A DNA stretch of 64,000 nt from Parafrankia irregularis (GTDB lineage: Bacteria > Actinomycetota > Actinomycetes > Frankiales > Frankiaceae), in NCBI RefSeq assembly GCF_001536285.1, contig NZ_FAOZ01000002.1:1-64000 (forward strand). Reading direction: 5' to 3'. The notes under the pieces are model-generated. The model worked only from the letters and a program-made list of their open reading frames with translations. It made no database searches and was not told the origin of the DNA. A program made the translations under genes and the position numbers. This document shows positions 1 to 64,000 of the stretch, piece by piece; position 1 is the first letter of the stretch; each line of letters starts with the position of its first letter.

Positions 1-1
1 T

Positions 2-1756
2 CTCGCCGCGCTGGAAAGCGACTCGAAGAAGGTCGGCACCCAGGGCGACGGGCTCGATTTCGCGCTGCTCGTCGACGGGCTCGCCGCGGAACGCGAACAG
101 GGCATCACGATCGACGTCGCCTACCGGTTCTTCTCCACCGAGCGGCGTAAGTTCATCGTCGCGGACACCCCCGGGCACGAGCAGTACACCCGGAACATGG
201 TGACCGGCGCGTCCACCGCCGACCTCGCCGTGATTCTCGTCGACGCCCGCCGGGGTGTGCTCACCCAGACCTGCCGGCACAGCTATCTGGTGTCGCTGCT
301 GGGAATCCGCAAGGTCGTCCTGGCGGTGAACAAGCTCGATCTCGTCGGATACTCCAAGGAGACGTTCGACGCCATCGAGGCGGACTACCGCCAGTTCGCC
401 ACCCAGATCGGCCTCACCGACATCGTCGCGATCCCGATGTCGGCGCTGCGCGGGGACAACATCACCGAGCTGAGTCCGAACATCCCCTGGTACACCGGGC
501 CGACGCTGGTCGGGCACCTGGAGACCGTGGAGATCGCCGACGATCTGCACGCCGGCCCGTTCCGGCTGCCGGTGCAGTGGGTCAACCGCCCGAACCTGGA
601 CTTCCGCGGCTTCTCCGGCCAGATCGCCGGCGGCAGCGTGCGTCCCGGCGACCGGGTCCGGGTGCTGCCGTCGGGCCAGGAGAGCACCGTCGAGCGGATC
701 GTCACCGCCGACGGCGACCTCGACGAGGCGATCGCCGGCCAGTCGATCACCCTCACCCTCACCGACGAGATCGACGTCAGCCGCGGTGACATCATCGCCA
801 CCGCCGGCGACCCGCCGGGCATCGCCGACCAGTTCGAATGCCACCTGGTCTGGATGAGCGACGAGCCGATGCTGCCGGGCCGGCCCTACCTGCTCAAGAT
901 CGGTAGCCGGACCGCCAGCGTGACCATCGCGCAGCCCAAGTACAAGGTCAACGTCAACACCCTGGAACGCACCGCGGCCCGCACGCTCGAGCTCAACGAG
1001 ATCGGCGTCGCCAACATCAACCTCGACCGGCAGATCCCGTTCGACCCGTACACGGCCAACCGTGACACCGGCGGTTTCATCCTCGTCGACCGCTTCACCC
1101 GGGCGACGGTGGCGGCCGGGCTGCTGCACTTCGCGCTGCGCCGCGCCGACAACGTCCACTGGCAGGCCGTCGAGGTCGACAAGACCGCGCGGGCCCGGCA
1201 GAAGGGCCAGCGGCCGGCGCTGCTGTGGTTCACCGGGCTTTCCGGCGCCGGCAAGTCGACGATCGCCAACCTCGTCGAGAAGCGCCTGCACGACCAGGGC
1301 TTCCACACCTATCTGCTGGACGGCGACAACGTCCGCCACGGCCTCAACAAGGACCTCGGCTTCACCGACGCCGACCGGGTGGAGAACATCCGCCGGGTCG
1401 CCGAGGTCGCGAAGCTGATGGTCGACGCCGGCACCATCGTCCTGGCCTCGTTCATCTCCCCGTTCCGGGCCGAGCGGCAGATGGCCCGCGAGCTGCTCGG
1501 CGCGGGCGAGTTCATCGAGATCTTCGTCGACACGCCGCTGTCGGTGGCGGAGTCCCGCGACCGCAAGGGGCTCTACGCCAAGGCCCGCCGCGGCGACCTG
1601 GTGAACTTCACCGGCATCGACTCGCCGTACGAGGCGCCGGAGAACGCGGAGATCGTGCTCGATGCCAGCGGGTCCGTCTCGGCCGAGGCCGCGGCCGAGA
1701 CGGTCGTGGACTACCTGCGCGGCACCGGCATCCTGACCCCACCGGAGGCATCGTGA
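2..1756 (+). CDS. cysNC: Bifunctional sulfate adenylyltransferase subunit 1 / APS kinase, 5' end outside window
   Basis: The reading frame is open from the first bases, so the gene starts upstream of the window; 584 codons are visible. The N-terminal part is an EF-Tu-like GTPase, with G3 [12 protein letters not shown] near codons 55-66 and G4 NKLD near codon 110. After the beta-barrel domains comes an APS kinase domain with P-loop GLSGAGKST near codon 413 and [15 protein letters not shown]. CysN with CysD makes APS from ATP and sulfate, driven by GTP hydrolysis; CysC phosphorylates APS to PAPS in the cytoplasm. cysD is expected just upstream. The stop overlaps the cysQ start as GTGA, indicating an operon. 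Confidence 0.96.
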
Positions 1757-2526
1757 GCACATCCCCGACCTCGGCCGCCAACCTGGCCGGCCTGGGCGGC
1801 CTGGCTGACCTGGACGACCACAGCCTCGCCGCGGCCCTCGCCGTCCAGGCCGGCACGCATCTGGTCGCCATCCGCGATCAGGGTGGCGCCGAGGGCGACC
1901 GGCAGTCGAACGAGCTGCTGCTGGCCGGGCTGGCGGCGGCCCGGCCAGCGGACGCCGTCCTCTCCGAGGAGAGCGCTGACAGCCCCGAACGGCTCCAGCG
2001 CGAGCGGGTCTGGATCGTCGACCCCCTCGACGGCACCCGCGAGTACGGCGAACCGCCCCGTGAGGACTGGGCCGTCCACGTCGCCCTCGCCGTCGGCGGC
2101 CGGGCAGTCCTCGGAGCCGTGGCGCTGCCGGCAGCCGGCGGTCTCGTCCTGCACACCGGCGAGCCCCCGGTGCTGCCGCCGCGGCAGCCCGGGCCGGTTC
2201 GCCTGGTCGTGTCCCGGACCCGTCCGCCGGCCTGCGTCGACCACCTGCTCAGCCGGCTGGACGCCACCCTGGTGCCGATGGGCTCCGCCGGGGCGAAGGC
2301 GATGGCTGTCGTACGGGGCGAGGCGGACGTCTACGCCCACTCCGGCGGCCAGTACGAGTGGGACTCCGCCGCGCCCGTCGCGGTCGCCGCCGCCGCGGGC
2401 CTGCACACCTCCCGCCTCGACGGCTCGCCGCTGGTCTACAACCAGGCCAACCCGTACCTGCCCGACCTGCTCATCTGCCGCCCCGAGCTGGCCGAGGACG
2501 TCCTCGCCGCGCTGGCCGACCAGTAG
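1753..2526 (+). CDS. cysQ: 3'(2'),5'-bisphosphate nucleotidase (CysQ, inositol monophosphatase family)
   Basis: The 257-residue product starts with GTG overlapping the cysNC stop, which implies translational coupling. Family metal-site motifs are present: an EES segment near residue 70, DPLDGTREY near 90-98 and WDSAAP near 203, with GSAGAKAM before the last. CysQ hydrolyses 3'-phosphoadenosine 5'-phosphate (and PAPS), clearing the by-product of PAPS use. This fits its place directly after the APS kinase domain. Length is normal for CysQ. Confidence 0.93.
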
Positions 2527-2597
2527 CGGCGACCAGTAGCCCCTGCGCGGAGCACACCGCCGTCCGGGGTGGCGATCCGCACCAGGAGGCAATTCCG

Positions 2598-3536
2598 CTA
2601 CCCGCCGTGGCGGTACTTGCCGGGTGCGGTCCCGTAGCGGCGTTTGAAAGCGCTGGCGAAGGCGAATTCCGACGTGTAGCCGACCCGGGCCGCGATGTGG
2701 CTCAGCGGCGCGTCGGACTCTCGCAGTATCTGGGCGGCGGTGGTCATCCGCCACCAGGTCAGGTATTTCAGCGGCGGCTGTCCGACAAGGGAGGCGAAGC
2801 GCCGGGCGAAGGGCGCCCGGGACAGTCCTGCCTCGGCGGCCAGCGCCGCGACCGTCCAGGGCCGCGCCGGGTCGCGGTGTATGGCCTGTAGCGCGAGGCT
2901 GGTCGCCGGGTCATTGAGCGCAGCTGCCCAGCCGGTGGCGGGCTCGCATGTGGGCTGCTCGTCGAACCAGGTTCGCAGGATGTGGACCAGCAGGGTGTCG
3001 AGCAGTGCGGGGACGATGACGTCTCTGCCAGGACGGGGGTGCTCCAGTTCGGTAGCGAGCGCATCGACGGTGGAGCGTAGTTCGGGATGCCGCGTCAGAT
3101 GTGCAGGGAGGTGTACGAGCTCCGGCAGATCGCGCAGAAGCGGATGGGTCCGGGCCGGATCGACCTGGTAGGCACCGCAGAGCGTCACCGCAGCGGGGGC
3201 AGGCGTACGAGCAGGGGTGCCGACGGTGTCGGCGATGTGGCTCTCGAAAAGCCGCGGGTCGCTCGGATCGCAGGGGGTCGCATCCGGTGAGGTCTTCAGG
3301 CTGTCCGCCAGGGTGTGCCCGCGCCCGTGCGGCCGGAACACCACGTCCCCGGCGGCCAACGGCACAGGAACAGTGTCCGGCGCGACAAGCCAACACGGTC
3401 CCCGCATGATCACCTGAAAGCCGACGGAGCCGGGCACGGATCCGAACCGTTGTGCCCAGGGGGCGTGCCAGGTCACCCGCGCCGAACGCGGACGACCGGT
3501 ACGCATGACCGTGATCACGTCGCTGAGCATATCCAT
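2598..3536 (-). CDS. AraC-family transcriptional regulator with N-terminal cupin
   Basis: This 312-residue protein has an N-terminal cupin-like sensor (AraC-type cupin_6, residues about 1-190, with PLAAGDVVFRPHG) and a C-terminal double helix-turn-helix at about 210-310. The second HTH is followed by the family tail FAFASAFKRRYGTAPGKYR. It is divergent from the reductase at 3625 with 88 bp between starts, so it probably controls that gene and itself. No strong ribosome binding site decides between the ATG at 3536 and the one two codons later. The effector is unknown. Confidence 0.9.
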   Translation of the reverse strand: MDMLSDVITVMRTGRPRSARVTWHAPWAQRFGSVPGSVGFQVIMRGPCWLVAPDTVPVPLAAGDVVFRPHGRGHTLADSLKTSPDATPCDPSDPRLFESHIADTVGTPARTPAPAAVTLCGAYQVDPARTHPLLRDLPELVHLPAHLTRHPELRSTVDALATELEHPRPGRDVIVPALLDTLLVHILRTWFDEQPTCEPATGWAAALNDPATSLALQAIHRDPARPWTVAALAAEAGLSRAPFARRFASLVGQPPLKYLTWWRMTTAAQILRESDAPLSHIAARVGYTSEFAFASAFKRRYGTAPGKYRHGG

Positions 3537-3624
3537 CTGCGCAGTATTACCGGTGAGACGATCGAATATGAATCAGGCACTCCTGCGCATGGGCTGGACC
3601 GCGTTTTCGCCCTAGGTTCGATGT

Positions 3625-4545
3625 ATGCGCGCGATCCGCATTCATGGGTACGGAGACGCCTCTGTCCTCCGCCACGAAGACGTACCTCGCCCCGTTCCCG
3701 AACGGGGCGAGGTACTGATTCGCGTCGCCGCGACCTCCTTCAACCCATCCGAGATCGGGTTGCGTTCCGGGCTGCTGCGCTCCGTCTTTCCGCTGGAGCT
3801 GCCGCACGTCCTCGGCTGGGACGTCGCCGGAACGGTCGTCGAGGTCGGTAGCAACGTCCGTACGTTCACCATCCACGATCGAGTCATCGGCCTTCTCGAC
3901 AGCGGCGCCGCGGCCGAATACGCCGTTGCCCCGATCGAGACACTGGTACCGGCACCGACCTCGATCCCGCTCACCTACTCCGCGGCCATCCCCGTTGCCG
4001 GACTCACTGCCTGGCAGGCGGTTTTTGACCACGCCCACGTCACAACCGGCCAGCGGGTCCTTGTGAACGGCGCTGGCGGCGGGGTCGGTGGGTTCGCGGT
4101 CCAGCTCGCCAAGTACGCAGGAGCACACGTGATCGCGACGGCAAGCCCACGCAGTTCCGGAGCGGTCGGTCGCCTGGGCGCCGACGAGATCATCGACTAC
4201 ACCGCCTCACCCATTGCCGATCAGCTGGATGAGCCGGTCGACACGGTACTCAACCTCGCCGCGATCACCCGGCGGCAGGCCGATGCCCTGGCCCCACTGC
4301 TTCGTCCGGGCGGCATTCTCGTTTCCATCACCACCCCGATCGAACTGCCCACCGGCATTCCCGTGACAGTCAAGAACTTCGTGGCGCGCAATGACACCAG
4401 CCAGCTTGCCGAACTCGTCGCACTCGTCGACACCGGTGCGGTCCACATCGACGTCGCCGCGTACCGCCCCCTTGCCGACCTTGCCGCGGTACACCGCGAC
4501 GCCGAGTCCGGCCGCACCCGCGGCAAGATCATAGTTGTTCCCTGA
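3625..4545 (+). CDS. NADP-dependent zinc-free alcohol dehydrogenase / quinone oxidoreductase (MDR family)
   Basis: The 306-residue protein has a GroES-like N-terminal domain (GEVLIRVAATSFNPSEIG, VLGWDVAGTVVEVG) and a Rossmann domain whose dinucleotide loop GAGGGVGGFAVQLAK starts near residue 149. No structural-zinc cysteine cluster is visible, which places it with zeta-crystallin-type quinone oxidoreductases. Such enzymes reduce quinones or enones with NADPH. It pairs with the divergent AraC regulator. The substrate cannot be told from sequence. Confidence 0.9.
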   Translation: MRAIRIHGYGDASVLRHEDVPRPVPERGEVLIRVAATSFNPSEIGLRSGLLRSVFPLELPHVLGWDVAGTVVEVGSNVRTFTIHDRVIGLLDSGAAAEYAVAPIETLVPAPTSIPLTYSAAIPVAGLTAWQAVFDHAHVTTGQRVLVNGAGGGVGGFAVQLAKYAGAHVIATASPRSSGAVGRLGADEIIDYTASPIADQLDEPVDTVLNLAAITRRQADALAPLLRPGGILVSITTPIELPTGIPVTVKNFVARNDTSQLAELVALVDTGAVHIDVAAYRPLADLAAVHRDAESGRTRGKIIVVP

Positions 4546-4741
4546 GGCGCCCCAAACGACTGTAGGCGTGTGAGCGGGCCGCGATCGTGCGGGTTCATCT
4601 GCTCGTTGACCCAGGCGACGACGTCCGTCCCGGCTGTCGAGTCCCATGCGACTGATCGGTACGGATCTGTTCTCGTATCGCGATTTGTTGCGCGTCGTCG
4701 ACCGCGCGATTCCCGGCCGCCGCGGGATATCGGCCACCGCC

Positions 4742-5197
4742 TCAGGTGGGCTGCGCCGAACGGGCCACGATCTCGTCCGCGTGCCGGGCGATCCAGGCCA
4801 TCAGGGGTGCCATCTGGATCGCGAGATCGCTGCCAAGCTCGGTGAGGCTGTACTCCACATGTGGTGGGATGACGGGGAACGCCTCGCGGTGGACGAGCCC
4901 GTCCTGTTCGAGTGTCCGAAGGGTCTGGGCGAGCATCTTCTCGCTCACTCCCTGCACGGCGCGGCGCAGCTCACCCCAGCGCAGGGTGCGCTCGGCCAGT
5001 GTCAGCAGGACGAGGACGCCCCACCTGCTCATCACGTGATCCAGGACAGTCCTGGTCGGGCATGACGAGGGAAAGACGCCGTCCGCGAAGAAAGCCCGGA
5101 GTTCGTCGAAATGATCGCCGGTCGGTTCGGTGCCCCGGCTTGGTTTGCCGGCCTGGATCTGTCCGGCGGCTTGATCGGTGAGCTGAGTGCTAACCAT
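4742..5197 (-). CDS. HxlR-family winged-helix transcriptional regulator
   Basis: The 151-residue protein carries the HxlR signature: CPTRTVLDHVMSRWGVLVLLTL, then LRWGELRRAVQGVSEKMLAQTLRTLEQDGLVHRE and VEYSLTELG. The winged helix spans about residues 45-130. It is divergent from the NmrA protein at 5327, and a nested palindrome lies 6 bp upstream of its start codon, so autoregulation and control of the neighbouring redox genes are likely. HxlR proteins usually sense reactive aldehydes, quinones or other redox signals; the ligand here is unknown. Confidence 0.93.
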   Translation of the reverse strand: MVSTQLTDQAAGQIQAGKPSRGTEPTGDHFDELRAFFADGVFPSSCPTRTVLDHVMSRWGVLVLLTLAERTLRWGELRRAVQGVSEKMLAQTLRTLEQDGLVHREAFPVIPPHVEYSLTELGSDLAIQMAPLMAWIARHADEIVARSAQPT

Positions 5198-5202
5198 AAG
5201 GT

Positions 5203-5229
5203 CAGTACCTTACTTGAAGGTGGGTACTG
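5203..5229. promoter_or_regulatory. Candidate HxlR operator (nested inverted repeat)
   Basis: CAGTACC (5203-5209) and GGTACTG (5223-5229) form perfect 7-bp arms. Nested between them are ACCTT and AAGGT (5207-5211 and 5217-5221). The element lies between hxlR and the NmrA gene and overlaps the AAGG that would serve as the hxlR ribosome binding site. Binding there could block both hxlR expression and the divergent promoter. The assignment is by position and symmetry only. Confidence 0.55.
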
Positions 5230-5326
5230 TGCACTGGGAAGTGTCTGCGGGAGAGTCCGGGTGGGCGCGGACGCGCCCTGACAACGCAGCAGTGCGGCAA
5301 CGCAGACGCAGCCACCTGGAGATCTG

Positions 5327-6208
5327 ATGTCCCTCGTCGTTACCGGAACCGGCGGCAACCTCGGCCGCCTCGTCGTGGAGAACCTGCTCGCGCGAGGCGT
5401 CGACCCTCGGCGGATCGTTGCGGGAACGCGCGATGTCGGCGCGCTGTCGGCGCTGGCCGGGCAGGGTGTGGACGTCCGGCGGATCGACTTCGACGACGCG
5501 GCGTCGCTCACGGCCGGCTTCGCCGGCGCGGAGAAGGTGCTTATCGTCTCGGGGACGGACTTCGGCCGCCGGGTGGAACAGCACGTCGGTGCGGCCAGGG
5601 CCGCGCGCGACGCCGGCGCGGCGCTCGTCGCCTACACCAGCGCCCCCTACGCCGACACCACCGACCTGCAGCTGGCCGCGGAGCACCGGGGGACAGAAGA
5701 GGGCATCCGCGAGATCGGTGTGCCGTTCACCTTTCTGCGTAACGGCTGGTACTTCGAGAACTACACCAGCCAGATCCCGGTCTGGCTGGAGACCGGTGTG
5801 ATCGTCGGCAGTGCCGGTGAGGGTCGGATCAGCGCGGCGGCCCGGTCCGACTACGCCGAGGCCGCCGCCGCGGTCCTCGCCGGCGAGGGGCACGAGGGTG
5901 CTGTGTACGAGCTGGGCGGCGACACGTCCTTCACGCTTCCGGAGCTGGCCGAGCAGGTCGCCACGCACTCCGGCCGGGCGGTTGTGTACCGGGATGTCAC
6001 CCAGGCGGAGCTGGAGGCCGTCCTGACCGGTGCCGGTGTTCCCGCGCCCGTCGCGGCCGTCCTCGCCGACGCGGACCGGGCCATCAGCGCCGGGCGGTTG
6101 CTGATCACCACCGGTGACCTGGCTCGGCTCATCGGCCATCCGACGGCCCCGCTGGCCGACGCCGTGGCTGCCACCGTGGCCGACGCCACCGCGTCCGCAG
6201 CTTCGTGA
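5327..6208 (+). CDS. NmrA-like NAD(P)H-binding oxidoreductase (atypical SDR)
   Basis: The 293-residue protein begins with a Rossmann loop TGTGGNLG at residues 6-13 and continues with the NmrA/HSCARG layout, including YTSAPYADTTDLQLAAEH and FTFLRNGWYFENYT. A GGAG ribosome binding site precedes the ATG. These proteins either act as NAD(P)H-dependent azo/quinone reductases (QOR2-like) or as redox sensors. It sits downstream of the HxlR operator and just before an Old Yellow Enzyme, so the pair may handle electrophilic substrates under HxlR control. Confidence 0.9.
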   Translation: MSLVVTGTGGNLGRLVVENLLARGVDPRRIVAGTRDVGALSALAGQGVDVRRIDFDDAASLTAGFAGAEKVLIVSGTDFGRRVEQHVGAARAARDAGAALVAYTSAPYADTTDLQLAAEHRGTEEGIREIGVPFTFLRNGWYFENYTSQIPVWLETGVIVGSAGEGRISAAARSDYAEAAAAVLAGEGHEGAVYELGGDTSFTLPELAEQVATHSGRAVVYRDVTQAELEAVLTGAGVPAPVAAVLADADRAISAGRLLITTGDLARLIGHPTAPLADAVAATVADATASAAS

Positions 6209-6245
6209 CGGAACAGGGGGACCCGCACCAACCTTGAACCGCGGT

Positions 6246-7430
6246 GTGACTGTGTCCTCGAGCCCTGTCCCTGCAACGTCGAGCTCTGCGGCGACGAGCT
6301 CTTCCATCGTGGAGGCCAGCGCGCGCCTGTTGGACGGAACCGACGCGGCGCCGCTGTTCACGCCGTTCTCGCTGGCGGGCGTCGAGCTGGCCAACCGCTT
6401 CGTGATGGCGCCGATGACCCGCCAGCACTCCCCGGGTGGTGTGCCCGGCGAGGACGTCGCCGCCTACTACGCGCGACGGGCCGCGCACCTCGGCCTGATC
6501 GTGACGGAGGGCACCTACGTCGACCATCCCTCGGCCGGGACGAGCGACCGGGTGCCGCGCTTCTACGGCGACGACGCGCTGGCCGGCTGGCGCCGGGTCG
6601 TCGAAGCCGTGCACGGGGCCGGCGGGAGGATCGTGCCCCAGCTGTGGCATCTTGGGGCCGTTCGTGAGCCCGGGGCACCGCCGCATCCGCGGGCGCCGGT
6701 GCTCAGCCCGTCCGGCCTGCGGGCCGACGGCGCCGTGGCCGGGGAGCCGGCGACCACGGCGGAGATCGACGCGGTGATCGCCTCCTTCGCCCGTGCCGCG
6801 GCGGACGCGCGGCGGGTCGGTTTCGACGGCGTCGAGCTCCACGGTGCCCACGGCTACCTGCTGGACCAGTTCTTCTGGTCGCTCACCAACCGCCGCGTCG
6901 ACGGCTACGGCGGGAGCCTGTCTGGCCGGGCCCGCCTTGGGGCGGAGGTCGTTGCGGCGGTCCGCGGCGAGGTCGGCCCGGACTACCCGGTGATCTACCG
7001 GTTCTCTCAGTGGAAGGGCGGGCACTACGACGCGGTCGTCGCCGAGACACCCCACGATCTCGACACGCTGCTGAGCCCGCTCGTCGACGCCGGCGTCAGT
7101 GCCCTGCACGTGTCCACTCGCCGCTACTGGCTGCCGGCGTTCGACGACTCACCGCGCACCCTCGCGGGCTGGACGAAACGCCTGACCGGCCTCCCGACCA
7201 TCGCCATCGGTTCGGTCGGGGTGCCGACGGCCTTCCGCGGCGACCATGAGGGCGCGGCCGCGTCGCTGAGCCTCGCCCCGCTGCTGGAGCTGTTCGCCCG
7301 CGGCGAGTTCGACCTGGTCGGGCTCGGCCGGGCCGTGCTCTCCGAACCCGCCTGGACCACGAAACTGCGGGAAGGGCGCCTGGCGGAGATCCGTCCCTAC
7401 GACAAGGCGGACGAGACCCGTCTCACCTGA
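6246..7430 (+). CDS. NADH:flavin oxidoreductase, Old Yellow Enzyme family
   Basis: From the GTG at 6246 the product has 394 residues and a TIM-barrel OYE layout: VMAPMTR at about 53-59, substrate-binding HGAH (His199, His202), LDQFFWSLTNRRVDGYGGS, and a C-terminal FMN phosphate region (DLVGLGRAVLSEPAW). OYEs bind FMN and reduce activated C=C bonds with NAD(P)H. The residue pair is His/His, as in one subgroup, rather than His/Asn. Start choice is weak: GTG 6246, GTG 6252 and TTG 6234 are possible, and the first 35 residues are Ser/Ala-rich with no recognisable homology. Confidence 0.92.
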   Translation: MTVSSSPVPATSSSAATSSSIVEASARLLDGTDAAPLFTPFSLAGVELANRFVMAPMTRQHSPGGVPGEDVAAYYARRAAHLGLIVTEGTYVDHPSAGTSDRVPRFYGDDALAGWRRVVEAVHGAGGRIVPQLWHLGAVREPGAPPHPRAPVLSPSGLRADGAVAGEPATTAEIDAVIASFARAAADARRVGFDGVELHGAHGYLLDQFFWSLTNRRVDGYGGSLSGRARLGAEVVAAVRGEVGPDYPVIYRFSQWKGGHYDAVVAETPHDLDTLLSPLVDAGVSALHVSTRRYWLPAFDDSPRTLAGWTKRLTGLPTIAIGSVGVPTAFRGDHEGAAASLSLAPLLELFARGEFDLVGLGRAVLSEPAWTTKLREGRLAEIRPYDKADETRLT

Positions 7431-7665
7431 CGAGACCGTCTCACCTGAGGAACACCGCTGACGAGCACCGCCCGCGTGCTTTCCACCGGTACCTGGGCGG
7501 GTCGTGGCGGGGCCCGGGGGCTTCGCCTGAGTCCGCTGGTCGACAAGGCATTTCGCGTAGGGTCGAAGGTGGCAGACACTTCGTGCGGCCCACTTCATCC
7601 GGTTTGTGGTGGGCCACGCCGGCCGAGCAGGGTTACTGCCCGGCGGATGTCGGGGAGGGGACGCC

Positions 7666-8910
7666 GTGTCGGACTCGTTGGACCTTGGTGGCACACCGGC
7701 TTCGGGGGCCGGTGCCGCCTACGCCGGGGCTGCTGCCACGGGTGGCGTGCTGGAGCTGGTGCCGCCCGCCCCGGTGCCCGTCGTTGCCGACGACCAGGTG
7801 GACAGCATGGTCCCGCTCGACGAGGCGACCAAGGTGGCGCTGCGGGAGCGCGCCGCGGCGTTCGCGGCCGATCTCGCGGCGCAGGACCCGCGCAGCCCCG
7901 CCTTCCAGTCCAAGATCAACGACATCACCCGGATGGGTGAGCGGGAGATCGTGGCGAGCGCGCGGGTGTCCAGCCGGATGCTGGACCGGCCGGCGGCGGC
8001 GCTGCAGTCGAGCCGCGGGTCCCGGGGCGGTCGGGCCGGGGCGGACGCTCAGGCCCGGGTCGCCGGCACCCTGGTCGAGCTGCGCCAGACGGTCACCGAC
8101 CTCGATCCGGGGAAGGCGGACCTGAAGGGCGCCCGCAAGCTGCTGGGCGTGGTCCCGATGGGAAACAAGATCGCCCGCTACTTCCAGCGCTACCAGTCCG
8201 CGCAGAAGCAGCTCGACGCGATCATCGGCGCGCTTGGCTCGGGTCAGGACGAACTGCGCAAGGACAATGCGGCCATCGAGCACGAGAAGGCCACACTCTG
8301 GGCCGCGATGGGCAAGATCACCGAGTATGCCACGCTCGCTCGCGCCCTCGACAGCGCCGTCTCGGCCCGGATCGACCAGATCAGGATCACCGACCCGGCG
8401 ACGGCGGACGCCCTCACCTCCGACGCGCTGTTCCCCATCCGCCAGCGCCAGCAGGACCTGGTCACCCAGCTGGCTGTGAGCGTGCAGGGCTACCTGGCCC
8501 TCGACCTCGTCCGCAAGAACAACATCGAACTGATCAAGGGTGTCGACCGGGCGCAGTCCACGACCGTCGCAGCCCTGCGCACCGCCGTGATGGTGGCTCA
8601 GGCCCTGGCCAACCAGCAGCTGGTCCTCGACCAGATCACGGCGCTCAACGCGACCACCAACAACATGATCCTGTCGACGAGCGAGCTGCTGCGCCAGCAG
8701 TCCGGCCGCATCCAGGAACAGGCCTCATCCAGCACCGTGGACGTCGAGACGCTGCAGAAGGCGTTCGACAACGTCTTCGCGACGATGGACGCGATCGACA
8801 CCTACAAGGTCAAGGCGGTCGACAGCCTCGCGACCACCGTCGCCGCGCTGGAAACGCAGGTCGGCCGTTCGAAGGCCTACCTGGAGCGGGCCCACAACGG
8901 CGAGGGCTGA
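7666..8910 (+). CDS. telA: TelA-family toxic anion resistance protein
   Basis: This 414-residue, largely helical protein matches the TelA layout: DLDPGKADLKGARKLLG, IARYFQRYQSAQKQLDAIIGAL, long coiled-coil stretches, and RKNNIELIKGVDRAQSTTVAALRTAVMVAQAL. A GGGGAGGGG ribosome binding site precedes the GTG. TelA was named for tellurite resistance and is often linked to cell-envelope stress; its biochemistry is unsettled. It begins a three-gene run with a small protein and a TerD-like protein, which suggests a stress module. Confidence 0.9.
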   Translation: MSDSLDLGGTPASGAGAAYAGAAATGGVLELVPPAPVPVVADDQVDSMVPLDEATKVALRERAAAFAADLAAQDPRSPAFQSKINDITRMGEREIVASARVSSRMLDRPAAALQSSRGSRGGRAGADAQARVAGTLVELRQTVTDLDPGKADLKGARKLLGVVPMGNKIARYFQRYQSAQKQLDAIIGALGSGQDELRKDNAAIEHEKATLWAAMGKITEYATLARALDSAVSARIDQIRITDPATADALTSDALFPIRQRQQDLVTQLAVSVQGYLALDLVRKNNIELIKGVDRAQSTTVAALRTAVMVAQALANQQLVLDQITALNATTNNMILSTSELLRQQSGRIQEQASSSTVDVETLQKAFDNVFATMDAIDTYKVKAVDSLATTVAALETQVGRSKAYLERAHNGEG

Positions 8911-8957
8911 CCGGTGCCCGCCCCAGTGACGGCGGGCCCACGGCCAGGGCCGGAAGC

Positions 8958-9449
8958 ATGATCTTCCGGCGGCGTGGCGGGCGCGCCGAAGAAGACGCCG
9001 AACAGGACGCGCAGACGTCCCCCGCGGGGCGAGCAGCCGAGCTGCGCAAGGAGCTCGCGGCGATCGTCACCGGAGCGAACGCCGACGGGGGGCGGCTCCC
9101 GCCCGGCGCGGTGCCGACCGTGCGCGACATCGACGACGTCCTGCGGCCATTGCTGGTGTATGTCGAGGCCAGGTCGGCGAGCGACGAGGAGCTACGCTAC
9201 CTGACCATGATCGTCCGTGACTACCTGCCGCGGGCGCTCGACGACTTCCTGGCGCTGCCATCGCAGTACACCGACCGCCCGGGCATCACCGGGACGACCC
9301 CCGCCGAGGACCTGGTGCGCCAGCTGCAGCTCCTCGACGAGGGCGCCATCGAGCTCCAGGACTCCGTCTACTCCGGGGACGCCGCGAAACTGGCGATCCA
9401 GGCCCGGTTCCTGGAGGCGAAGTTCCGCCGATCGGATCTGGACTCTTGA
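8958..9449 (+). CDS. Small conserved protein linked to TelA, function unknown
   Basis: This is a 163-residue acidic, helical protein without a signal peptide or membrane segment. It lies 47 bp after telA and overlaps the start of the next gene (TTGA). In firmicutes TelA is accompanied by an XpaC-type protein; this product may fill an equivalent role, but I see no motif that proves homology. Central features are DIDDVLRPLLVYVEARSASD and DYLPRALDDFLALP. Confidence 0.75.
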   Translation: MIFRRRGGRAEEDAEQDAQTSPAGRAAELRKELAAIVTGANADGGRLPPGAVPTVRDIDDVLRPLLVYVEARSASDEELRYLTMIVRDYLPRALDDFLALPSQYTDRPGITGTTPAEDLVRQLQLLDEGAIELQDSVYSGDAAKLAIQARFLEAKFRRSDLDS

Positions 9450-11371
9450 CGGCGACCCTGCCCCGCGGCGGCAACGTGCTGCTGGCGAAGGAGGCACCCG
9501 GGATCGAGCGTGTCCGTGTCGTGACCTCCTGGAACGGTGCCGCACCCGAACCCGGGGCCCGGGCTGGGACCAGGGGAGGAACCGGGGCTGGTGTCGGGAG
9601 CGATGCTCAGGCCGGCGGCGATGCTCGGGTTGGTGGCGGTGCTCGGGTTGGTGGCGGTGCTCAGGCCGGTGGCGGTGCTCAGGCTGGCGGCGGGCCTCGC
9701 GCGGGGCTCGAGGTCGACGGCGTTCTCGTCCTGGTGGATGACGCGGAGCCCACACCGCTGCTGCTTCTCACCAGCCAGGTGCCGAATCCCACGGAGTCGA
9801 TCGGGGTGTCGCCCCCGCCGAGGCAGCCCTCCGGCGGAGGTAGCGAGGAGGTCGTCGTCACCCTTGCCGCCGTGCCGCGAACGGTCACCAGGCTCCAGTT
9901 CGCGGCCGCGATCTATGCCGCCGTCGGGTCCGGTCGGAGCTTCCGTTCGGTGCCGCGCGGCTCGATCCGGCTCTACGACGACACCACCGGCATCGAGATC
10001 GTCAGCTACACCTTCACGGTCGAGACCGGCTACGAGACCGCGCTCGTCTTCGGCGAGTTGTACCGGCATCCGACCGGCTGGAAGTTCCGGGCGGTCGGAG
10101 AGGGCTACACGGACGGGATGGCGGGCCTGACCGGCTCCCCGAGAGATGCCGGCTCGCCGAGTGGCGTAGGCACCGCGGGTGGCGCTGGTTTGCCGGGTGA
10201 ACTGCCGGTGGCCAGGCCGGGGGAGGTGGCCTCGTTCATGAGCCGGCTCTCCCGATCCCACAGCCGACGGAAGGTCGCTGATCACTTGGAGGCGGCGAGA
10301 CGTCCGCGGGCGGCCCCAGCCCCCGCGCCGTCGCCCGTGCCCCCGCGGCCCTCCGTGCCACCGCGGCCGGCCAGACCCACACCGCCTCCGCCTGGGTCTG
10401 CGCCTGCACCGCCGTCGTCCGCACCCGCGCGGCCGCCGTCCGCGCGGGCGACGCCTGTGCCGCCTCCGCCTGCGCGAGTGATGCCTGCATCGCCGTCTGC
10501 GCAGCCGCCTGTGCCTCCCGCTTCGCCTCCGCCTGCACGGACGCTGCCCGCATCCCCGCCTGCGCAGCCGGTCACGCTCCGTCCACCGGGTGCGGCACAG
10601 GCACCCGCCGCGCGGTACCAGGGTCCTGCGGCCAGGCCGCGCCACGACGTCCCAGCCGGCGCGCACCCGTCGTCACCACGGGAGTCCACGCCGTCGCCGC
10701 TCGACCTCAGCCAGACGGACGTGGGCCCCAGGCCCGCGACCATCGAGGTGAGCGAGCGGTCATCCCGCTACCGCCAGCGCCACGAGCGCGTAAGCACGCT
10801 GGATGCGGAACATCCCGCCACCATCTGGACCGGTGAGCAACGGGGCATCAGCGGCGCCATGACCGTGTCGCTGCACTGGACACCCCTGACGACTCGGACA
10901 GGCCTGCCCCGTCCGAGCAACATCCATTTCGGGTGCTTCTGGCAGGCGTTGGACGGTGAGACCGGGGTGATCCAGCAGTACGGCGCCGGCACTGCGACCG
11001 GTACCGGGCGTGCTGGCCGCCAGGTTCTGCGGCTCGTCGGGGGCGACGAGCGCGACGAGCAGACGATCTTCGCCGATCTCGGCACGCTCGCGACCTTCAA
11101 GCGGTTCTTCGTCTATGCCTACGGCCTGCACCGTGCGCCAGAGTGGGGGCTGCTACGGCCGTCGGTGGTCGTCTCCGCACGGACCGGAGAGCAGCTCACC
11201 ATCCGGTTGGGGAATGCGCCGGAGAACGCGCGCACGTGCGTGGCGGTGTCGTTCCACGTGGTGGGGGACGACCTGGTGATCCGCCGGGAGAACGACTTCG
11301 TCGAAGGCACCCAGGCCGATGCCGCCGTGCGCTACGGCTGGCCGCGGGATTGGGATACGGACGGACGTTGA
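9446..11371 (+). CDS. TerD-like stress protein with Gly/Ala repeat insertion and Pro-rich linker
   Basis: The 641-residue product starts with TTG overlapping the previous stop. The N-terminal part reads as a TerD-type domain: LPRGGNVLLAKEAPG, VDGVLVLVDD, RSIRLYDDTTGIEIVSYTF-like strands, ALVFGELYRHPTGWKFRAVGEGY. It is interrupted at about residues 30-85 by tandem Gly/Ala/Val repeats (ARVGGG, AQAGGG). A Pro/Ala-rich linker (about 285-420) leads to a C-terminal beta-rich domain with WTPLTTRTGLPRPSNIHFGCFW that resembles the TerA/TerD fold. TerD proteins bind calcium and belong to tellurite and chemical-stress systems. The link with telA supports that reading. Confidence 0.8.
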   Translation: MTATLPRGGNVLLAKEAPGIERVRVVTSWNGAAPEPGARAGTRGGTGAGVGSDAQAGGDARVGGGARVGGGAQAGGGAQAGGGPRAGLEVDGVLVLVDDAEPTPLLLLTSQVPNPTESIGVSPPPRQPSGGGSEEVVVTLAAVPRTVTRLQFAAAIYAAVGSGRSFRSVPRGSIRLYDDTTGIEIVSYTFTVETGYETALVFGELYRHPTGWKFRAVGEGYTDGMAGLTGSPRDAGSPSGVGTAGGAGLPGELPVARPGEVASFMSRLSRSHSRRKVADHLEAARRPRAAPAPAPSPVPPRPSVPPRPARPTPPPPGSAPAPPSSAPARPPSARATPVPPPPARVMPASPSAQPPVPPASPPPARTLPASPPAQPVTLRPPGAAQAPAARYQGPAARPRHDVPAGAHPSSPRESTPSPLDLSQTDVGPRPATIEVSERSSRYRQRHERVSTLDAEHPATIWTGEQRGISGAMTVSLHWTPLTTRTGLPRPSNIHFGCFWQALDGETGVIQQYGAGTATGTGRAGRQVLRLVGGDERDEQTIFADLGTLATFKRFFVYAYGLHRAPEWGLLRPSVVVSARTGEQLTIRLGNAPENARTCVAVSFHVVGDDLVIRRENDFVEGTQADAAVRYGWPRDWDTDGR

Positions 11372-11707
11372 AACCCGGGCGGAGGACCTGTGGTCTCGCT
11401 CGGACTGTGCTCCAGATTTTCCTTTTGAACGCATCGATGTGAGGCGGGGAATCGCGCCGCGATTATATCGGCTGCAGGGGTATGTGGACGGACTACTCGG
11501 GGCGGAGTCGTTCTTCTGGTTGGTCTGAGAATCAGAGGTTGCCGGCTTGGGTGTCTGTCTGTCAAGGCGGTCCGGGTGGTGGGTGAACTCGTTGTGTCCT
11601 CCGTTCCCCGGCCCGGTCTCGCCGGCTGTTTCCCGGCCTAGTATCACCCTTGCGATCGAACGCCCGTTCGACCTCGTGGTGTGTTTTCGGACCGGAGGTG
11701 CAGTGCC
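11372..11707. other. Intergenic region between TerD-like gene and HNH gene
   Basis: These 336 bp contain no gene I can support. They hold a short palindrome (AATCGCG, 1-nt spacer, CGCGATT; 11450-11464), lower-GC sequence around 11410-11475, and the SOS box described separately. The promoter of the HNH gene is expected here. Confidence 0.7.
11656..11671. promoter_or_regulatory. LexA-binding SOS box upstream of the DUF222-HNH gene
   Basis: The sequence TCGAACGCCCGTTCGA is a perfect palindrome with 7-bp arms. It contains CGAAC-N4-GTTCG, the actinobacterial (mycobacterial) SOS box. It ends 36 bp before the ATG of the HNH gene, a normal position for a LexA operator over a promoter. In M. tuberculosis, 13E12-repeat genes of the same DUF222 family are known members of the LexA regulon, which supports function. 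Confidence 0.8.
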
Positions 11708-13021
11708 ATGACTCCCCGCACCAGCTCCACCAGCTCATCCACCTCGCCGGCTCTGGATGGCGGGCAGGAGGCGGGGGTTCCGGTTGCGCATCGGGTGTTC
11801 GAGGGCTGGTTGAACGAGCGGCTGGAGCGGCTACGGGTGGCGGTGGCGGGGATCGCCGCGGCGCAGGCGACGGCGATCCGGGTTCAGGCGGAGCTTGCCG
11901 CGGCGCGGCCACCGGAGGGGTACGACGAGCTGGATCTGTTCGATTCGGTGGTTGCGGGTGAGGTGGCGGGGGTGATGCGGGTCTCGACGGGGTCCGCGGA
12001 GTGGCATCTGCATTTCGCCGACCAGGTCGTCCGTCGTCTCCCTGTCGGGGTGGAGGCGTTGGCTGCGGGGGTGTTGGACCTGCCCCGGCTGAAATCGTTG
12101 GAGCACGCGACCGCCCCGTTGGAGGTGGGGCTGGCGGGCCGGGTGGCTGACCTTGTGTTGGGGAAGGGGCCGCGGGCGCATCGGGCTGGGTTCACGGCGG
12201 CGTGCCGCCGGGGGGTGATCAGGGTTGATCCCGACGGCGCGGCGCGGCGAAGGGAGGAGCGGCGTCGGGAACGGCGGGTGTGGGTGGAGCCGGAGGAGGA
12301 TGGGATGGCGGTGTTGGGGGCGTTGCTGCCCGCAGAGGCGGCGTTGGCGTGTCAGGGGCGGATCGAGCAGATCACCGACGCCACGATCGCGGACAGGGAC
12401 GAGGGGGATGGTCGGAGTCGGGATGAGGTCCGTGCGGACACGTTGATGGATCTGATCCTGGGCCGGTGTGGGCAGCCCGGTCCAGCGGGTGTGACAGGTG
12501 CGGACGTGCAGGTGATCGTTCCGATCGGGACGTTGCTCGGGTTGGACGGTGAGCCTGGCGAACTCGCTGGATACGGGCCGATCCCGGCGACGGTGGCGCG
12601 GGAGATCGCGTTGCGGCCGACGTCGACGTGGCGGCGGATGTTGACCGACCCGCAGGGTCATCTGGTGGAGCTGGGGGAGCGGCGGTATCCGAGTCCGGCG
12701 CAGAAACGGTATGTGCGGGCGCGGAATCCGTGTTGCATGTTCCCGCGGTGTTCCCGTCGGGCGTGGCGTTGCGATCTGGACCACACAAAGCCGTACGCCG
12801 GGGGTGGGAAGACGCTGGTGGAGAATCTGGGGCCTTTGTGCCGGCGGCATCATCGGGTGCGTCATCACGGTCGGTGGCGGGTGACCCAGCCCCGGCCCGG
12901 GGTGTTCCGGTGGACGAGTCCGACCGGTCGCCGGTACGAAGTCCGTCCGCATTCGTATCTCGACGGGGAGAGCACCACCATCGACCACGGCATGTCGGGT
13001 GAAAACGACCGGCTGAGGTGA
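11708..13021 (+). CDS. DUF222 / 13E12-repeat protein with C-terminal HNH endonuclease domain
   Basis: The ATG at 11708 follows a GGAGGTG ribosome binding site and gives 437 residues. The N-terminal DUF222 region contains LRRLKSLEHAT-type helices and an RREERRRERRVWVEPEEDGMAVLGALLP segment. The C-terminal HNH domain has CCMFPRC (zinc Cys), CDLDHTKPYAGGGKT at about residue 355, and NLGPLCRRHHRVRHHGRW. This family is present in many copies in actinobacteria and is thought to nick or cut DNA. A perfect SOS box upstream indicates DNA-damage induction. Confidence 0.92.
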   Translation: MTPRTSSTSSSTSPALDGGQEAGVPVAHRVFEGWLNERLERLRVAVAGIAAAQATAIRVQAELAAARPPEGYDELDLFDSVVAGEVAGVMRVSTGSAEWHLHFADQVVRRLPVGVEALAAGVLDLPRLKSLEHATAPLEVGLAGRVADLVLGKGPRAHRAGFTAACRRGVIRVDPDGAARRREERRRERRVWVEPEEDGMAVLGALLPAEAALACQGRIEQITDATIADRDEGDGRSRDEVRADTLMDLILGRCGQPGPAGVTGADVQVIVPIGTLLGLDGEPGELAGYGPIPATVAREIALRPTSTWRRMLTDPQGHLVELGERRYPSPAQKRYVRARNPCCMFPRCSRRAWRCDLDHTKPYAGGGKTLVENLGPLCRRHHRVRHHGRWRVTQPRPGVFRWTSPTGRRYEVRPHSYLDGESTTIDHGMSGENDRLR

Positions 13022-13263
13022 GTAATCGAGCCCCGGCCGAGGCGGCCGGTCGGCGACAGGACGTCAACTACGGGATTACGAGGTCGTTTATGAACGGCGT
13101 CAGCGTGGTCGGTGTGCAGAGCTTCGGCTCAACGGTCTGCCCGCTCGTCACAGGTTACTACGATGCGCTGGCCTCAGTATATGGGCAGGATGAATTTCCG
13201 TCGCGATGGAATCACCGCCAGCGGTTTCTGATGCACCTGTCGATAAAGATGCGCATCGATACG
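13022..13263. other. Convergent intergenic region, no supported gene
   Basis: These 242 bp separate the HNH gene from the convergent thioesterase gene. The frame from an ATG at 13090 is open but codon use is not typical of its neighbours, and it runs antisense into the thioesterase and reductase genes. I see no clear terminator hairpin. Confidence 0.5.
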
Positions 13264-13746
13264 TCAGGCGCCAGAACCGGCCGGCACCTGGGCGGAGGCG
13301 GGGAAGGACATGGACGCCAGGACGCCGCGGACGCGCTCGGGTACCGGGGCGGGGCCGTTCTCCGACCGGTGCACGATGACGGTGTCGCACAGCGCCAGGC
13401 AGGTCTCGCCCTCGAACAGCCCGCACACCTGCAGGATCGAGGTGTTGCCGAGCCGGCCGATCCCGACCCCGACCTCGTAGGTACCGGGGTAGGCGACCTC
13501 TCCCAGGTAGTCGATCTCCACTCGGGCCGCGACCACCGGGAGAGGACGCCGCTCGTGGGGCAGGCCGCCGTGGTTCGCGCCGAGCAGGGCCCGATTCATC
13601 GCGATGCGGGCCTCCTCGAACAGCGCCGCAATGGCCACGTTGTTCACGTGGCCGAGGCTGTCCATGTCGCCGAAACGCGGCTGCATGGTGAGGGCGAACG
13701 GGTAGTTCGCCAGCCGGATCCGCGCCGGGTCGTACTTCGCTCCCAT
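13264..13746 (-). CDS. Acyl-CoA thioesterase, hotdog fold (4HBT family)
   Basis: This 160-residue protein has the 4-hydroxybenzoyl-CoA thioesterase-like motif FGDMDSLGHVNNVA at residues 25-38, with the catalytic Asp and the conserved HVNN. It is followed by FEEARIAMNRALLG, the RVEIDYLGEV strand and a late LCDTVIVHRS strand. It would hydrolyse an acyl thioester in the cytoplasm. It is the last gene of the LuxE-LuxC run (69 bp after the reductase gene), which suggests it releases or recycles the same acyl group. Confidence 0.88.
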   Translation of the reverse strand: MGAKYDPARIRLANYPFALTMQPRFGDMDSLGHVNNVAIAALFEEARIAMNRALLGANHGGLPHERRPLPVVAARVEIDYLGEVAYPGTYEVGVGIGRLGNTSILQVCGLFEGETCLALCDTVIVHRSENGPAPVPERVRGVLASMSFPASAQVPAGSGA

Positions 13747-13815
13747 AGCTCCCCTTCTATCGCGTCCCGCGGCGCCGGGGCGATCAGCGTGGCGTGGGTC
13801 TCGTTCCGGTCTCGA

Positions 13816-15201
13816 TCAGCTTCGGATGAACGCCTTGTTCTCCATCAGGAAGTCGGCGAGGTACCCGTCGTGCGGGACGCCCGCGGCCATCCAGACGGTG
13901 GGTTGGTCGCCCAGGTAGACGTTCCGGATGGTCGGCTCGTTCAGCAGTTGGTCGATCAGCCGGCCGTCCCGGGTCATGACGGTGAGCACCAGCGAGTCCC
14001 GCAGCGGGGTGATGCCGGCGTCGGGGGTCCAGGGAGCGATCCAGACGCAGGGGAACGACAGCTCGATCCCCGCCTGCGCGGCGGTCGGCGAGTCCAGCTC
14101 GTGGACGGCGGGCCGCAGCACCGCGCTGCCGTCCCCGAGCTCGTCGACGATGCCGTCGCCACCGAGCCAGGCGCGGGTGCCGGCGGCCTTGCGGGCCAGG
14201 TACTCCTCGAGGACCCGGGCGCTCGCCAGTGGCTGGACCGGAAGGGCGGCGCAGTCCTCCTCGGGGGGCAGGCTCGGCAGTCGGGCCAGCCGGTCGGCGA
14301 CGGCCTCGGCCAGTGGCGCCGGGTCGCCCTCCACGAACACCGCGGTCGCGTTGACGCAGCCGGTGCCCCCGCCGCGGGCCACCGAGTCGACGATGACGTC
14401 CAGGTGATCACGCCAGTCGGCGTCGGCGGTGATGAGGATCTTCGACCGTCCCGGCCCCTGAATGAGAACGGTCGGGTCGGCGCCGAACCTGCTCACCACG
14501 TCGTCGCCGCCGTAGACCATCCCGAGGTCGGCGGCCTGCAGGATGGCGTCGGCGCCGCCGTGGTCAGTGGGCAGCAGCGCCACCTGGTCGTTGGGCGCGC
14601 CCGCGAGGCGCAGCGCGGTGATGAGCCGGTGCGGGGTGAACGGGTCACGGCGCGAGGGGCGGACGGCGATCCGGTACCCCAACGTGAGCGCCTCCGGCCA
14701 CAGGGCATGCGTGCCCGGATGGTTTCCCGCGGCGTGGACCGCGAACACCTCGCCGCGGCGGGCCCAGACCGCCCGCCCACGCCAGGTGGACGGATCCCGC
14801 CAGTCGCTGGCCGTTCCCACCGGGCAGGCCCGGGCCACGGTGTCGGCGGCCTTCGTGATCCATTCGGCGGTGGAGCTCGTCGCCCCCCGCACGGTCGAGA
14901 TCGGCAGCCCGCCGACGCGGCTGACCAGCCGCTGGTACTCCCCGACGGCCAGCCCGCCGATGGTCGTGCTCGCGAAGAGCTTCGCCCCGTCGGCGAGGAT
15001 CTCCGTCCAGGCGTCGACGGGCAGGGCGTCGGCGGCGTGCAGCTGGCTGACCGTGCGGTGGACGTACAGCGGGGGCACGAGACTGAGCTGGGCGACCTGT
15101 GCGCCGGCGACATCCATGATCGCTTGTTGGTTCCTGGTCCGATATTCGCCGGCCGGGCCGAGAGCGGCAAGTTCGACCGGGGACGTGACCGCGGACGTCA
15201 T
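13816..15201 (-). CDS. LuxC-like acyl reductase (aldehyde dehydrogenase superfamily)
   Basis: The 461-residue protein has the ALDH-fold layout of LuxC acyl-CoA/acyl-enzyme reductases, with GGGTGCVNATA placing the catalytic Cys at residue 282. Other features are EVFAVHAAGNHPGTHALWPEAL and the C-terminal RNVYLGDQPTVWMAAG. LuxC takes an acyl group from a thioester and reduces it to the aldehyde with NADPH. The ATG overlaps the LuxE-like stop by one base, so the pair is co-translated. GriC/GriD of Streptomyces griseus, an aryl carboxylate reductase, is a precedent for such a pair outside bioluminescence. The substrate here is unknown. Confidence 0.87.
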   Translation of the reverse strand: MTSAVTSPVELAALGPAGEYRTRNQQAIMDVAGAQVAQLSLVPPLYVHRTVSQLHAADALPVDAWTEILADGAKLFASTTIGGLAVGEYQRLVSRVGGLPISTVRGATSSTAEWITKAADTVARACPVGTASDWRDPSTWRGRAVWARRGEVFAVHAAGNHPGTHALWPEALTLGYRIAVRPSRRDPFTPHRLITALRLAGAPNDQVALLPTDHGGADAILQAADLGMVYGGDDVVSRFGADPTVLIQGPGRSKILITADADWRDHLDVIVDSVARGGGTGCVNATAVFVEGDPAPLAEAVADRLARLPSLPPEEDCAALPVQPLASARVLEEYLARKAAGTRAWLGGDGIVDELGDGSAVLRPAVHELDSPTAAQAGIELSFPCVWIAPWTPDAGITPLRDSLVLTVMTRDGRLIDQLLNEPTIRNVYLGDQPTVWMAAGVPHDGYLADFLMENKAFIRS

Positions 15202-16301
15202 CAGTACACCCCCTCGATGACGGCTTCGTTCTCGAAGGTCGCGACCGGGGCGACATCGGCGACAGCGTCACCGACGGTGCCGTCGAGCGCCTTGATCCGG
15301 GTCGCCATGTCCCGCTCGAGGTTGTTCGGCAGCAGGAAGCCCTTGCTGACATGGCTGGCCAGGATCTGGCCTCGCTCCCCATAGCCGACGCGCTCGAGGG
15401 TGTCCGGGTTGACGACCTCGAAGGTGAGGTACGGCGAGTACGGGTCGAAGATGCAGGGCGCCTCCACCGGCAGGTTCGGCCGCTCGGCGGCGGAGCCCAG
15501 GTACATGGTGCTCCCGTACTGGCCCAGGAAGATCGTCTCGGGGAACACCTCGGTGCGGAACAGCGCCAGCGTGTCGGCGTCCATGTGCGCGCCGCCCCAC
15601 ATGATGGCGCGCACCTTCTCGTTCACCAGGTCGACCAGGTCCCGGTGCCGGGACAGGCGTTCGAGCAGCGGCGGGGTGATGTTGAGAGCGCCGACGTTCT
15701 GCCGGCGCAGGATGTCAGCGGCCTGGTCGATGATGTGCTCGGCGTAGGCGTCGGCGTCGCTGAGGCGCCGCTGGGCGATGAGCTTCTTCACCCAGCGCGG
15801 GTCGAGGTCGATGGTGAACACGTACGAGCCGTGCCGCTCGGTGACCAGCCGGAAGAGCGCGCCGATGATGTGCGGCCCGGAAGGGAGGACACCCAGCCAG
15901 TTCAGCCCACGCGGGATGCCGTGCTGGTCGAGGATGTCCTCGTGGAGGCGCAGCAGGCGGTCCTCCCACTCCCGCATGAGGACCACTCGTTTGGGCGCGC
16001 CGGTGGTGCCGCCGCTCTCGAAGAACCCGGCGACGTCCGGCCGGTCGCCGTACCCCCGCGCAATGAGATCCTCCGCGTGGGCGTCCCGCAGGTCGGGCAG
16101 GACGTTCGGGAAACGTCGGAGATCATGATGGGACCGGATCTCGGCCCGTGGGTCGAACCCGAGGGACTCCGCTCGCCGCAGCCAGAACGGTGAGCCCGTC
16201 GCAGGGTTGAAATGCCATTCCATCGCCGCCCGGATGAACTCCTCCGGGTCGGGCACGACATCAAACGGCAGATCGAGAACCTTGTCGGCCAGGAGTGGCA
16301 T
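15201..16301 (-). CDS. LuxE-like acyl-protein synthetase / AMP-forming carboxylate-activating enzyme
   Basis: The ATG at 16301, after GGGAGG, gives 366 residues. The ATP loop of ANL-type enzymes is ESGGTTGAPK at 95-104. Later motifs are IMWGGAHMDADT, FLGQYGSTMYLG, a long PYLTFEVVNPDT segment and GERGQILASHVSKG. At this length it resembles LuxE and GriD rather than a full CoA ligase with a C-terminal lid. It would adenylate a carboxylic acid and pass it to the adjacent LuxC-like reductase. An in-frame upstream extension to 16448 has no homology and weak signals. Confidence 0.87.
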   Translation of the reverse strand: MPLLADKVLDLPFDVVPDPEEFIRAAMEWHFNPATGSPFWLRRAESLGFDPRAEIRSHHDLRRFPNVLPDLRDAHAEDLIARGYGDRPDVAGFFESGGTTGAPKRVVLMREWEDRLLRLHEDILDQHGIPRGLNWLGVLPSGPHIIGALFRLVTERHGSYVFTIDLDPRWVKKLIAQRRLSDADAYAEHIIDQAADILRRQNVGALNITPPLLERLSRHRDLVDLVNEKVRAIMWGGAHMDADTLALFRTEVFPETIFLGQYGSTMYLGSAAERPNLPVEAPCIFDPYSPYLTFEVVNPDTLERVGYGERGQILASHVSKGFLLPNNLERDMATRIKALDGTVGDAVADVAPVATFENEAVIEGVY

Positions 16302-16478
16302 GGGACCTCCCTCGAAGCAGACGACGACGCGGCCGCACGGGAGGAAGGTCGGACCACCTGTCCCCTCACATCCCGCGATGTTGTGGTTCTTCCCCGCAAG
16401 GTAAGACCGACACGGCCGTGTCGCCGCCCGCGGCCTGCCGGCCGTCACCGCTGCCGCTGCTGCTACTTGCGCCTGGGC

Positions 16479-17198
16479 TTAGGGAACCGGGTCGGCGGTG
16501 CCCGGAACGACCCCCGGACGGCAGCCGCGCAGCCGGCGTGCGGTCAGGGCGGCTCCGTCGGCCAGCCCGTGGCGGGTTATCGCCATGGCGGCGAAGGCAC
16601 TGCAGGTGGGCGTGTAGCGGCACCGCGCCCGCATCCGCGGCGACCCGAACCGCTGGTACAGGTGAATGGCCCCGAGCGCACCGCGGACGGACGCCGACCG
16701 CGCGACGGATCCACCGGTGTGTCCGGCGTGACTGGCGTGTCCGGCGTGGCTGGAGTGTCGTCCGGTGTGGTTGGTGCCCGCGGTGTGGCCGAGGCGAAGG
16801 CGGGCACCGGCGGCTGCCAGCGTCGACAGCACGGTGAACCAGGTCGACAGGGCGAGAAAGGCGGGAAATCCGTCGCAACCGTCGCAGGCGTCACAACCGT
16901 CACATGCGTCGAGAGCGTCGCATCCGTCGTCGGCATCGGCCGAGGAGCGCCGCCGCCCACGGCGCCGCTCGCGCCGCCGAGCACGCCATCGCGCAAGCCG
17001 TTGCCTGAGCCGTCGTCCGCGCCCGCGCCGCTGCTCGTCCGGTCCGGGGCCGCCGTCGGCCGAGTCCTCGATCGCGGGGAACACCTCCACGGCCGTGGGT
17101 CCGGTGGCCGTGCGGACCGCGGCCGGCCGGTCCGCGGTCGTGCGCCGCGTGGGTGTCGGTGCGGACCGCTGGTCTCGGCACGGTGTCTGGACCTGCAT
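16479..17198 (-). CDS. yidD: Membrane protein insertion efficiency factor YidD with long Arg- and Cys/Asp-rich N-terminal extension
   Basis: The last 65 residues match YidD: GAIHLYQRFGSPRMRARCRYTPTCSAFA, an ITRHGL segment, then RLRGCRPGVVPGTADPVP with the three conserved Cys. YidD helps YidC-dependent insertion of inner-membrane proteins. The other roughly 170 residues are unusual for the family, which is normally 70-110 residues: an Arg-rich stretch (about 57-84), then an acidic repeat with CDALDACDGCDACDGCDGF at about 93-111, then a hydrophobic helix and His/Gly/Thr-rich sequence. The start is uncertain and a shorter form is possible. It is not in the usual rpmH-rnpA-yidD-yidC cluster. Confidence 0.82.
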   Translation of the reverse strand: MQVQTPCRDQRSAPTPTRRTTADRPAAVRTATGPTAVEVFPAIEDSADGGPGPDEQRRGRGRRLRQRLARWRARRRERRRGRRRSSADADDGCDALDACDGCDACDGCDGFPAFLALSTWFTVLSTLAAAGARLRLGHTAGTNHTGRHSSHAGHASHAGHTGGSVARSASVRGALGAIHLYQRFGSPRMRARCRYTPTCSAFAAMAITRHGLADGAALTARRLRGCRPGVVPGTADPVP

Positions 17199-17420
17199 GT
17201 GCGGGCGCCTCCGGCTCGCCTGTGCCGCAGGCGACGCGGCGCAGCTGACCGTATCGCCGCCGGTGGCTCCTACGCAGGCGGTTCCGGTGGCAGGTTCCGC
17301 CGGCGGGTGGGCGGTCAGGCGGGCGGTCGGGGGACGGCGGTCGGAGAACGAGCGAGGCGCGGTTGGGGAACGAGCGGTTGGCCCGGTCGGCGGGTGGGCT
17401 GCCGCCGACCGGGCCCAGGA

Positions 17421-17648
17421 TTACCCGCGCCCGCAGACCCAGACGGATCGCGGGGGCACCCAGCGCCGTTCTCCGGCCGCCCAGACCCAGTGGCCGCTCA
17501 CATGACGCCAGTAGCATCCAGCGGCGGTGGGCACGCGGTCAGGTGGCGGTGACGCCGGCGCGGCCAGGGCGGGCGCCGCGGAAAGAGTCGAACCGAGTGC
17601 GGCAGCGGCGATCAGCAGTGGGAATCGGGTGCTCTTCCGGTACGCCAT
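17421..17648 (-). CDS. Small secreted protein, function unknown
   Basis: The ATG at 17648 follows a GGGGGAG ribosome binding site and encodes 75 residues. A classical signal peptide (RKSTRFPLLIAAAALGSTL, then SAAPALA) is followed by a mature part of about 45 residues with two Cys and many Trp (CYWRHVSGHWVWAAGERRW, VWVCGRG). The two Cys may form a disulfide. I do not recognise the family. Confidence 0.7.
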   Translation of the reverse strand: MAYRKSTRFPLLIAAAALGSTLSAAPALAAPASPPPDRVPTAAGCYWRHVSGHWVWAAGERRWVPPRSVWVCGRG

Positions 17649-17832
17649 CTCTGCTCCCCCCGGCGCATGAAACGCCATGTCATCGAGGAAGTTCCGGCCG
17701 GACTGAGCCTTTTCCATCTCACGGCCCACAGCCAGGGATGCCGCGAGTCCGCGTTGACGACGGAAAAGGTTCATTGCAGCTCGGGCATACCCCGGACCAA
17801 CGGGAATCAGTCGCCGCCGGCCGTGCGCGGAT

Positions 17833-18237
17833 TCAGAGTGAGGTGTTGCGCGCCTGCATCCCGGGCGCTTCCGGGTCGATTCCCCAGCTGATGATCCGTC
17901 GTGGACGAATGCGGATCACCTCCGGGCTCAGGTATCCCTCCGGGGGATCCTCGCCGGTGACGGCGTCGGCCTCCCCGCGGATCTCCAGTCCGCGCACCTG
18001 CCAGGGGTCGACCGATGCGATGTCGTCCACGACGAGGGAGACCACCCTGGTCGCGGCGACGTTGCGGAACTTGCGGCTGGCGCCCAGGTTGTACCCGTGC
18101 ACGTCAATGGTGTCGGTGGCGGCGTTGTGCCGGAAACCGACCGGGCTGTTCTGTGGTGTGCCGTCCGGCGCGACGGTGGCCAGCCGGCCGAGGCGCTGCC
18201 CGGCCAGATAGGCGAGTTCGACGGTGGTGAAGATCAT
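17833..18237 (-). CDS. PPOX-class (F420- or flavin-binding) oxidoreductase
   Basis: This product of about 134 residues starts IFTTVELAYLAGQRLGRLATV and continues with PDGTPQNSPVGFRHN, DVHGYNLGASRKFRN and a late IRIRPRRIISWGID, the split-barrel layout of pyridoxamine-phosphate-oxidase-like F420-dependent proteins of actinobacteria. The cofactor (F420, FMN or haem) cannot be fixed by eye. The ATG at 18237 matches the usual family start; a TTG at 18258 would add seven residues. Confidence 0.88.
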   Translation of the reverse strand: MIFTTVELAYLAGQRLGRLATVAPDGTPQNSPVGFRHNAATDTIDVHGYNLGASRKFRNVAATRVVSLVVDDIASVDPWQVRGLEIRGEADAVTGEDPPEGYLSPEVIRIRPRRIISWGIDPEAPGMQARNTSL

Positions 18238-18620
18238 GTGCTGATCCTGCAGGCTCAACCGGGCTTCAGGTCAAGCGCCGTCCCGGGAACTGGCGACGGA
18301 ACGCCGGGGCTCGGTCCGGCGGCGCATCAGGAGGAACATCCGGTCGCCCGCGTGGTCGACCTGTCGGTGTTCGCGTGTGATCGGTGGATGTTCGTCGATC
18401 CGGTGGTGTCGCAGTGGATCGGTGTGCGGTATTCCGGAGTGGGATCAACGTCTGCCCGCCGCCCGAACCCGGATCATCTGGGTGCCCATCGACCTACCAG
18501 CACAAATCCATGCACTAAACAACGGAAACGGTGATTCATAGCCTACACATAGATTCCGCACGGGCTGGCCACAGCTGCCCTCGAGAGGCTCTCGAACGTG
18601 CAGAGACAGATACCGGCCCC
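18238..18620. other. Intergenic region upstream of the export operon
   Basis: These 383 bp hold no supported gene. AT-richer sequence at 18500-18560 is a likely promoter for the downstream operon. GAACATCC (18334-18341) and GGATGTTC (18386-18393) form a separated 8-bp inverted repeat that could be an operator. A GTG at 18531 in frame with the next gene is a possible alternative start. Confidence 0.5.
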
Positions 18621-20096
18621 ATGCGCCCGGTCATGACATTCGTGGGCCGGCTGGCTGCGCGCCGTCGACTGCTGGTCGCGCTGGTCGTGGTGGTGGTCAT
18701 CGCCGCCGGCATCATCATCTACGCGGTCACCCGTGGTGGATCCGACGACGCGGACGCGGCGACGCCGACTGTCACCTCGCGAACGGTGACGGCGGAGCTC
18801 AGTACGATCAAGCAGTCGATCTCCACGACCGGCACGATCGCACCCGCGACCCAGTCTGATCTGACGTTCCCGGCGTCCGGCAAGGTCACCAGTGTCCTGG
18901 TCAGCGAGGGTGACAAGGTGACCGTCGGCCAGAAGCTGGCGGCGATCGACTCGGCCTCGCTGGCCGCCAGCCTCGCCCAGGCGAAGCTGACGCTGGCCAA
19001 CGCCCAGGAGAAACTCGCCTCCGACGAGAGTGCCGACGCCTCCAGCGAGCAGATCGCCGCCGACGAGTCGGCGGTCACGACCGCGACGGACGGCGTCACC
19101 TCGGCGGAGGAGGACCTGGCCGGGGCGACCATGACCTCGCCGGTCAACGGCGTCGTGACGAGCATGGGCCTCGTGGTCGGGCAGCAGGTCTCCGGCTCCT
19201 CGAGCAGCTCCGGGTCATCCGGCGGCGGCAGCGGCGGCACAGGCGGAATGAGCGCGGGCGGCGGGACGTCCACCGGTTCGGGGAGCACGTCCACCACGTC
19301 GACGAGCGGGCAGATCACGGTCATCAGCACCGACTCGTGGATCGTCAACGCGACCGTCGACTCCAACAGCGTCGATCTGATCGCCAAGGGCAACCAGGCG
19401 ACGATCGTGCCGAGCTCAAGCAGCTCTTCCTCCACCACCACCGGCGGAGGCTTCGGGCAGTTCGCGGCCCGAAACGGCGGTGTGGCCGCCGGCGGCACCG
19501 CGGGTGGCGGCACGACGAGTGGCGGCACGACGGGCGGCACCGGCACGACGGGCGGCACCGGCACCGGTTCGGGCACGGCCGCGAGCGGGACCAGCAGCAC
19601 GATCTACGGAACGGTCGAGTCGGTGGGCCTGATCGCGTCCAGCTCCGGCCAGACCGCGACCTTCCCCGTGGTGATCAAGGTGACGGGCAGCCCCACCGGC
19701 CTGCACTCCGGCGCCAGCGCGACCGTCACCCTCATCTACAAGCAGCTCAGCAATGTCCTGGTCATCCCGACCAGCGCGATCACCCAGCAGGACGGCAAGT
19801 CCGTCGTGAAGCTCGTCTCCGGTGACTCGACGACGACCCGCGAGGTCACCACCGGAACCGCCAGCGGCGGCTACACCCAGATCGTCTCCGGCCTGTCCGA
19901 GGGCGACCAGGTGAAGTACGACGTCATCAGTGTGGTCCCCGGCGGTACCGGCACCGGTGGCGGCACCACGAACCGCAACGGTGGCCAGGGCTACGGCGGC
20001 TTCGGCGGCGGCACCGGCAGCTTCCCCGGTGGCGGCAGCTTCCCGGGTGGGGGAGCGGCCGGCGGCGGGGGCGGCTTCCCCGGCGGGGGCAACTGA
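18621..20096 (+). CDS. HlyD/MacA-like efflux adaptor (membrane fusion protein)
   Basis: From the ATG at 18621 the product is 491 residues with one N-terminal membrane helix (about 17-36). The lipoyl-like half-motif LTFPASGKVTSVLVSEGDKVTVGQKLAAID is followed by a coiled-coil hairpin (QAKLTLANAQEKLASDESA) and the second half MTSPVNGVVTSMGLVVGQQV. Gly/Ser/Thr-rich linkers (about 195-235 and 275-330) interrupt the beta-barrel part, and the C-terminus is Gly-rich. MacA-type adaptors connect the ATPase/permease to the cell exterior. The ABC ATPase gene starts 1 bp after the stop. Confidence 0.9.
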   Translation: MRPVMTFVGRLAARRRLLVALVVVVVIAAGIIIYAVTRGGSDDADAATPTVTSRTVTAELSTIKQSISTTGTIAPATQSDLTFPASGKVTSVLVSEGDKVTVGQKLAAIDSASLAASLAQAKLTLANAQEKLASDESADASSEQIAADESAVTTATDGVTSAEEDLAGATMTSPVNGVVTSMGLVVGQQVSGSSSSSGSSGGGSGGTGGMSAGGGTSTGSGSTSTTSTSGQITVISTDSWIVNATVDSNSVDLIAKGNQATIVPSSSSSSSTTTGGGFGQFAARNGGVAAGGTAGGGTTSGGTTGGTGTTGGTGTGSGTAASGTSSTIYGTVESVGLIASSSGQTATFPVVIKVTGSPTGLHSGASATVTLIYKQLSNVLVIPTSAITQQDGKSVVKLVSGDSTTTREVTTGTASGGYTQIVSGLSEGDQVKYDVISVVPGGTGTGGGTTNRNGGQGYGGFGGGTGSFPGGGSFPGGGAAGGGGGFPGGGN

Positions 20097-20097
20097 C

Positions 20098-21186
20098 ATG
20101 GCCAGGAGATCGCGCAGGCGTGAGCGTGCGGCGGCGGCCGAGTCACCCCAGCAGGGGCTCACGGACACGCCGACGGCAGGCACCCCGGCCCCGGACTCCC
20201 CGGCCCCGGACTCCTCGAGCACGGACATCTGGGCCAGGGGCACCGAGTCCCGGGACGTCCCGTCCCAGTTCACCCCGGTGGCCTACGAGGAGCCGGCGAC
20301 GATGCCGCTGGCTCGGTTGCCGCTGGGCGCCGAGCACGCGACCGCGACCGGAACCGCGACCGGAACCGCGACCGCGACCGGAGCTGCAACCGGGGCACCG
20401 GTCATCGAGCTGGACCAGGTGTCCAAGTCGTACCGGGCCGGTGCGTTGGACGTCGCCGCGCTGCGCGGTGTCTCGACCCGGATCGGCCAGGGCGAGTACG
20501 TCGCCATCGTCGGTCCGTCCGGCTCGGGAAAGTCGACGTTGATGCACATCATCGGCTGCCTCGACGTGCTCACCGGCGGCACCTACCGGCTTTCCGGCGA
20601 GGACGTCAGCGCGATGACCGAGGAGGACCTGGCCGAGATCCGCAACCGCCGGATCGGGTTCGTCTTCCAGCAGTTCAACCTGCTGCCGTCGCTGTCCGCC
20701 TGGCGCAACGTCGAGCTGCCGCTGGTGTACCGGGGGGAGCGGCGGGACGTCCGCCGCAGCCGGGCCGTCGCCGCGCTGGAGCGGGTCGGCCTCGCCGATC
20801 GGGTCGAGCACCGGCCCGGTGAGCTTTCCGGCGGCCAGCAGCAGCGGGTCGCGGTGGCCCGCGCGCTGGTCGGCGACCCGTCCCTCATCCTCGCCGACGA
20901 GCCGACCGGCAACCTCGACTCGACGGCGACCCGCGACGTGCTGAACCTCTTCGACGAGCTGCACGCGCAGGGCCGAACGATCGTCCTGATCACCCACGAG
21001 CAGGAGGTGGCCGACCGGGCCCGGCGGGTGCTTCGGATCCGGGACGGGCTGATCGATTCCGACTCCGCGGCCGACGCCGCAGTCGACTCCGCGGCTGGCT
21101 CGGCTTCCGCCGTGGCGGCCCAGCCGGTCGCGCATCCGGCGACTAAGCCGGCGACTCAGCCGACGACTCAGGTGGCGACCCGCTGA
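20098..21186 (+). CDS. MacB-like ABC transporter ATP-binding protein
   Basis: The 362-residue protein has an unusual 100-residue N-terminal extension rich in Ala/Thr/Pro. The ATPase follows: VIELDQVSKSYRAG, Walker A GPSGSGKS at about 140-147, Q-loop FVFQQFNLLPSLS, signature LSGGQQQR, Walker B LILADEP, and the H-loop LITHEQE. It belongs to the LolD/MacB exporter group. The permease is separate and starts at the base where this gene ends. A TATG/ATPK-type repeat tail follows the domain. Confidence 0.94.
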   Translation: MARRSRRRERAAAAESPQQGLTDTPTAGTPAPDSPAPDSSSTDIWARGTESRDVPSQFTPVAYEEPATMPLARLPLGAEHATATGTATGTATATGAATGAPVIELDQVSKSYRAGALDVAALRGVSTRIGQGEYVAIVGPSGSGKSTLMHIIGCLDVLTGGTYRLSGEDVSAMTEEDLAEIRNRRIGFVFQQFNLLPSLSAWRNVELPLVYRGERRDVRRSRAVAALERVGLADRVEHRPGELSGGQQQRVAVARALVGDPSLILADEPTGNLDSTATRDVLNLFDELHAQGRTIVLITHEQEVADRARRVLRIRDGLIDSDSAADAAVDSAAGSASAVAAQPVAHPATKPATQPTTQVATR

Positions 21187-22421
21187 TGGGCTGGCTGGAG
21201 ACACTCCGCACCGGGCTGGACGCCATCCGCACCCACCGGCTGCGGTCCGGGCTGACGGTGCTCGGCATCCTGATCGGCATCGCCGCCGTGGTCCTCACCG
21301 TGGGCCTCGGTGTCGGTGCGCAGGACGAGGTGGGCGAGGAGATCAACTCGCTGGGCAGCAACCTGCTCATCGTCTCGCCGGGCAGCTCGACGGACTCCTC
21401 GACAGGCCTGCGCGGCGGGTTCGGCTCCTCGTCGACACTGACCACGTCCGACGCGACCGCGCTGACGTCGAAGACCGCCGCCCCCGACATCGAGGGCGTC
21501 GCCCCGATCAAGCAGAGCTCCATGTCGCTGCTGAACGGTTCGACGAACTGGACGACCACCGTGGTCGGCACCACCCCGGACTGGCTGCCCGTGCGCAGCC
21601 GCACCCTCACCGAGGGCCGCTTCATCACCACGACGGACGAAGCTCAGTCGGCGGCGGTCACCGTCCTGGCCTCGGACACGGCGACGGAGCTGTTCGGCCG
21701 ACGCAGCCCGGTCGGCCAGAGCGTGACGATCAACAACATCGCGTTCCAGGTCATCGGGGTGCTCGAATCGGCCGGGTCGGACAGCTCGAGCAACCTCGAC
21801 GACCAGGCCATCGTGCCGATGTCGACCGGGGCGAACCGGCTGTTCGGCGGGACGACCCGCAACTCGGTCTCGACCATCTACATCAAGGCGACCTCCGCGG
21901 ACACGCTGTCGGCGGCCTACCAGGAAGCCAACAACCTGCTGCTGAACCAGCACAGCATCACGGACTCGTCCAGCGCGGATTTCACGATCACCACCCAGGA
22001 CTCGCTGCTCGACACGGCGACGTCCGTGAGCAGGACGCTCACCGTGCTGCTGGCCGGCATCGCGGCGCTGTCGCTGCTGGTGGGCGGTATCGGTGTCATG
22101 AACATCATGCTGGTCTCGGTGACCGAGCGCACCCGCGAGATCGGGCTGCGCAAGGCCCTGGGCGCACCGCCCGCCGCGATCCGACGGCAGTTCCTCATCG
22201 AGGCGTCGATGCTCAGCCTCGTCGGCGGCGCGGTCGGTGCCCTGCTGGGCATCACCGGGGCGCTGGTACTGCCCCAGTTCATCGACAACTCGGTGGCCAT
22301 CGTCTGGTGGGCGGTGTTCGGCTCCCTCGCCGTCGCCGTGGCCATCGGCGTCGCCTTCGGTGTCTATCCCGCCAGCCGCGCCGCCCGACTGGCTCCCATC
22401 GACGCGCTCCGCAGCGACTAG
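21186..22421 (+). CDS. MacB-like ABC transporter permease (FtsX/MacB-PCD domains)
   Basis: The 411-residue protein has one N-terminal membrane helix (TVLGILIGIAAVVLTVGLGVG), a large extracytoplasmic MacB_PCD domain, and three C-terminal helices. The FtsX hallmark GGIGVMNIMLVSVTERTREIGLRKALGA is present. It pairs with the upstream ATPase to form a type VII ABC exporter that moves substrates or force across the envelope. The gene ends 9 bp before the first ATG of the next product. Confidence 0.94.
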   Translation: MGWLETLRTGLDAIRTHRLRSGLTVLGILIGIAAVVLTVGLGVGAQDEVGEEINSLGSNLLIVSPGSSTDSSTGLRGGFGSSSTLTTSDATALTSKTAAPDIEGVAPIKQSSMSLLNGSTNWTTTVVGTTPDWLPVRSRTLTEGRFITTTDEAQSAAVTVLASDTATELFGRRSPVGQSVTINNIAFQVIGVLESAGSDSSSNLDDQAIVPMSTGANRLFGGTTRNSVSTIYIKATSADTLSAAYQEANNLLLNQHSITDSSSADFTITTQDSLLDTATSVSRTLTVLLAGIAALSLLVGGIGVMNIMLVSVTERTREIGLRKALGAPPAAIRRQFLIEASMLSLVGGAVGALLGITGALVLPQFIDNSVAIVWWAVFGSLAVAVAIGVAFGVYPASRAARLAPIDALRSD

Positions 22422-22448
22422 TCGCCGACCATGACGAGGACAAAGAAC

Positions 22449-23540
22449 ATGACTGGCCAGGCTCCCACTTCCGTTCCATCGACCGGGTCCGTGCCGTCGA
22501 CCGAGTCATCCGAGTCATCCGAGTCATCCGGGCCATACGGGTCATCGACCGGTGGACGTCGTCCCGCGCGTCGTCGCGCGTCCGTCGCCGCCGCTGTCGC
22601 GTCCGCCGCCGTGCTGACCGCTGTGCTGGCCGGCTGCGGTGGCTCCTCCGGGACGTCCAACGCGCAGGGCGAGCAGGGCGGCGGTCAGACCGGGCAGGGC
22701 ACCGGCGGCGGACGGGCCGGCGGCGCTGCCGCGTCGGGCCTCATCGCGGCGGTCGACTCGGGCACCATGCAGGTGCAGAACCAGCAGTCCGGCCAGGTCG
22801 CGGTGAAGTTCGGCGACAGCACCACGTTCACCCAGACCGTCTCGGCGGCCCTGGGCGATGTCACGACCGGCGTGTGCGTCACCGCGGCGAGCGTGTCCAC
22901 GGGTGGCACGCAGGCCTCCGGCACGCCCAGCGCGCGGTCCACGGCGCAGCCGACGGCCATGCCGACGTCCTTCACGGCCACGACCGTGTCGATCAGCCAG
23001 CCGACCGACGGCTCCTGCACCACCGGCTTCGGCGGCGGCACCCGGCCGAGCGGTACGCCCAGCGGTATGCCGAGTGGTATGCCGACCGCGATGCCGAGCG
23101 GCGCGCCTGGCGGCCAGGGCGGTGGCTTCGGTGGCGGCGGCAACGGTGGTCAGGGCGCGCCGGGGGGCGGCGGCGGGTTCGGTGGGCGGGCGACGGGCGA
23201 GGTGACGGCGGTCTCCGGCTCCACGATCACCGTCTCGGGCACCAGCTTCGGCAGCAACGAGACCGTCACCTACACGGTGCTCGTCGACGGCAGCACCACC
23301 TACACCAGGTCGGCCACGGCGGCCGCCGACGCGGCGACGGTCGGGCGGTGCGCGGTCGTGAACGGCGACACCGACGACACCGGCACCGTGACCGCGACCC
23401 GGATCGCGCTGAGCGACGCGACGAACGGAACCTGCACGACCGGCTTCGGTGCCGGCGGGTTCGGCGGCGGTGGCGGGTTCGGCGGCGGCGGCGGTGCGGG
23501 CGGCAACGGCTCCAACGGCAACGGGACTGCCAATGGCTGA
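22449..23540 (+). CDS. Gly-rich lipoprotein with two DUF5666-like beta modules
   Basis: The ATG at 22449 has a GAGGA ribosome binding site, better than the ATG at 22431. The product of about 363 residues has a long n-region, a lipobox (VLAGC, Cys near residue 63) and two similar modules: LIAAVDSGTMQVQNQQSGQ and VTAVSGSTITVSGTSFGSN, each ending in a GTCTTGF-like segment (SCTTGFGGG, TCTTGFGAG). Gly/Ser/Pro linkers separate them. It overlaps the start of the next adaptor gene, so it is probably an exported partner of this transporter. Confidence 0.8.
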   Translation: MTGQAPTSVPSTGSVPSTESSESSESSGPYGSSTGGRRPARRRASVAAAVASAAVLTAVLAGCGGSSGTSNAQGEQGGGQTGQGTGGGRAGGAAASGLIAAVDSGTMQVQNQQSGQVAVKFGDSTTFTQTVSAALGDVTTGVCVTAASVSTGGTQASGTPSARSTAQPTAMPTSFTATTVSISQPTDGSCTTGFGGGTRPSGTPSGMPSGMPTAMPSGAPGGQGGGFGGGGNGGQGAPGGGGGFGGRATGEVTAVSGSTITVSGTSFGSNETVTYTVLVDGSTTYTRSATAAADAATVGRCAVVNGDTDDTGTVTATRIALSDATNGTCTTGFGAGGFGGGGGFGGGGGAGGNGSNGNGTANG

Positions 23541-26217
23541 GGACGTCGCCGTTGCCCATGGTGCCGTTCCCGCTGATGGTGCCGTTCCGGCTGATGGTGC
23601 CGTTCCGGCCGACGGTGCCGTTCCGGCTGACGGCGCTGTGCCTGCGGCTGACGGTGCGGTGCCGGCTGACGGTGCGGTGCGGGCCAAGCCGGACTCCACT
23701 GCGATGCGGAGCCGGCGGCGCCGGCCGAAGCCCCGGCGCAAGGGCGTGGCCGTTGCGGTGACCGCAGTGGTGGTCGTGGCGGCAGGAGTGGGCACGGGGC
23801 TCGCGACCAGCGGGGATGACGGCCCCTCCTACCGGCTCGCCGCCGCGAGCACCGCATCGGTCACTCAGACCCTGACCTCGGTCGGAACCCTGAGCACGGT
23901 CAACACGGCGACCCTCGCCTTCCCGGTCAGCGGGACGGTGACCTCGGTGCCGGTGCAGATCGGCGACAAGGTCAGCGCCGGGCAGGTGCTCGCCTATCTG
24001 GACCCGGCCGCGCTGCAGGTCGCGCTCAACACGGCGAACCAGAACCTGGCTGACGCGAAGCTGACGCTGGCGAACGACGCGTCCGGGCAGACATCCAGCA
24101 GCAGTAGCGGCGGCTCGCAGGGCGGGTCGACGAACCTGACCTCCGGGTCGTCGGACGGCGCGGTCAGCCTGCTGGCGAACTCCGCGTCCGGTTCCACGGC
24201 CGCCCCCGGGTCTGGCGGTTCCACCGGCGTGCAACTGACGAGCCTGGAGACCGGACGGGTCGTGGCCACGGTCTCGGCGGGACGGATCGTGAGCGTCTCC
24301 TCGGGCGCCGCCATCCGCACCGCCGCGAACACCACCGCCGCGAACACCACCGCCACGGCCGCGACTGCGGCCGCGACGACGACCACCCCCGGGAAGCCGA
24401 GCACGCTGGCGACCGCGGTGACCGCGGCACAGCAGGACGTGATCGCCGCCCAGTCGGAGCTGGACAGCGTGCTGGCGGATCTCGGTGCCGACCTGACCGC
24501 GCTGACCGCCCAGGGCGGCGGCTGCGCTGTGGGCAGTGGCGCCGCGCCCGCCCCGATCTCCTTCACGGCGACGCCGACCACGGCCGGCACGATCAGCGGC
24601 ACCGTCGGCGACCAGGACAAGGTGACGCTGAGCCGGAACGGCTCCGTCATCGCGACCAGGACCGGCTCGTACACCTTCACCGGGCTGAAGGCCGGTGCCG
24701 AGTACACCGTGAAGATCCAGCAGGTGGGCGGCACCGGCACCATCGACGTCACGCGGTGCCAGAACGCGATCAACGCGCTCGTGACCAGGTTCAGCGGGTC
24801 GTCCGGTGCGTCGGGCGGGTCGAACCTGGCCTCCCTGACCTCGCGTCTCGCCTCGGCGAAGACCAACCTCGACAAGGCCGTCAGCGCGCTGAGCAGCGCC
24901 GGCGGCGGATCAGGCGCGCCGCAGACCTCGCCTCCGTCGACCTCGCCGTCCCCCGGCGGGACGTCCGCTCCGGGCACCAACGGCTCCGGTACGAACGGCT
25001 CCGGTACGAACGGCTCCGGTACGAACGGCTCCGGTACGGGTGGCCGGCCCTCGACCGCTCCCTCCCCGAAGCCGTCCGCGACGGGCTCGACCGGCAGCGG
25101 TGCGGGTACCGGCAGCGGTGCGGGTACCGGCAGCGGTGCGGGTACTGGTACAGGCACCGGTAGCCGCCCATCCGCGGCAGCCAGCCCCTCCGGCGGCACC
25201 GGCTCGACTGCGACGCAGAGCGCGACTCCTGGCACGGACGGGCGTGGGGCGACCAGCGGCACCGGCGGATCCACGACCGGTACCACCGGTGCCACCGGCA
25301 CGACTGGCGGTACCGGTGGCACTGGTGGTTCGGGCTTCAGCGGCTCCGGTGGCAGCGGCTCCACCTCTGGTGGCGCGATGTCCGGCGCTACGGGCGGCGG
25401 TTCGTCGACGCGGACGACCCAGGTGGCCACCGCCGAGCAGCTCGCCGCCGACCAGGCCGCCATCGACGCGGCGGCCGCGCAGGTCACGGTGGCCCAGGCG
25501 AACCTGAACGGCGCCACGCTCACCAGCCCGATCAGCGGGACGGTCGGCGCCATCTCGGTCGCCGTCGGCAGCGAGGTCAGCTCCTTCTCGTCGAGCGCGA
25601 CCATCACCGTGCTCGGCGAAGGCGACAAGCAGATCACCACGACGGTCCCGCTGTCCGCCGTCGACACGGTGAAGGTGTCCAACCCGGCGACCATCACCGT
25701 CGACGGTGTCAAGGAGCCCCTGACCGGCACGGTGTCGTCGATCGGCGCGCTGAACAGCAGCACCGGGTCGACGACGACCTATCCGGTCAGGATCGTGCTG
25801 AAGCCGAGCAGCGCCAACCTCTATGACGGCACCGGCGCCAGCGTGTCGATCACGGTCAAGGAGGTCAGGGACGTCCTGACCGTGCCGACGTCCGCGGTGC
25901 ACCGCACCGGCCAGCTGACCACGGTCAACGTGCTGAAGGACGGCAAGGCGACGGCCGTCCAGGTGCAGATCGGCGCGACCGGCCCCGAGCGGACCGAGGT
26001 GACCTCCGGACTCGAAGCCGGTGACCAGGTCGTCCTCGCCGACGTCAACGCCGCGCTGCCCTCCGACGATTCGGACGACTCGTCCAACAGCGGCGGACTG
26101 TTCGGCGGTGGCAGCAGCAGCAACAACGGCGGCGGGACGTTCCCCGGCGGCGCCGGCGGTGGCTTCGCGGGCGGTGGATTCACCGGCGGCGTCCCCGCTG
26201 GAGGCGGTGGCCGCTGA
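23533..26217 (+). CDS. Second, very long HlyD-like efflux adaptor with low-complexity insertions
   Basis: The 894-residue product starts with tandem GAVPAD hexapeptides (about 10-50), then basic residues and a membrane helix (71-90). The lipoyl-like half LAFPVSGTVTSVPVQIGDKVSAGQVLAYLD and the other half LTSPISGTVGAISVAVGSEV lie more than 500 residues apart. Between them are an Ig-like module (ISFTATPTTAGTISGTVGDQ) and long Gly/Ser/Thr tandem repeats (NGSGT, GTGSGA). The C-terminal barrel (DVLTVPTSAVHRTGQLTTVNVL) is typical. The start overlaps the lipoprotein gene by 8 nt. Confidence 0.87.
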   Translation: MAEDVAVAHGAVPADGAVPADGAVPADGAVPADGAVPAADGAVPADGAVRAKPDSTAMRSRRRRPKPRRKGVAVAVTAVVVVAAGVGTGLATSGDDGPSYRLAAASTASVTQTLTSVGTLSTVNTATLAFPVSGTVTSVPVQIGDKVSAGQVLAYLDPAALQVALNTANQNLADAKLTLANDASGQTSSSSSGGSQGGSTNLTSGSSDGAVSLLANSASGSTAAPGSGGSTGVQLTSLETGRVVATVSAGRIVSVSSGAAIRTAANTTAANTTATAATAAATTTTPGKPSTLATAVTAAQQDVIAAQSELDSVLADLGADLTALTAQGGGCAVGSGAAPAPISFTATPTTAGTISGTVGDQDKVTLSRNGSVIATRTGSYTFTGLKAGAEYTVKIQQVGGTGTIDVTRCQNAINALVTRFSGSSGASGGSNLASLTSRLASAKTNLDKAVSALSSAGGGSGAPQTSPPSTSPSPGGTSAPGTNGSGTNGSGTNGSGTNGSGTGGRPSTAPSPKPSATGSTGSGAGTGSGAGTGSGAGTGTGTGSRPSAAASPSGGTGSTATQSATPGTDGRGATSGTGGSTTGTTGATGTTGGTGGTGGSGFSGSGGSGSTSGGAMSGATGGGSSTRTTQVATAEQLAADQAAIDAAAAQVTVAQANLNGATLTSPISGTVGAISVAVGSEVSSFSSSATITVLGEGDKQITTTVPLSAVDTVKVSNPATITVDGVKEPLTGTVSSIGALNSSTGSTTTYPVRIVLKPSSANLYDGTGASVSITVKEVRDVLTVPTSAVHRTGQLTTVNVLKDGKATAVQVQIGATGPERTEVTSGLEAGDQVVLADVNAALPSDDSDDSSNSGGLFGGGSSSNNGGGTFPGGAGGGFAGGGFTGGVPAGGGGR
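23557..23684 (+). repeat. In-frame 18-bp tandem repeat encoding GAVPAD units
   Basis: About seven degenerate copies of an 18-bp unit (for example GGTGCCGTTCCGGCTGAT) encode GAVPAD at the N-terminus of the second adaptor, on the cytoplasmic side of its membrane helix. Copy number may vary between strains. Confidence 0.8.
24969..25160 (+). repeat. In-frame tandem repeats encoding Gly/Ser/Thr linker
   Basis: A 15-bp unit (GGCTCCGGTACGAAC) is repeated about four times, followed after a short gap by an 18-bp unit (AGCGGTGCGGGTACCGGC) repeated three times. Both encode flexible linker inside the second adaptor. Confidence 0.85.
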
Positions 26218-26248
26218 CCGGCGACCGGTGACCTGACGGAGTGAGGCG

Positions 26249-26282
26249 ACCGGTAACAGCGGTTGGTGCCGCCGCTACCGGT
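26249..26282. terminator. Imperfect hairpin between convergent genes
   Basis: ACCGGTAACAGCGG (26249-26262) pairs with CCGCCGCTACCGGT (26269-26282) at 12 of 14 positions around a 6-nt loop. It lies between the end of the adaptor operon and the end of the convergent sugar-kinase gene, overlapping that gene's stop. There is no T-run, so terminator function is likely but unproven. Confidence 0.5.
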
Positions 26283-27309
26283 TGCTTTCCTCGTCGGGCC
26301 AGCCACGCAGCTCGGCCCGGGTGGGAAGTGCCTCGTAGGCACCGGGGCGGCTGATGGTGAGCGCGGCGGCGTGCTGGGCTCGGCGGACGGCGGCCCGGGC
26401 ACCGGCACCGGCACCGGTGAGGAGCTGGGCGCAGAGCACCGCGGTGAAGGCGTCGCTGGCCGCGGTGGTGTCGACGACCTCGGCTGGTGGCGCGGGGACG
26501 GCGGTGCTGCTCCCGTCGATCCGCAGGACGCACCCGCGCTCGGCGAGGGTCACGCAGACCGTTTCCACGCCCAGCTCGTCGGCGATGGCGTCGGCGAGAT
26601 GCGCGGCGGGCCCGTGTGCACCTCGCCGACCGGCGAGCAGGGCCCGCGCCTCGGCCTCGTTGGGAACCAGGATGTCGACCTGCTCCCACGCGATCCCGCC
26701 GACGACTGACAGGTCCGCCGGCAGCGGCGCCGGATTCACCACCACACGCAGGCCGTGTTCCCCTGCCGCACGCAGCACGCCTCCGATGTGCTCAGGGGCG
26801 TCGAGCGTGACGAACAGCGCCTCCGGTGGCCGCGCCGCGCCCGCGGCCGGGCCGGTTTCGCCGAGGGCGGCGGTGACGAGATCGGCGGTGACGGCGAAGG
26901 CATCCGGCACCTGCCACACGAAGGCGTTCTCCCCGTCGGCGCGGGAGTAGACGACGCAGACCGGAGTCGGCCGGCCTGGGACGACCGCCATCGCGGCGGT
27001 GTCGATGCCCTCGGCGGCGAGGGCGCCCCGGACGGCCGCGCCGACCGCGTCGGCTCCGACACATCCGAGGGCCGTCACCCGCGCACCGAGCCGGGCGAGG
27101 GTGACGGCCTGGTTGAGGGCCTTTCCACCGGGGGCGGTCCGGATCGCGTCGGCGCGCAGGTCGTCCCCCCACACCGGTAGCCGGGGCGTGCTGATCAGGC
27201 AGTCGAGCAGGTAGGCGCCCGCGACGAGGAAGCTCCCGCTGTGGCTGCCGTGGCCGTGGCCGTTGTCGTGCCGGCCATGGCCGTGCCCGCTGCCTTCGTG
27301 GCGGGTCAG
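26275..27309 (-). CDS. PfkB-family carbohydrate kinase (ribokinase-like)
   Basis: PfkB motifs are clear: the N-terminal strand SFLVAGAYLLDCLISTPRLP, PGGKALNQAV, and the C-terminal catalytic segment VDTTAASDAF. The last normally reads GAGD, or AAGD in RbsK; here it is AASD, with the catalytic Asp kept. Conserved sequence extends upstream of the GTG at 27174, so that is not the real start. The only plausible in-frame start codon I find is a CTG at 27309, overlapping the upstream stop as CTGA, which gives 344 residues with a His/Gly-rich N-terminus. The likely reaction is ATP-dependent phosphorylation of ribose or a nucleoside. Confidence 0.82.
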   Translation of the reverse strand: MTRHEGSGHGHGRHDNGHGHGSHSGSFLVAGAYLLDCLISTPRLPVWGDDLRADAIRTAPGGKALNQAVTLARLGARVTALGCVGADAVGAAVRGALAAEGIDTAAMAVVPGRPTPVCVVYSRADGENAFVWQVPDAFAVTADLVTAALGETGPAAGAARPPEALFVTLDAPEHIGGVLRAAGEHGLRVVVNPAPLPADLSVVGGIAWEQVDILVPNEAEARALLAGRRGAHGPAAHLADAIADELGVETVCVTLAERGCVLRIDGSSTAVPAPPAEVVDTTAASDAFTAVLCAQLLTGAGAGARAAVRRAQHAAALTISRPGAYEALPTRAELRGWPDEESNR

Positions 27310-28154
27310 CCGACCGCCTCGTCGGCAGGCTCGTGGTGCATCTCGCGGGCGGGGATCGGCGACGGCACCGGCCGCCGGGGCTCGCGTACGCCCGCGGAGC
27401 CACCGCCGGGCCCGAGGCTGAGTCGCACCATCGTGCCGATCGCCACCCGGGTGCCGGCGGCGGGAACCTGGCTCACCACGACCGAACCGGAGTCGAGCGC
27501 GTCGACGGGGACCGGCGGGCCGTCGGGATCCGGCCCGACCCCGATCAGGCTCACTCCGGAGAGCTTGACGCGCGCATCGTCCCAGGAAAGGCCGATCACG
27601 CTCGGTACGACGCGGGAGTGCCGCCGTGGCCGCCGCCGTGCGTCCGAGAGCTGGTCGGTCGCGTCCTGCAGCATCTCGCTCGCCGCCCGGCCGAGCAGGG
27701 ATTCCGTCCCGAAACGCAGTGAGCGCCGTCGGCTCTGCGTGGCGTTCTCGTCGGGAGCGTCGCCGGGCTGGCCACTCGCGGTGCCGCTGGCGTTGCCACC
27801 GGCGCCCTTGCCGCCGGCCTCCCCGCTGGTGCCAGCGGGCGGACGCGGGCCCGCGATCTCATCGTCGAGCTCGTGCCAGCGTTCCCAGGCGGACTGCCGG
27901 CTGACGCCGAGCCGAATCGCGATCTCTGCCCAGGACCTGCGTTCCCGCCGGGCGGCGCGGACCGCGTCCAGCTCGACCTGATCCAGCAGTCTGCGCACCG
28001 TGCCGATGTCGGTCAGCGCCTCCAGCGCCGCTTCTCCGGGGCTGTTGAGGTTGTCGGGGTTGTCGGCGGGTGGTTTCGAGGGGGTGCGATGCCAGCCGGC
28101 GAGGTGTTCCCAAGCGCGGCGGGCGTCCTGCCACGGACTTCCGCTCTTGCTCAT
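27306..28154 (-). CDS. Helix-turn-helix protein with C-terminal PASTA domain
   Basis: The 282-residue protein has an N-terminal HTH (RRSWAEIAIRLGVSRQSAWERW, about residues 70-95), a Gly/Ser-rich linker and a C-terminal PASTA domain (VVPSVIGLSWDDARVKL through VVVSQVPAAGTRVAIGTMVRLSLG). No membrane helix is visible, so the PASTA domain would be cytoplasmic. PASTA modules usually bind muropeptides outside the cell on PknB-type kinases. A perfect palindrome lies 3 bp upstream of the start, suggesting autoregulation. The PfkB kinase gene overlaps its end. Confidence 0.85.
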   Translation of the reverse strand: MSKSGSPWQDARRAWEHLAGWHRTPSKPPADNPDNLNSPGEAALEALTDIGTVRRLLDQVELDAVRAARRERRSWAEIAIRLGVSRQSAWERWHELDDEIAGPRPPAGTSGEAGGKGAGGNASGTASGQPGDAPDENATQSRRRSLRFGTESLLGRAASEMLQDATDQLSDARRRPRRHSRVVPSVIGLSWDDARVKLSGVSLIGVGPDPDGPPVPVDALDSGSVVVSQVPAAGTRVAIGTMVRLSLGPGGGSAGVREPRRPVPSPIPAREMHHEPADEAVG

Positions 28155-28157
28155 GAT

Positions 28158-28173
28158 GTCAGGATAACCTGAC
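28158..28173. promoter_or_regulatory. Candidate operator upstream of the HTH-PASTA gene
   Basis: GTCAGG and CCTGAC form perfect 6-bp arms around ATAA, ending 4 bp before the HTH-PASTA start codon. Its position suggests repression of that gene, perhaps by its own product. Confidence 0.5.
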
Positions 28174-28214
28174 GCCTGTATCGGCGCGAGACCGGTGCGA
28201 TTCCGGTTCGGTAG

Positions 28215-28233
28215 CTTCTACGTCTTGTAGAAG
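28215..28233. promoter_or_regulatory. Candidate operator upstream of the TlpA-like gene
   Basis: CTTCTAC (28215-28221) and GTAGAAG (28227-28233) are perfect 7-bp arms around a 5-nt spacer. The site lies 34 bp before the preferred GTG start of the thioredoxin gene. The regulator is unknown. Confidence 0.5.
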
Positions 28234-28267
28234 TCGTCTGGCTGGAATGGCGATGAGGTGCTCTCCT

Positions 28268-28873
28268 GTGGAGAACGAACGACGGTTACTACCGGGATCC
28301 GCTCGCCTGGCAGTTCTCGCGCTGGTGGTCGGGGCCAGCCTGGTACTGGCATTCGCGGGATGTTCGCCCGGGGCGAGCACGGCGGACGGTTCTGCCGGTG
28401 GTTCGGCGGATGGCCGCGGCGAACGCGGGTCGGTAGGCGGTGCCGCCGAGGTGATTCCGGCCGTTGACCGGAAGCCGGCGCCGGCGATGTCCGGCCGGAC
28501 TCTCACCGGAGACGCGTTCGACCTCTCGTCCATTCGTGGCCGTCCGGCCGTGGTCAATTTCTGGGCCTCCTGGTGCGGGCCGTGCAGGGCGGAGACGAGG
28601 GCGTTGGTCGAGATGGCGCAGACACATCCGGAGGTCGCCTTCATCGGCGTGAACCGTGAGGCCGACGGTTCCTCCGCCGCCCGGGCCTTCGTGCGAGACA
28701 ACGCCGTGCGCTACCCGAACATCGTCGATGAGCGGGGCACTGTGGCGGCGCGCTGGAACGTACCGGGTCTGCCGACAACCTTTGTGCTCGATTCCGACGG
28801 GCGGATCGCGGCGCGACTGTTCAGCGCCGTGACGTCCGAATCCCTCAACGCCGTCATCGCCGGGCTCACCTGA
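28268..28873 (+). CDS. TlpA/ResA-like lipoprotein thioredoxin
   Basis: The GTG at 28268 follows GAGGTG at good spacing and gives 201 residues; ATGs at 28247 and 28253 are alternatives. A hydrophobic signal segment (14-30) ends in AGC (Cys32), a probable lipid-attachment site. The redoxin domain has FWASWCGPC (Cys103, Cys106), FIGVNREADGSSAARAF and the cis-Pro segment VPGLPTTFVLDSDG. TlpA-like proteins reduce disulfides outside the membrane, for example in cytochrome c maturation. It is divergent from the HTH-PASTA gene. Confidence 0.9.
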   Translation: MENERRLLPGSARLAVLALVVGASLVLAFAGCSPGASTADGSAGGSADGRGERGSVGGAAEVIPAVDRKPAPAMSGRTLTGDAFDLSSIRGRPAVVNFWASWCGPCRAETRALVEMAQTHPEVAFIGVNREADGSSAARAFVRDNAVRYPNIVDERGTVAARWNVPGLPTTFVLDSDGRIAARLFSAVTSESLNAVIAGLT

Positions 28874-28880
28874 CGAGGGG

Positions 28881-28949
28881 CGGTTCCGCGGAACCGCGCG
28901 GTGTGGTGGCTCCGCGGAACCGCATCGGTCGGGCGGTTCCGCGGAACCG
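28881..28949. repeat. Three tandem copies of a GC palindrome
   Basis: CGGTTCCGCGGAACCG occurs perfectly at 28881-28896 and 28934-28949, and with two changes at 28907-28922. Copy centres are 26-27 bp apart. The array starts 8 bp after the TlpA-like gene and lies about 155 bp upstream of the AHSA1 gene. Each copy can form a hairpin, so it could be a terminator cluster or an operator array. Confidence 0.8.
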
Positions 28950-29075
28950 TGAACCACCCGAACCTCCCGAACCGCGCATGACCTCGTCCGCGCTGCCAGC
29001 GCGACCGCCGGGACGTGTCGATGCGGACGCGGCCCGCCGAACTCGCCCGACAATGGCAGGCGCATACGCTTGAAA

Positions 29076-29093
29076 TATAAGCCCATGCTTATA
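29076..29093. promoter_or_regulatory. Candidate ArsR operator
   Basis: TATAAGC and GCTTATA form perfect 7-bp arms around CCAT, 10 bp before the AHSA1 start codon. An AT-rich dyad in a GC-rich genome, just ahead of an operon ending in an arsR-type gene, fits ArsR-family binding sites. Confidence 0.7.
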
Positions 29094-29103
29094 GGGTGAG
29101 GTT

Positions 29104-29778
29104 ATGATCGCTGATCCCGCGGCCACGGCCGGGCTGGTAGTCCGAGAGGTTCGAAGCGGCACCCGGGGTGGGGCCGCGACCAGGATCGTCGTGGCTCGCC
29201 GCACCTATCCCACCGACCGGCTCGACCTCTGGGAGGCGCTGACCAGCCCCGAGCGCATCCCGCGATGGTTCCTGCCCGTCAGCGGAGACCTTGAGGTCGG
29301 TGGCCGCTACCAGCTCGAAGGCAACGCCGGTGGCGTGGTCGAACGCTGCACCGCACCCGACTCGTTCGCCGTGACCTGGGAGTTCGGGGAGATGATGTCG
29401 TGGCTGGAGATCACGCTCGCCCCGGCTGGCCGGGGCACCACACTGGAGCTTGTCCATGAGGCACCGGTCGACCCACAGATGTGGGGGCAGTTCGGCCCGG
29501 GTGCGGTCGGTGTCGGCTGGGACCTCGCGCTGATGGGCCTCGGCCTGCACCTGGAAAGCGGCGCGCCGGTCGACCCGACGATCGCGATCACCTTTCCCAC
29601 GTCGCCCGAAGGGATCGAGTTCGTCCGCAGGTCAGCCGCCGGCTGGGCAGACGCCGCTGTCAGTGACGGCGACGAGCCCGGCCCGGCCCACGACGCCGCG
29701 GGGCGGACGGTCGCCTTCTACACAACCCTGCCCGAGGAACCCTCGGACTCCGAGGGTTCCTCGGGTTCCGGGAACTAG
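29104..29778 (+). CDS. AHSA1-like SRPBCC-domain protein
   Basis: The 224-residue protein has the AHSA1 layout: RTYPTDRLDLWEALTSPERIPRWFLPVSGDLEVGGRY, GVVERCTAPDSFAVTWEFG and LTLAPAGRGTTLELVHEAP-like strands. The fold is a hydrophobic-pocket helix-grip. In actinobacteria it is often encoded with an ArsR repressor, as here, where the downstream gene starts at the base after the stop. The ligand is unknown. The C-terminal tail is Ser/Gly/Glu-rich. Confidence 0.9.
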   Translation: MIADPAATAGLVVREVRSGTRGGAATRIVVARRTYPTDRLDLWEALTSPERIPRWFLPVSGDLEVGGRYQLEGNAGGVVERCTAPDSFAVTWEFGEMMSWLEITLAPAGRGTTLELVHEAPVDPQMWGQFGPGAVGVGWDLALMGLGLHLESGAPVDPTIAITFPTSPEGIEFVRRSAAGWADAAVSDGDEPGPAHDAAGRTVAFYTTLPEEPSDSEGSSGSGN

Positions 29779-30300
29779 GTGGACCTCGCCCTCGACGCGC
29801 TCGGCGAACCGACCCGCCGACGGATTCTGGAGCTGCTGGCCGCGGGTGGAGAGCAGCCGGCGGGGGCCGTCGTCGAGGCGCTGCGAGCCGACGCGCAGAT
29901 CTCCCAGCCCGCCGTCTCGCAGCATCTACGGGTGCTACGCGACGCGGGCCTGGTGACTGTGCGGGCCGCGGGCGCCCGCCGCTTCTACGCCCTCGACCCA
30001 GCCGGGATCGAGGCCGCCCAGGACTGGTTCACCCGCCTCGCGCGCGCCGCCCGGGAAACCGCGACCTCCCGGGCAGTCGACCCGGCGGCCGTGCCAGCGG
30101 ACCCGGTGGCCGTGTCAGGCGTCCCGGTGGTCGTGCCAGGCGAGCCCGTTGAGTCCGCTGCATGCGACGCTGACCAACTCGGCCAGTTCGTCCAGCCCCT
30201 CGACGCACTGGCCACCGAGATCGCACGCGGCCGGCGGGCACGCCGGTCCGGCCCCATCGCCGGGCCGGCGCCGCGGCCGGCCGAGCGCCCCGGGGCGTAG
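29779..30300 (+). CDS. ArsR-family transcriptional regulator
   Basis: The GTG start directly follows the AHSA1 stop and gives 173 residues. The winged helix covers residues 3-80: LDALGEPTRRRILELL, ADAQISQPAVSQHLRVLRDAGLVTVRAAGARRFYALDP. No metal-binding ELCVCD motif is present, so it is not a classical arsenic sensor. The C-terminal half is Ala/Val/Pro-rich and low in complexity. It probably represses its own operon through the dyad at 29076. Confidence 0.9.
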   Translation: MDLALDALGEPTRRRILELLAAGGEQPAGAVVEALRADAQISQPAVSQHLRVLRDAGLVTVRAAGARRFYALDPAGIEAAQDWFTRLARAARETATSRAVDPAAVPADPVAVSGVPVVVPGEPVESAACDADQLGQFVQPLDALATEIARGRRARRSGPIAGPAPRPAERPGA

Positions 30301-30330
30301 ACGGCCTGGCTGACTCAGCCCCCGGTCCGC

Positions 30331-31242
30331 TCAGTCCTCGTCTTCGGGGGCGAAACGGCTCAGCGCGGCCACCGACGGGATCAGGTAGTAGGCGCCGCTC
30401 ACCGGCGTCGAGTAGCGGGTGAGCTCGTCGCGCAGGCCATCGTCGTAGGCGCCGGCCATCCGGCGCAGCATGATGTCGAGCACCCGCTGCTCGCGGCTGA
30501 AGCCGACGAACATCGTGCCGTGCTCGGTGGCGGCACCGTAGGCGGTGTTCCGGCGGAAGATCTTGAGCTCCTCGCCGTCCTCCTCGACGACTGTCCGCGA
30601 GACGTGCGAGGTGGCGGGCATGACGTCCTCGCCCAGCTCGACGCTGTCGGCTTTCGTCCGCCCGATCACCCGCTCCTGCTCCTCGACGGGCAGGGCCTGG
30701 AAGGCGTCGGAGTCGTGCCGCCACTGCTGGAACAGCAGCACGCTGCTGCCAGCGCCCGGCCCGCCCGCCCCCACGACCGCGACATTCGGCGCCACCAGCA
30801 GGGACGGGTTCTCCGTCCCGTCGATGAAGCCGGTCAGGTCACGGTTGTGCTCGTACCCCCAGCCGGTGACCTCGCTGGCCACCGACGCGATGTCGACGAG
30901 GGCGGCGATGACGTTGCGGCTGTTGTTGAACACCGCCGTGCGGTCGCCGCCCGCGACCCACACCCAGGCGTCCCGCTGGGTGGCCGGCATCTGGAAACCG
31001 TCGGTGCCGATGATCGGCTCGGTGAAGCTCCGGACGTCCGGAGGCAGCTCGTCCGGTGCGACCTGTGCCCACAGCTCGGGCCGGAAGCCCACGACGAGGT
31101 TCACCCCGCCGCCGGTCGACAGCGGGTCGCTCAGGCCCGCGACCGCCTTGACCATATCGGCGGCGGACGCGTCCTGGTGCAGCGAGAACTCCAGATAGCA
31201 GTGCTCCGGAGTACCGAGCCCGAAGATCCCCGGCTGTGTCAC
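30331..31242 (-). CDS. Dye-decolorizing (DyP-type) haem peroxidase
   Basis: The GTG at 31242 has a GGAGGG ribosome binding site 8 nt away, giving 303 residues. DyP hallmarks are GFIDGTENP (GxxDG, near 135) with the catalytic Asp, the proximal haem ligand in MPATSHVSRT (His213), and the distal region GTMFVGFSREQ. There is no Tat signal, so it is cytoplasmic (the YfeX-like class). It oxidises dyes or phenolics with H2O2. The C-terminus (FAPEDED) does not resemble an encapsulin cargo peptide. Confidence 0.93.
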   Translation of the reverse strand: MTQPGIFGLGTPEHCYLEFSLHQDASAADMVKAVAGLSDPLSTGGGVNLVVGFRPELWAQVAPDELPPDVRSFTEPIIGTDGFQMPATQRDAWVWVAGGDRTAVFNNSRNVIAALVDIASVASEVTGWGYEHNRDLTGFIDGTENPSLLVAPNVAVVGAGGPGAGSSVLLFQQWRHDSDAFQALPVEEQERVIGRTKADSVELGEDVMPATSHVSRTVVEEDGEELKIFRRNTAYGAATEHGTMFVGFSREQRVLDIMLRRMAGAYDDGLRDELTRYSTPVSGAYYLIPSVAALSRFAPEDED

Positions 31243-31525
31243 CCGTACCGCCCTCCACCCCATCTGACCTGGCGCGCGCGCACCGCACGCGTGCCAGACA
31301 GTACCTGGACCGGATGGGGCGCTCGGCGTTCTGGCCCGATGTGCACCGTGCGGGCGAGCGGCCACATGACTCGATCGACCCCGGTGTCCTGCCGCCTGCC
31401 GTTCGAGCGGGTCCCCGACTCCGCGACCGCGGTCGCCTCCGTGCGCTAACGCTGAGCTAATGCCCTGGTCGGTACGGTCTCGCCGGAAATGTGGGCAGAA
31501 GGCCTACCGAGGTTCAGGAGGACGA

Positions 31526-33502
31526 ATGGCGCAGGCTCGCGGGCAGCATTTGAGATGGCTCGTCGGTGTCCTCGCGGCGGCGTTGTTATTCGGCGCCTGT
31601 GAAGGCTCGGGATCGTCGGGCGACCCTGCGCGTCCCAGCGGCCAGGCAGTGGGTATCCCGGCGCCACCAAAGCCCGAGCCGATCGATCTCGTCGAGCTAC
31701 CGGTGCCCCCGACTGCACCCTCGGCCGACGAGGGATCGTGCACGCCCGCCGTCAACCCGCGCGGTACCGGCTGCATTGCGTCCGTCTCGGCTGGCAACTT
31801 CCTCGACAACGACACGGTCCTTGCGACCTTCACCTACGCCGGAGCACCAGCGGCTCCCGCCCCGGCGAGCATCTACACCGGCAGTCAGCTCGCCATGATC
31901 AAAACGGGCGGGGTGACGTTTCCCGGCGGGGACGCCTGGAAATGCATCACGTGCGGGATACCGGCCGAGAACCGCGCCGGTGCGTCCAGCCAGTTCGACT
32001 GGGCCCAGCCTTTCCGGAACGGCTCCAGGATCCTCGCCGGCAACAACATCGTCGACTGCGGACAACACAGGATCCTGGACCCGGGCTGCACTCCGGAGGC
32101 GCTCCACGTCTACCCGGTTCGCTGGGGAACCACGGCCGACGAGTCCGGCGGCAGTGGGATGATGATCGGGCTCAAGCTGAACCCGGACAACGTGCACGTC
32201 GGCTGGAACCGCGTCATCTTCCCCGCGACCGCCGACGACATGTTCGGCGAGCTCGCCTACTACGGAACCCTCACGTTCAACCCCAACCCGTCCACCGGGG
32301 AACCGCGAACGCCGCGCTACGACATCACGAACATCACCGGGCTCTACAGCTCCGACGAGCCGTTCGGCACCTTCCTCCGGGTGGATCCGGCCAATCCGGC
32401 CCAGCTCGTCCGCAAGCAGGCCCACACGCTCGGCGAGTTCAAGGGCTGGACCGGTGACGGCCAGTCGGCGCTCGGCATCGCCAACTTCCAGTCAGCCAAC
32501 CTCGACCATGTCGCGACCAACCTGACCACCGGCGAGACCCGCCGTATAGACGGCGACCCCGGGTACAGCGACCCCATCTCCAGCTCGGCGGATGGCAAAT
32601 GGTCGCTGGAGATGGACGTCCGCTACCAGGACCGGTTCTATTTCCTGACCGGGCTGCCAGGGGTTCCACCCATCACCGACCTGCTCCCGACCGGCGCCGC
32701 GATCTCGGCGGGCTACAACATTCACGACCGCCGCCTCTTCCAGCCATTCCTCATCGACCAGTACGGGCCTCGCGACGGCTACAACGGCCAGCAGATCAAC
32801 ACGTGCAGGACCGGTTCCTGTTCCACCCTTGCGGCGGGGCCCGGCAGCGGCGCGGACGACCCGCTGTGGGGTTCGAGAGCCGACTCCGCCTTCTCCCCGG
32901 ACGGCACGAAGATCACTTACTGGCAGGCCTATCCGTCGGCGGAGAACTGCGGTCCGGCCGTCGGCGACCCAGCCACCTGCCCGCCGTCCAGCGAGCCGGG
33001 CGGTCGCACCTCACGACTGATGCTCGCCGAGCTCACGAGCCGCACGCCGCAGAAGCCGCCCGCCGTCAGCCCGCTCCCGGACACCATCCCCTGGGGCACG
33101 CCCTACCAGGCGGGAGATCCGGCCCCCGCCCTTCCGCACATTCCCGCCGGTGATTACACGCTCAAGGGCAAGGCGTCCGGCAGGGCCGCCGTCAAGATAG
33201 CGGAGAACGCGACGAAGACCGGCCTGGCGTCGATCTCCGTCACCTACACCGACTTCAGCGACGACGGCGTCAACACCGTCAACGGCACCGAGAGCGTCCA
33301 GAACGCCGGGACCGGCGGCAGTGACATCACGTTCCACGCGAACCTCACGCTCACCGGGCAGCACACCGGCACGAAACGGACGAGTGAACCAGGCGGCTAC
33401 ACCGTCTCCCCACGGTCCGTCATCACCAACATCTACAAACCCACCGGCACCATGACAACCGTCCTCGACGGACGTGCTTACCACCAGCCCAAACCGTACT
33501 GA
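31526..33502 (+). CDS. Large secreted lipoprotein, probable beta-propeller
   Basis: The ATG at 31526 is preceded by AGGAGGA; the product has 658 residues. A signal peptide ends in FGAC (Cys25), a probable lipobox. The mature protein contains several Cys pairs (CTPAV, GTGCIA, KCITCGIP, DCGQH) and TolB-like repeats such as SADGKWSLEMDVRY and AFSPDGTKITYWQAY, suggesting a propeller. The C-terminal 170 residues look like a separate beta domain. The function is unknown. Confidence 0.75.
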   Translation: MAQARGQHLRWLVGVLAAALLFGACEGSGSSGDPARPSGQAVGIPAPPKPEPIDLVELPVPPTAPSADEGSCTPAVNPRGTGCIASVSAGNFLDNDTVLATFTYAGAPAAPAPASIYTGSQLAMIKTGGVTFPGGDAWKCITCGIPAENRAGASSQFDWAQPFRNGSRILAGNNIVDCGQHRILDPGCTPEALHVYPVRWGTTADESGGSGMMIGLKLNPDNVHVGWNRVIFPATADDMFGELAYYGTLTFNPNPSTGEPRTPRYDITNITGLYSSDEPFGTFLRVDPANPAQLVRKQAHTLGEFKGWTGDGQSALGIANFQSANLDHVATNLTTGETRRIDGDPGYSDPISSSADGKWSLEMDVRYQDRFYFLTGLPGVPPITDLLPTGAAISAGYNIHDRRLFQPFLIDQYGPRDGYNGQQINTCRTGSCSTLAAGPGSGADDPLWGSRADSAFSPDGTKITYWQAYPSAENCGPAVGDPATCPPSSEPGGRTSRLMLAELTSRTPQKPPAVSPLPDTIPWGTPYQAGDPAPALPHIPAGDYTLKGKASGRAAVKIAENATKTGLASISVTYTDFSDDGVNTVNGTESVQNAGTGGSDITFHANLTLTGQHTGTKRTSEPGGYTVSPRSVITNIYKPTGTMTTVLDGRAYHQPKPY

Positions 33503-33538
33503 GGCCGCTGGGACGCCCACGGATGGCCAGACCCCGCA

Positions 33539-33569
33539 GCGCCGGGACGGAACTGTTCCGTCCCGGCGC
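33539..33569. terminator. Bidirectional terminator hairpin between convergent genes
   Basis: GCGCCGGGACGGAAC (33539-33553) and GTTCCGTCCCGGCGC (33555-33569) are perfect 15-bp arms around one base. It lies midway between the ends of two convergent genes (33502 and 33580). There is no T-run on either side, as is common in high-GC actinomycetes. Confidence 0.85.
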
Positions 33570-33579
33570 CACCACGGTG

Positions 33580-36500
33580 TTATCCGCCCGCCGGCGGGGT
33601 CGGCTCCGGCGTCGGCGCGGGCGGCGGCTCGGTGGTCTCCGGCGGATCCGGGATCGGCTCCGGATCCGTCGTCGGCGGGTCGGTTGTCTGCGGCGTGGTC
33701 GGTTCGGTTGTCGGCGTCGACGGGTCGGTTGTCGGCGTGGTCGGTTCGGGCGTTGGAGTCGTCGGTTCGGTCTCCGGCGGACCCGTGGTCTCGCTGGGGG
33801 GTGGCGACGTTGTTGTCGGGGGCGGGCCGCCGCTGTCCAGGGTGACCTCGTCGTGGGCGGTTGAGCTGCCGGCCGCGTTCCTCGCTTCGACGGTGATTCC
33901 GTAGGTCCCACCGAGAACGCCGTCGACGACGATGGTGGTCGAGAGCGCCGTCGTGACGCTGTTCTGCGCGTCCTGGCCGCCGACGCCCGGAAACGTCTGC
34001 GAGACGGAGTACTGCTCCACGTAGGTGTTGGTCGGCGGGGTCAGGGTCCAGGTGATCTGGGTGCCGACGACCGTCCCGGTGATGACGACCGCGGCGGGCG
34101 TGGTGCAGCCCATGCCGGTGACCGGGTCGGAGGTCAGGGCTCCGCCTGTGCCGGTGGCCGTCACCGTGACGGTGATCTGGCTGCAGTCGGTGGTACGGAA
34201 GGAGATCCGGTCAGCCTGCGGCTGCACGCTGAAACCGGCGCCGCCACCGCCGTCCGTGTAGGACCACGCGTAGGTGACCGACCCGTCCGTGACCGGATCT
34301 TTGACGACGACACTGAAGCCGAAGCCGTCGGCGGGTTGCACCTCGAGCACCGGCTTCTCGGGAGCGCACAGGCCGACCGACTGCGGGTCGAGTTCGCCTG
34401 GGTCGAGGACCTGTGGGTTGGCCGGGGTCTCGGTGCCGTCGGCGGCGTAGGCGGTGAGAGTCAGGTTGAAGCCGTCGCAGGTCGACGGGATCACGTCGAA
34501 GATCCTTTCCGTGATCGGGGTGACCTGGACGTCCGCCCGGTCGGCGGTGAGACCGAAGCGGGCGGTCGGTGCGCCGCCCGTGCCGGGGGCCGCCTCGACG
34601 CGCCAGCGGTCGCCGGCGGCGGTCACGGTCATGGTGGGGACGGCCGGTGCACCCGAACCGATGATCGTGACCTGCTGGCTGGCGCGGCTGGTGTTCCCTG
34701 CCTGGTCGGTCACGGTTGCCGACACGACGAAGGTTGCTCCGGGCTGGGCGGACTCGTAGGTGTGGGTGGCGCTCGCCGCCGCCCCCGGGCCGCCGGCCGC
34801 GGTGCCGTCGCCGAAGTCGAAGGCGTAGCCGGCGATCGGGGCCGTGCCCGCGGTGGAGCCGGAGGCGTCCGCGGTGATGTGCAGCGGCGCCTCGCCGCTC
34901 GCCGGTGTCACCGTCAGTCGTGCGACGAGCAGGTTCGTCGGCGGCGCGTCGATCGGTGCCGTTCCCGGTGGGGCGGCGGCGTTCTCGACCGATGGTGTGC
35001 CGCGGCGGTCGACGGTGAGGTGCACGGCGGGGGTGGCGCGGCGGCCGTCCGCGAGGACGGCGTGCGCGACGACCAGGTAGTTCCCCAACTGGGACCAGGC
35101 GTGGCTCGCCTGGCTGCCGCTGCCGGTCGTGCCGTCGCCGAAGGACCAGGTCGCGCCCGCGATCCGGGTTCCGTCCCGGGCGGCGAGGCGCAGTGTGACC
35201 GGCTGGCCGATCCGGACCCGGACCGCCGACACCTGGATCGTCACCTCGGGGTCGCTGGTTTCGGCGCCGTCCGAAGTGTTCTTCACGTCGCTGATGCGCG
35301 GGGAGGGGGCGGTGTCGGGCAGCGGTGCCGTCGCGGGTTGCGCGCCGCCGTCCGTGCTGCTGTCGCCAGCGCCTGCGCCGCTGGTCGCGGAGCCGCCGGC
35401 GAGGCCGTCACCGGGCCGGTCCGGGTTGTACTTCTCGATGACCCGCACGCTGCCGTCGAGGCGGATCGCGCCGGCCCGGAAGCTGGACGGGTCGTTGAAG
35501 AAGATGAACGGGCCCTGCGTGACCAGCTCGAACCGGGTGCCGGCGGGCAGCACCTCGGGCCGGGCGACGACCCGGCGCTGGTCGACGTCGACGACGATGA
35601 CATGCCCGTCGGTGAAGTCGGGGAGGAACACCCGGCCGGCGGCCTCCCGCGGCTGGCCCAGGTCGTGGCCTGCCGCGGCGAGATCCACGACGGTGTCGCA
35701 ACGCCCCGTCGCAAGATTGCTGATCACCAGCGTGCCGTGCTGGCCGCTGGCCGCGTACACCACCGGACGGCTCGTGCTGCCGAGGATCACCACCGACCGG
35801 TCGGTGGCCGTCGTCTCCAGGCAGGTGCTGGCATCGGGCCCGATTTCGGCACCGCCTCCGTCGCTTCCGCTGCCGCCGCTGCCTCCGCCTCCGCTGGCGT
35901 CGTCGCCGCTGGCGCCGCCTCCGCTGGCGTCGTCGCCGCTGGCGCCGCCTCCGCCGCCGGTGTCGCCGACCGCGTGGACGGTGCGGGCCGCCGGGTCGAC
36001 CACGGCCGGCCGGTCGCCGGCGAGGACGAGCTGGCTGCTGGCGGCGACACCGGCGCGGGTCCGGCCCTTCCCGCCGTGCTCGTCGAGCCGCACCAGGTCG
36101 CCGTTGTCGCGGTCGATCAGCCACAGCCGGCCGGAGCTGTCGGTGACCGCGCTGCCCGACCCGGCGCGCGCCGCGACCGACTGCAGCGAACGTGCCTGCA
36201 GGGTGCCAGGGTCGGCGGTCGTGACCAGGCCCGACTCCTCGTCGACGACGTAGGTCGCGGCGCTGGTCGGAAACACCCGCAGCTGTCGCTGGCCCGAACC
36301 GAACCGGACTGGTTCGGAGGCTTCGTACGTCGCGCCGTCGATGCGCAGCACACTGCCCGCCGTGCGGTTGACGACGTAGGCGTCCGGCCCCGACTGCGCG
36401 GACGTCAGATCCCCGCTGCCGACGGCGACCTTGGTCACCACCTGGGACGACGCACCGTCGACGAGCGCGGCCTGGCCGGTGGCGGAGGACACCAGCCAGG

Positions 36501-36687
36501 CCGCGCCGTCCTCGACGGCCAGCAGCCTGCCCGGCACCCCGCCGGCCTGGCCGACGAGCACCGCCCCACCGGCGAGCAGCGCCAGCGCGACCACCACCCG
36601 CAGCATGTTCCGGGGCCGCGGCACCTTCCGGGGCCCGCGCACGTTCGGGGGCCGGCGCACCTTCGGGGGCCGGCGCAGGTTCGTCAT
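33580..36687 (-). CDS. Large extracellular protein: beta-propeller, PKD domains, Pro/Thr tail
   Basis: The 1035-residue protein starts with a basic repeat (RRPPKVRRPPNVRGPRKV), then a membrane helix (about 28-48). Propeller-like repeats follow to about 430 (AYVVNRTAGSVLRIDG, TYVVDEESGLVTTAD, RLWLIDRDNGDLVRLDEH). Two PKD modules have WSFGDGTTGSGSQ and FDFGDGTAAGG. Fibronectin/Ig-like segments lead to a Thr/Pro/Glu tail of about 85 residues with no LPXTG. The ATG overlaps the TgpA-like stop (ATGA), so it belongs to the MoxR operon. It is probably a surface-exposed structural or sensing protein. Confidence 0.85.
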   Translation of the reverse strand: MTNLRRPPKVRRPPNVRGPRKVPRPRNMLRVVVALALLAGGAVLVGQAGGVPGRLLAVEDGAAWLVSSATGQAALVDGASSQVVTKVAVGSGDLTSAQSGPDAYVVNRTAGSVLRIDGATYEASEPVRFGSGQRQLRVFPTSAATYVVDEESGLVTTADPGTLQARSLQSVAARAGSGSAVTDSSGRLWLIDRDNGDLVRLDEHGGKGRTRAGVAASSQLVLAGDRPAVVDPAARTVHAVGDTGGGGGASGDDASGGGASGDDASGGGGSGGSGSDGGGAEIGPDASTCLETTATDRSVVILGSTSRPVVYAASGQHGTLVISNLATGRCDTVVDLAAAGHDLGQPREAAGRVFLPDFTDGHVIVVDVDQRRVVARPEVLPAGTRFELVTQGPFIFFNDPSSFRAGAIRLDGSVRVIEKYNPDRPGDGLAGGSATSGAGAGDSSTDGGAQPATAPLPDTAPSPRISDVKNTSDGAETSDPEVTIQVSAVRVRIGQPVTLRLAARDGTRIAGATWSFGDGTTGSGSQASHAWSQLGNYLVVAHAVLADGRRATPAVHLTVDRRGTPSVENAAAPPGTAPIDAPPTNLLVARLTVTPASGEAPLHITADASGSTAGTAPIAGYAFDFGDGTAAGGPGAAASATHTYESAQPGATFVVSATVTDQAGNTSRASQQVTIIGSGAPAVPTMTVTAAGDRWRVEAAPGTGGAPTARFGLTADRADVQVTPITERIFDVIPSTCDGFNLTLTAYAADGTETPANPQVLDPGELDPQSVGLCAPEKPVLEVQPADGFGFSVVVKDPVTDGSVTYAWSYTDGGGGAGFSVQPQADRISFRTTDCSQITVTVTATGTGGALTSDPVTGMGCTTPAAVVITGTVVGTQITWTLTPPTNTYVEQYSVSQTFPGVGGQDAQNSVTTALSTTIVVDGVLGGTYGITVEARNAAGSSTAHDEVTLDSGGPPPTTTSPPPSETTGPPETEPTTPTPEPTTPTTDPSTPTTEPTTPQTTDPPTTDPEPIPDPPETTEPPPAPTPEPTPPAGG

Positions 36688-39275
36688 CGCGTCACCTCGT
36701 GTACGTCCCTCGGCCGGCCCGAGCGGGAGCGGGAGTCAGAGCGGGAGCGGGGCAGCAGCGGGCGCGGGTCGAGCGCGGCCCGCGCCCGTGCACCGTGCCC
36801 GTGCCAGCCGTGCCCGGGCCGACGTCCGAGATCGTTGATGGTCAGGTCGGTCAGGTGCCAGGCCTGGCGGGCGTCGTCCTCGCCCGGCTCGGCGGCGGCG
36901 AAAAGCGCCATCGTGACCAGCGGCGCCAGCGCCTCGAGATGGTGCGCCGCCGGGGCGCAGCCGGGCAGAGCCCCGGCGTGGCCGCAGACCTGCCGCGGGG
37001 TGAGCGCGGCGGTGCCGGTCAGGCCGTGTTCGGCGAGCCGGTCGCCGACCTCCCGCCAGGCGGCCTCGATCCGCGTGGTCGGGGTGCCGGTGCGCCGCCG
37101 TCGTCGCCGGCGGCGACGCTTCTCCACCGGGACCAGCGCGACCAGCAGCACCGGCACGGTGGCCGCCGCGGCGGCGTAGCCGAGCCACGTCCAGCTCCGG
37201 CCGGTGCCCGTGCCGCCGCCGGCGCCCGTGCCGGCCGGGTCGAGCTGGGGGACGACGACCGGGGTCACCACATCCACGCTCTGTTCCTGCTGGCCGGTGT
37301 CGGCGCCGGTCGCGCGGTCGACCGGGGGCAGCGCGAGCCCGAGCCGGCTGACGTCGGTGGGCTCGAACGGGACCCAGCCGAGCCCGTCGAGCGCAACCTC
37401 CGGCCAGGCGTGGGCCTGTCGGGTCGTCACGTGGAAGGTCCCCTGGCCGTCACCGGACTGTTCGTCCAGCAGGTAGCCGACCGCGATCCGGGTCGGGAAC
37501 CCCTGGGTGCGGGCGAGGATGGCGAAGGCGGCGGCGTGCTGCTCGGCGTAGCCACGGCGGTCCGCGTCCGACCCGGGCCCCGACCCGGAACCCGTGCCCG
37601 TGCCCGATGCGGCTGTCGTGCCGCTGGCTGCTGTCCTGCCGGCGTCGAGCAGGCGGGTCACGGCGCCGTACGAGTGGCCCGGCCGGGCGTCCCCGTCGTA
37701 CGGGAAACGCTGCGGGTCACGCAGGTAGCGTTCCAGCGCGAGCAGCTTGTCGTAGGACGTCGCCGCCGTCCCCATCACCTCGTCGGCGAGCTGCGTCAGC
37801 TCGGGGGCCAGGCCTGGCGGCAGCGCCACCGCACCGTCCGTCGCGGGCCCGATCGCCGCGCGGGCGAGACGGAGGTCCTCCGCGCCGGGGGTGGCGACCT
37901 CGGCCCGCAGCTGGTAGCCGTCGCCGTCGCGCGGGACGGACGTCGCCGCGACGGCACCCGACTCGGCCTGGACGGAGATCTCCCGCCCGTGCAGCGTGAC
38001 CGGCACACCGACCTGCGGCAGCAGGGTGCGGTCCCAGGCCTCGATCGACACGTCCAGGCCCACCTGGGCGGTGGGGACCGTCACGGCCGGGCCGTCCTGG
38101 GGCAGGGTGCTGCCGGCGCGCAGGAAGAGCCCGGCGTCGCGCCAGGTCGCCCCGTCGAAGTCGCCGAGCGCGGCGATGCGCAGCCGGTCCACGGGGAGGC
38201 GTCCGGTGCTGGTGGAGAGCCGCGCGGTGAACAGCGAGCGCGGCGGATTCGTCCGCAGCTCGACCTGCACCTGGGCGAGCGGGTCGAGCAGCGGTGTCGC
38301 CTCGACCGGTGGGGTCCGATGCTCCCTCGGGTCGAAGCGCCCATCGCCGTCGGCGAGGGGGAGGACGGCCGCGCCGACGGTCGCGACCGCGGCGGCGGCG
38401 GCGACCAGCGGCAGCCCGAGCACCAGCACTGACGCCGACGGGCCGGAACCCTCCTGTCCGTCCGCTTCGCCGGACTGCGACGCCCGCAGCAGCACCAGCA
38501 CGAGCGCGGTGCAGGTGAGGCATCCGGTGAGCAGCAGCTGGGACCGTTCACCGGCCGCGGTGACGATCAGGGTGAGAACCTCGGCGAGCACCGCGGGTAG
38601 CAGCGGGAGCAGCACCGCCTGGGTGCGCAGGACCAGCGCGACGGCGGCGAACGTGGCCGCCCACAGCAGCAGGCTCGGGGCGAGCAGCAGCTCGCCGGTC
38701 GGGTCGGCGGGCAGCCCGACGGTCAGCAGGTCCGCCCAGCCGTCGCGCAGCGCGTCGGTGAAGGCCGACGGCGCGGCGCCGCCGCGGGCGCCGAACAGGG
38801 CGAGCGGCGCGAACAGCAGCCAGCCTCCGGCGGCGACCGCCACGATCGCGTCGATCTTCAGGCGGGCGGATGTCGCCGCGGCCAGCACGCCTGCCAGCAG
38901 CACCGCGCCGCCGAGCGGCGCCAGGAACGCGGTGCCCGCGAAGAAGCCACGGTAGGTCGCCGCCACCTGCGCCATCAGCAGGACGACCACGGCGGCCTGC
39001 GTGAACCGACGGCCCAGGGGCCGGGCCTTCGAGCCCACTGCCGTGGGTGCCACAGCGGTGGCCGCGGCCGCCGGCACAGACGCAGACGAGGACGGGGCGG
39101 CGGGCATCGGTATCGGCATGGGTACCGCAGGCAGTGGACCCGGTGGTCGTCCCGCGGTCGGCGGTGCCAGCAGCGTGGCCGCGTCGGAGATGTCCGCAAG
39201 GGCGAGATCTCGTTGCCGCCCCGCGGCGCCCCCGGGCAGCGCACCGGCGCCCGGTACCTGCGTCTCGCGGCTCAA
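36684..39275 (-). CDS. TgpA-like multi-pass membrane protein with transglutaminase-fold domain
   Basis: The 863-residue protein starts with TTG overlapping the DUF58 stop. About six membrane helices occupy residues 90-300; a transglutaminase-like domain follows, with FPTRIAVGYLLDE, RQAHAWPEVALDGLGWVPFEPT; then another helix with basic RRRRRRRRRTGTP, and a C-terminal cytoplasmic domain (LTPRQVCGHAGALPG). The His and Glu/Asp positions are present, but where the catalytic Cys is expected the sequence is AEQHAAAFAILA, with no Cys. It may be a non-catalytic member. Confidence 0.88.
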   Translation of the reverse strand: MSRETQVPGAGALPGGAAGRQRDLALADISDAATLLAPPTAGRPPGPLPAVPMPIPMPAAPSSSASVPAAAATAVAPTAVGSKARPLGRRFTQAAVVVLLMAQVAATYRGFFAGTAFLAPLGGAVLLAGVLAAATSARLKIDAIVAVAAGGWLLFAPLALFGARGGAAPSAFTDALRDGWADLLTVGLPADPTGELLLAPSLLLWAATFAAVALVLRTQAVLLPLLPAVLAEVLTLIVTAAGERSQLLLTGCLTCTALVLVLLRASQSGEADGQEGSGPSASVLVLGLPLVAAAAAVATVGAAVLPLADGDGRFDPREHRTPPVEATPLLDPLAQVQVELRTNPPRSLFTARLSTSTGRLPVDRLRIAALGDFDGATWRDAGLFLRAGSTLPQDGPAVTVPTAQVGLDVSIEAWDRTLLPQVGVPVTLHGREISVQAESGAVAATSVPRDGDGYQLRAEVATPGAEDLRLARAAIGPATDGAVALPPGLAPELTQLADEVMGTAATSYDKLLALERYLRDPQRFPYDGDARPGHSYGAVTRLLDAGRTAASGTTAASGTGTGSGSGPGSDADRRGYAEQHAAAFAILARTQGFPTRIAVGYLLDEQSGDGQGTFHVTTRQAHAWPEVALDGLGWVPFEPTDVSRLGLALPPVDRATGADTGQQEQSVDVVTPVVVPQLDPAGTGAGGGTGTGRSWTWLGYAAAAATVPVLLVALVPVEKRRRRRRRRRTGTPTTRIEAAWREVGDRLAEHGLTGTAALTPRQVCGHAGALPGCAPAAHHLEALAPLVTMALFAAAEPGEDDARQAWHLTDLTINDLGRRPGHGWHGHGARARAALDPRPLLPRSRSDSRSRSGRPRDVHEVTR

Positions 39276-40513
39276 CGGGCCACCCGCGTGTTCCAGGCGG
39301 CCACGAAATCCTCGCTGGTGCGCACGTTGAGCACCAGCGCCCCGCGAACCGCCGGGCCGGGCCGCCCCGGTGCCGCACCGACCTGGACGAGAGTCACCAT
39401 CGCGAACCGTGGGCGGACCGCCGACACCGTGGCCGCGGCGGCCGCGGCCGGCTGACCGGTCACGATCCCGAGCACGACACCGCCGTCGCGGGGGACCATC
39501 CCCGTCAGTGCGGTCAGGCCCGGGTCGTCCGCACGGGCCTCGACCCCGGCGAGCAGGTCGAGGACCGCCATCGGCGCCCCTTCGCCCCGCTGGGCGACCG
39601 CGCGCTGGCCACCGGTCGTATGCACCTCGACGGGAAAGCCGTGCGTCACCGCGGCGGCGGCGAGCGAGGCGGCGATGCGCACCGCGTCCTCGAAGTGGCC
39701 GTGCACCTGTACCTGTCCCCGGCCGCGGCCATCGCCGGCGCTGTGACCGGCGCCGTCACCGCGGCGGCCGTCGTTCGCACGGCCGCCGTTCGGGGCGTCC
39801 AGGTAGGGAGCGGCGCTGGTGTCGAGCACGACCAGCATCCGCGGCTCGCGGGGCACGACGTTGTGGCGGACCATGAACTTGCCGGCCCGCGCGGTGGAAC
39901 GCCAGTGGATGAGACGCAGGTCGTCGCCGCGGACGTAGTCGCGCAGGCCGTGGAAGGCCACGCCGCCCGGCGCGGCGGCGGCGGTGGTCGGTCCGTCCAG
40001 GTCCGGTGATCCGCCGGTCGGCAGCGGCACCACCGGCAGCAGCTTCGGGTACACCCGCAGCACCGACCGGGACGGGAACCCCCGCCGCAGATGCATCAGC
40101 CGCAGCGGGTCGGCGTGCCCGAGGGTCAGCGGCCCGACCTCGAAGACGCCGCGCTGGGCCGTCGGCAGCTGGTATTCGGCCTGCTGGCAGCCGCCCGGCG
40201 GCAGGCTCGCCACCGTGATCCCGACCCGCTGCCCGCCCACCGACTCGCCGACGACCATCGGTGGGGAGCGACGTCGCGCCGTGTTGGTCACGACCAGGAC
40301 GCCGCGGGCCGTCCCGCCCTCGGCGACCCGGTCCGGACGGATCTCGCGCTCGATCGTCACCTCGGGCCTGGCGAGCATCCAGCCGGCGGCCGCGGCCACG
40401 ACCGTCACCGCGCCCAGCCCGAGAACGACCAGCTCCGGATAGTCGAGCAGGATCCCCGCTACGAGGAGCACCGCCGCGGCCACGATCATCGTGGCACCGG
40501 ATCGCGTGATCAC
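39272..40513 (-). CDS. DUF58 domain-containing protein
   Basis: The 413-residue protein has two N-terminal membrane helices (MIVAAAVLLVAGILLDYP, LGLGAVTVVAAAAGWML) and a DUF58 segment: GLRDYVRGDDLRLIHWRSTARAGKFMVRHNVVPREPRMLVVLDTSAA, the von Willebrand A-like start. A Gly/Asp/Arg-rich insertion interrupts the domain after YLDAPNGGR. DUF58 proteins accompany MoxR AAA+ ATPases and TgpA. The GTG overlaps the moxR stop (GTGA). Confidence 0.92.
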   Translation of the reverse strand: MITRSGATMIVAAAVLLVAGILLDYPELVVLGLGAVTVVAAAAGWMLARPEVTIEREIRPDRVAEGGTARGVLVVTNTARRRSPPMVVGESVGGQRVGITVASLPPGGCQQAEYQLPTAQRGVFEVGPLTLGHADPLRLMHLRRGFPSRSVLRVYPKLLPVVPLPTGGSPDLDGPTTAAAAPGGVAFHGLRDYVRGDDLRLIHWRSTARAGKFMVRHNVVPREPRMLVVLDTSAAPYLDAPNGGRANDGRRGDGAGHSAGDGRGRGQVQVHGHFEDAVRIAASLAAAAVTHGFPVEVHTTGGQRAVAQRGEGAPMAVLDLLAGVEARADDPGLTALTGMVPRDGGVVLGIVTGQPAAAAAATVSAVRPRFAMVTLVQVGAAPGRPGPAVRGALVLNVRTSEDFVAAWNTRVAR

Positions 40514-41493
40514 CGCATCGCCAGCCGCTGGTTCGGGACCGGGACCGACGCGAGCGTCTCACCGAGCAGGTCGACGGCACGCAGGCCCGACATCTCCGCC
40601 TCGGGACGCAGCAGCACCCGGTGCGCGAGAACGGACGGTGCCAGCGCCTTGACGTCGTCCGGCGTCGCGTAGGTGCGGCCGTCGGCAGCCGCGTGCGCCT
40701 GCGCGGCGGCGGCGAGCGCCAGCGCACCGCGGGTGCTCACCCCGAGGCGCACCTCGGGCCGGCGCCGGGTGGCGTCGGCGAGCGTGACGATGTACCCCAG
40801 CAGCTGCGCGGACAGGTGCACCCGCCGGGCGATCCCGATCATGCGTTCGACGTCGGCCGTGGTCAGAACGGGCGTCACCGCGGCGGCGGACTGGCCGCCT
40901 CGGCGGTTCGCCAGCACCTCCACCTCGGCCGCGTGGTCGGGGTAGCCGAGCGTGAGGCGCATCATGAACCGGTCGATCTGCGCCTCGGGCAGGTCGTACG
41001 TCCCGCCGTGCTCGACCGGGTTCTGGGTGGCGACGACGACGAACGGGCGCGGTACCGCGAGCGGCTGGCCGTCCACGGTGACCTGCTGTTCCTCCATGAC
41101 CTCCAGCAGGGCCGACTGTGTCTTCGGCGAGGCGCGGTTCACCTCGTCGGCCAGAATGATGTTGCCGAAGATCGGGCCCGCCTGGAACTCGAAGGCCTTC
41201 TTCTCCTGGTTCCACACCTGCACGCCGGTGACGTCGGTGGGCAGCAGGTCGGGCGTGAACTGGATCCGCCGCATCGTGCCGGCGACCGAGTTCGCCACCG
41301 CCTTCGCCAGCGACGTCTTGCCCGTTCCGGGGACGTCGTCGATCAGCACGTGGCCCTCGGCCGCCATGCACACGGTGACGAGCCGAACGATCTCGGTCTT
41401 GCCCCGGATCAACGTCTCCACGTTGCGGACGAGTGCCGCGCAGCGTTCCGCGAACCAGGTGGCCTCGCTCGCGTCCACCAGAGATTCCGTCAT
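40510..41493 (-). CDS. moxR: MoxR-family AAA+ ATPase
   Basis: From the ATG at 41493 (41496 is adjacent) the product is 327 residues. Walker A is VPGTGKT (Lys59), Walker B IILADEVNRASPKTQSALLEVMEE, sensor VVATQNPVEHGGTYDLPEAQIDRFMMRL, and an arginine-finger region follows. MoxR ATPases act as chaperone-like assembly factors with DUF58/VWA proteins. The order STPK-moxR-DUF58-tgpA, with overlapping ends, is the usual cluster plus a kinase. Confidence 0.95.
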   Translation of the reverse strand: MTESLVDASEATWFAERCAALVRNVETLIRGKTEIVRLVTVCMAAEGHVLIDDVPGTGKTSLAKAVANSVAGTMRRIQFTPDLLPTDVTGVQVWNQEKKAFEFQAGPIFGNIILADEVNRASPKTQSALLEVMEEQQVTVDGQPLAVPRPFVVVATQNPVEHGGTYDLPEAQIDRFMMRLTLGYPDHAAEVEVLANRRGGQSAAAVTPVLTTADVERMIGIARRVHLSAQLLGYIVTLADATRRRPEVRLGVSTRGALALAAAAQAHAAADGRTYATPDDVKALAPSVLAHRVLLRPEAEMSGLRAVDLLGETLASVPVPNQRLAMR

Positions 41494-41506
41494 CATTCCC
41501 CCGTTC

Positions 41507-41532
41507 GGGGCGGCAGGCCTTCTCCTGCCGCC
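41507..41532 (-). promoter_or_regulatory. Perfect hairpin in the moxR leader
   Basis: Arms GGGCGGCAGG (41507-41516) and CCTGCCGCCC (41523-41532) match perfectly around a 6-nt loop, in the 107-bp gap between the kinase stop and moxR. On the transcript it ends 13 nt upstream of the moxR ATG, close to its ribosome binding site. It could attenuate moxR relative to the kinase, or be a processing site or weak terminator. Confidence 0.6.
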
Positions 41533-41603
41533 CAGCGTCTTCACCGGGCCTGGCCCGGGCCCTGGCCCTGGCGGGTATGCCGGTACTCCGCCCACGGCCG
41601 GAG

Positions 41604-42926
41604 TCACCTGGCCAGCGCCACCACCGCGGCCACCAGCAGGCCGACCGAACCGAGCAGCACCGTCACGGCGACCGCCGCGCGGACGCCGAACCTGCGGTAG
41701 CCGACATCGGACCCGGTGTGGACCACCACCCGCGGCTCGTCCCCGACCACCTGTTGCAGCGCACCCGTGGGGCGGGGCGCAGCGGCCGGCCGCGGGAACG
41801 CCCGCGCAGTGGCAGGCACCGGTCCGGGCACGACCACAGTCGCCGGCGCGGGCAACGGCGCGGGCAACGGCGCAGGTGCTGGCCCTGGGGCAGGCAGCGG
41901 CGCGGGCGCAGGCAGCGGCGCGGGCGCAGGCAGCGGCGCTGGCGCAGGCAGCGGCGCTGGCGCTGGCGGCAACGGCAACAGCAAGGCAGCCGGTGCAGCA
42001 GTCCGTGCCGGCGGCGGGATCTTGACTGTGACCGCGTCACCTGCGGCGAGAGCGCGGATGTCGTCATCCAGAGCCAGCGTCATGCCCGCGCGTTCCAGCC
42101 AGCCCGGCCCGAGCGAGTCGTAGGCCGCGCGGGCCAGCGCGGCGGAGAACTCGCGGGCCGTCTGGTACCTGTCGGCGGGGCGCTTTCCCAGCGCGCGGAG
42201 CACGACGGCGCCGAGTGGCGCCGGTGCGGTGTGCAGCGGCTGCGGTATCTCGTCCAGATGGCTGCGCCGCAGCCCTTCGAAGGACTGCGCGTCGGTCGGC
42301 GCCGCCCGGAACGGCGGCCGGCCGGCGAGCAGCTCGTAGAGAATGACGGCGAGCGCGTACAGGTCGGTGGACGGCGTCAGCCGTCCGGCCAGGAACTGTT
42401 CCGGTGCCATGTACCGCGGGGTTCCGACGGCGGTCGCCGTCTGCAGCGCGGTGCCGGCGTACTCGCGGGCGATTCCGAAGTCGGCGACCTTGAGCTGCCC
42501 GCTGTTCGTGAACAGGACGTTCGCCGGCTTCACATCCCGGTGCAGCACGCCCTGCCCGTGGGCGTATCCGAGGGCCGCGGCCGTGGCGAGACCCGCCGCG
42601 CACACCTGTTCCGTGGACAGCCCGCGGGTGGCCCGCCCGCGCAGGGTGCCGCCGCCGAGCAGCTCCATGACGATGAACGCGGAGCCGTTCTGCTGAATGT
42701 AGTCGTACACCTGCACCACGTGCGGATGCTCGACCCTGGCCAGGGTGAGGGCCTCCGCCTTGGCGTCACCGTCGCCATCGGCACCGTGCACGACTTTGAC
42801 GGCCACCTCGCGATGGAGCCGGTTCTGGCCGGCGAAAACCACACCGAAAGCGCCGTGGCCGATCTCGTTGCCTATCTGGTAGCCGGGTAATGCGGCCATG
42901 ATCAGATCACGGTTGTCGGTCACCAT
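41604..42926 (-). CDS. PknB-type Ser/Thr protein kinase with Pro/Ala linker and C-terminal membrane helix
   Basis: The ATG at 42926 follows a G-rich ribosome binding site and gives 440 residues. The kinase has the P-loop IGHGAFGVVF, Lys44, HRDVKPANV (129-137), DFG and GTPRYMAPEQ. An intermediate Pro/Ala/Leu repeat (PAPLPAPAPLPAP, about residues 315-360) and a single C-terminal helix (AVAVTVLLGSVGLLVAAVVALA) follow, leaving almost nothing outside the membrane, so no external sensor domain is present. It leads the MoxR operon and may phosphorylate its products. Confidence 0.93.
   Translation of the reverse strand: MVTDNRDLIMAALPGYQIGNEIGHGAFGVVFAGQNRLHREVAVKVVHGADGDGDAKAEALTLARVEHPHVVQVYDYIQQNGSAFIVMELLGGGTLRGRATRGLSTEQVCAAGLATAAALGYAHGQGVLHRDVKPANVLFTNSGQLKVADFGIAREYAGTALQTATAVGTPRYMAPEQFLAGRLTPSTDLYALAVILYELLAGRPPFRAAPTDAQSFEGLRRSHLDEIPQPLHTAPAPLGAVVLRALGKRPADRYQTAREFSAALARAAYDSLGPGWLERAGMTLALDDDIRALAAGDAVTVKIPPPARTAAPAALLLPLPPAPAPLPAPAPLPAPAPLPAPAPLPAPGPAPAPLPAPLPAPATVVVPGPVPATARAFPRPAAAPRPTGALQQVVGDEPRVVVHTGSDVGYRRFGVRAAVAVTVLLGSVGLLVAAVVALAR
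41840..41970 (-). repeat. In-frame tandem repeat encoding PAPLPA units
   Basis: Degenerate 18-bp units (plus-strand GGCGCGGGCGCAGGCAGC) repeat through the kinase linker, encoding alternating Pro/Ala/Leu. Such linkers are extended and rigid. Confidence 0.8.
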
Positions 42927-43729
42927 CTCGCCCCCCCAGGCACGGAACGCCGTGACCCTGGAGCCCGCGGCGGTGCAGCAGTCCATCATCGCAGATCGGG
43001 TGATGTCGGGTGCGTTCTGATGCGTCCTGGTGTGCCTGTTGGCGTGGCGGTGATCGTGTGGCGCTGAAACGAATCGGATCATTGTGCTGTTCTCGTATTA
43101 GGGGTGGGACGGATGGATCTGTTCATCGCTGGAGCCACCCTCGCCACCCGCCAGGCCTTGCCGTCCTCGCTGGAGTGATCTCCTGCAGGACGGGAGCATC
43201 GTCGGCGAGCCTGCCGCCGAGATTCCGTCTGCGACTCGTCGTCGACCGGAATCGCGCACGTGGCCCTCGGGGTCAGGTCCGTCCTTGCCGCAAAGGTGAT
43301 GTCGATCAAGTTTGAGAGGATTTCGGTTGTTCTGAAGCCTCTCGCGGAATCGTGAGCTTCGGCTTGGCATTGCCGACAAGCAGGAATTGAGGATTTTGGC
43401 TGCTGGAACGACCAAAATCCTCACTTTTTGTGGATCGTCAAGATGGCTTTGCGCGACTTTCGTTCTATCGCGGTGGTGGGGGAAGAATCCTCATCTCCTC
43501 GCGCCGGGTTGGCTGTCTTGTCGTCAAAGGGGCACCAGGTGGCGGCTCAGGTTTCTGAGCAGGTGTGCTGGCTGGCGGGTGCACCGACAATGAGGCGGCC
43601 GACCGCTGGCTCCGCGCTCGTCGCCGAATCCGTCGACGAGGCCCGAACCGGCGGGACGCGGAGAAATGCGGCGGATATGGCGGTGACCGCGGCGGCACCT
43701 GCCCGGATGCCTCGGTGGGGAGGACGGCT
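42927..43729. other. Gene-free divergent region between kinase operon and MFS gene
   Basis: These 803 bp hold no supported protein gene. GC content is visibly lower at 43070-43500. Within it are three possible hairpins in a row and a T-run (separate entry), and short GAGGATT/AATCCTC motifs at 43316, 43389, 43415 and 43486. Promoters for the kinase operon and the MFS gene should lie here. Confidence 0.6.
43314..43430 (+). ncRNA. Candidate structured RNA: three hairpins ending in a T-run
   Basis: Hairpin 1 pairs GAGAGG (43314-43319) with CCTCTC (43338-43343). Hairpin 2 pairs TCGGC (43359-43363) with GCCGA (43372-43376). Hairpin 3 pairs TGAGGATTTTGG (43388-43399) with CCAAAATCCTCA (43412-43423), a perfect 12-bp stem, and is followed by CTTTTTG. 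The last resembles an intrinsic terminator, yet no plus-strand gene lies upstream. This could be the 3' end of a small RNA, or only a terminator or remnant repeat. Confidence 0.35.
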
Positions 43730-45541
43730 ATGGCCCAGACCGGAGATGGCCCTGACCCCGGTGCCGGTGCCGGTGCTGGTTCCGGCGGTGGGGCGGTGCT
43801 GCTCACGCTGTGCGCCGGGCAGTTCCTGATGACTCTGGACAGCTCCGTGATGAACGTGTCGATCGCGACGGTGTCCGCGGATGTCGGCACCACGGTGAGC
43901 GGCATCCAGACCGCCATCACCTTCTACACGCTGGTCATGGCGGCATTCATGATCACAGGTGGTCGGATCGGACGGATCTTCGGCCGGCGGCGGGTCTTCG
44001 CCGTGGGGTGTGCCATCTACGGCTGCGGGTCGCTGACGACGTCGCTCGCAGGGAACCTGCCCGTGCTCATCCTGGGCTGGTCCTTCTTCGAAGGGATCGG
44101 CGCAGCGCTGATCATGCCCGCGATCGTCGCGCTGGTCGCGTCGAACTTCGCGGCGGCCGACCGGCCGCGCGCCTACGGCCTGGTCGCCTCGGCGGGCGCG
44201 ATCGCGGTGGCCACCGGGCCGCTCGTGGGTGGCCTGTTCACCACCTATCTCTCCTGGCGCTGGGTGTTCGCCGGAGAGGTGCTGGTCGTGCTGGGCATCC
44301 TGTTCTTCGCCCGCCAGCTGACCGACACACCGGAACAGGCCCCGGCGCCGAGCACGGCACGGCCAGCACCTACCCCATCCGGCCGGCGTGACGGGGCCGG
44401 TGGGGCTGGCCGCACTGGTGGGGCTGGACGCACCGGTGGGGCTGGTAGGGCCGGTGAGGTGGATGGCCTCGATCCGGTGGGTACCGTGCTGTCCGCCCTG
44501 GGCCTGTGCCTGGCGGTGTACGGCATTCTGCGGGCGGGATCCTGGGGACTGTTCCGTCCCAAGGCCGGTGCTCCTGCCTGGCTCGGAATCTCACCGACGT
44601 TCTGGCTGGTGCTCACCGGCCTGGTGGTGTTGCGCCTGTTCCTGTGGTGGGAGAACGCACGGATCGCGCGTGGGCGGGCATCCCTGTTCGACCCCGCGAT
44701 GCTGCGAAGCCCCGTCCTGCGCGGCGGCCTGACGTCGTTCTTCTTCCAGTATCTCCTGCAGGCCGGGCTTTTCTTTGTTGTGCCGTTGTTCCTGTCGGTG
44801 TCCCTGGGGCTGTCGGCAGTCGGGACCGGTGTCTGGCTGCTTCCGTTGTCCGTGACGTTGCTCGTCGCCGCGGTCGGCATCCCGAAGGCCTTTCCGCATG
44901 CCTCCCCGCGCCGTACCGTCCGCGGCGGCTTTCTCGCGCTCCTCGTCGGGATCGTGATCCTGGTCGCGGCACTCGATCTCGGCGCCGGGCCGCAGATCGT
45001 GGTCTGGCCGCTGCTGCTCGCCGGCCTGGGCATCGGCGCGCTCGCCTCACAGCTGGGCAGTGTCACCGTTTCCTCCGCCGCGGACGAGCACAGCGCGGAG
45101 GTCGGCGGTGTACAGAACACGGTGACGAACCTGGGTGCCTCGATCGGGACGGCCGTGGCCGGAACGGTGCTCATCGCCAGCCTGACGACGTCCTTTCTCG
45201 CCGGAGTGCGGGAAAATCCGGCGGTTCCGCCGGAGGTCGCCGCGCAGGCGGATGTGAGGCTGGCCCAGGGTGCTCCGTTTCTTTCCGACCGGGATCTACG
45301 GGCAAAGCTCACTGCCGCCGGTGTGCCCGCGCAGACAGTCGACGTCCTCGTCGAGGAGAACGCCGACGCGCGCGTGACGGCGTTGCGGGCGTCGCTGGCG
45401 GTCCTCGTCTTCTTCGCGCTGCTCGCGACCGTTTTCACCGGCCGGATTCCGCTGCGCCAGCCCACCGGGACGTCGCCCGAAGCCCTCCCCGAACCTCTCC
45501 CCGAACCCCTACCTGGAGAAGCCCCGTCGCCCCGGGGCTGA
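43730..45541 (+). CDS. DHA2-type MFS drug efflux transporter (EmrB/QacA family)
   Basis: The ATG at 43730 follows GGGGAGGA. The 603-residue protein has the 14-helix layout of DHA2 pumps, with the helix-1 motif LTLDSSVMNVSIATVS-like (MTLDSSVMNVSIATV), motif A GGRIGRIFGRRRVF and motif C-like GPLVGGLFTTYLSWRWVFAGEV. A low-complexity insertion (Pro, then GRTGGAGRTGGAGRAG) sits in a loop between helices 6 and 7. It would export drugs or metabolites by proton antiport. No adjacent regulator is obvious. Confidence 0.93.
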   Translation: MAQTGDGPDPGAGAGAGSGGGAVLLTLCAGQFLMTLDSSVMNVSIATVSADVGTTVSGIQTAITFYTLVMAAFMITGGRIGRIFGRRRVFAVGCAIYGCGSLTTSLAGNLPVLILGWSFFEGIGAALIMPAIVALVASNFAAADRPRAYGLVASAGAIAVATGPLVGGLFTTYLSWRWVFAGEVLVVLGILFFARQLTDTPEQAPAPSTARPAPTPSGRRDGAGGAGRTGGAGRTGGAGRAGEVDGLDPVGTVLSALGLCLAVYGILRAGSWGLFRPKAGAPAWLGISPTFWLVLTGLVVLRLFLWWENARIARGRASLFDPAMLRSPVLRGGLTSFFFQYLLQAGLFFVVPLFLSVSLGLSAVGTGVWLLPLSVTLLVAAVGIPKAFPHASPRRTVRGGFLALLVGIVILVAALDLGAGPQIVVWPLLLAGLGIGALASQLGSVTVSSAADEHSAEVGGVQNTVTNLGASIGTAVAGTVLIASLTTSFLAGVRENPAVPPEVAAQADVRLAQGAPFLSDRDLRAKLTAAGVPAQTVDVLVEENADARVTALRASLAVLVFFALLATVFTGRIPLRQPTGTSPEALPEPLPEPLPGEAPSPRG

Positions 45542-45573
45542 GGCGCTTCCTGTTACTCGCCTGGGTCATGGTT

Positions 45574-45589
45574 CATGACACATGTCATG
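45574..45589. promoter_or_regulatory. Candidate operator upstream of the ABC/two-component operon
   Basis: CATGACA and TGTCATG are perfect 7-bp arms around CA; flanking GTTCA (45571) and TGAAC (45592) add partial outer symmetry. The site is 58 bp upstream of the ABC ATPase ATG. The binding protein is unknown; the response regulator of this operon is a candidate. Confidence 0.5.
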
Positions 45590-45647
45590 GCTGAACAGTG
45601 ACGACCATGACTGGGGTGAGGCCGGCCCGGAGAGGACCCTCGACACC

Positions 45648-46643
45648 ATGACGAGCGAGCCTCCTGCGAGTGTCCGCCTGTCCGGGCTGCGCAAGATGTA
45701 CGGGGCGGTCCGGGCTGTCGACGGCATCGACCTGGCCGTTGGCGCCGGGGAGATCGTCGCGCTGCTCGGTCCGAACGGCGCCGGCAAGTCGACGACGATC
45801 GACATGCTGTTGGGCCTCGCCCGGCCGGACGAGGGCGCGGTCACGCTGTTCGGGCTCGGCCCACGCCAGGCCTGCGCCGCCGGGCGGGTCGGCGCGATGC
45901 TGCAGAACGGCGGGCTGCTGCCAGGGGTCTCCGTCGGGCGGATGCTGCGCGACGTCGCGTCGCTCTACCCACGCGCGCTGCCGGTCGACGAGGTGCTCGA
46001 CCGGGCCGGTGTCACCGACCTCGCCGGCTCCCGCACCGACCGGCTTTCCGGCGGCCAGCGGCAACGGGTCCGGTTCGCCCTCGCCCTGCTGCCGGACCCG
46101 GACCTGATCGTGCTCGACGAGCCCACCGCGGCGATGGACGTCGAGAGCCGACGCGCGTTCTGGGTGGCCATGCGGGCCTGGGCGGCTGGTGGCCGCACAG
46201 TCCTGTTCGCCACCCACTACCTGGAGGAGGCCGACGACTTCGCGGACCGCATCGTGCTGCTGCGTCGCGGCCGGGTGATCGCGGACGGGCCGACGTCCGA
46301 GGTGAAGGCACTCGTCGGTGGCCGGACGATCCGGGCCACGGTGCGCGGGCTGGACGTCTCCGCGCTCGACGAGCTGCGCCGGCTGCCCGGGGTCGCCCGC
46401 GCGGAGCGGCGCGGTGACGTGGTCAGCCTTGCCTGCCCGGACAGCGACCGGGCGCTGCGCGCGCTGCTCGCCGCCTGCCCGGACGCCTGCGACATCGAAA
46501 TTGTCGGTGCCGGGCTGGAGGATGCCTTCATCGCTCTCACCAGCGACACCGCTCTCACCGGCGACACCGCCCTTACCGGCGACGCGACCCCGACCCCGAC
46601 CCCGACCTCTGCCCCTGCCTCCGCCTCGACCTCGAGGAGATAG
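45648..46643 (+). CDS. ABC transporter ATP-binding protein (DrrA-like exporter)
   Basis: The ATG at 45648 gives 331 residues. Walker A is GPNGAGKS (41-48), with LSGGQRQRVRFALALLPDPDLIVLDEPTAAMD and H-loop FATHYLEEAD. A C-terminal regulatory extension ends in Thr/Pro-rich repeats. The ABC-2 permease follows after 4 bp, then a kinase and response regulator, the arrangement of regulated exporters such as DesK/DesR-linked systems. Confidence 0.94.
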   Translation: MTSEPPASVRLSGLRKMYGAVRAVDGIDLAVGAGEIVALLGPNGAGKSTTIDMLLGLARPDEGAVTLFGLGPRQACAAGRVGAMLQNGGLLPGVSVGRMLRDVASLYPRALPVDEVLDRAGVTDLAGSRTDRLSGGQRQRVRFALALLPDPDLIVLDEPTAAMDVESRRAFWVAMRAWAAGGRTVLFATHYLEEADDFADRIVLLRRGRVIADGPTSEVKALVGGRTIRATVRGLDVSALDELRRLPGVARAERRGDVVSLACPDSDRALRALLAACPDACDIEIVGAGLEDAFIALTSDTALTGDTALTGDATPTPTPTSAPASASTSRR

Positions 46644-46647
46644 ATAA

Positions 46648-47415
46648 ATGATCGAGAGCTATCTTGCCGCTGGCGGTCGGGGCACCTACCTGCGGTACGT
46701 CCGCTCCGAGATCATCCGGGCTATGCGCAACACCCGGCTGGTCGTTTTCAGCCTGGTCATGCCGATCCTCCTGTTCGCCGCGTTCAGCGCGAGCGACGAC
46801 GGCGACACGCTCGGCGGGCTGGAGATCGCCCCGTACATCATGATCAGCATGGCCACGTTCGGTGCGATGAACGCGGTACTCGGCTCCGCCGGGCGCATCG
46901 CCGTCGAACGGTCGATCGGCTGGAACCGCCAGCTGCGGCTCACCGCCCTGACCGGCTCCCAGTACGTGTTCGGGAAGGTGGCGACCGGTTTCACCACGGC
47001 CGTGCTGCCGATCGTCGCCGTCTTCGCCTACGGCCGGGCGACCCGCGGAGTGGAACTGTCCGCGGGAACCTACCTGGGTGCCGGTGCGTCCATCCTGCTG
47101 AGCCTCCTCCCGCTGGGCGGGTTCGCCGTCTGGCTGGGTTATCTCGTGCGCCCGGAGAACCTGCAGGCCGTCGCGGGTGGGGTGTTCAGCCTGCTGGCGC
47201 TCGCCGGCGGCATCTGGGTGCCGATCGAGCAGTTCCCGGGCTGGCTCGCCGATATCGTGAAGGAGCTTCCGATGTACTGGTCGGCGCAGGCCGGCCGTGC
47301 GGTCCTGGAAGGCGGCTGGGTTGGCTGGCAGGGGCTCGGCACGCTCGCGATCTGGTCGGTCGTGCTCGCCGCCGTCGCCGGCCGGGCCTACGCCCGCGAC
47401 CAACTGCGTACCTGA
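46648..47415 (+). CDS. ABC-2 type transporter permease
   Basis: The 255-residue protein has about six membrane helices: NTRLVVFSLVMPILLFAAF, a PYIMISMATFGAMNAVL helix, TAVLPIVAVFAYGRA, a loop into SILLSLLPLGGFAVWLGYL, AGGVFSLLALAGGIWVPIEQFPGWL, and a last LGTLAIWSVVLAAVAGRAYA. It follows the ATPase gene by 4 bp and forms the membrane half of a DrrAB-like exporter. The substrate is unknown. Confidence 0.93.
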   Translation: MIESYLAAGGRGTYLRYVRSEIIRAMRNTRLVVFSLVMPILLFAAFSASDDGDTLGGLEIAPYIMISMATFGAMNAVLGSAGRIAVERSIGWNRQLRLTALTGSQYVFGKVATGFTTAVLPIVAVFAYGRATRGVELSAGTYLGAGASILLSLLPLGGFAVWLGYLVRPENLQAVAGGVFSLLALAGGIWVPIEQFPGWLADIVKELPMYWSAQAGRAVLEGGWVGWQGLGTLAIWSVVLAAVAGRAYARDQLRT

Positions 47416-47445
47416 CGCGGGCGCGGCGGAGAGGCGAGTCCGGCG

Positions 47446-48909
47446 ATGGCGAGTGCCCGCTGGCCAGCCGGCGATGGTGAACCCGCGGTGGCGGTGACCG
47501 GGGTACGCGGTGATCGCGACCTGCCCGGGGCGTTGGTGGCCTGGCTTCTGCGCCCCACGCTGACGGGGGAGCGGCGGGCCGACGAGGCCGGGATGAACGC
47601 GGCGCGCTGGCGTCGCAGCGCGGGTGTGTTCCTGATCTACCTCGCGTACGCGGTCGTCGACATGGCCCGCCTGAACGAAGGCCCCGCCACCATGGCGTAC
47701 GGCTTCGTGATCCTGGCCGTGTTCATCTACCTCTACATCGGTCTGCTGCCGCAGGTGCTGTTCGGCGACCAGGAACGCCACCGGCTGACGGTGATGAGCG
47801 GAATGACGGCCTGCGTCGTCTGCTACCTGCCGATCGCGGGCGGCGGTGGCCTGGTGATGACGATCTACCTGGCGATGACGTTCGTCCTGCTGCTGCGTCC
47901 GATCGTCTCGCTGCCGCTGGTGGCCGCGTGCGTGGTGGTCGAGACCTGGCTGCCGGAGCAGGTCGGGTGGTGGCAGGCCGACGGTCCGCAGTGGTCACTG
48001 TCCGGCCCGGCACTGCTGTCCGCGATCGCGATGTACGGGGTGCGGGCGGGGGCGCGCAACCAGGCCGAGCTCACCCGGGCCCGCCTGGAGATCGAGCGGT
48101 TGGCCAAGGAGCAGGAGCGGCTGCGGATCGCCCGCGACCTGCATGACCTGCTCGGCCACGCGCTCACGACGATCACGGTGAAGGCCGAGCTCGCCTCGAA
48201 GCTTGCCCGCCGCGACCCGCAGCGGGCCGCCGCCGAGATGGCCGAGGTCGCGGCACTGGGCCGCCAGGGCCTCGCCGACGTGCGGGCCACCGTGGCTGGC
48301 TACCGGGAGGTGAACCTGGTCACCGAGCTGGCATCCGCCCGGCAGGTGCTGGCTGCGGCCGGCATCTCGGCGGAGCTGCCCGCCACCACCGAAGCCGTCC
48401 CCGGCGAGCTGCGCGAGCTGTTCGGCTGGGTGCTTCGGGAAGGAGTGACGAACGCGGTGCGCCACAGCGGTGCCCACCATGTCCGCGTGCGTGTGGACGG
48501 GCACAGCATCGAGATCGCCGACGACGGGTCCGGGCCGCCGTCGGCGCCGGCCTCGTCCCGTCCGGGCTCGGGCCTGGGCGGGCTTCGGGAGCGCGTCGCC
48601 GCCGTCGGCGGCCAGCTGGAGGCCGGCCCCGCCGTGTCCGCCGTGTCCGCCGTGTCCGCCGTGTCCGCCGCGGCCACGTCGGGCCTCGCGGCGGCCGACA
48701 TGCGGCCCGTGAGAAGGGGTTTCGTGCTGCGCGCGGTCATCCCGTCCGCGGTGGAACCGCTCGCCGCGGCGGTCCCGACGACTGCTTTCCCGGCGGGCCC
48801 TCTGCCGAACACCGCTGCCCCGGTGACTGCCGGCTCGGGCACTGCTGGCTTGGGCACTGGCCTTCCGGGCGGGGCGGGTACGGCGCGGGCCGAAGAAGGA
48901 GCCCGTTGA
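47446..48909 (+). CDS. Sensor histidine kinase (NarL/DesK type)
   Basis: The 487-residue protein has about five N-terminal membrane helices (60-210), a coiled segment and a HisKA_3 dimerisation motif RDLHDLLGH with phospho-acceptor His233, then an ATPase domain with REGVTNAVRHSGA (N-box), IADDGSG and GLGGLRERV. The C-terminus has tandem AVS repeats (9-bp units near 48632-48672) and an Ala/Gly-rich tail. It sits between the ABC exporter and its response regulator, and probably senses membrane state or the exported compound. Confidence 0.94.
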   Translation: MASARWPAGDGEPAVAVTGVRGDRDLPGALVAWLLRPTLTGERRADEAGMNAARWRRSAGVFLIYLAYAVVDMARLNEGPATMAYGFVILAVFIYLYIGLLPQVLFGDQERHRLTVMSGMTACVVCYLPIAGGGGLVMTIYLAMTFVLLLRPIVSLPLVAACVVVETWLPEQVGWWQADGPQWSLSGPALLSAIAMYGVRAGARNQAELTRARLEIERLAKEQERLRIARDLHDLLGHALTTITVKAELASKLARRDPQRAAAEMAEVAALGRQGLADVRATVAGYREVNLVTELASARQVLAAAGISAELPATTEAVPGELRELFGWVLREGVTNAVRHSGAHHVRVRVDGHSIEIADDGSGPPSAPASSRPGSGLGGLRERVAAVGGQLEAGPAVSAVSAVSAVSAAATSGLAAADMRPVRRGFVLRAVIPSAVEPLAAAVPTTAFPAGPLPNTAAPVTAGSGTAGLGTGLPGGAGTARAEEGAR

Positions 48910-48910
48910 A

Positions 48911-49516
48911 GTGATCAAAGTTCTGCTGGCGGACGACCAGCACCTCGTCCGCGGTGCGCTGGCCGCCCTGATCTCACTGGAGGACGATCTCGAGGTCGTC
49001 GGGCAGGTCGGGCGCGGTGACGAGGTGGTCTCCGCCGTGAACCGGCTGCATCCGGACGTGGTCCTGATGGACGTCGAGATGCCGGGCATCGACGGCCTCG
49101 CCGCAGCCCGGGCCGTGCGGGCCACCGCCCCCGACACCCAGGTGCTGGTGGTGACGACCTTCGGCCGCACCGGCTACCTGCGCCGCGCGATGGAAGCCGG
49201 TGCCCTCGGGTTCGTCGTCAAGGACGCCCCCGCCGAGGCCCTCGCGGAGGCGATCCGCCGGGTTGCCCGCGGCGAACGGGTGGTGGACCCGACCCTGGCC
49301 GCGGCCACGCTGGCCGGCGGGGCCAGCCCGCTCACCGGCCGCGAACGTGACGTGCTCGTCGCCGCACGCGACGGCGCGACCGTCGCCGACATCGCCCAGC
49401 GTCTCTTCCTGTCCGAGGGCACTGTCCGCAACTACCTGTCGGCGGTGATCGCCAAGACCAGAACCCGTAACCGCATGGAGGCCCTGCGCGTCGCCGAGGA
49501 CTCCGGCTGGCTCTAG
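48911..49516 (+). CDS. NarL/LuxR-family response regulator
   Basis: The GTG at 48911, 1 bp after the kinase stop, gives 201 residues. The receiver domain has the acid pair Asp8/Asp9, phospho-acceptor Asp54 (VVLMDVEMPG) and conserved Thr and Lys (VVTTFG, VVKDAP). The LuxR HTH reads LTGRERDVLVAARDGATVADIAQRLFLSEGTVRNYLSAVIAKTRTRNR. It is the cognate regulator of the upstream kinase and likely controls the ABC operon. Confidence 0.96.
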   Translation: MIKVLLADDQHLVRGALAALISLEDDLEVVGQVGRGDEVVSAVNRLHPDVVLMDVEMPGIDGLAAARAVRATAPDTQVLVVTTFGRTGYLRRAMEAGALGFVVKDAPAEALAEAIRRVARGERVVDPTLAAATLAGGASPLTGRERDVLVAARDGATVADIAQRLFLSEGTVRNYLSAVIAKTRTRNRMEALRVAEDSGWL

Positions 49517-49605
49517 CCGGGCAGACCCCGGGCAGCGCCGGCACGGGGCCGGCCAGCTCGGTTGACCGGAGTGTCTGCTCGCCTGGAGCGGCGTGGTTCG
49601 TGGCT

Positions 49606-50289
49606 TCAGCGCGTGTCGCTGCGCGGTGCGTGCGGTGCGTGCGGTGCGTGCGGTGCGTGCGGTGCGGGTGGTGCGGTTGGTGAGGCTCGCAGGAAGGCGA
49701 GTGGGAGGAAGAGATCGTCGACGATCTCGACGATCAGGTCGTCTGGGGCGGGCGAGTGCCGCAGCGACAGCTCGGCGTGCAGCAGGTCGACGGGAAGGCG
49801 CGCGAGGCGCGGAGGGAGCGTGTCGAGGTCGATCTCTCCGCGGCCGGCGGCACGGTCGAGGACGATTCCGGTCTGGTCGGCGCCGTCCGCGTGAGCCTGG
49901 CGACGCAGGTGGACGGCCAGGTCGCCGCCGATGTCGGGGACGGCCTGGGCGGCGTGGGCGCGCTGGTTCATCGTGGTCAGGACGGCGATGACGTCGCCGC
50001 GCAGGCTCCCGGTGTCGGGCGGTGGGCCGGCCAGGTCGACGACGCGCCGGCTGATGGCGGCGGCGAGCAGGTCGGTTCGGGTGGGCCAGCGGCGGTACAG
50101 CACGGCCTTGCTGGTTCCCGCGCGGGCCGCGACCGCGGCGACGGTGAGCTCGGCGGAGCCGACCGCGGCGAGTTCCTCCCAGGCCGCGTCCAGGATCGCC
50201 TGCTCGAGGGTGTCTCCCCGCCGCCGTGTCCGGGGTGCCGTCTGCCGGTCACGGGTCTCCGCCAGTGGGGTGTCCCTGTCGAGCGGCAT
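49606..50289 (-). CDS. TetR-family transcriptional regulator
   Basis: The ATG at 50289 gives 227 residues. The HTH is AVGSAELTVAAVAARAGTS followed by KAVLYRRWPTRTDLLAAAI, typical of TetR. The C-terminal ligand domain ends in a low-complexity HAP tail (APHAPHAPHAPHAP), encoded by 9-bp tandem repeats at 49618-49665. It is divergent from the hydrolase operon at 50381, and the gap holds two nested palindromes. Confidence 0.93.
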   Translation of the reverse strand: MPLDRDTPLAETRDRQTAPRTRRRGDTLEQAILDAAWEELAAVGSAELTVAAVAARAGTSKAVLYRRWPTRTDLLAAAISRRVVDLAGPPPDTGSLRGDVIAVLTTMNQRAHAAQAVPDIGGDLAVHLRRQAHADGADQTGIVLDRAAGRGEIDLDTLPPRLARLPVDLLHAELSLRHSPAPDDLIVEIVDDLFLPLAFLRASPTAPPAPHAPHAPHAPHAPRSDTR

Positions 50290-50295
50290 GCCAAC

Positions 50296-50356
50296 AAGAT
50301 ACTTGAGTTCCCTAATGCGGCCAGCTACGCTGGCCAATAAGAAACCCGAGTATCTT
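50296..50356. promoter_or_regulatory. Candidate TetR operators in divergent promoter
   Basis: AAGATACTTGAGTT (50296-50309) and AACCCGAGTATCTT (50343-50356) match as inverted arms at 12 of 14 positions. Between them GGCCAGC and GCTGGCC (50319-50335) form a perfect 7-bp dyad around TAC. The first arm is 6 bp from the tetR start codon and the last ends 24 bp before the hydrolase start, so both genes could be controlled. Confidence 0.65.
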
Positions 50357-50380
50357 ATCTGGTGTAGGTTGAGGTGGAAC

Positions 50381-51298
50381 GTGCGAGACGGATCCCGGAC
50401 AGGGCTGCTGGACGTACCAGGAGCCACGCTGCACTACAAGATCCGCGGCGACGGGCCCGCGCTGCTGGTGCTGCCGGGTGGTGACGGCGACGCCGACGCC
50501 ACCGACGCGCTCGCCGCCGGGCTGACCGGCCGGTACGCGGTGATCAGCTATGACCGGCGCGGCCAGGTACGCAGCCCACTCCAGGAGGCGGACGCCGCTG
50601 TCGACGTGGCGACGCATGGTGACGACGCCGCCCGGGTGCTCGCGGCGGTCGCCGGCGGCCCGGCGCTGGTGTTCGGCGTCAGCCTCGGCGCCCTGATCGG
50701 GCTCGATCTGATCTGCCGTCACCCCCACCAGGTGCGGCGGCTCGTCGCACACGAGCCGCCGGCCACCGAGCTGCTCCCCGAGCCGGACCGTCAGCAGGCC
50801 GTCCACGCCCAGGAGGAGATCGAACGGCTGTACCGCGAGGAGGGGCTCGCCGCGGCCACGCGGCGGCTCCCCGCGCTCGGCGGGGTCGACGTCACCGACC
50901 GGGAGCCGGACGTCGCCGTGCCGCGGCCCAGGCCGGAGCGGATCGCCAACCTCGCGTTCTTTCTGACCCACGACGCTCCCGCCGTGCGGCTCCACCGGCT
51001 GGCCTGGCCCGGTCTGCGGGCCGCGGCGGGCCGGATCGTGCCCGCGGCCGGCGTCACCTCCACCGGCTTCCCCCGCCAGTGCGCCCGCGCCCTGGCCGAG
51101 GAACTGGGCCGGCCGCTGGCCGAGTTCCCCGGCGGGCATTCCGGCTTCGTGCTGCGACCGGCCGCGTTCGCGGCCCGCCTGCACGACGTCCTCGACCAGG
51201 CGACCGGACCCGCGCAGGATCCCGCCGTGGCAGATCCGGCCGGCCCTCGCCCACGATCTGACGAACGGCAGGCGCCTCGCCCGGTGGCCCGGCCGTGA
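50381..51298 (+). CDS. Alpha/beta hydrolase
   Basis: The GTG at 50381 follows GAGGTGG and gives 305 residues. The fold markers are LLVLPGGDGDADATDAL, ISYDRRGQVRSPL, the nucleophile elbow GVSLGA (Ser near 102) and a late GGHSGF with the probable catalytic His. It is divergent from TetR, the usual layout for substrate-induced hydrolases. The last bases overlap the next gene (GTGA). The C-terminus is Pro/Arg-rich and disordered. Confidence 0.9.
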   Translation: MRDGSRTGLLDVPGATLHYKIRGDGPALLVLPGGDGDADATDALAAGLTGRYAVISYDRRGQVRSPLQEADAAVDVATHGDDAARVLAAVAGGPALVFGVSLGALIGLDLICRHPHQVRRLVAHEPPATELLPEPDRQQAVHAQEEIERLYREEGLAAATRRLPALGGVDVTDREPDVAVPRPRPERIANLAFFLTHDAPAVRLHRLAWPGLRAAAGRIVPAAGVTSTGFPRQCARALAEELGRPLAEFPGGHSGFVLRPAAFAARLHDVLDQATGPAQDPAVADPAGPRPRSDERQAPRPVARP

Positions 51299-51858
51299 CC
51301 GGCGCGCTGACCGTCTCGTTCACACGCCGCCGCGGACGCGCGGACCAGGTGCACGTCACCCGCGGCGACATGACCACGACCAGCTGGGAGTTCCCCAGCT
51401 ATGGCGATGCCCTGCCCCACGACCTCGTCCACCTCGTCGTGGAGGAGGGCCTCGACCTGACCGACGGCTTCTGGGGCCTGATCGACCAGGGAGCCTACGT
51501 GGTCATGGTCGGTGACCAGGCCGTGCTGACCCGCGACGGGGTGCCCCTCGCCCAGCGGCCCGACACCGACTTCACCGGCCTGAGGCGGGCCGAGGAAGCC
51601 GTCGCCATCCTCGGCCCGCAGCCCCACCTGGAACAGTCCGGCAAGATCATCCTTGCGAGGGTCGACCCGGGCTCCTTCGCCACCCCCGACCTGCCCGGTA
51701 CCGCCCGACGCCTCGGCTTCCAGCTGCCGCAGAGCACCACATCCGATCGCGTCGACACGATCCACACCCGCCTGCGGGACCTCGCGCGCCGATGGCGTGA
51801 CGTCGAGGACGGCACGATCACCCTCACCTGGCACCGCGCGTCGACGAGCGGCCGGTGA
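51295..51858 (+). CDS. Conserved hypothetical protein in the TetR-hydrolase operon
   Basis: The GTG overlaps the hydrolase stop, giving 187 residues. The sequence has no signal peptide or membrane helix. Visible features are SFTRRRGRADQVHVTRGD, a central acidic segment HDLVHLVVEEGLDLTDGFWGLID, and a Trp-containing end DVEDGTITLTWHRA. I do not recognise a catalytic motif. Co-translation suggests a job linked to the hydrolase. Confidence 0.75.
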   Translation: MTGALTVSFTRRRGRADQVHVTRGDMTTTSWEFPSYGDALPHDLVHLVVEEGLDLTDGFWGLIDQGAYVVMVGDQAVLTRDGVPLAQRPDTDFTGLRRAEEAVAILGPQPHLEQSGKIILARVDPGSFATPDLPGTARRLGFQLPQSTTSDRVDTIHTRLRDLARRWRDVEDGTITLTWHRASTSGR

Positions 51859-51905
51859 GCGGCTGGTAAGCGGCCGGTGACGGCCGAATAGGAGAGACTT
51901 GCCGT

Positions 51906-52625
51906 ATGGCATCTGCTACTTCAGGTGGTGCGGCCGGTTCCGGAGACCTCTCCGATGACGTCGTTGCCGGTCAGGCGGCCTACAACCGGTGGGTTCTGGC
52001 CGCCTACGACATCGGGGTGCTCGGAATTTCCAACAGCTTTGTCTGGCGTTGCCCGACGAAGCGGCTGCGCCGCCTGTACGACGACCACGTCAGCGCCCGG
52101 CACCTGGATATCGGTGTCGGCACCGGCTATTACCTCGACAAGGCACGGTGGCCCACATCGAGCCCCGCCGTGACGCTGGTGGATCTCAACCAGAACTCCC
52201 TGCGGACGGCCTCGGCCAGGATCAGCAGGCTCGCGCCGCTGACCGCCGTCCGCAATGCGCTCGAGCCGGTGGGCACCCTGCCGGGCGCCCCGTTCGACTC
52301 GGTCGGTGTGAACTACCTTCTGCACTGCATGCCCGGCTCGCTCGACGTCAAGGCGGAAAAGCTGCTGGCGGCGATCCGGCCGACCATGGGGCCGCGTGCG
52401 GTGTTGTTCGGATCGACGATCCTCGCCGACGCCGCCAAGCTGTCCGCGCCGGCGCGGAAACTGCTCGGCTTCTACAACCAGAAGGGGATCTTTCACAACA
52501 CCGAAGACCAGGTGGGAGCCCTGGACCGGGCATTGGAGGCCGTGTTCGCCACCCACCGGGTGGAGATCATCGGCGGGGTGGCGACGTTCGTCGCGTCCGA
52601 ACCGCGTCCACTCGACGTGTCCTGA
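51906..52625 (+). CDS. Class I SAM-dependent methyltransferase
   Basis: The 239-residue protein has motif I LDIGVGTGYYLD (about 62-73), an acidic residue at the end of strand 2 (VTLVDLNQNSL), and GVNYLLHCMPG where motif IV is expected. A GGAGAG ribosome binding site precedes the ATG. The methyl acceptor is unknown. It follows the hydrolase operon after a 47-bp gap that holds two near-copies of GCGGCCGGTGA. Confidence 0.9.
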   Translation: MASATSGGAAGSGDLSDDVVAGQAAYNRWVLAAYDIGVLGISNSFVWRCPTKRLRRLYDDHVSARHLDIGVGTGYYLDKARWPTSSPAVTLVDLNQNSLRTASARISRLAPLTAVRNALEPVGTLPGAPFDSVGVNYLLHCMPGSLDVKAEKLLAAIRPTMGPRAVLFGSTILADAAKLSAPARKLLGFYNQKGIFHNTEDQVGALDRALEAVFATHRVEIIGGVATFVASEPRPLDVS

Positions 52626-52763
52626 TCGGCGCGGTCCGGCCTCCGTTCCCGGTCCGCCGGTCCCCGCCGCAATCCCCGCGATCGGTGAGTTGCCAGGTCA
52701 CCGGATTTCCTGGCCGTGATTCGGCCAGGATGGGAATGCCGTCGACCGAGGGAGCCTCCCGCC

Positions 52764-53603
52764 ATGCCCAGCGAGCACGACATTCAGCAGATCGAAGAGG
52801 CCAACGCCTCCGGGCGCACGCCGGTCGTGTTCGTCCACGGGCTTTGGCTGCTGCCCAGCAGCTGGGAGCGGTGGGCGGAGGCGTTCAGCGAAGCCGGTTT
52901 CGCGCCCGTCCTGGCCGGCTGGCCCGACGATCCGGAGACCGTCGCCGAGGCGAACGCCCATCCCGAGGTGTTCGCCGGCAAGACCGTCGGCCAGGTCGCG
53001 GACCACTTCGCCGACATCATCGGCCGCCTGAACAAGAAGCCGGTCGTGATCGGGCACTCCTTCGGCGGGCTGTTCGCGCAGATCCTGGCCGGCCGGGGGC
53101 TGTCCGCCGCCACCGTCGCGGTCGACCCGGCACCCTTCCAGGGCGTCCTGCCGCTGCCGATCTCCACCTTGCGCTCGTCGGCCCCGGTGCTCGGGAACCC
53201 GGCCAACGTCCACCGTGCCGTGCCGCTCACCTATGACCAGTTCCGTTATGCCTTCGCGAACGCCGTCAGCGAGGAGGAGGCGCAGCAGCTCTACGACACC
53301 TTCGCCGTTCCGGCACCCGGCAAGCCGCTCTTCCAGGCCGCCGTCGCCAACTTCAACCCCTGGTCCGAGGTCAAGGTCGACACGGAGAACCCCGAGCGCG
53401 GGCCGCTGCTGCTCATCTCGGGCGAGAAGGACCACACGGTTCCCTGGGCGATCACCAACGCCGCCTTCAAGAAGCAGGAACACAACAAGGACGCCGTCAC
53501 CGAGATCACCGAGATCCCGAACCGCGGCCACTCCCTCACCATCGACGCCGGCTGGCGTGAGGTCTGTGACACCGCCCTGGACTTCGTCCGGCGCTTCATC
53601 TGA
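52764..53603 (+). CDS. Alpha/beta hydrolase (lysophospholipase/peroxidase-like)
   Basis: The ATG at 52764 follows GAGGGAG and gives 279 residues. Motifs are VVFVHGLWLLPSSW (oxyanion loop), GHSFGG (Ser99), LLISGEKDHTVP with the Asp, and IPNRGHSLTIDAGW with the His, a full triad. Members of this group act on esters or other small substrates. It lies alone between the methyltransferase and an NmrA gene. Confidence 0.92.
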   Translation: MPSEHDIQQIEEANASGRTPVVFVHGLWLLPSSWERWAEAFSEAGFAPVLAGWPDDPETVAEANAHPEVFAGKTVGQVADHFADIIGRLNKKPVVIGHSFGGLFAQILAGRGLSAATVAVDPAPFQGVLPLPISTLRSSAPVLGNPANVHRAVPLTYDQFRYAFANAVSEEEAQQLYDTFAVPAPGKPLFQAAVANFNPWSEVKVDTENPERGPLLLISGEKDHTVPWAITNAAFKKQEHNKDAVTEITEIPNRGHSLTIDAGWREVCDTALDFVRRFI

Positions 53604-53779
53604 CCGACGGCTCGGGCGCGGCCTGCCGCAGGACGGCGGCCGTTTCGTGCGCAGGGGCCGGCCGGCGCTGACCGCGGCCAGCCGGTCTGCCGGTCCGCCG
53701 GTCTGCCCTGGACGGGCGAACATGTGGTTGAGCCGTTCGGCTATGGTCCGTCCCGGCACCGCGGACTTGACTGAACGTC

Positions 53780-54619
53780 GTGACCACTCACACGCAGAGC
53801 AACGCCGCCAAGCCCGTCCTCGTGACCGTCGCCTCGGGGAAGACCGGCCGCCGGGTTGCCGCGCGGTTGACCGCCGCCGGCGAGCCGGTGCGTGCGGTCT
53901 CCCGCAGCACGCCGACCCGGTTCGACTGGGAGGACCAGAGCACCTGGCGCCACGCGTTGGAAGGGGCCCGCGCGGCCTACCTCTGCTTCGTCCCCGACCT
54001 GGGGTTCCGCGGCGCCGCCGAAACCGTCGGCGCGTTCGCCAGGCTCGCGGTGAGCCTTGGAGTCAGCCGGCTGGTGCTGCTCTCCGGGCGCGGAGAGGAA
54101 GGTGCGCTGGCCGGTGAGCAGGCCGTGCGGGCGTCCGGAGCCGAGGTGACCATCATCCGGGCGTCCTGGTTCAACCAGAACTTCCACGAGGACTTCCTGC
54201 TGGACTCGGTGCGGGCCGGTGAGATCGCGCTGCCGGCGGGCGACGCCGCGGAGCCCTTCGTCGACGCCGACGACATCGCCGAGGTGGCCGTCGCCGCGCT
54301 GACCGGCGACGGCCACGCCGGCGAGGTGTACGAGGTGACCGGGCCGCGGCTGCTCACCTTCCACGACGTCGCCAAGGAGCTCGGCCAGGCGCTGGGCCGG
54401 GAGATCCGGTACGTACCGCAGACCAGCGAGCAGTACGCCGCGGTGCTGACGGAGTACGGCCTGCCGCTCGACCTGCTCGAACTGTTCGACAGGATCCTCG
54501 ACGGACGCAACGCGAGCCTGACCGACGGCGTGCGCCGCGCGCTGGGCCGGGAGCCCCGGGACTTCGGTGACTACGCCCGGAACACGGCCGCGTCCGGAGC
54601 CTGGGACCTGTCGCTCTGA
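53780..54619 (+). CDS. NmrA-like NAD(P)-binding protein
   Basis: The 279-residue protein resembles NmrA/HSCARG proteins: a Rossmann loop VASGKTGRRV (in place of GATGxxG), AVSRSTPTRFDW, VSLGVSRLVLLSGRGEEG and IRASWFNQNFHEDFLLD. It is probably an NAD(P)H-dependent reductase or redox sensor. The GTG start has a weak ribosome binding site. The DUF1772 gene starts 12 bp downstream, suggesting co-transcription. Confidence 0.88.
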   Translation: MTTHTQSNAAKPVLVTVASGKTGRRVAARLTAAGEPVRAVSRSTPTRFDWEDQSTWRHALEGARAAYLCFVPDLGFRGAAETVGAFARLAVSLGVSRLVLLSGRGEEGALAGEQAVRASGAEVTIIRASWFNQNFHEDFLLDSVRAGEIALPAGDAAEPFVDADDIAEVAVAALTGDGHAGEVYEVTGPRLLTFHDVAKELGQALGREIRYVPQTSEQYAAVLTEYGLPLDLLELFDRILDGRNASLTDGVRRALGREPRDFGDYARNTAASGAWDLSL

Positions 54620-54631
54620 GGGGGAACGCCG

Positions 54632-55228
54632 ATGTCCGTCGCACCCGGCCATTCCTTTCCGCCTCCCTCCCCGGCGCCGCTGTCTCCCGCTCCGGCGCCG
54701 CCCGGGATATCAGGGCACGGCCGCACGGCCGGCGCCGCGCTCGGGGTGTCCGCCGTTCTGACGGGGCTGATGGCCGGCCTGTTCTGGGGCTTCGACATCT
54801 CGGTGATGCCGGGGCTCGCCGCCTCGGATGACCGCACCTTCGTGACGGCGATGCAGAACATCAACACGGCCATCGAGAACCCCGCCTTCGGCCTGGTCTT
54901 CGCCGGGGCGTTGCTGGCCCCCGCCGCCGCGGCGCTGCTGCAGTTCCGGCTCCGCCGGCGTGCGGTCGTGATGTGGACCGTGGCGGCACTCGCCTGCTAC
55001 TGCCTGACGCTGCTGCTGACCATGGCCGTCGAGGTGCCGCTGAACGAGGATCTCGCCGCCGCCGGCGATCCGGGCACCATCAGGGATCTCGCCGCCGTGC
55101 GGGGCGACTTCGAGAGCACCTGGGTCGCCGTCAACATCCTGCGCACGCTGACCTGCACCGCGGCCCTGGCCTTCCTCACCCGGGCCCTGGTGCTGCACGG
55201 CCGGGGCGGGCCGTCGCCGCCGGACTGA
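54632..55228 (+). CDS. DUF1772 (anthrone oxygenase-like) membrane protein, copy 1
   Basis: The 198-residue protein has a Pro-rich N-terminus and four membrane helices. DUF1772 features are GLMAGLFWGFDISVMPGL, FVTAMQNINTAIENPAF, a helix-3 WTVAALACYCLTLLLTMAVEVPLNEDLA and a late FESTWVAVNILRTLTCTAA. The family includes fungal anthrone oxygenases and membrane proteins of unknown role. It follows the NmrA gene; a second copy lies 64 bp away on the other strand. Confidence 0.9.
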   Translation: MSVAPGHSFPPPSPAPLSPAPAPPGISGHGRTAGAALGVSAVLTGLMAGLFWGFDISVMPGLAASDDRTFVTAMQNINTAIENPAFGLVFAGALLAPAAAALLQFRLRRRAVVMWTVAALACYCLTLLLTMAVEVPLNEDLAAAGDPGTIRDLAAVRGDFESTWVAVNILRTLTCTAALAFLTRALVLHGRGGPSPPD

Positions 55229-55292
55229 CCCACCTGGCGCCGGCCGGTCGCGAGCCGGATCGGGTTTGCGCCACTGACCTGGTCAGACGTGG

Positions 55293-55763
55293 TCAGGCCG
55301 CGGTGAGCAGGGCGGCGCAGAGGCAGCCGAACGCGAGCAGGCAGGAGAGGGTCCGGACGTGGTGCCAGCGGACCCAGGACCGTTCGAAGCCCGCGCGGAG
55401 ATCCTGGACGTCCTCGTCCTCGGCCGGCCCCGTCCGATCGAGCCTGTTGTTCAGCGGGATGTTGGCCCGGAAGGTGATGGCCAGGGTGACCAGATAGCCG
55501 GCGAGGCCGGCCACGACCCACGGAAGAACGTCGTCGTGGCCGGCGTACCGCCAGGTCGCGACGCCGCTACTGGCCAGGGCGCCGAGGAGGACCAGAGCAA
55601 AGACGCCGTTCTGGATGGCGGCATTGACAGCCCGCATGACGTCGACGAATGCCCGGTCATCAACCCGGGCCAGCGCGGGCATCACCGCCGTCGAGAATCC
55701 GAGAAAGATCCCGGACATCAACCCGGTGGTCACCACGGCCGCAATCAGTGCCGCTTCGGACAT
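55293..55763 (-). CDS. DUF1772 membrane protein, copy 2
   Basis: The 156-residue protein has four helices and the same family features: GLMSGIFLGFSTAVMPALARVDD, AFVDVMRAVNAAIQNGVF, VTLAITFRANIPLNNRLD and FERSWVRWHHVRTLSCLLAF. It converges with copy 1 and is divergent from the AraC regulator at 55972, which probably controls it. Confidence 0.9.
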   Translation of the reverse strand: MSEAALIAAVVTTGLMSGIFLGFSTAVMPALARVDDRAFVDVMRAVNAAIQNGVFALVLLGALASSGVATWRYAGHDDVLPWVVAGLAGYLVTLAITFRANIPLNNRLDRTGPAEDEDVQDLRAGFERSWVRWHHVRTLSCLLAFGCLCAALLTAA

Positions 55764-55971
55764 TCTTCCTCCTGCCAGGGCGGCGCCGCGCGCTGTTCTC
55801 TCGTCCGCCGGTCATCTGGTTACCCGGTCTGCCGGCCTTCCGGTCTGCTGGTCTGCCGGTCTGCCTGCGATTCTGTTCGCCGTCCCTTTCCGTCCACGCT
55901 ATTGATCTCGCTCCCCGTGGAGCAATGCGTGGACGGCTCGAATACATACGAAAGCATCTACGATCGCAGGT

Positions 55972-56976
55972 GTGGACGCACTCGCCGAGCTGCTGGACCA
56001 GCCCAGGGCCCGCGGGGCGTTCGTGCTCCGGTCGATCCTGAGCCCGCCGTGGTCACTGCGGATCGAGGACCGGGCGCCGTTGACCCTGGTGGCGCTGATC
56101 CGCGGCCACGCCTGGCTCCTGCCTGACGACGGTGCGCCGGTGCGGCTGGAGCCGGGAGACGCGGCGATCCTGCGCGGCCCCGACTGCTACACGATGGCCG
56201 ACGAGCCGGGGCGGGACGTGCGGGTCGTCATCCATCCCGGCCAGCGCTGCAGCACACCGCAGGGCGACGACCTGGCCGACGCGATGCGGCTGGGCGTGCG
56301 GACCTGGGGCGAGGCCGGCCCGAACGCGACGGTCATGCTCAGCGGGACATACCAGCTGGACGGCGATGTGCACCGCCGCCTGCTCAGGCTGCTGCCACCG
56401 GTGCTGACCCGCACCACCACACCCGCCGACGCACCCTTCGTCGAACTGCTCGGGCGGGAGGTCGCCCGGGATGAGCCGGGGCAGGAGCTCATCCTCGACC
56501 GTCTGCTCGACCTGCTGCTGGTGAGCGTGTTGCGCCACTGGCTTTCCAGCGCCGACGCGCCGGACGCCGGCTGGTACCGGGCCCAGCATGATCCGGTGGT
56601 CGGGCCGGCGATCCGCCTGCTGCACGCCGAACCGGCGTTTCCGTGGACGGTCGCCGCCCTGTCCGCCAGGGTCGGGGTGTCACGGGCGGCACTGGCCCGC
56701 AGGTTCAACGCGCTGGTCGGCGAGGGGCCGATGACCTATCTGACGAACTGGCGGCTCGACGTGGCCGCCGACCTGTTGCGCACGACCGATGCGACGGTGG
56801 CCGCGGTGGCCCGGCAGGTCGGGTACGGCAGTGCGTTCGCGCTGAGCGCCGCGTTCAAGCGGGTTCGTGGGGTCAGCCCCCAGGAACACCGGCGGGCGGA
56901 CCGTCCGGTGCAATCCCCGGGCGCGGGCGCGGGCGCGGGCGCGGGCGTGCCGGGTGCGGATTCGCTGGTGGTCTGA
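55972..56976 (+). CDS. AraC-family transcriptional regulator with cupin domain
   Basis: The GTG gives 334 residues. The N-terminal cupin_6 domain has LVALIRGHAWLLPDDGAPVRLEPGDAAILRGPD; the C-terminal double HTH reads WTVAALSARVGVSRAALARRF and VAAVARQVGYGSAFALSAAFKRVRGVSPQEHR. A short GAGAGAG tail follows. It is similar in design to the AraC protein at 2598. It is divergent from DUF1772 copy 2 across 208 bp, which include a degenerate CCGGTCTG tandem repeat (about 55826-55866). Confidence 0.92.
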   Translation: MDALAELLDQPRARGAFVLRSILSPPWSLRIEDRAPLTLVALIRGHAWLLPDDGAPVRLEPGDAAILRGPDCYTMADEPGRDVRVVIHPGQRCSTPQGDDLADAMRLGVRTWGEAGPNATVMLSGTYQLDGDVHRRLLRLLPPVLTRTTTPADAPFVELLGREVARDEPGQELILDRLLDLLLVSVLRHWLSSADAPDAGWYRAQHDPVVGPAIRLLHAEPAFPWTVAALSARVGVSRAALARRFNALVGEGPMTYLTNWRLDVAADLLRTTDATVAAVARQVGYGSAFALSAAFKRVRGVSPQEHRRADRPVQSPGAGAGAGAGVPGADSLVV

Positions 56977-57000
56977 GGTCTCCCGGCCGGGCGGTGGAGG

Positions 57001-57034
57001 CGTTCGCCGTAACCGGGCGTTCGCCACAACCGGG
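57001..57034. repeat. Adjacent pair of 17-bp direct repeats
   Basis: CGTTCGCCGTAACCGGG is followed immediately by CGTTCGCCACAACCGGG (two changes), then a partial third copy. The array is in the 128-bp gap between the AraC gene and mscS. Confidence 0.75.
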
Positions 57035-57104
57035 CGTTACCCGGGCGGAGGCGGGCATACCGGGGCGTGGCCTGGAAAAGCCCGCATCGCAAGGAGTTTT
57101 GCCT

Positions 57105-58388
57105 GTGATCCATGGATCCGCGCCTGCGTTCGCCGACCTCGACACGCTGGACTCCGGCCTGGCCGTACTGGTGATCATGGTCGGGGCTGGCGTCGTCGGC
57201 TACCTGGCATCCCTGCTACTGCACCAGGGCCTGCGCCGAATCGGCCGGCACTCGCAGATCGTCCACGACCTCGCCGAACGCGGACGACGGCCCACCCGCT
57301 TCGCGTTCGTCCTGATCGCCCTGCTCACGGCCGCGAACGCGGCGGCGGAGCAGCCGTGGACGCCGCCGACGGTGCGTGTGCTCGGCCTCGCCCTGATCGC
57401 CGCCGTGGCCTGGATCATCGGCGTGCTTGCTTTCGTCGTCGAGGACCTGGCGCTGGCCCGCTACCGGATGGACATCGCCGACAACCGCCATGCCCGCCGG
57501 ATCCGGACCCAGGTGACCCTGCTGCGGCGGATCACCGTTCTGGTCATCGCGGTCATCGCGACCGCGTCGATGTTGATGACGTTCCCCAGCGTCCGGGTCG
57601 CCGGGGCGAGCATCGTGGCCTCCGCCGGCGTCGTCGGCATCATCGCCGGTCTGGCGGCGCAGACCTCGCTCGCGAACGTCTTCGCCGGCCTGCAGCTCGC
57701 GTTCACCGACGCGATCCGGGTCGACGACGTGGTCGTCGTCGAGGACGAATGGGGGCGCATCGAGGAGATCACGCTCACCTATGTGGTCGTGCACATCTGG
57801 GATGACCGCCGGATGATTCTCCCGTCGACCTATTTCACGACGAACCCGTTCCAGAACTGGACCCGCAAGGAATCCGCCGTCCTCGGCGCGGTCGAGTTCG
57901 ATCTGGACTGGTCGGTGCCCGTCACCGACATGCGGGCCGAGATGCACCGCATCGTGGAGAACACCGAGCTGTGGGACGGGCGGGTCAGCGTCCTGCAGGT
58001 CACCGACGCGGTCGGCGACCATGTGCGGATCCGGGTTCTGGTCAGCGGCAAGGATGGGCCGACGACCTTCGACCTGCGCTGCCACGTTCGCGAGGCGCTG
58101 GTGGACTGGCTGCGCCGCAACCATGTGCCGGCGCTGCCGCGCACCAGGGTCGAGATCGACCGCACCCCGTCCCCGGACCGGGTGAAGCTGGAGAAGGAGC
58201 AGCCCGAGCTGCTCGCCGACGCCCGCCTGTTCACCGGCAGCGCCGAGGCCGAGGAGCGTTCGCGCGCCTTCAGCGAAACCGGTGAGCATCCCGATGACGC
58301 CTCCACCGCCCCGGTCACCTCGGATTCGGGGCCCGGCGAGGGCCGCCGAGCCCCGGACCCGGTGTCGGCGGGCATAACGGAGCGTTGA
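57105..58388 (+). CDS. mscS: MscS-type small-conductance mechanosensitive channel
   Basis: The GTG at 57105 follows AAGGAG and gives 427 residues. After three N-terminal helices, the pore region and cytoplasmic beta domain show the MscS signature: GVVGIIAGLAAQTSLANVFAGLQLAFTDAIRVDDVVVVEDEWGRIEEITLTYVVV, LPSTYFTTNPFQNWTR. It opens under membrane tension to release solutes during osmotic downshock. The tail (after about 370) is acidic and low in complexity. Confidence 0.95.
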   Translation: MIHGSAPAFADLDTLDSGLAVLVIMVGAGVVGYLASLLLHQGLRRIGRHSQIVHDLAERGRRPTRFAFVLIALLTAANAAAEQPWTPPTVRVLGLALIAAVAWIIGVLAFVVEDLALARYRMDIADNRHARRIRTQVTLLRRITVLVIAVIATASMLMTFPSVRVAGASIVASAGVVGIIAGLAAQTSLANVFAGLQLAFTDAIRVDDVVVVEDEWGRIEEITLTYVVVHIWDDRRMILPSTYFTTNPFQNWTRKESAVLGAVEFDLDWSVPVTDMRAEMHRIVENTELWDGRVSVLQVTDAVGDHVRIRVLVSGKDGPTTFDLRCHVREALVDWLRRNHVPALPRTRVEIDRTPSPDRVKLEKEQPELLADARLFTGSAEAEERSRAFSETGEHPDDASTAPVTSDSGPGEGRRAPDPVSAGITER

Positions 58389-58424
58389 ACCCGACGCCGG
58401 TGGTTCCGCGTCTCAGTCCGTGCT

Positions 58425-58778
58425 TCAGTCCGTGGCTTTGGGGTGGCCTGTTCCGGCGTGGATCACCCAGACCGTCCGGCTCGCGTCGTCGACCAGATAC
58501 CAGATTCGTCCGCCGGTGGTCACCTCGTACTGCCAGCGTTCGAGCGGCTGGCCCTTGAAGACCGCGGTGCCGAGGGATCCTTTCAGGCGGTGCTGGCGGT
58601 CCGGCGCGTCCCGGGAGCGCGGCCTGGATCTGATGGCGTCGAAGGCCCGGCGCAGGTTGTTCGGCGCCTGCCCGGCGAGCTGCTCCCAGCCCTCGGCGGC
58701 ATTGTTGGATGCGAAACGGATGTCGTACTCAGCCCCGCTGGGCGGTGGGGCGGCGCGCTCTCCTCGCTTCGGGCTCAT
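58425..58778 (-). CDS. RelE/ParE-superfamily toxin (type II toxin-antitoxin)
   Basis: The ATG at 58778 gives 117 residues. The core reads AEYDIRFASNNAAEGWEQL, NNLRRAFDAIRSRP, HRLKGSLG, WQYEVTTGGRIWYLVDDASRTVWVIHAGTGHPKATD, typical of a RelE-like family common in actinobacteria. Such toxins usually cut mRNA in the ribosome. It is 37 bp downstream of the probable antitoxin gene. The N-terminal extension to 58907 lacks homology. Confidence 0.87.
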   Translation of the reverse strand: MSPKRGERAAPPPSGAEYDIRFASNNAAEGWEQLAGQAPNNLRRAFDAIRSRPRSRDAPDRQHRLKGSLGTAVFKGQPLERWQYEVTTGGRIWYLVDDASRTVWVIHAGTGHPKATD

Positions 58779-58815
58779 CCAGCCTTTTTCAGCAACGTTT
58801 CGGTGTTTCCCGGTG

Positions 58816-59340
58816 TCAGCCCCCACGTGCTCCGGAGGCGCCGGTCGAACCGGTCGGGCCGGATGCACCGGATGTACCGGACGGGCGTGGGACGGGCCCG
58901 AGATCACCGTCGGGCTCGCGGGTCAACATCGTATACAGGTCCGGATCGGCGTGGATCTCGGCGCTGTGCCGCCACTGACTCAGCAGGGCGGCGATGGGAG
59001 CCAGCGTGTTCAGCGCCATCGCGCCGCGTGCTGTCTCGATCAGCTCGGTGAAGAAGGTGTCGACGTCCTCGGGCGGCAGGAAGATCGTCCAGGGCAGCGC
59101 GTCGGGCAGCGCCTGCCGCAGCGCGGCGGTGTTCCCGGTGCGGATCAGGCCGGCGAGCATGCTGGTCGCGAAGTCCACCACGACGGAGTCCCGCTCCATC
59201 TGGTCGACGCGCATCAGGGCGAGATCCGTCGCGCCGCGGCGACGCAACCGCAGGGCCCGCACCTCGTCCAGCCGCCTGGCGGTCGCCGCCGGGTGGTGGA
59301 GCAGCTCGCTGAACGGGACTTCCTCGTAGGCCACGCTCAC
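58816..59340 (-). CDS. Phd-like antitoxin with long C-terminal domain
   Basis: From a GTG at 59340 (59349 also possible) the product is 174 residues. The N-terminal part, VAYEEVPFSELLHHPAATARRLDEVRALRLRRRGATDLALMRVDQ, follows the Phd/YefM pattern. The remaining roughly 120 residues (MLAGLIRTGNTAALRQALPDALPWTIFLPPEDVDTFFTELIETARG and on) are helical and longer than a usual antitoxin tail. The Gly/Ser/Thr end is disordered. Order antitoxin then toxin is standard and implies autoregulation. Confidence 0.78.
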   Translation of the reverse strand: MSVAYEEVPFSELLHHPAATARRLDEVRALRLRRRGATDLALMRVDQMERDSVVVDFATSMLAGLIRTGNTAALRQALPDALPWTIFLPPEDVDTFFTELIETARGAMALNTLAPIAALLSQWRHSAEIHADPDLYTMLTREPDGDLGPVPRPSGTSGASGPTGSTGASGARGG

Positions 59341-59465
59341 GACATCCACACTAGCTTGGATGTCGTCGGTGCTCCATGGCGCCCACGGCCCGTTGGTGGC
59401 TCCGTCGTCACGCGTCCGAACATGTCGCCGCGGGCTCGGCGAACGGCTCGGCCGACAGAGTGGGC

Positions 59466-62400
59466 TCATCGCCGCCCGAGTCGCCGCCGTGGTGCCGATC
59501 CCCGGCGCCGCGGCGGTGCCGACCCGCGGCGCAGCACTGGCCAGATCGTCGCCGCGACTGCGGCGGTGAGCAGCAGGAGGGCGGCGAGGTCGAGTGCCCA
59601 GGTACCGGCGTCGGACGTCCACAGCGCGTCGATATCAGGGTCGGACGGGGTCTGCCGGTAGCCGGTCGTCGCCGCGAGCATCGCGAATCCCCACCGGGCC
59701 GGCATGAGGTAGGCGAGCTGTTCCAGCGGCGGCCGATGGTCCAACGGGATGATCAGCCCGCACAGCAGCAGCTGCAGCAGCAGCACGACCACCAGGATCG
59801 GCATGCCCCGGTCGGCGTTACCGATCATCGCGGAGACCAACAGGCCCTGCGCCATCGCCGCCAGCGCGACCGCGACCATGGCGATGACGACCTCGGCCAG
59901 GCCACCGCCGAGTGCCGGTGGGGCGTCCGGCAGCGGCTTGCCGGCCAGGCCGACCACGGCGAGGATCACGGCCTGCAGGCCGCTGATCGCGCCGAGCACG
60001 GCCAGTTTCGACCAGAGATAGGCGCCGCGGGAGAGCCCGATCGCCTGTTCCCGGTTGAAGACCGACCGTTCCTTGACCAGTTCGCGGAACGCGCCGGCGA
60101 ACCCGGTGAACGCGCAGCCGAGGATGAGCACGAGCATCAGCGGCGAGATGTCGCTTTCACGGTCGGCGCCGGTCTGCCGATGGTGCCAGGACAGCCCGTG
60201 CCCGCCCGGCAGCAGCTGGGCGAACAGGCTCAGGACCAGCGGCAGCGCCAGCAGGAACACCGCATAGGCCCGATCGGCCGCGATCACCGCCAGGTAGCGG
60301 CGAGCGAGCACGGCGAACTGGCGCACGGCCGGCTGCTGGCGCGGCGGCGCATCCGGCGCGACCCGGGCCGGGCTGGCTGGGCTGGCCGGGCTGGCCGGGC
60401 CGCCTGGGCTGGACGGGCCGCCTGGCTGCGGCGCCGCGGAAGGCGCCGTGCCGCGCGGTGCGCCGTACTTCGCGTACTGGGGCGAGGCCTGGAAACGGGC
60501 CGTCCAGTCGACGTCCCGCGAGCGGTCGAGTAGCAGGAACATGTCGGCGAAGTCCTGCTGGCCGAAGTACTCGAGCGCCTCGTCGGGCGGGCCGAAATAG
60601 GCCAGCCGGCCGCCCGACGCGAGCACCAGCAGCCGGTCGCACAGGTCGAGCTGCGCCGGCGAATGGGTGACGACGACCACCGTGCGGCCGTCGTCGGCCA
60701 GCGTGCGCAGGGTCTGCATGACGGACTTGTCCATGCCGGGATCCAGCCCGGACGTCGGTTCGTCGAGGAAGAGCAGCGACGGGCGGGTGAGCAGCTCCAG
60801 CGCCACGCTGGTGCGCTTGCGCTGCCCGCCGGAAAGCGTGCTGATCCGCTGCTCGGCATGGTCGGTCAGCCCAAGCTCGTCGATCACCTCGTCGACGCGC
60901 GCGCGGCGCTCCGCGGAACCGGTGTCCGCGGGGAACCGCAGTTCGGCCGCGTACCGCAGGGCCCGGCGGACGGTCAGCTGCGGGTGCAGGATGTCGTCCT
61001 GCGGGACGAGCCCGATGCGCTGGCGCAGCTCGTCATAGGAGGCGTAGAGATCACGGCCGGCGTAGCGGACCTCGCCGGAGTCGGCGGGCCGCTGCCCGGT
61101 CAGCGCACCGAGCAGTGTCGACTTTCCGGCGCCGCTCGGCCCGACCACCGCCAGCAGGCTGCGCTGCGGCAGCGCGAAGCCGACATCGTCGAGCAGCCGC
61201 CGCCCGGAGCGGGTGACGGTCAGCCCGTCGGCCTCGAACGAGATGTCGCCTTCGTCGACGTACTCGACAAGCGTGCCGTTCTGCAGGTGCAGCAGGGCGT
61301 GGCCGATGCCGACGATATCCCCGGCGGCGAGCGGGGCCTGCTGCTCGATCCGGCGACCGTTGACGAAGGTCCCGTTCCAGCTGCCGAGGTCGACGATCTT
61401 CCATTCGGTGCCGCTTCGGCGTAGTTCCGCATGCCGGCGTGACACCAGCGGGTCGCCGAGCACCACGTCGCATTCGGGCGCGCGGCCGATGACGACAGAA
61501 GCGGTGGTCATCGGATGCAGCGCCGTGGCTCGGTGCTCCCACCACTGCCCTCCAGCCACCGAACCGACGGACGGACTCCCGGACGACCGGCCGCCGCCAG
61601 GTCGCGAGCTCGGGGTGGGGCGGGCGGCGCCCGGTCCGATGGTCGTCGTCGCCTGGCCGCCGCCGGCCTGGCTGCTGCCCGGTCGAGCGGCTGGCGTCTG
61701 CTGGCCGCCGCCTGGCAGAGCGGTGACCGTGGGCTGGCCGGCACCGAGCCGGGCGGTGGGCGGGGGCTGGGCCGCTCGGTAGCGTCCGGCTCCGAACACC
61801 GCGGCGGCGGATCCGGTCGGCGGCCCGGGAACGCCGGGCGCCGCGGTGAGCGAAGCCGGAGCCTGCGCCGATTCCGGTGGCGCTGCGGACGGCGGTGGGG
61901 TTGTGGATGGCGGTGGCGCTGCGGTGGGCGGTGGCGCTGCGGACGGCGGTGGGGTTGTGGACGGCGGTGCCGGTGCTCGCGCGGGGGTGGGCGGGGCGCT
62001 CGCCGCCTGCCACCACTTGCCGGCGGGTGCGGGGGATGGCGCCGGTGCCGGCGGTGATGGTTGTGCCGCCGCCGGTGCCGCTGGCTGGGACGGCGGCTGC
62101 ATCGGTTGTGTTGACGGCTGGGCCGCCTGCTGTGGCTGCTGTGACGGTGCTTGCTGTGATGATGGCTGCTGTGGCTGCTGTGGCTGCTGTGGCTGCGGCG
62201 GGCTGGGCTGCGGTGCGGGCGGTGCCGCCGCGGGAGCGCCGGGGGTCTGCGCCCACCACCTGGCCCGTGGCGCGGGGCTGGCAGGCGGTGGGTTCGAAGC
62301 CGCTGGCGCCGCCGGGGTTCCCGCCGCGCTCGGGGTACCTGATCTGCTGGGGGCGCTTGGACTGCGCGGAGCGCTTGGACTGTTCGGGGCGCTTGGGCTG

Positions 62401-63242
62401 GTCGGGGTGCTCGGGGCGGCACCGATGATGGCGGCCTGGGCCGCCGCCGCGAAGGCGGCAGTGGACGGATACCGCTCCCCGGGATCCTTCGCCATGCCGC
62501 GGACGATGACGGCGTCGAGTGCCGCCGGAGCGTCCGGCCGCACCGCGGACAGGATTGGGGGCGGCTCCTCCAGATGTGCTCGTACCACCGCCAGCCGTTC
62601 GGCGGAGGCGAACGGCCGGCGCCTGGTGAGGCACTGGAACAGCAGGCAGGCCAGGGAGTAGACGTCCACCCGGTGGTCGACGGGCCCGGGGCCGAAGCGC
62701 TCGGGCGCCATGTAGTCGATCGAGCCGATCGCGGCCCCGGTCGTCGTGAGGTCGGTGCCGTGGACCGAACGGGCGATGCCGAAGTCGACGAGGTAGACGA
62801 AGTCGGTCGGGCGCCCCCGGCCCGCGCAGAGCACGTTGGACGGCTTGACGTCCCGGTGGACCAGGCCGTCGGCGTGTGCGGCGTCCAGCGCGGCGGCGAT
62901 CTGCTCGATGACGTTGCCGGCCGTCCGCAGGTCGAGCGGACCGGCCCGCAGCACGGTGCCCAGGTCGGCGCCCTCAACGAGACGCATGTCGATGTACAGC
63001 TGGCCGTCGATCTCGCCGTAACGGTGGATCGGGATCACATGCGGCTCACGCAGCTGGGCCACCGTCGCGGATTCCCGGCGAAACCGCTCGATGTAGTGCG
63101 GATCTTCGGCCAGGCTGGGGAGCAGGAGCTTGAGTGCCACCAGACGTTGCTGGGCGGTGTCGTACGCCCGGTAGACCTCGCCCATACCGCCGCGGCCCAG
63201 TCGGGCCTCGATGCGGTAGGGGCCGAACATCCGCTCTGTCAT
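59466..63242 (-). CDS. Single-chain Ser/Thr kinase - FHA - ABC transporter (ATPase plus ABC-2 membrane domain)
   Basis: The ATG at 63242 follows GGAG and encodes 1258 residues. Kinase: P-loop GRGGMGEV (16-23), Lys38, HRDVKPSN (129-136), DFG (153-155), to about 270. A Pro/Ala/Ser/Gln linker runs to about 560. FHA at about 575-650 has VVIGRAPECDVVLGDPLVSRRHAEL and GSWNGTFVNG. ABC ATPase: GPSGAGKS near 700, LSGGQRKRTS near 800, LLFLDEPTSGLD near 820. The last 280 residues hold six helices of the ABCG/ABC-2 type. M. tuberculosis Rv1747 has FHA-ABC with kinase PknF as a separate neighbour; here kinase and transporter are one chain, so self-phosphorylation of the transporter and FHA docking are likely. 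Confidence 0.92.
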   Translation of the reverse strand: MTERMFGPYRIEARLGRGGMGEVYRAYDTAQQRLVALKLLLPSLAEDPHYIERFRRESATVAQLREPHVIPIHRYGEIDGQLYIDMRLVEGADLGTVLRAGPLDLRTAGNVIEQIAAALDAAHADGLVHRDVKPSNVLCAGRGRPTDFVYLVDFGIARSVHGTDLTTTGAAIGSIDYMAPERFGPGPVDHRVDVYSLACLLFQCLTRRRPFASAERLAVVRAHLEEPPPILSAVRPDAPAALDAVIVRGMAKDPGERYPSTAAFAAAAQAAIIGAAPSTPTSPSAPNSPSAPRSPSAPSRSGTPSAAGTPAAPAASNPPPASPAPRARWWAQTPGAPAAAPPAPQPSPPQPQQPQQPQQPSSQQAPSQQPQQAAQPSTQPMQPPSQPAAPAAAQPSPPAPAPSPAPAGKWWQAASAPPTPARAPAPPSTTPPPSAAPPPTAAPPPSTTPPPSAAPPESAQAPASLTAAPGVPGPPTGSAAAVFGAGRYRAAQPPPTARLGAGQPTVTALPGGGQQTPAARPGSSQAGGGQATTTIGPGAARPTPSSRPGGGRSSGSPSVGSVAGGQWWEHRATALHPMTTASVVIGRAPECDVVLGDPLVSRRHAELRRSGTEWKIVDLGSWNGTFVNGRRIEQQAPLAAGDIVGIGHALLHLQNGTLVEYVDEGDISFEADGLTVTRSGRRLLDDVGFALPQRSLLAVVGPSGAGKSTLLGALTGQRPADSGEVRYAGRDLYASYDELRQRIGLVPQDDILHPQLTVRRALRYAAELRFPADTGSAERRARVDEVIDELGLTDHAEQRISTLSGGQRKRTSVALELLTRPSLLFLDEPTSGLDPGMDKSVMQTLRTLADDGRTVVVVTHSPAQLDLCDRLLVLASGGRLAYFGPPDEALEYFGQQDFADMFLLLDRSRDVDWTARFQASPQYAKYGAPRGTAPSAAPQPGGPSSPGGPASPASPASPARVAPDAPPRQQPAVRQFAVLARRYLAVIAADRAYAVFLLALPLVLSLFAQLLPGGHGLSWHHRQTGADRESDISPLMLVLILGCAFTGFAGAFRELVKERSVFNREQAIGLSRGAYLWSKLAVLGAISGLQAVILAVVGLAGKPLPDAPPALGGGLAEVVIAMVAVALAAMAQGLLVSAMIGNADRGMPILVVVLLLQLLLCGLIIPLDHRPPLEQLAYLMPARWGFAMLAATTGYRQTPSDPDIDALWTSDAGTWALDLAALLLLTAAVAATIWPVLRRGSAPPRRRGSAPRRRLGRR
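61860..62210 (-). repeat. Low-complexity repeats encoding the kinase-FHA linker
   Basis: Imperfect tandem units (plus-strand GGCGGTGGCGCTGCGGAC and similar at 61880-61970, and GGCTGCTGT triplets at 62163-62200) encode Pro/Ala/Thr and Gln-rich linker between the kinase and FHA domains. Confidence 0.75.
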
Positions 63243-63294
63243 ACCGCCTTCTCCGGTGGTCGCCGTGCGAGGTCTCGCCCGTGCTCGGACGTCG

Positions 63295-64000
63295 CTATCG
63301 CGGGTTCCCGGGCTGCTTACGGCGGCGTCGCCGCCACCGTGCCCAGAGGACGCCGACGAGGACCGCCGGCAGGAGAGCAATCAGTGCGCTGACGTTCGCG
63401 ATCGCCGGCCGGGTGTCCTCGCCCTGGACGATCGCGAGGGTGATCGCGATGGTGGCGGCCAGCCAGGTGAGCACTGCCACGGCAACGGCGCTCAGGTTGC
63501 GTCGCACCCGCCCGCGGCCAGCCGCCGCAGCCGGCGCCGGGTGTGCGGGCGCCGGCCGCACCGGTGTGGAAGGAGCCGGTGCCGAGCCCCGGCCCGGTCC
63601 GGCCGCGGCCGCTCCCTCAGAGCCGGATGACTGCTGCCACCAGGCGGTTGCCTCCGCCGGCCGGGTACCTGTCTGCGTGCCCCGGCGGCGACGCTGCCCC
63701 GTCGATGTCCTCGCTGGTCCGGATGGCTTGGCAGCTGGTCCGGATGGCTTGGCACTCGGCCCGGTTGGTTTGGTGGCTGGTCTGGACGGTCTGGCGGTGG
63801 GCCTGGACGGTGTGGGCGCCGGCCCGGCCGGCGGTGTCGCCGGGTCGGGTGTGGAGCTGGTCGCGGTCGCCGCGGGCTCGGCCGGCGCGGGCTTGGCCGG
63901 CGCGGCGGGTACGACGCGGCTGCTGGTGCGCGTCCACCAGGGCAACGAGCCCGTGATCAGATCCTCGAGGTCGCCGGTTGCCGCCCAGCCTGCCGCGCAG
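63295..64000 (-). CDS. Membrane protein with two C-terminal helices, 5' end outside window
   Basis: The frame is open to the right edge (visible start ...LAGAWAATGDLEDLITGSLPWWTRT), so the gene begins beyond 64000; a TTG at 63943-63945 is internal. At least 235 residues are visible: a Pro/Ala/Thr/Lys-rich, disordered middle with PSGPAAK-like repeats, two helices (AVAVAVLTWLAATIAITLAIV and ANVSALIALLPAVLVGVLWA) and a basic tail (RWRRRRRKQPGNPR). It lies 52 bp upstream of the kinase-FHA-ABC gene on the same strand. The family is not recognised. Confidence 0.7.
   Translation of the reverse strand, partial: CAAGWAATGDLEDLITGSLPWWTRTSSRVVPAAPAKPAPAEPAATATSSTPDPATPPAGPAPTPSRPTARPSRPATKPTGPSAKPSGPAAKPSGPARTSTGQRRRRGTQTGTRPAEATAWWQQSSGSEGAAAAGPGRGSAPAPSTPVRPAPAHPAPAAAAGRGRVRRNLSAVAVAVLTWLAATIAITLAIVQGEDTRPAIANVSALIALLPAVLVGVLWARWRRRRRKQPGNPR

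What the first reader, a model, noticed from the sequence alone, without database searches (positions are those of the whole stretch)
59466..63242. Ser/Thr kinase, FHA domain, ABC ATPase and ABC-2 permease fused in one polypeptide
All four modules have intact motifs (HRDVKPSN, DFG; FHA Gly-Arg and Ser-x-x-His; Walker A, signature, Walker B; six helices). In the known mycobacterial case the kinase (PknF) and FHA-ABC transporter (Rv1747) are separate proteins. Fusion would place kinase, phospho-reader and pump in a 1:1 ratio, so activity could be gated in cis by phosphorylation of the Thr/Ser-rich linker.
Basis: partly seen in the sequence, partly recalled or inferred. Interest (0 to 1): 0.75.

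Follow-up and report, generated by a model that had tools for sequence, protein, structure and literature searches.

The report
Kinase-fused FHA exporter beside TerY-P genes
A soil actinobacterium (Parafrankia) carries a single protein that joins a protein kinase, a phospho-threonine reader and a membrane pump, and its gene sits at the end of a conserved operon of phospho-signalling genes related to a known phage-defence module, which suggests that the module controls a pump.

Summary
The fusion is real. On the minus strand, 63242-59466 encodes one 1258-aa protein: Hanks kinase, a ~290-aa Pro/Ala/Ser/Thr-rich linker, one FHA domain, an ABC ATPase and a six-helix ABC-2 permease. The same uninterrupted architecture occurs in seven Frankiaceae genomes and one Pseudonocardia, so it is not an assembly error. 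In separate trees, both its kinase and its FHA-ABC part are sister to adjacent, unfused kinase + FHA-FHA-ABC pairs of the PknF-Rv1747 type. The fused protein has a kinase where those have FHA-1, and lacks their transmembrane sensor.

The gene is the fourth of a conserved, tightly packed operon: TerY-like vWA, PP2C phosphatase, membrane-anchored atypical kinase, fused transporter. The first three match the TerY-P triad, an OB-fold version of which is a reported anti-phage system. The triad kinase and the fused protein share Trp-Trp motifs in otherwise fast-evolving linkers.

Best reading: TerY-P-type signalling has taken over a kinase/FHA-gated exporter. Architecture, operon and ancestry are shown. 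Phosphorylation, gating, cargo and any defence role are inferred. Rating: new variant of a known kind.

The parts
59466..63242 (-). CDS of the fused kinase-linker-FHA-ABC-ABC2 protein (1258 aa, P0001)
63247..63254 (-). likely Shine-Dalgarno GGAGAAGG before the ATG
   Evidence: sequence; function inferred
62463..63218 (-). Hanks-type Ser/Thr kinase domain (residues ~9-260); Lys38, Asp131 (HRD) and Asp153 (DFG) invariant in orthologues
   Evidence: nearest PDB sequence PknE
61563..62417 (-). Pro/Ala/Ser/Thr/Gln-rich linker (residues ~276-560), predicted disordered, varies in length between species
62253..62258 (-). Trp-Trp motif 1 (RWWAQT; WWTRxN in orthologues)
62010..62015 (-). Trp-Trp motif 2 (KWWQAASAP; GWWQAASTPP in orthologues)
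61539..61544 (-). Trp-Trp motif just before the FHA domain (QWWEHRATALHP)
61302..61496 (-). FHA domain (residues 583-647) with Arg587, Ser601, His604, Asn623-Gly624
60573..61244 (-). ABC ATPase domain, ABCG-like (residues ~667-890)
59523..60323 (-). ABC-2 permease domain, six predicted helices (residues ~974-1240)
63295..64000 (-). 3' part of the upstream gene K2: tail of an atypical membrane-anchored kinase (TerY-P type); the gene goes on beyond the window to about contig position 64869
63934..63939 (-). Trp-Trp motif 1 of K2 (PWWTRT), kept in K2 orthologues
63637..63642 (-). Trp-Trp motif 2 of K2 (AWWQQS)

Best explanation
A phospho-signalling module of the TerY-P kind has gained a kinase/FHA-gated ABC exporter as its fourth component. 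The operon encodes a vWA protein (TerY-like), a PP2C-type phosphatase, an atypical kinase anchored by two C-terminal membrane helices (K2), and the fused Hanks kinase-linker-FHA-ABCG half-exporter. The fused gene most likely came from one fusion in an adjacent kinase + FHA-FHA-ABC pair; the kinase now stands where FHA-1 was, and its membrane sensor was lost. Proposed working: the exporter forms a homodimer, as ABCG half-transporters do, which places two kinase domains side by side. The kinases (the fused one, perhaps also K2) phosphorylate Thr in the disordered linkers, the phosphatase removes the marks, and the vWA protein ties the balance to an unknown signal. The FHA domain binds the phospho-Thr in cis, in the partner subunit or on K2, which clusters and switches the pump. 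The shared Trp-Trp motifs hold the two linker proteins together or to a common partner. Shown: the architecture, its conservation, the operon, the ancestry, the shared motifs. Inferred: every step of phosphorylation, recognition and transport.
For: Architecture intact and frame kept in eight genomes. Gene order vWA > PP2C > K2 > fused in all seven Frankiaceae genomes whose contigs allow it and in Pseudonocardia. The K2 stop overlaps the fused ATG by 4 bp in five of these; gaps are 52 nt in the window's genome and its nearest relative and 20 nt in Pseudonocardia. PADLOC models TerY (5e-58), PP2C (3e-22) and STK_OB (4e-41, kinase part only) hit the three upstream genes. Sister-group placement in both trees; five of six unfused neighbour kinases have a TM helix and an external domain, which the fused protein lacks. 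Trp-Trp motifs 3-5 per fused linker against 0.1-0.35 in shuffles, none in the three FHA-ABC paralogues of the genome; PWW[TEQ]R in 17 of 19 closely related K2 tails. Precedent: PknF phosphorylates Rv1747, positively modulates it, and drives condensation of its N-terminal part (PMC3908365, PMC9312465).
Against: No phosphosite, interaction, expression or transport data. K2, PP2C and vWA are atypical: Pfam sees only a weak APH/kinase match for K2, a sub-threshold vWA and nothing for the phosphatase. The triad also exists without the transporter in Saccharothrix, Lentzea, Umezawaea, Actinomycetospora and Pseudonocardia eucalypti, so the transporter is not essential to it. Individual Ser/Thr positions in the linker are not conserved. 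The AlphaFold model is only partly confident (mean pLDDT 60, kinase lobes poor).
Confidence: 0.5

Rival explanations
1. Ordinary fused PknF-Rv1747: a cell-envelope lipid or glycolipid exporter regulated in cis by its own kinase. The TerY-P genes are operon neighbours with a separate job.
For: Closest relatives are unfused kinase + FHA-FHA-ABC pairs. Rv1747 is proposed to export cell-envelope lipids (PIMs) (PMC5549992). Related triads exist without the transporter.
Against: Gene order and tight packing are conserved across Frankiaceae and Pseudonocardia. No fused protein with intact kinase was found away from the triad. The Trp-Trp motifs are shared by K2 and the fused protein but absent from the FHA-ABC paralogues of the same genome.
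Confidence: 0.25
2. A phage-defence system: a TerY-P variant in which the exporter is the effector that acts on the membrane or exports a compound during infection.
For: PADLOC TerY-P hits; TerY-P with OB-fold kinases is reported as anti-phage (PMC11090510, PMC7699616); distribution is patchy, 11 of 35 Frankiaceae genomes.
Against: K2 lacks the OB fold and is membrane-anchored. By eye, the ORFs upstream of the operon in L038 are regulators and unknowns, with no obvious defence genes. TerY-P has also been tied to tellurite resistance and metal sensing (PMC11090510).
Confidence: 0.18
3. Not one protein in the cell: an assembly artefact, an internal translation start or proteolysis gives separate kinase and FHA-ABC chains.
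For: The linker is repetitive and draft contigs end in or near it in G007 and probably G011, so it is hard to assemble. Other frames of the linker have almost no stops either, so an open frame there is weak evidence by itself.
Against: Eight genomes keep one frame across the linker although its length varies; purifying selection on both sides; no in-frame start codon in the G003 linker, and none preceded by a clear Shine-Dalgarno in the others.
Confidence: 0.04

Closest known systems
Rv1747 with PknF of Mycobacterium tuberculosis
   Same: FHA-ABC-ABC2 half-exporter and a cognate Hanks kinase; ABCG-like; disordered linker that is phosphorylated in Rv1747.
   Different: Rv1747 has two FHA domains and PknF is a separate protein in the same operon (PMC3908365). 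Here one chain, one FHA domain, the kinase in the place of FHA-1.
Kinase + FHA-FHA-ABC pairs in genomes G348, G112, G334 and on plasmid pRHL3 of Rhodococcus jostii RHA1
   Same: Sister group of the fused protein in both the kinase and the FHA-ABC tree; kinases 50-56% identical; ATPase domains ~72% identical in G348, G112 and G334.
   Different: Unfused. Most of the kinases carry one TM helix and an external domain; no TerY-P triad in the flanks fetched.
TerY-P triad (vWA + PP2C + kinase)
   Same: The three genes upstream match the PADLOC TerY, PP2C and STK_OB models.
   Different: The kinase has two membrane helices and a Trp-Trp tail in place of an OB fold or zinc ribbon, and a fourth gene, the fused exporter, follows it tightly.
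PknE and PknB kinases of M. tuberculosis
   Same: Kinase domain; PknE is the best PDB match by sequence and the best kinase match by fold.
   Different: Those are TM-anchored receptor kinases (own knowledge).
ABCG half-transporters (ABCG2, ABCG1, AtABCG25)
   Same: ATPase-then-permease order and fold.
   Different: No kinase, no FHA domain.

Membership tests
Rv1747-type FHA-ABC exporter | FHA, ABC ATPase and ABC-2 permease in one chain | tested here: met
Rv1747-type FHA-ABC exporter | two N-terminal FHA domains joined by a disordered linker | tested here: not met
   one FHA stretch only; kinase at the N-terminus
Rv1747-type FHA-ABC exporter | cognate kinase as a separate, adjacent gene | tested here: not met
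   kinase fused; a further, atypical kinase K2 lies upstream
Rv1747-type FHA-ABC exporter | Thr phosphorylation by the cognate kinase | not testable with these tools
   needs biochemistry
PknF/PknE-type receptor Ser/Thr kinase | complete Hanks catalytic motifs | tested here: met
PknF/PknE-type receptor Ser/Thr kinase | one TM helix and an extracytoplasmic domain after the kinase | tested here: not met
   no TM before residue 993
TerY-P triad (operon) | TerY-like vWA with MIDAS residues | tested here: met
   PADLOC TerY 5e-58; DxSxS, a Thr and a later Asp invariant in nine sequences; Pfam VWA only sub-threshold
TerY-P triad (operon) | PP2C-type phosphatase | tested here: met
   PADLOC PP2C 3e-22; no Pfam hit
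TerY-P triad (operon) | kinase gene in the same operon | tested here: met
   PADLOC STK_OB 4e-41 over the kinase part
TerY-P triad (operon) | OB fold or zinc ribbon at the C-terminus of the kinase | tested here: not met
   low-complexity tail and two TM helices
TerY-P triad (operon) | anti-phage or tellurite phenotype | not testable with these tools
   needs experiments

The most novel reading that the evidence does not exclude
A membrane-bound TerY-P system whose output is a pump: a TerY-like protein, a phosphatase and two kinases set the phospho-state of linkers that carry shared Trp-Trp motifs, and the fused kinase-FHA-exporter condenses or opens in response, as a stress or phage defence. 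It would give a TerY-P system an identified membrane effector.
Probability: 0.25. Interest if true: 0.82.

Novelty: new variant of a known kind. Interest (0 to 1): 0.62.

Why it matters
How kinases gate FHA-ABC exporters such as Rv1747 is unsettled, in part because kinase and pump are separate and kinases cross-talk. Here evolution has made the pairing explicit: kinase, disordered linker and reader in one chain, which makes cis gating and phospho-driven clustering directly testable with one purified protein. It also links a TerY-P-type phospho-triad, whose downstream target is not clear from what was read here, to a concrete membrane protein.

Tried and rejected
Reading the + strand at the given coordinates gives stops in the frame and no such protein; the gene is on the minus strand. 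A plasmid hit that spanned residues 1-1079 in two pieces (Streptomyces BHT-5-2) looked like a second fusion, but its ORF is FHA-FHA-ABC without a kinase. Long open frames of 1142-1300 aa at other FHA-ABC genes of Frankiaceae looked like further fusions, but no kinase was found in those loci. No stop or frameshift was found in the linker. An internal translation start was considered and found unlikely. A single-sequence structure prediction was useless (mean pLDDT 38); the alignment-based one gave FHA and permease well, the kinase poorly. No relative in viral contigs, no Rfam or tRNA feature in the window. Several whole-genome searches failed for machine reasons. Triad-independent fusions of low similarity to this one were not searched for systematically and cannot be excluded.
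Full report
Observation. The window's minus strand from 63242 to 59466 is one open frame from an ATG preceded by GGAGAAGG, giving a protein of 1258 residues. Pfam places a protein kinase at 9-226, one FHA domain at 583-647, an ABC ATPase at 684-831 and an ABC-2 permease at 974-1191, all far above the curated cut-offs. Six hydrophobic helices lie in 993-1237 and none before. Catalytic and binding residues of all four modules are invariant in seven full-length orthologues. The structure model made from 20 sequences gives low confidence (<50) through nearly all of the linker, good confidence for the FHA domain and the permease, and poor confidence for the kinase lobes; its best fold matches are ABCG half-transporters, and PknE for the kinase.

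Is the fusion real? A search of the genus found orthologues in three of five other genomes, and all three read through from kinase to permease without a stop. Two Pseudofrankia, one Frankia and Pseudonocardia sp. TRM90224 add four more intact copies; a further one (G033) also has kinase to permease on one contig. Linker lengths differ by more than 100 residues between species, yet the frame is always kept. NG86 estimates of dN/dS are below 0.5 for kinase, FHA, ATPase and permease in all five pairs tested; the linker gives 0.32-0.39, with the caution that its alignment is poor. Other frames of the linker have few stops, so openness alone proves little. Stronger is that the linker of Parafrankia soli (G003) has no in-frame ATG, GTG or TTG, so a separate FHA-ABC product could not start there.

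Spread. Among 35 Frankiaceae genomes, 11 hold an orthologue of the permease at 71-100% identity. One of these (G025) is a degraded copy that has lost the kinase and the Walker A region, and no TerY-like vWA was found in its genome. Others (G007, G011, G033) run into contig ends. Samples of 394 class and 296 phylum genomes gave no further one; outside the family the best permease hits there are 48% identical and unfused. A scan of 84,980 named species genomes with the neighbouring vWA gene adds Pseudonocardia sp. TRM90224 and a probably error-laden contig of Pseudonocardia sp. CNS-139. The window's organism is a Parafrankia, judged by its near identity to Parafrankia sp. EUN1f (99% in the vWA protein; 95% in the permease).

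Origin. In a tree of the FHA-ATPase-permease part and, separately, in a tree of the kinase domain, the fused clade is the sister group of unfused neighbours: kinase + FHA-FHA-ABC pairs of genomes G348, G112, G334 and of plasmid pRHL3 of Rhodococcus jostii RHA1. In G112 a kinase gene lies directly upstream of the FHA-ABC gene on the same strand. Five of the six kinases looked at have one TM helix and an external domain. The simplest history is a single fusion in such a pair, with loss of the sensor and of FHA-1. The other FHA-ABC proteins of the same genome (L002, L003, L004) are more distant and unfused.

The operon. Upstream on the same strand lie K2 (its tail is in the window, 63295-64000), a PP2C-like gene and a vWA gene. 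PADLOC's TerY-P models hit all three: TerY 5e-58, PP2C 3e-22, STK_OB 4e-41 for the kinase part only. Pfam gives only a weak APH/kinase match for K2, a sub-threshold VWA and nothing for the phosphatase. The order vWA > PP2C > K2 > fused gene is the same in every genome with a long enough contig, and in five of them the K2 stop overlaps the fused start codon (ATGA). The TerY-P triad is described as a vWA protein, a PP2C-like enzyme and a kinase with a C-terminal zinc ribbon or OB fold; the OB-fold type was reported as stand-alone anti-phage defence (PMC11090510; PMC7699616). Here K2 has neither, but two membrane helices. Triads of this subtype occur without the transporter in Saccharothrix, Lentzea, Umezawaea, Actinomycetospora and Pseudonocardia eucalypti, so the exporter is a later addition or a loss-prone partner.

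A shared motif. The linker evolves fast, yet every fused protein keeps at least three Trp-Trp motifs (WWTRxN, GWWQAASTPP, WWxRxATALHP), where shuffles of the same linkers give 0.1-0.35. K2 tails have the same kind of motif, at a constant place behind the kinase (PWW[TEQ]R in 17 of 19) and in nearly all again before the membrane helices. The FHA-ABC paralogues of the genome have none, and such pairs are rare in the other kinases examined. A common binding partner, or contact between the two linkers, is an inference. The Thr behind WW in K2 is a candidate phosphosite, also an inference.

How it probably works. Established for the unfused relative: PknF phosphorylates Rv1747, both FHA domains are needed for their interaction, PknF positively modulates the transporter (PMC3908365), and phosphorylation drives condensation of its N-terminal region, reversed by a phosphatase (PMC9312465). 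In the fused protein kinase, candidate substrate linker and FHA reader are tied together, and dimerisation of the half-exporter would bring two kinases side by side. With the sensor lost, the input most plausibly comes from the triad. Cargo is unknown; lipids or glycolipids by analogy with Rv1747 (PMC5549992).

Verdict. The cis-gating idea is plausible but untested. The larger finding is the coupling to a TerY-P-type triad. In the library searched I found no paper that describes this architecture, but most subscription papers, including the primary TerY-P papers, are not held, so prior mention cannot be excluded.

Noticed in passing
G000:C7:269256-270077 (L102): A second, more distant TerY-like vWA gene (38% identical) with its own PP2C and kinase in the same genome; relatives in other Frankiaceae have a different gene order (L106-L108).
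   Followed up: partly
window 36687-43082, minus strand: Cluster of transglutaminase (TgpA-like), DUF58, MoxR-type AAA ATPase and a Ser/Thr kinase, another possible kinase-regulated module.
   Followed up: no
L068 (G025:C89), 3180-5366, minus strand: Degraded copy of the fused gene: kinase gone, deletion from the end of the FHA domain into the ATPase; no TerY-like vWA found in that genome.
   Followed up: partly
G007 contigs C433/C306, G033 contigs C29/C57, G011 contig C639: Draft contigs end inside or near the operon's linker regions, probably because these are repetitive and GC-rich; annotation of draft genomes may therefore miss the fusion.
   Followed up: partly
L131-L136: Planctomycete (Gemmata-like) genomes hold vWA relatives at 33-35% identity; where the flanks were long enough, a K2-like ORF of ~1000 aa and a PP2C-like gene lie nearby.
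   Followed up: no
L118:16655-18529: In Pseudonocardia sp. TRM90224 a further Ser/Thr kinase gene follows directly after the fused gene.
   Followed up: no
window 45582-49516, plus strand: ABC ATPase, ABC-2 permease, histidine kinase and LuxR-type response regulator in a row: an ordinary two-component-regulated exporter cassette.
   Followed up: no
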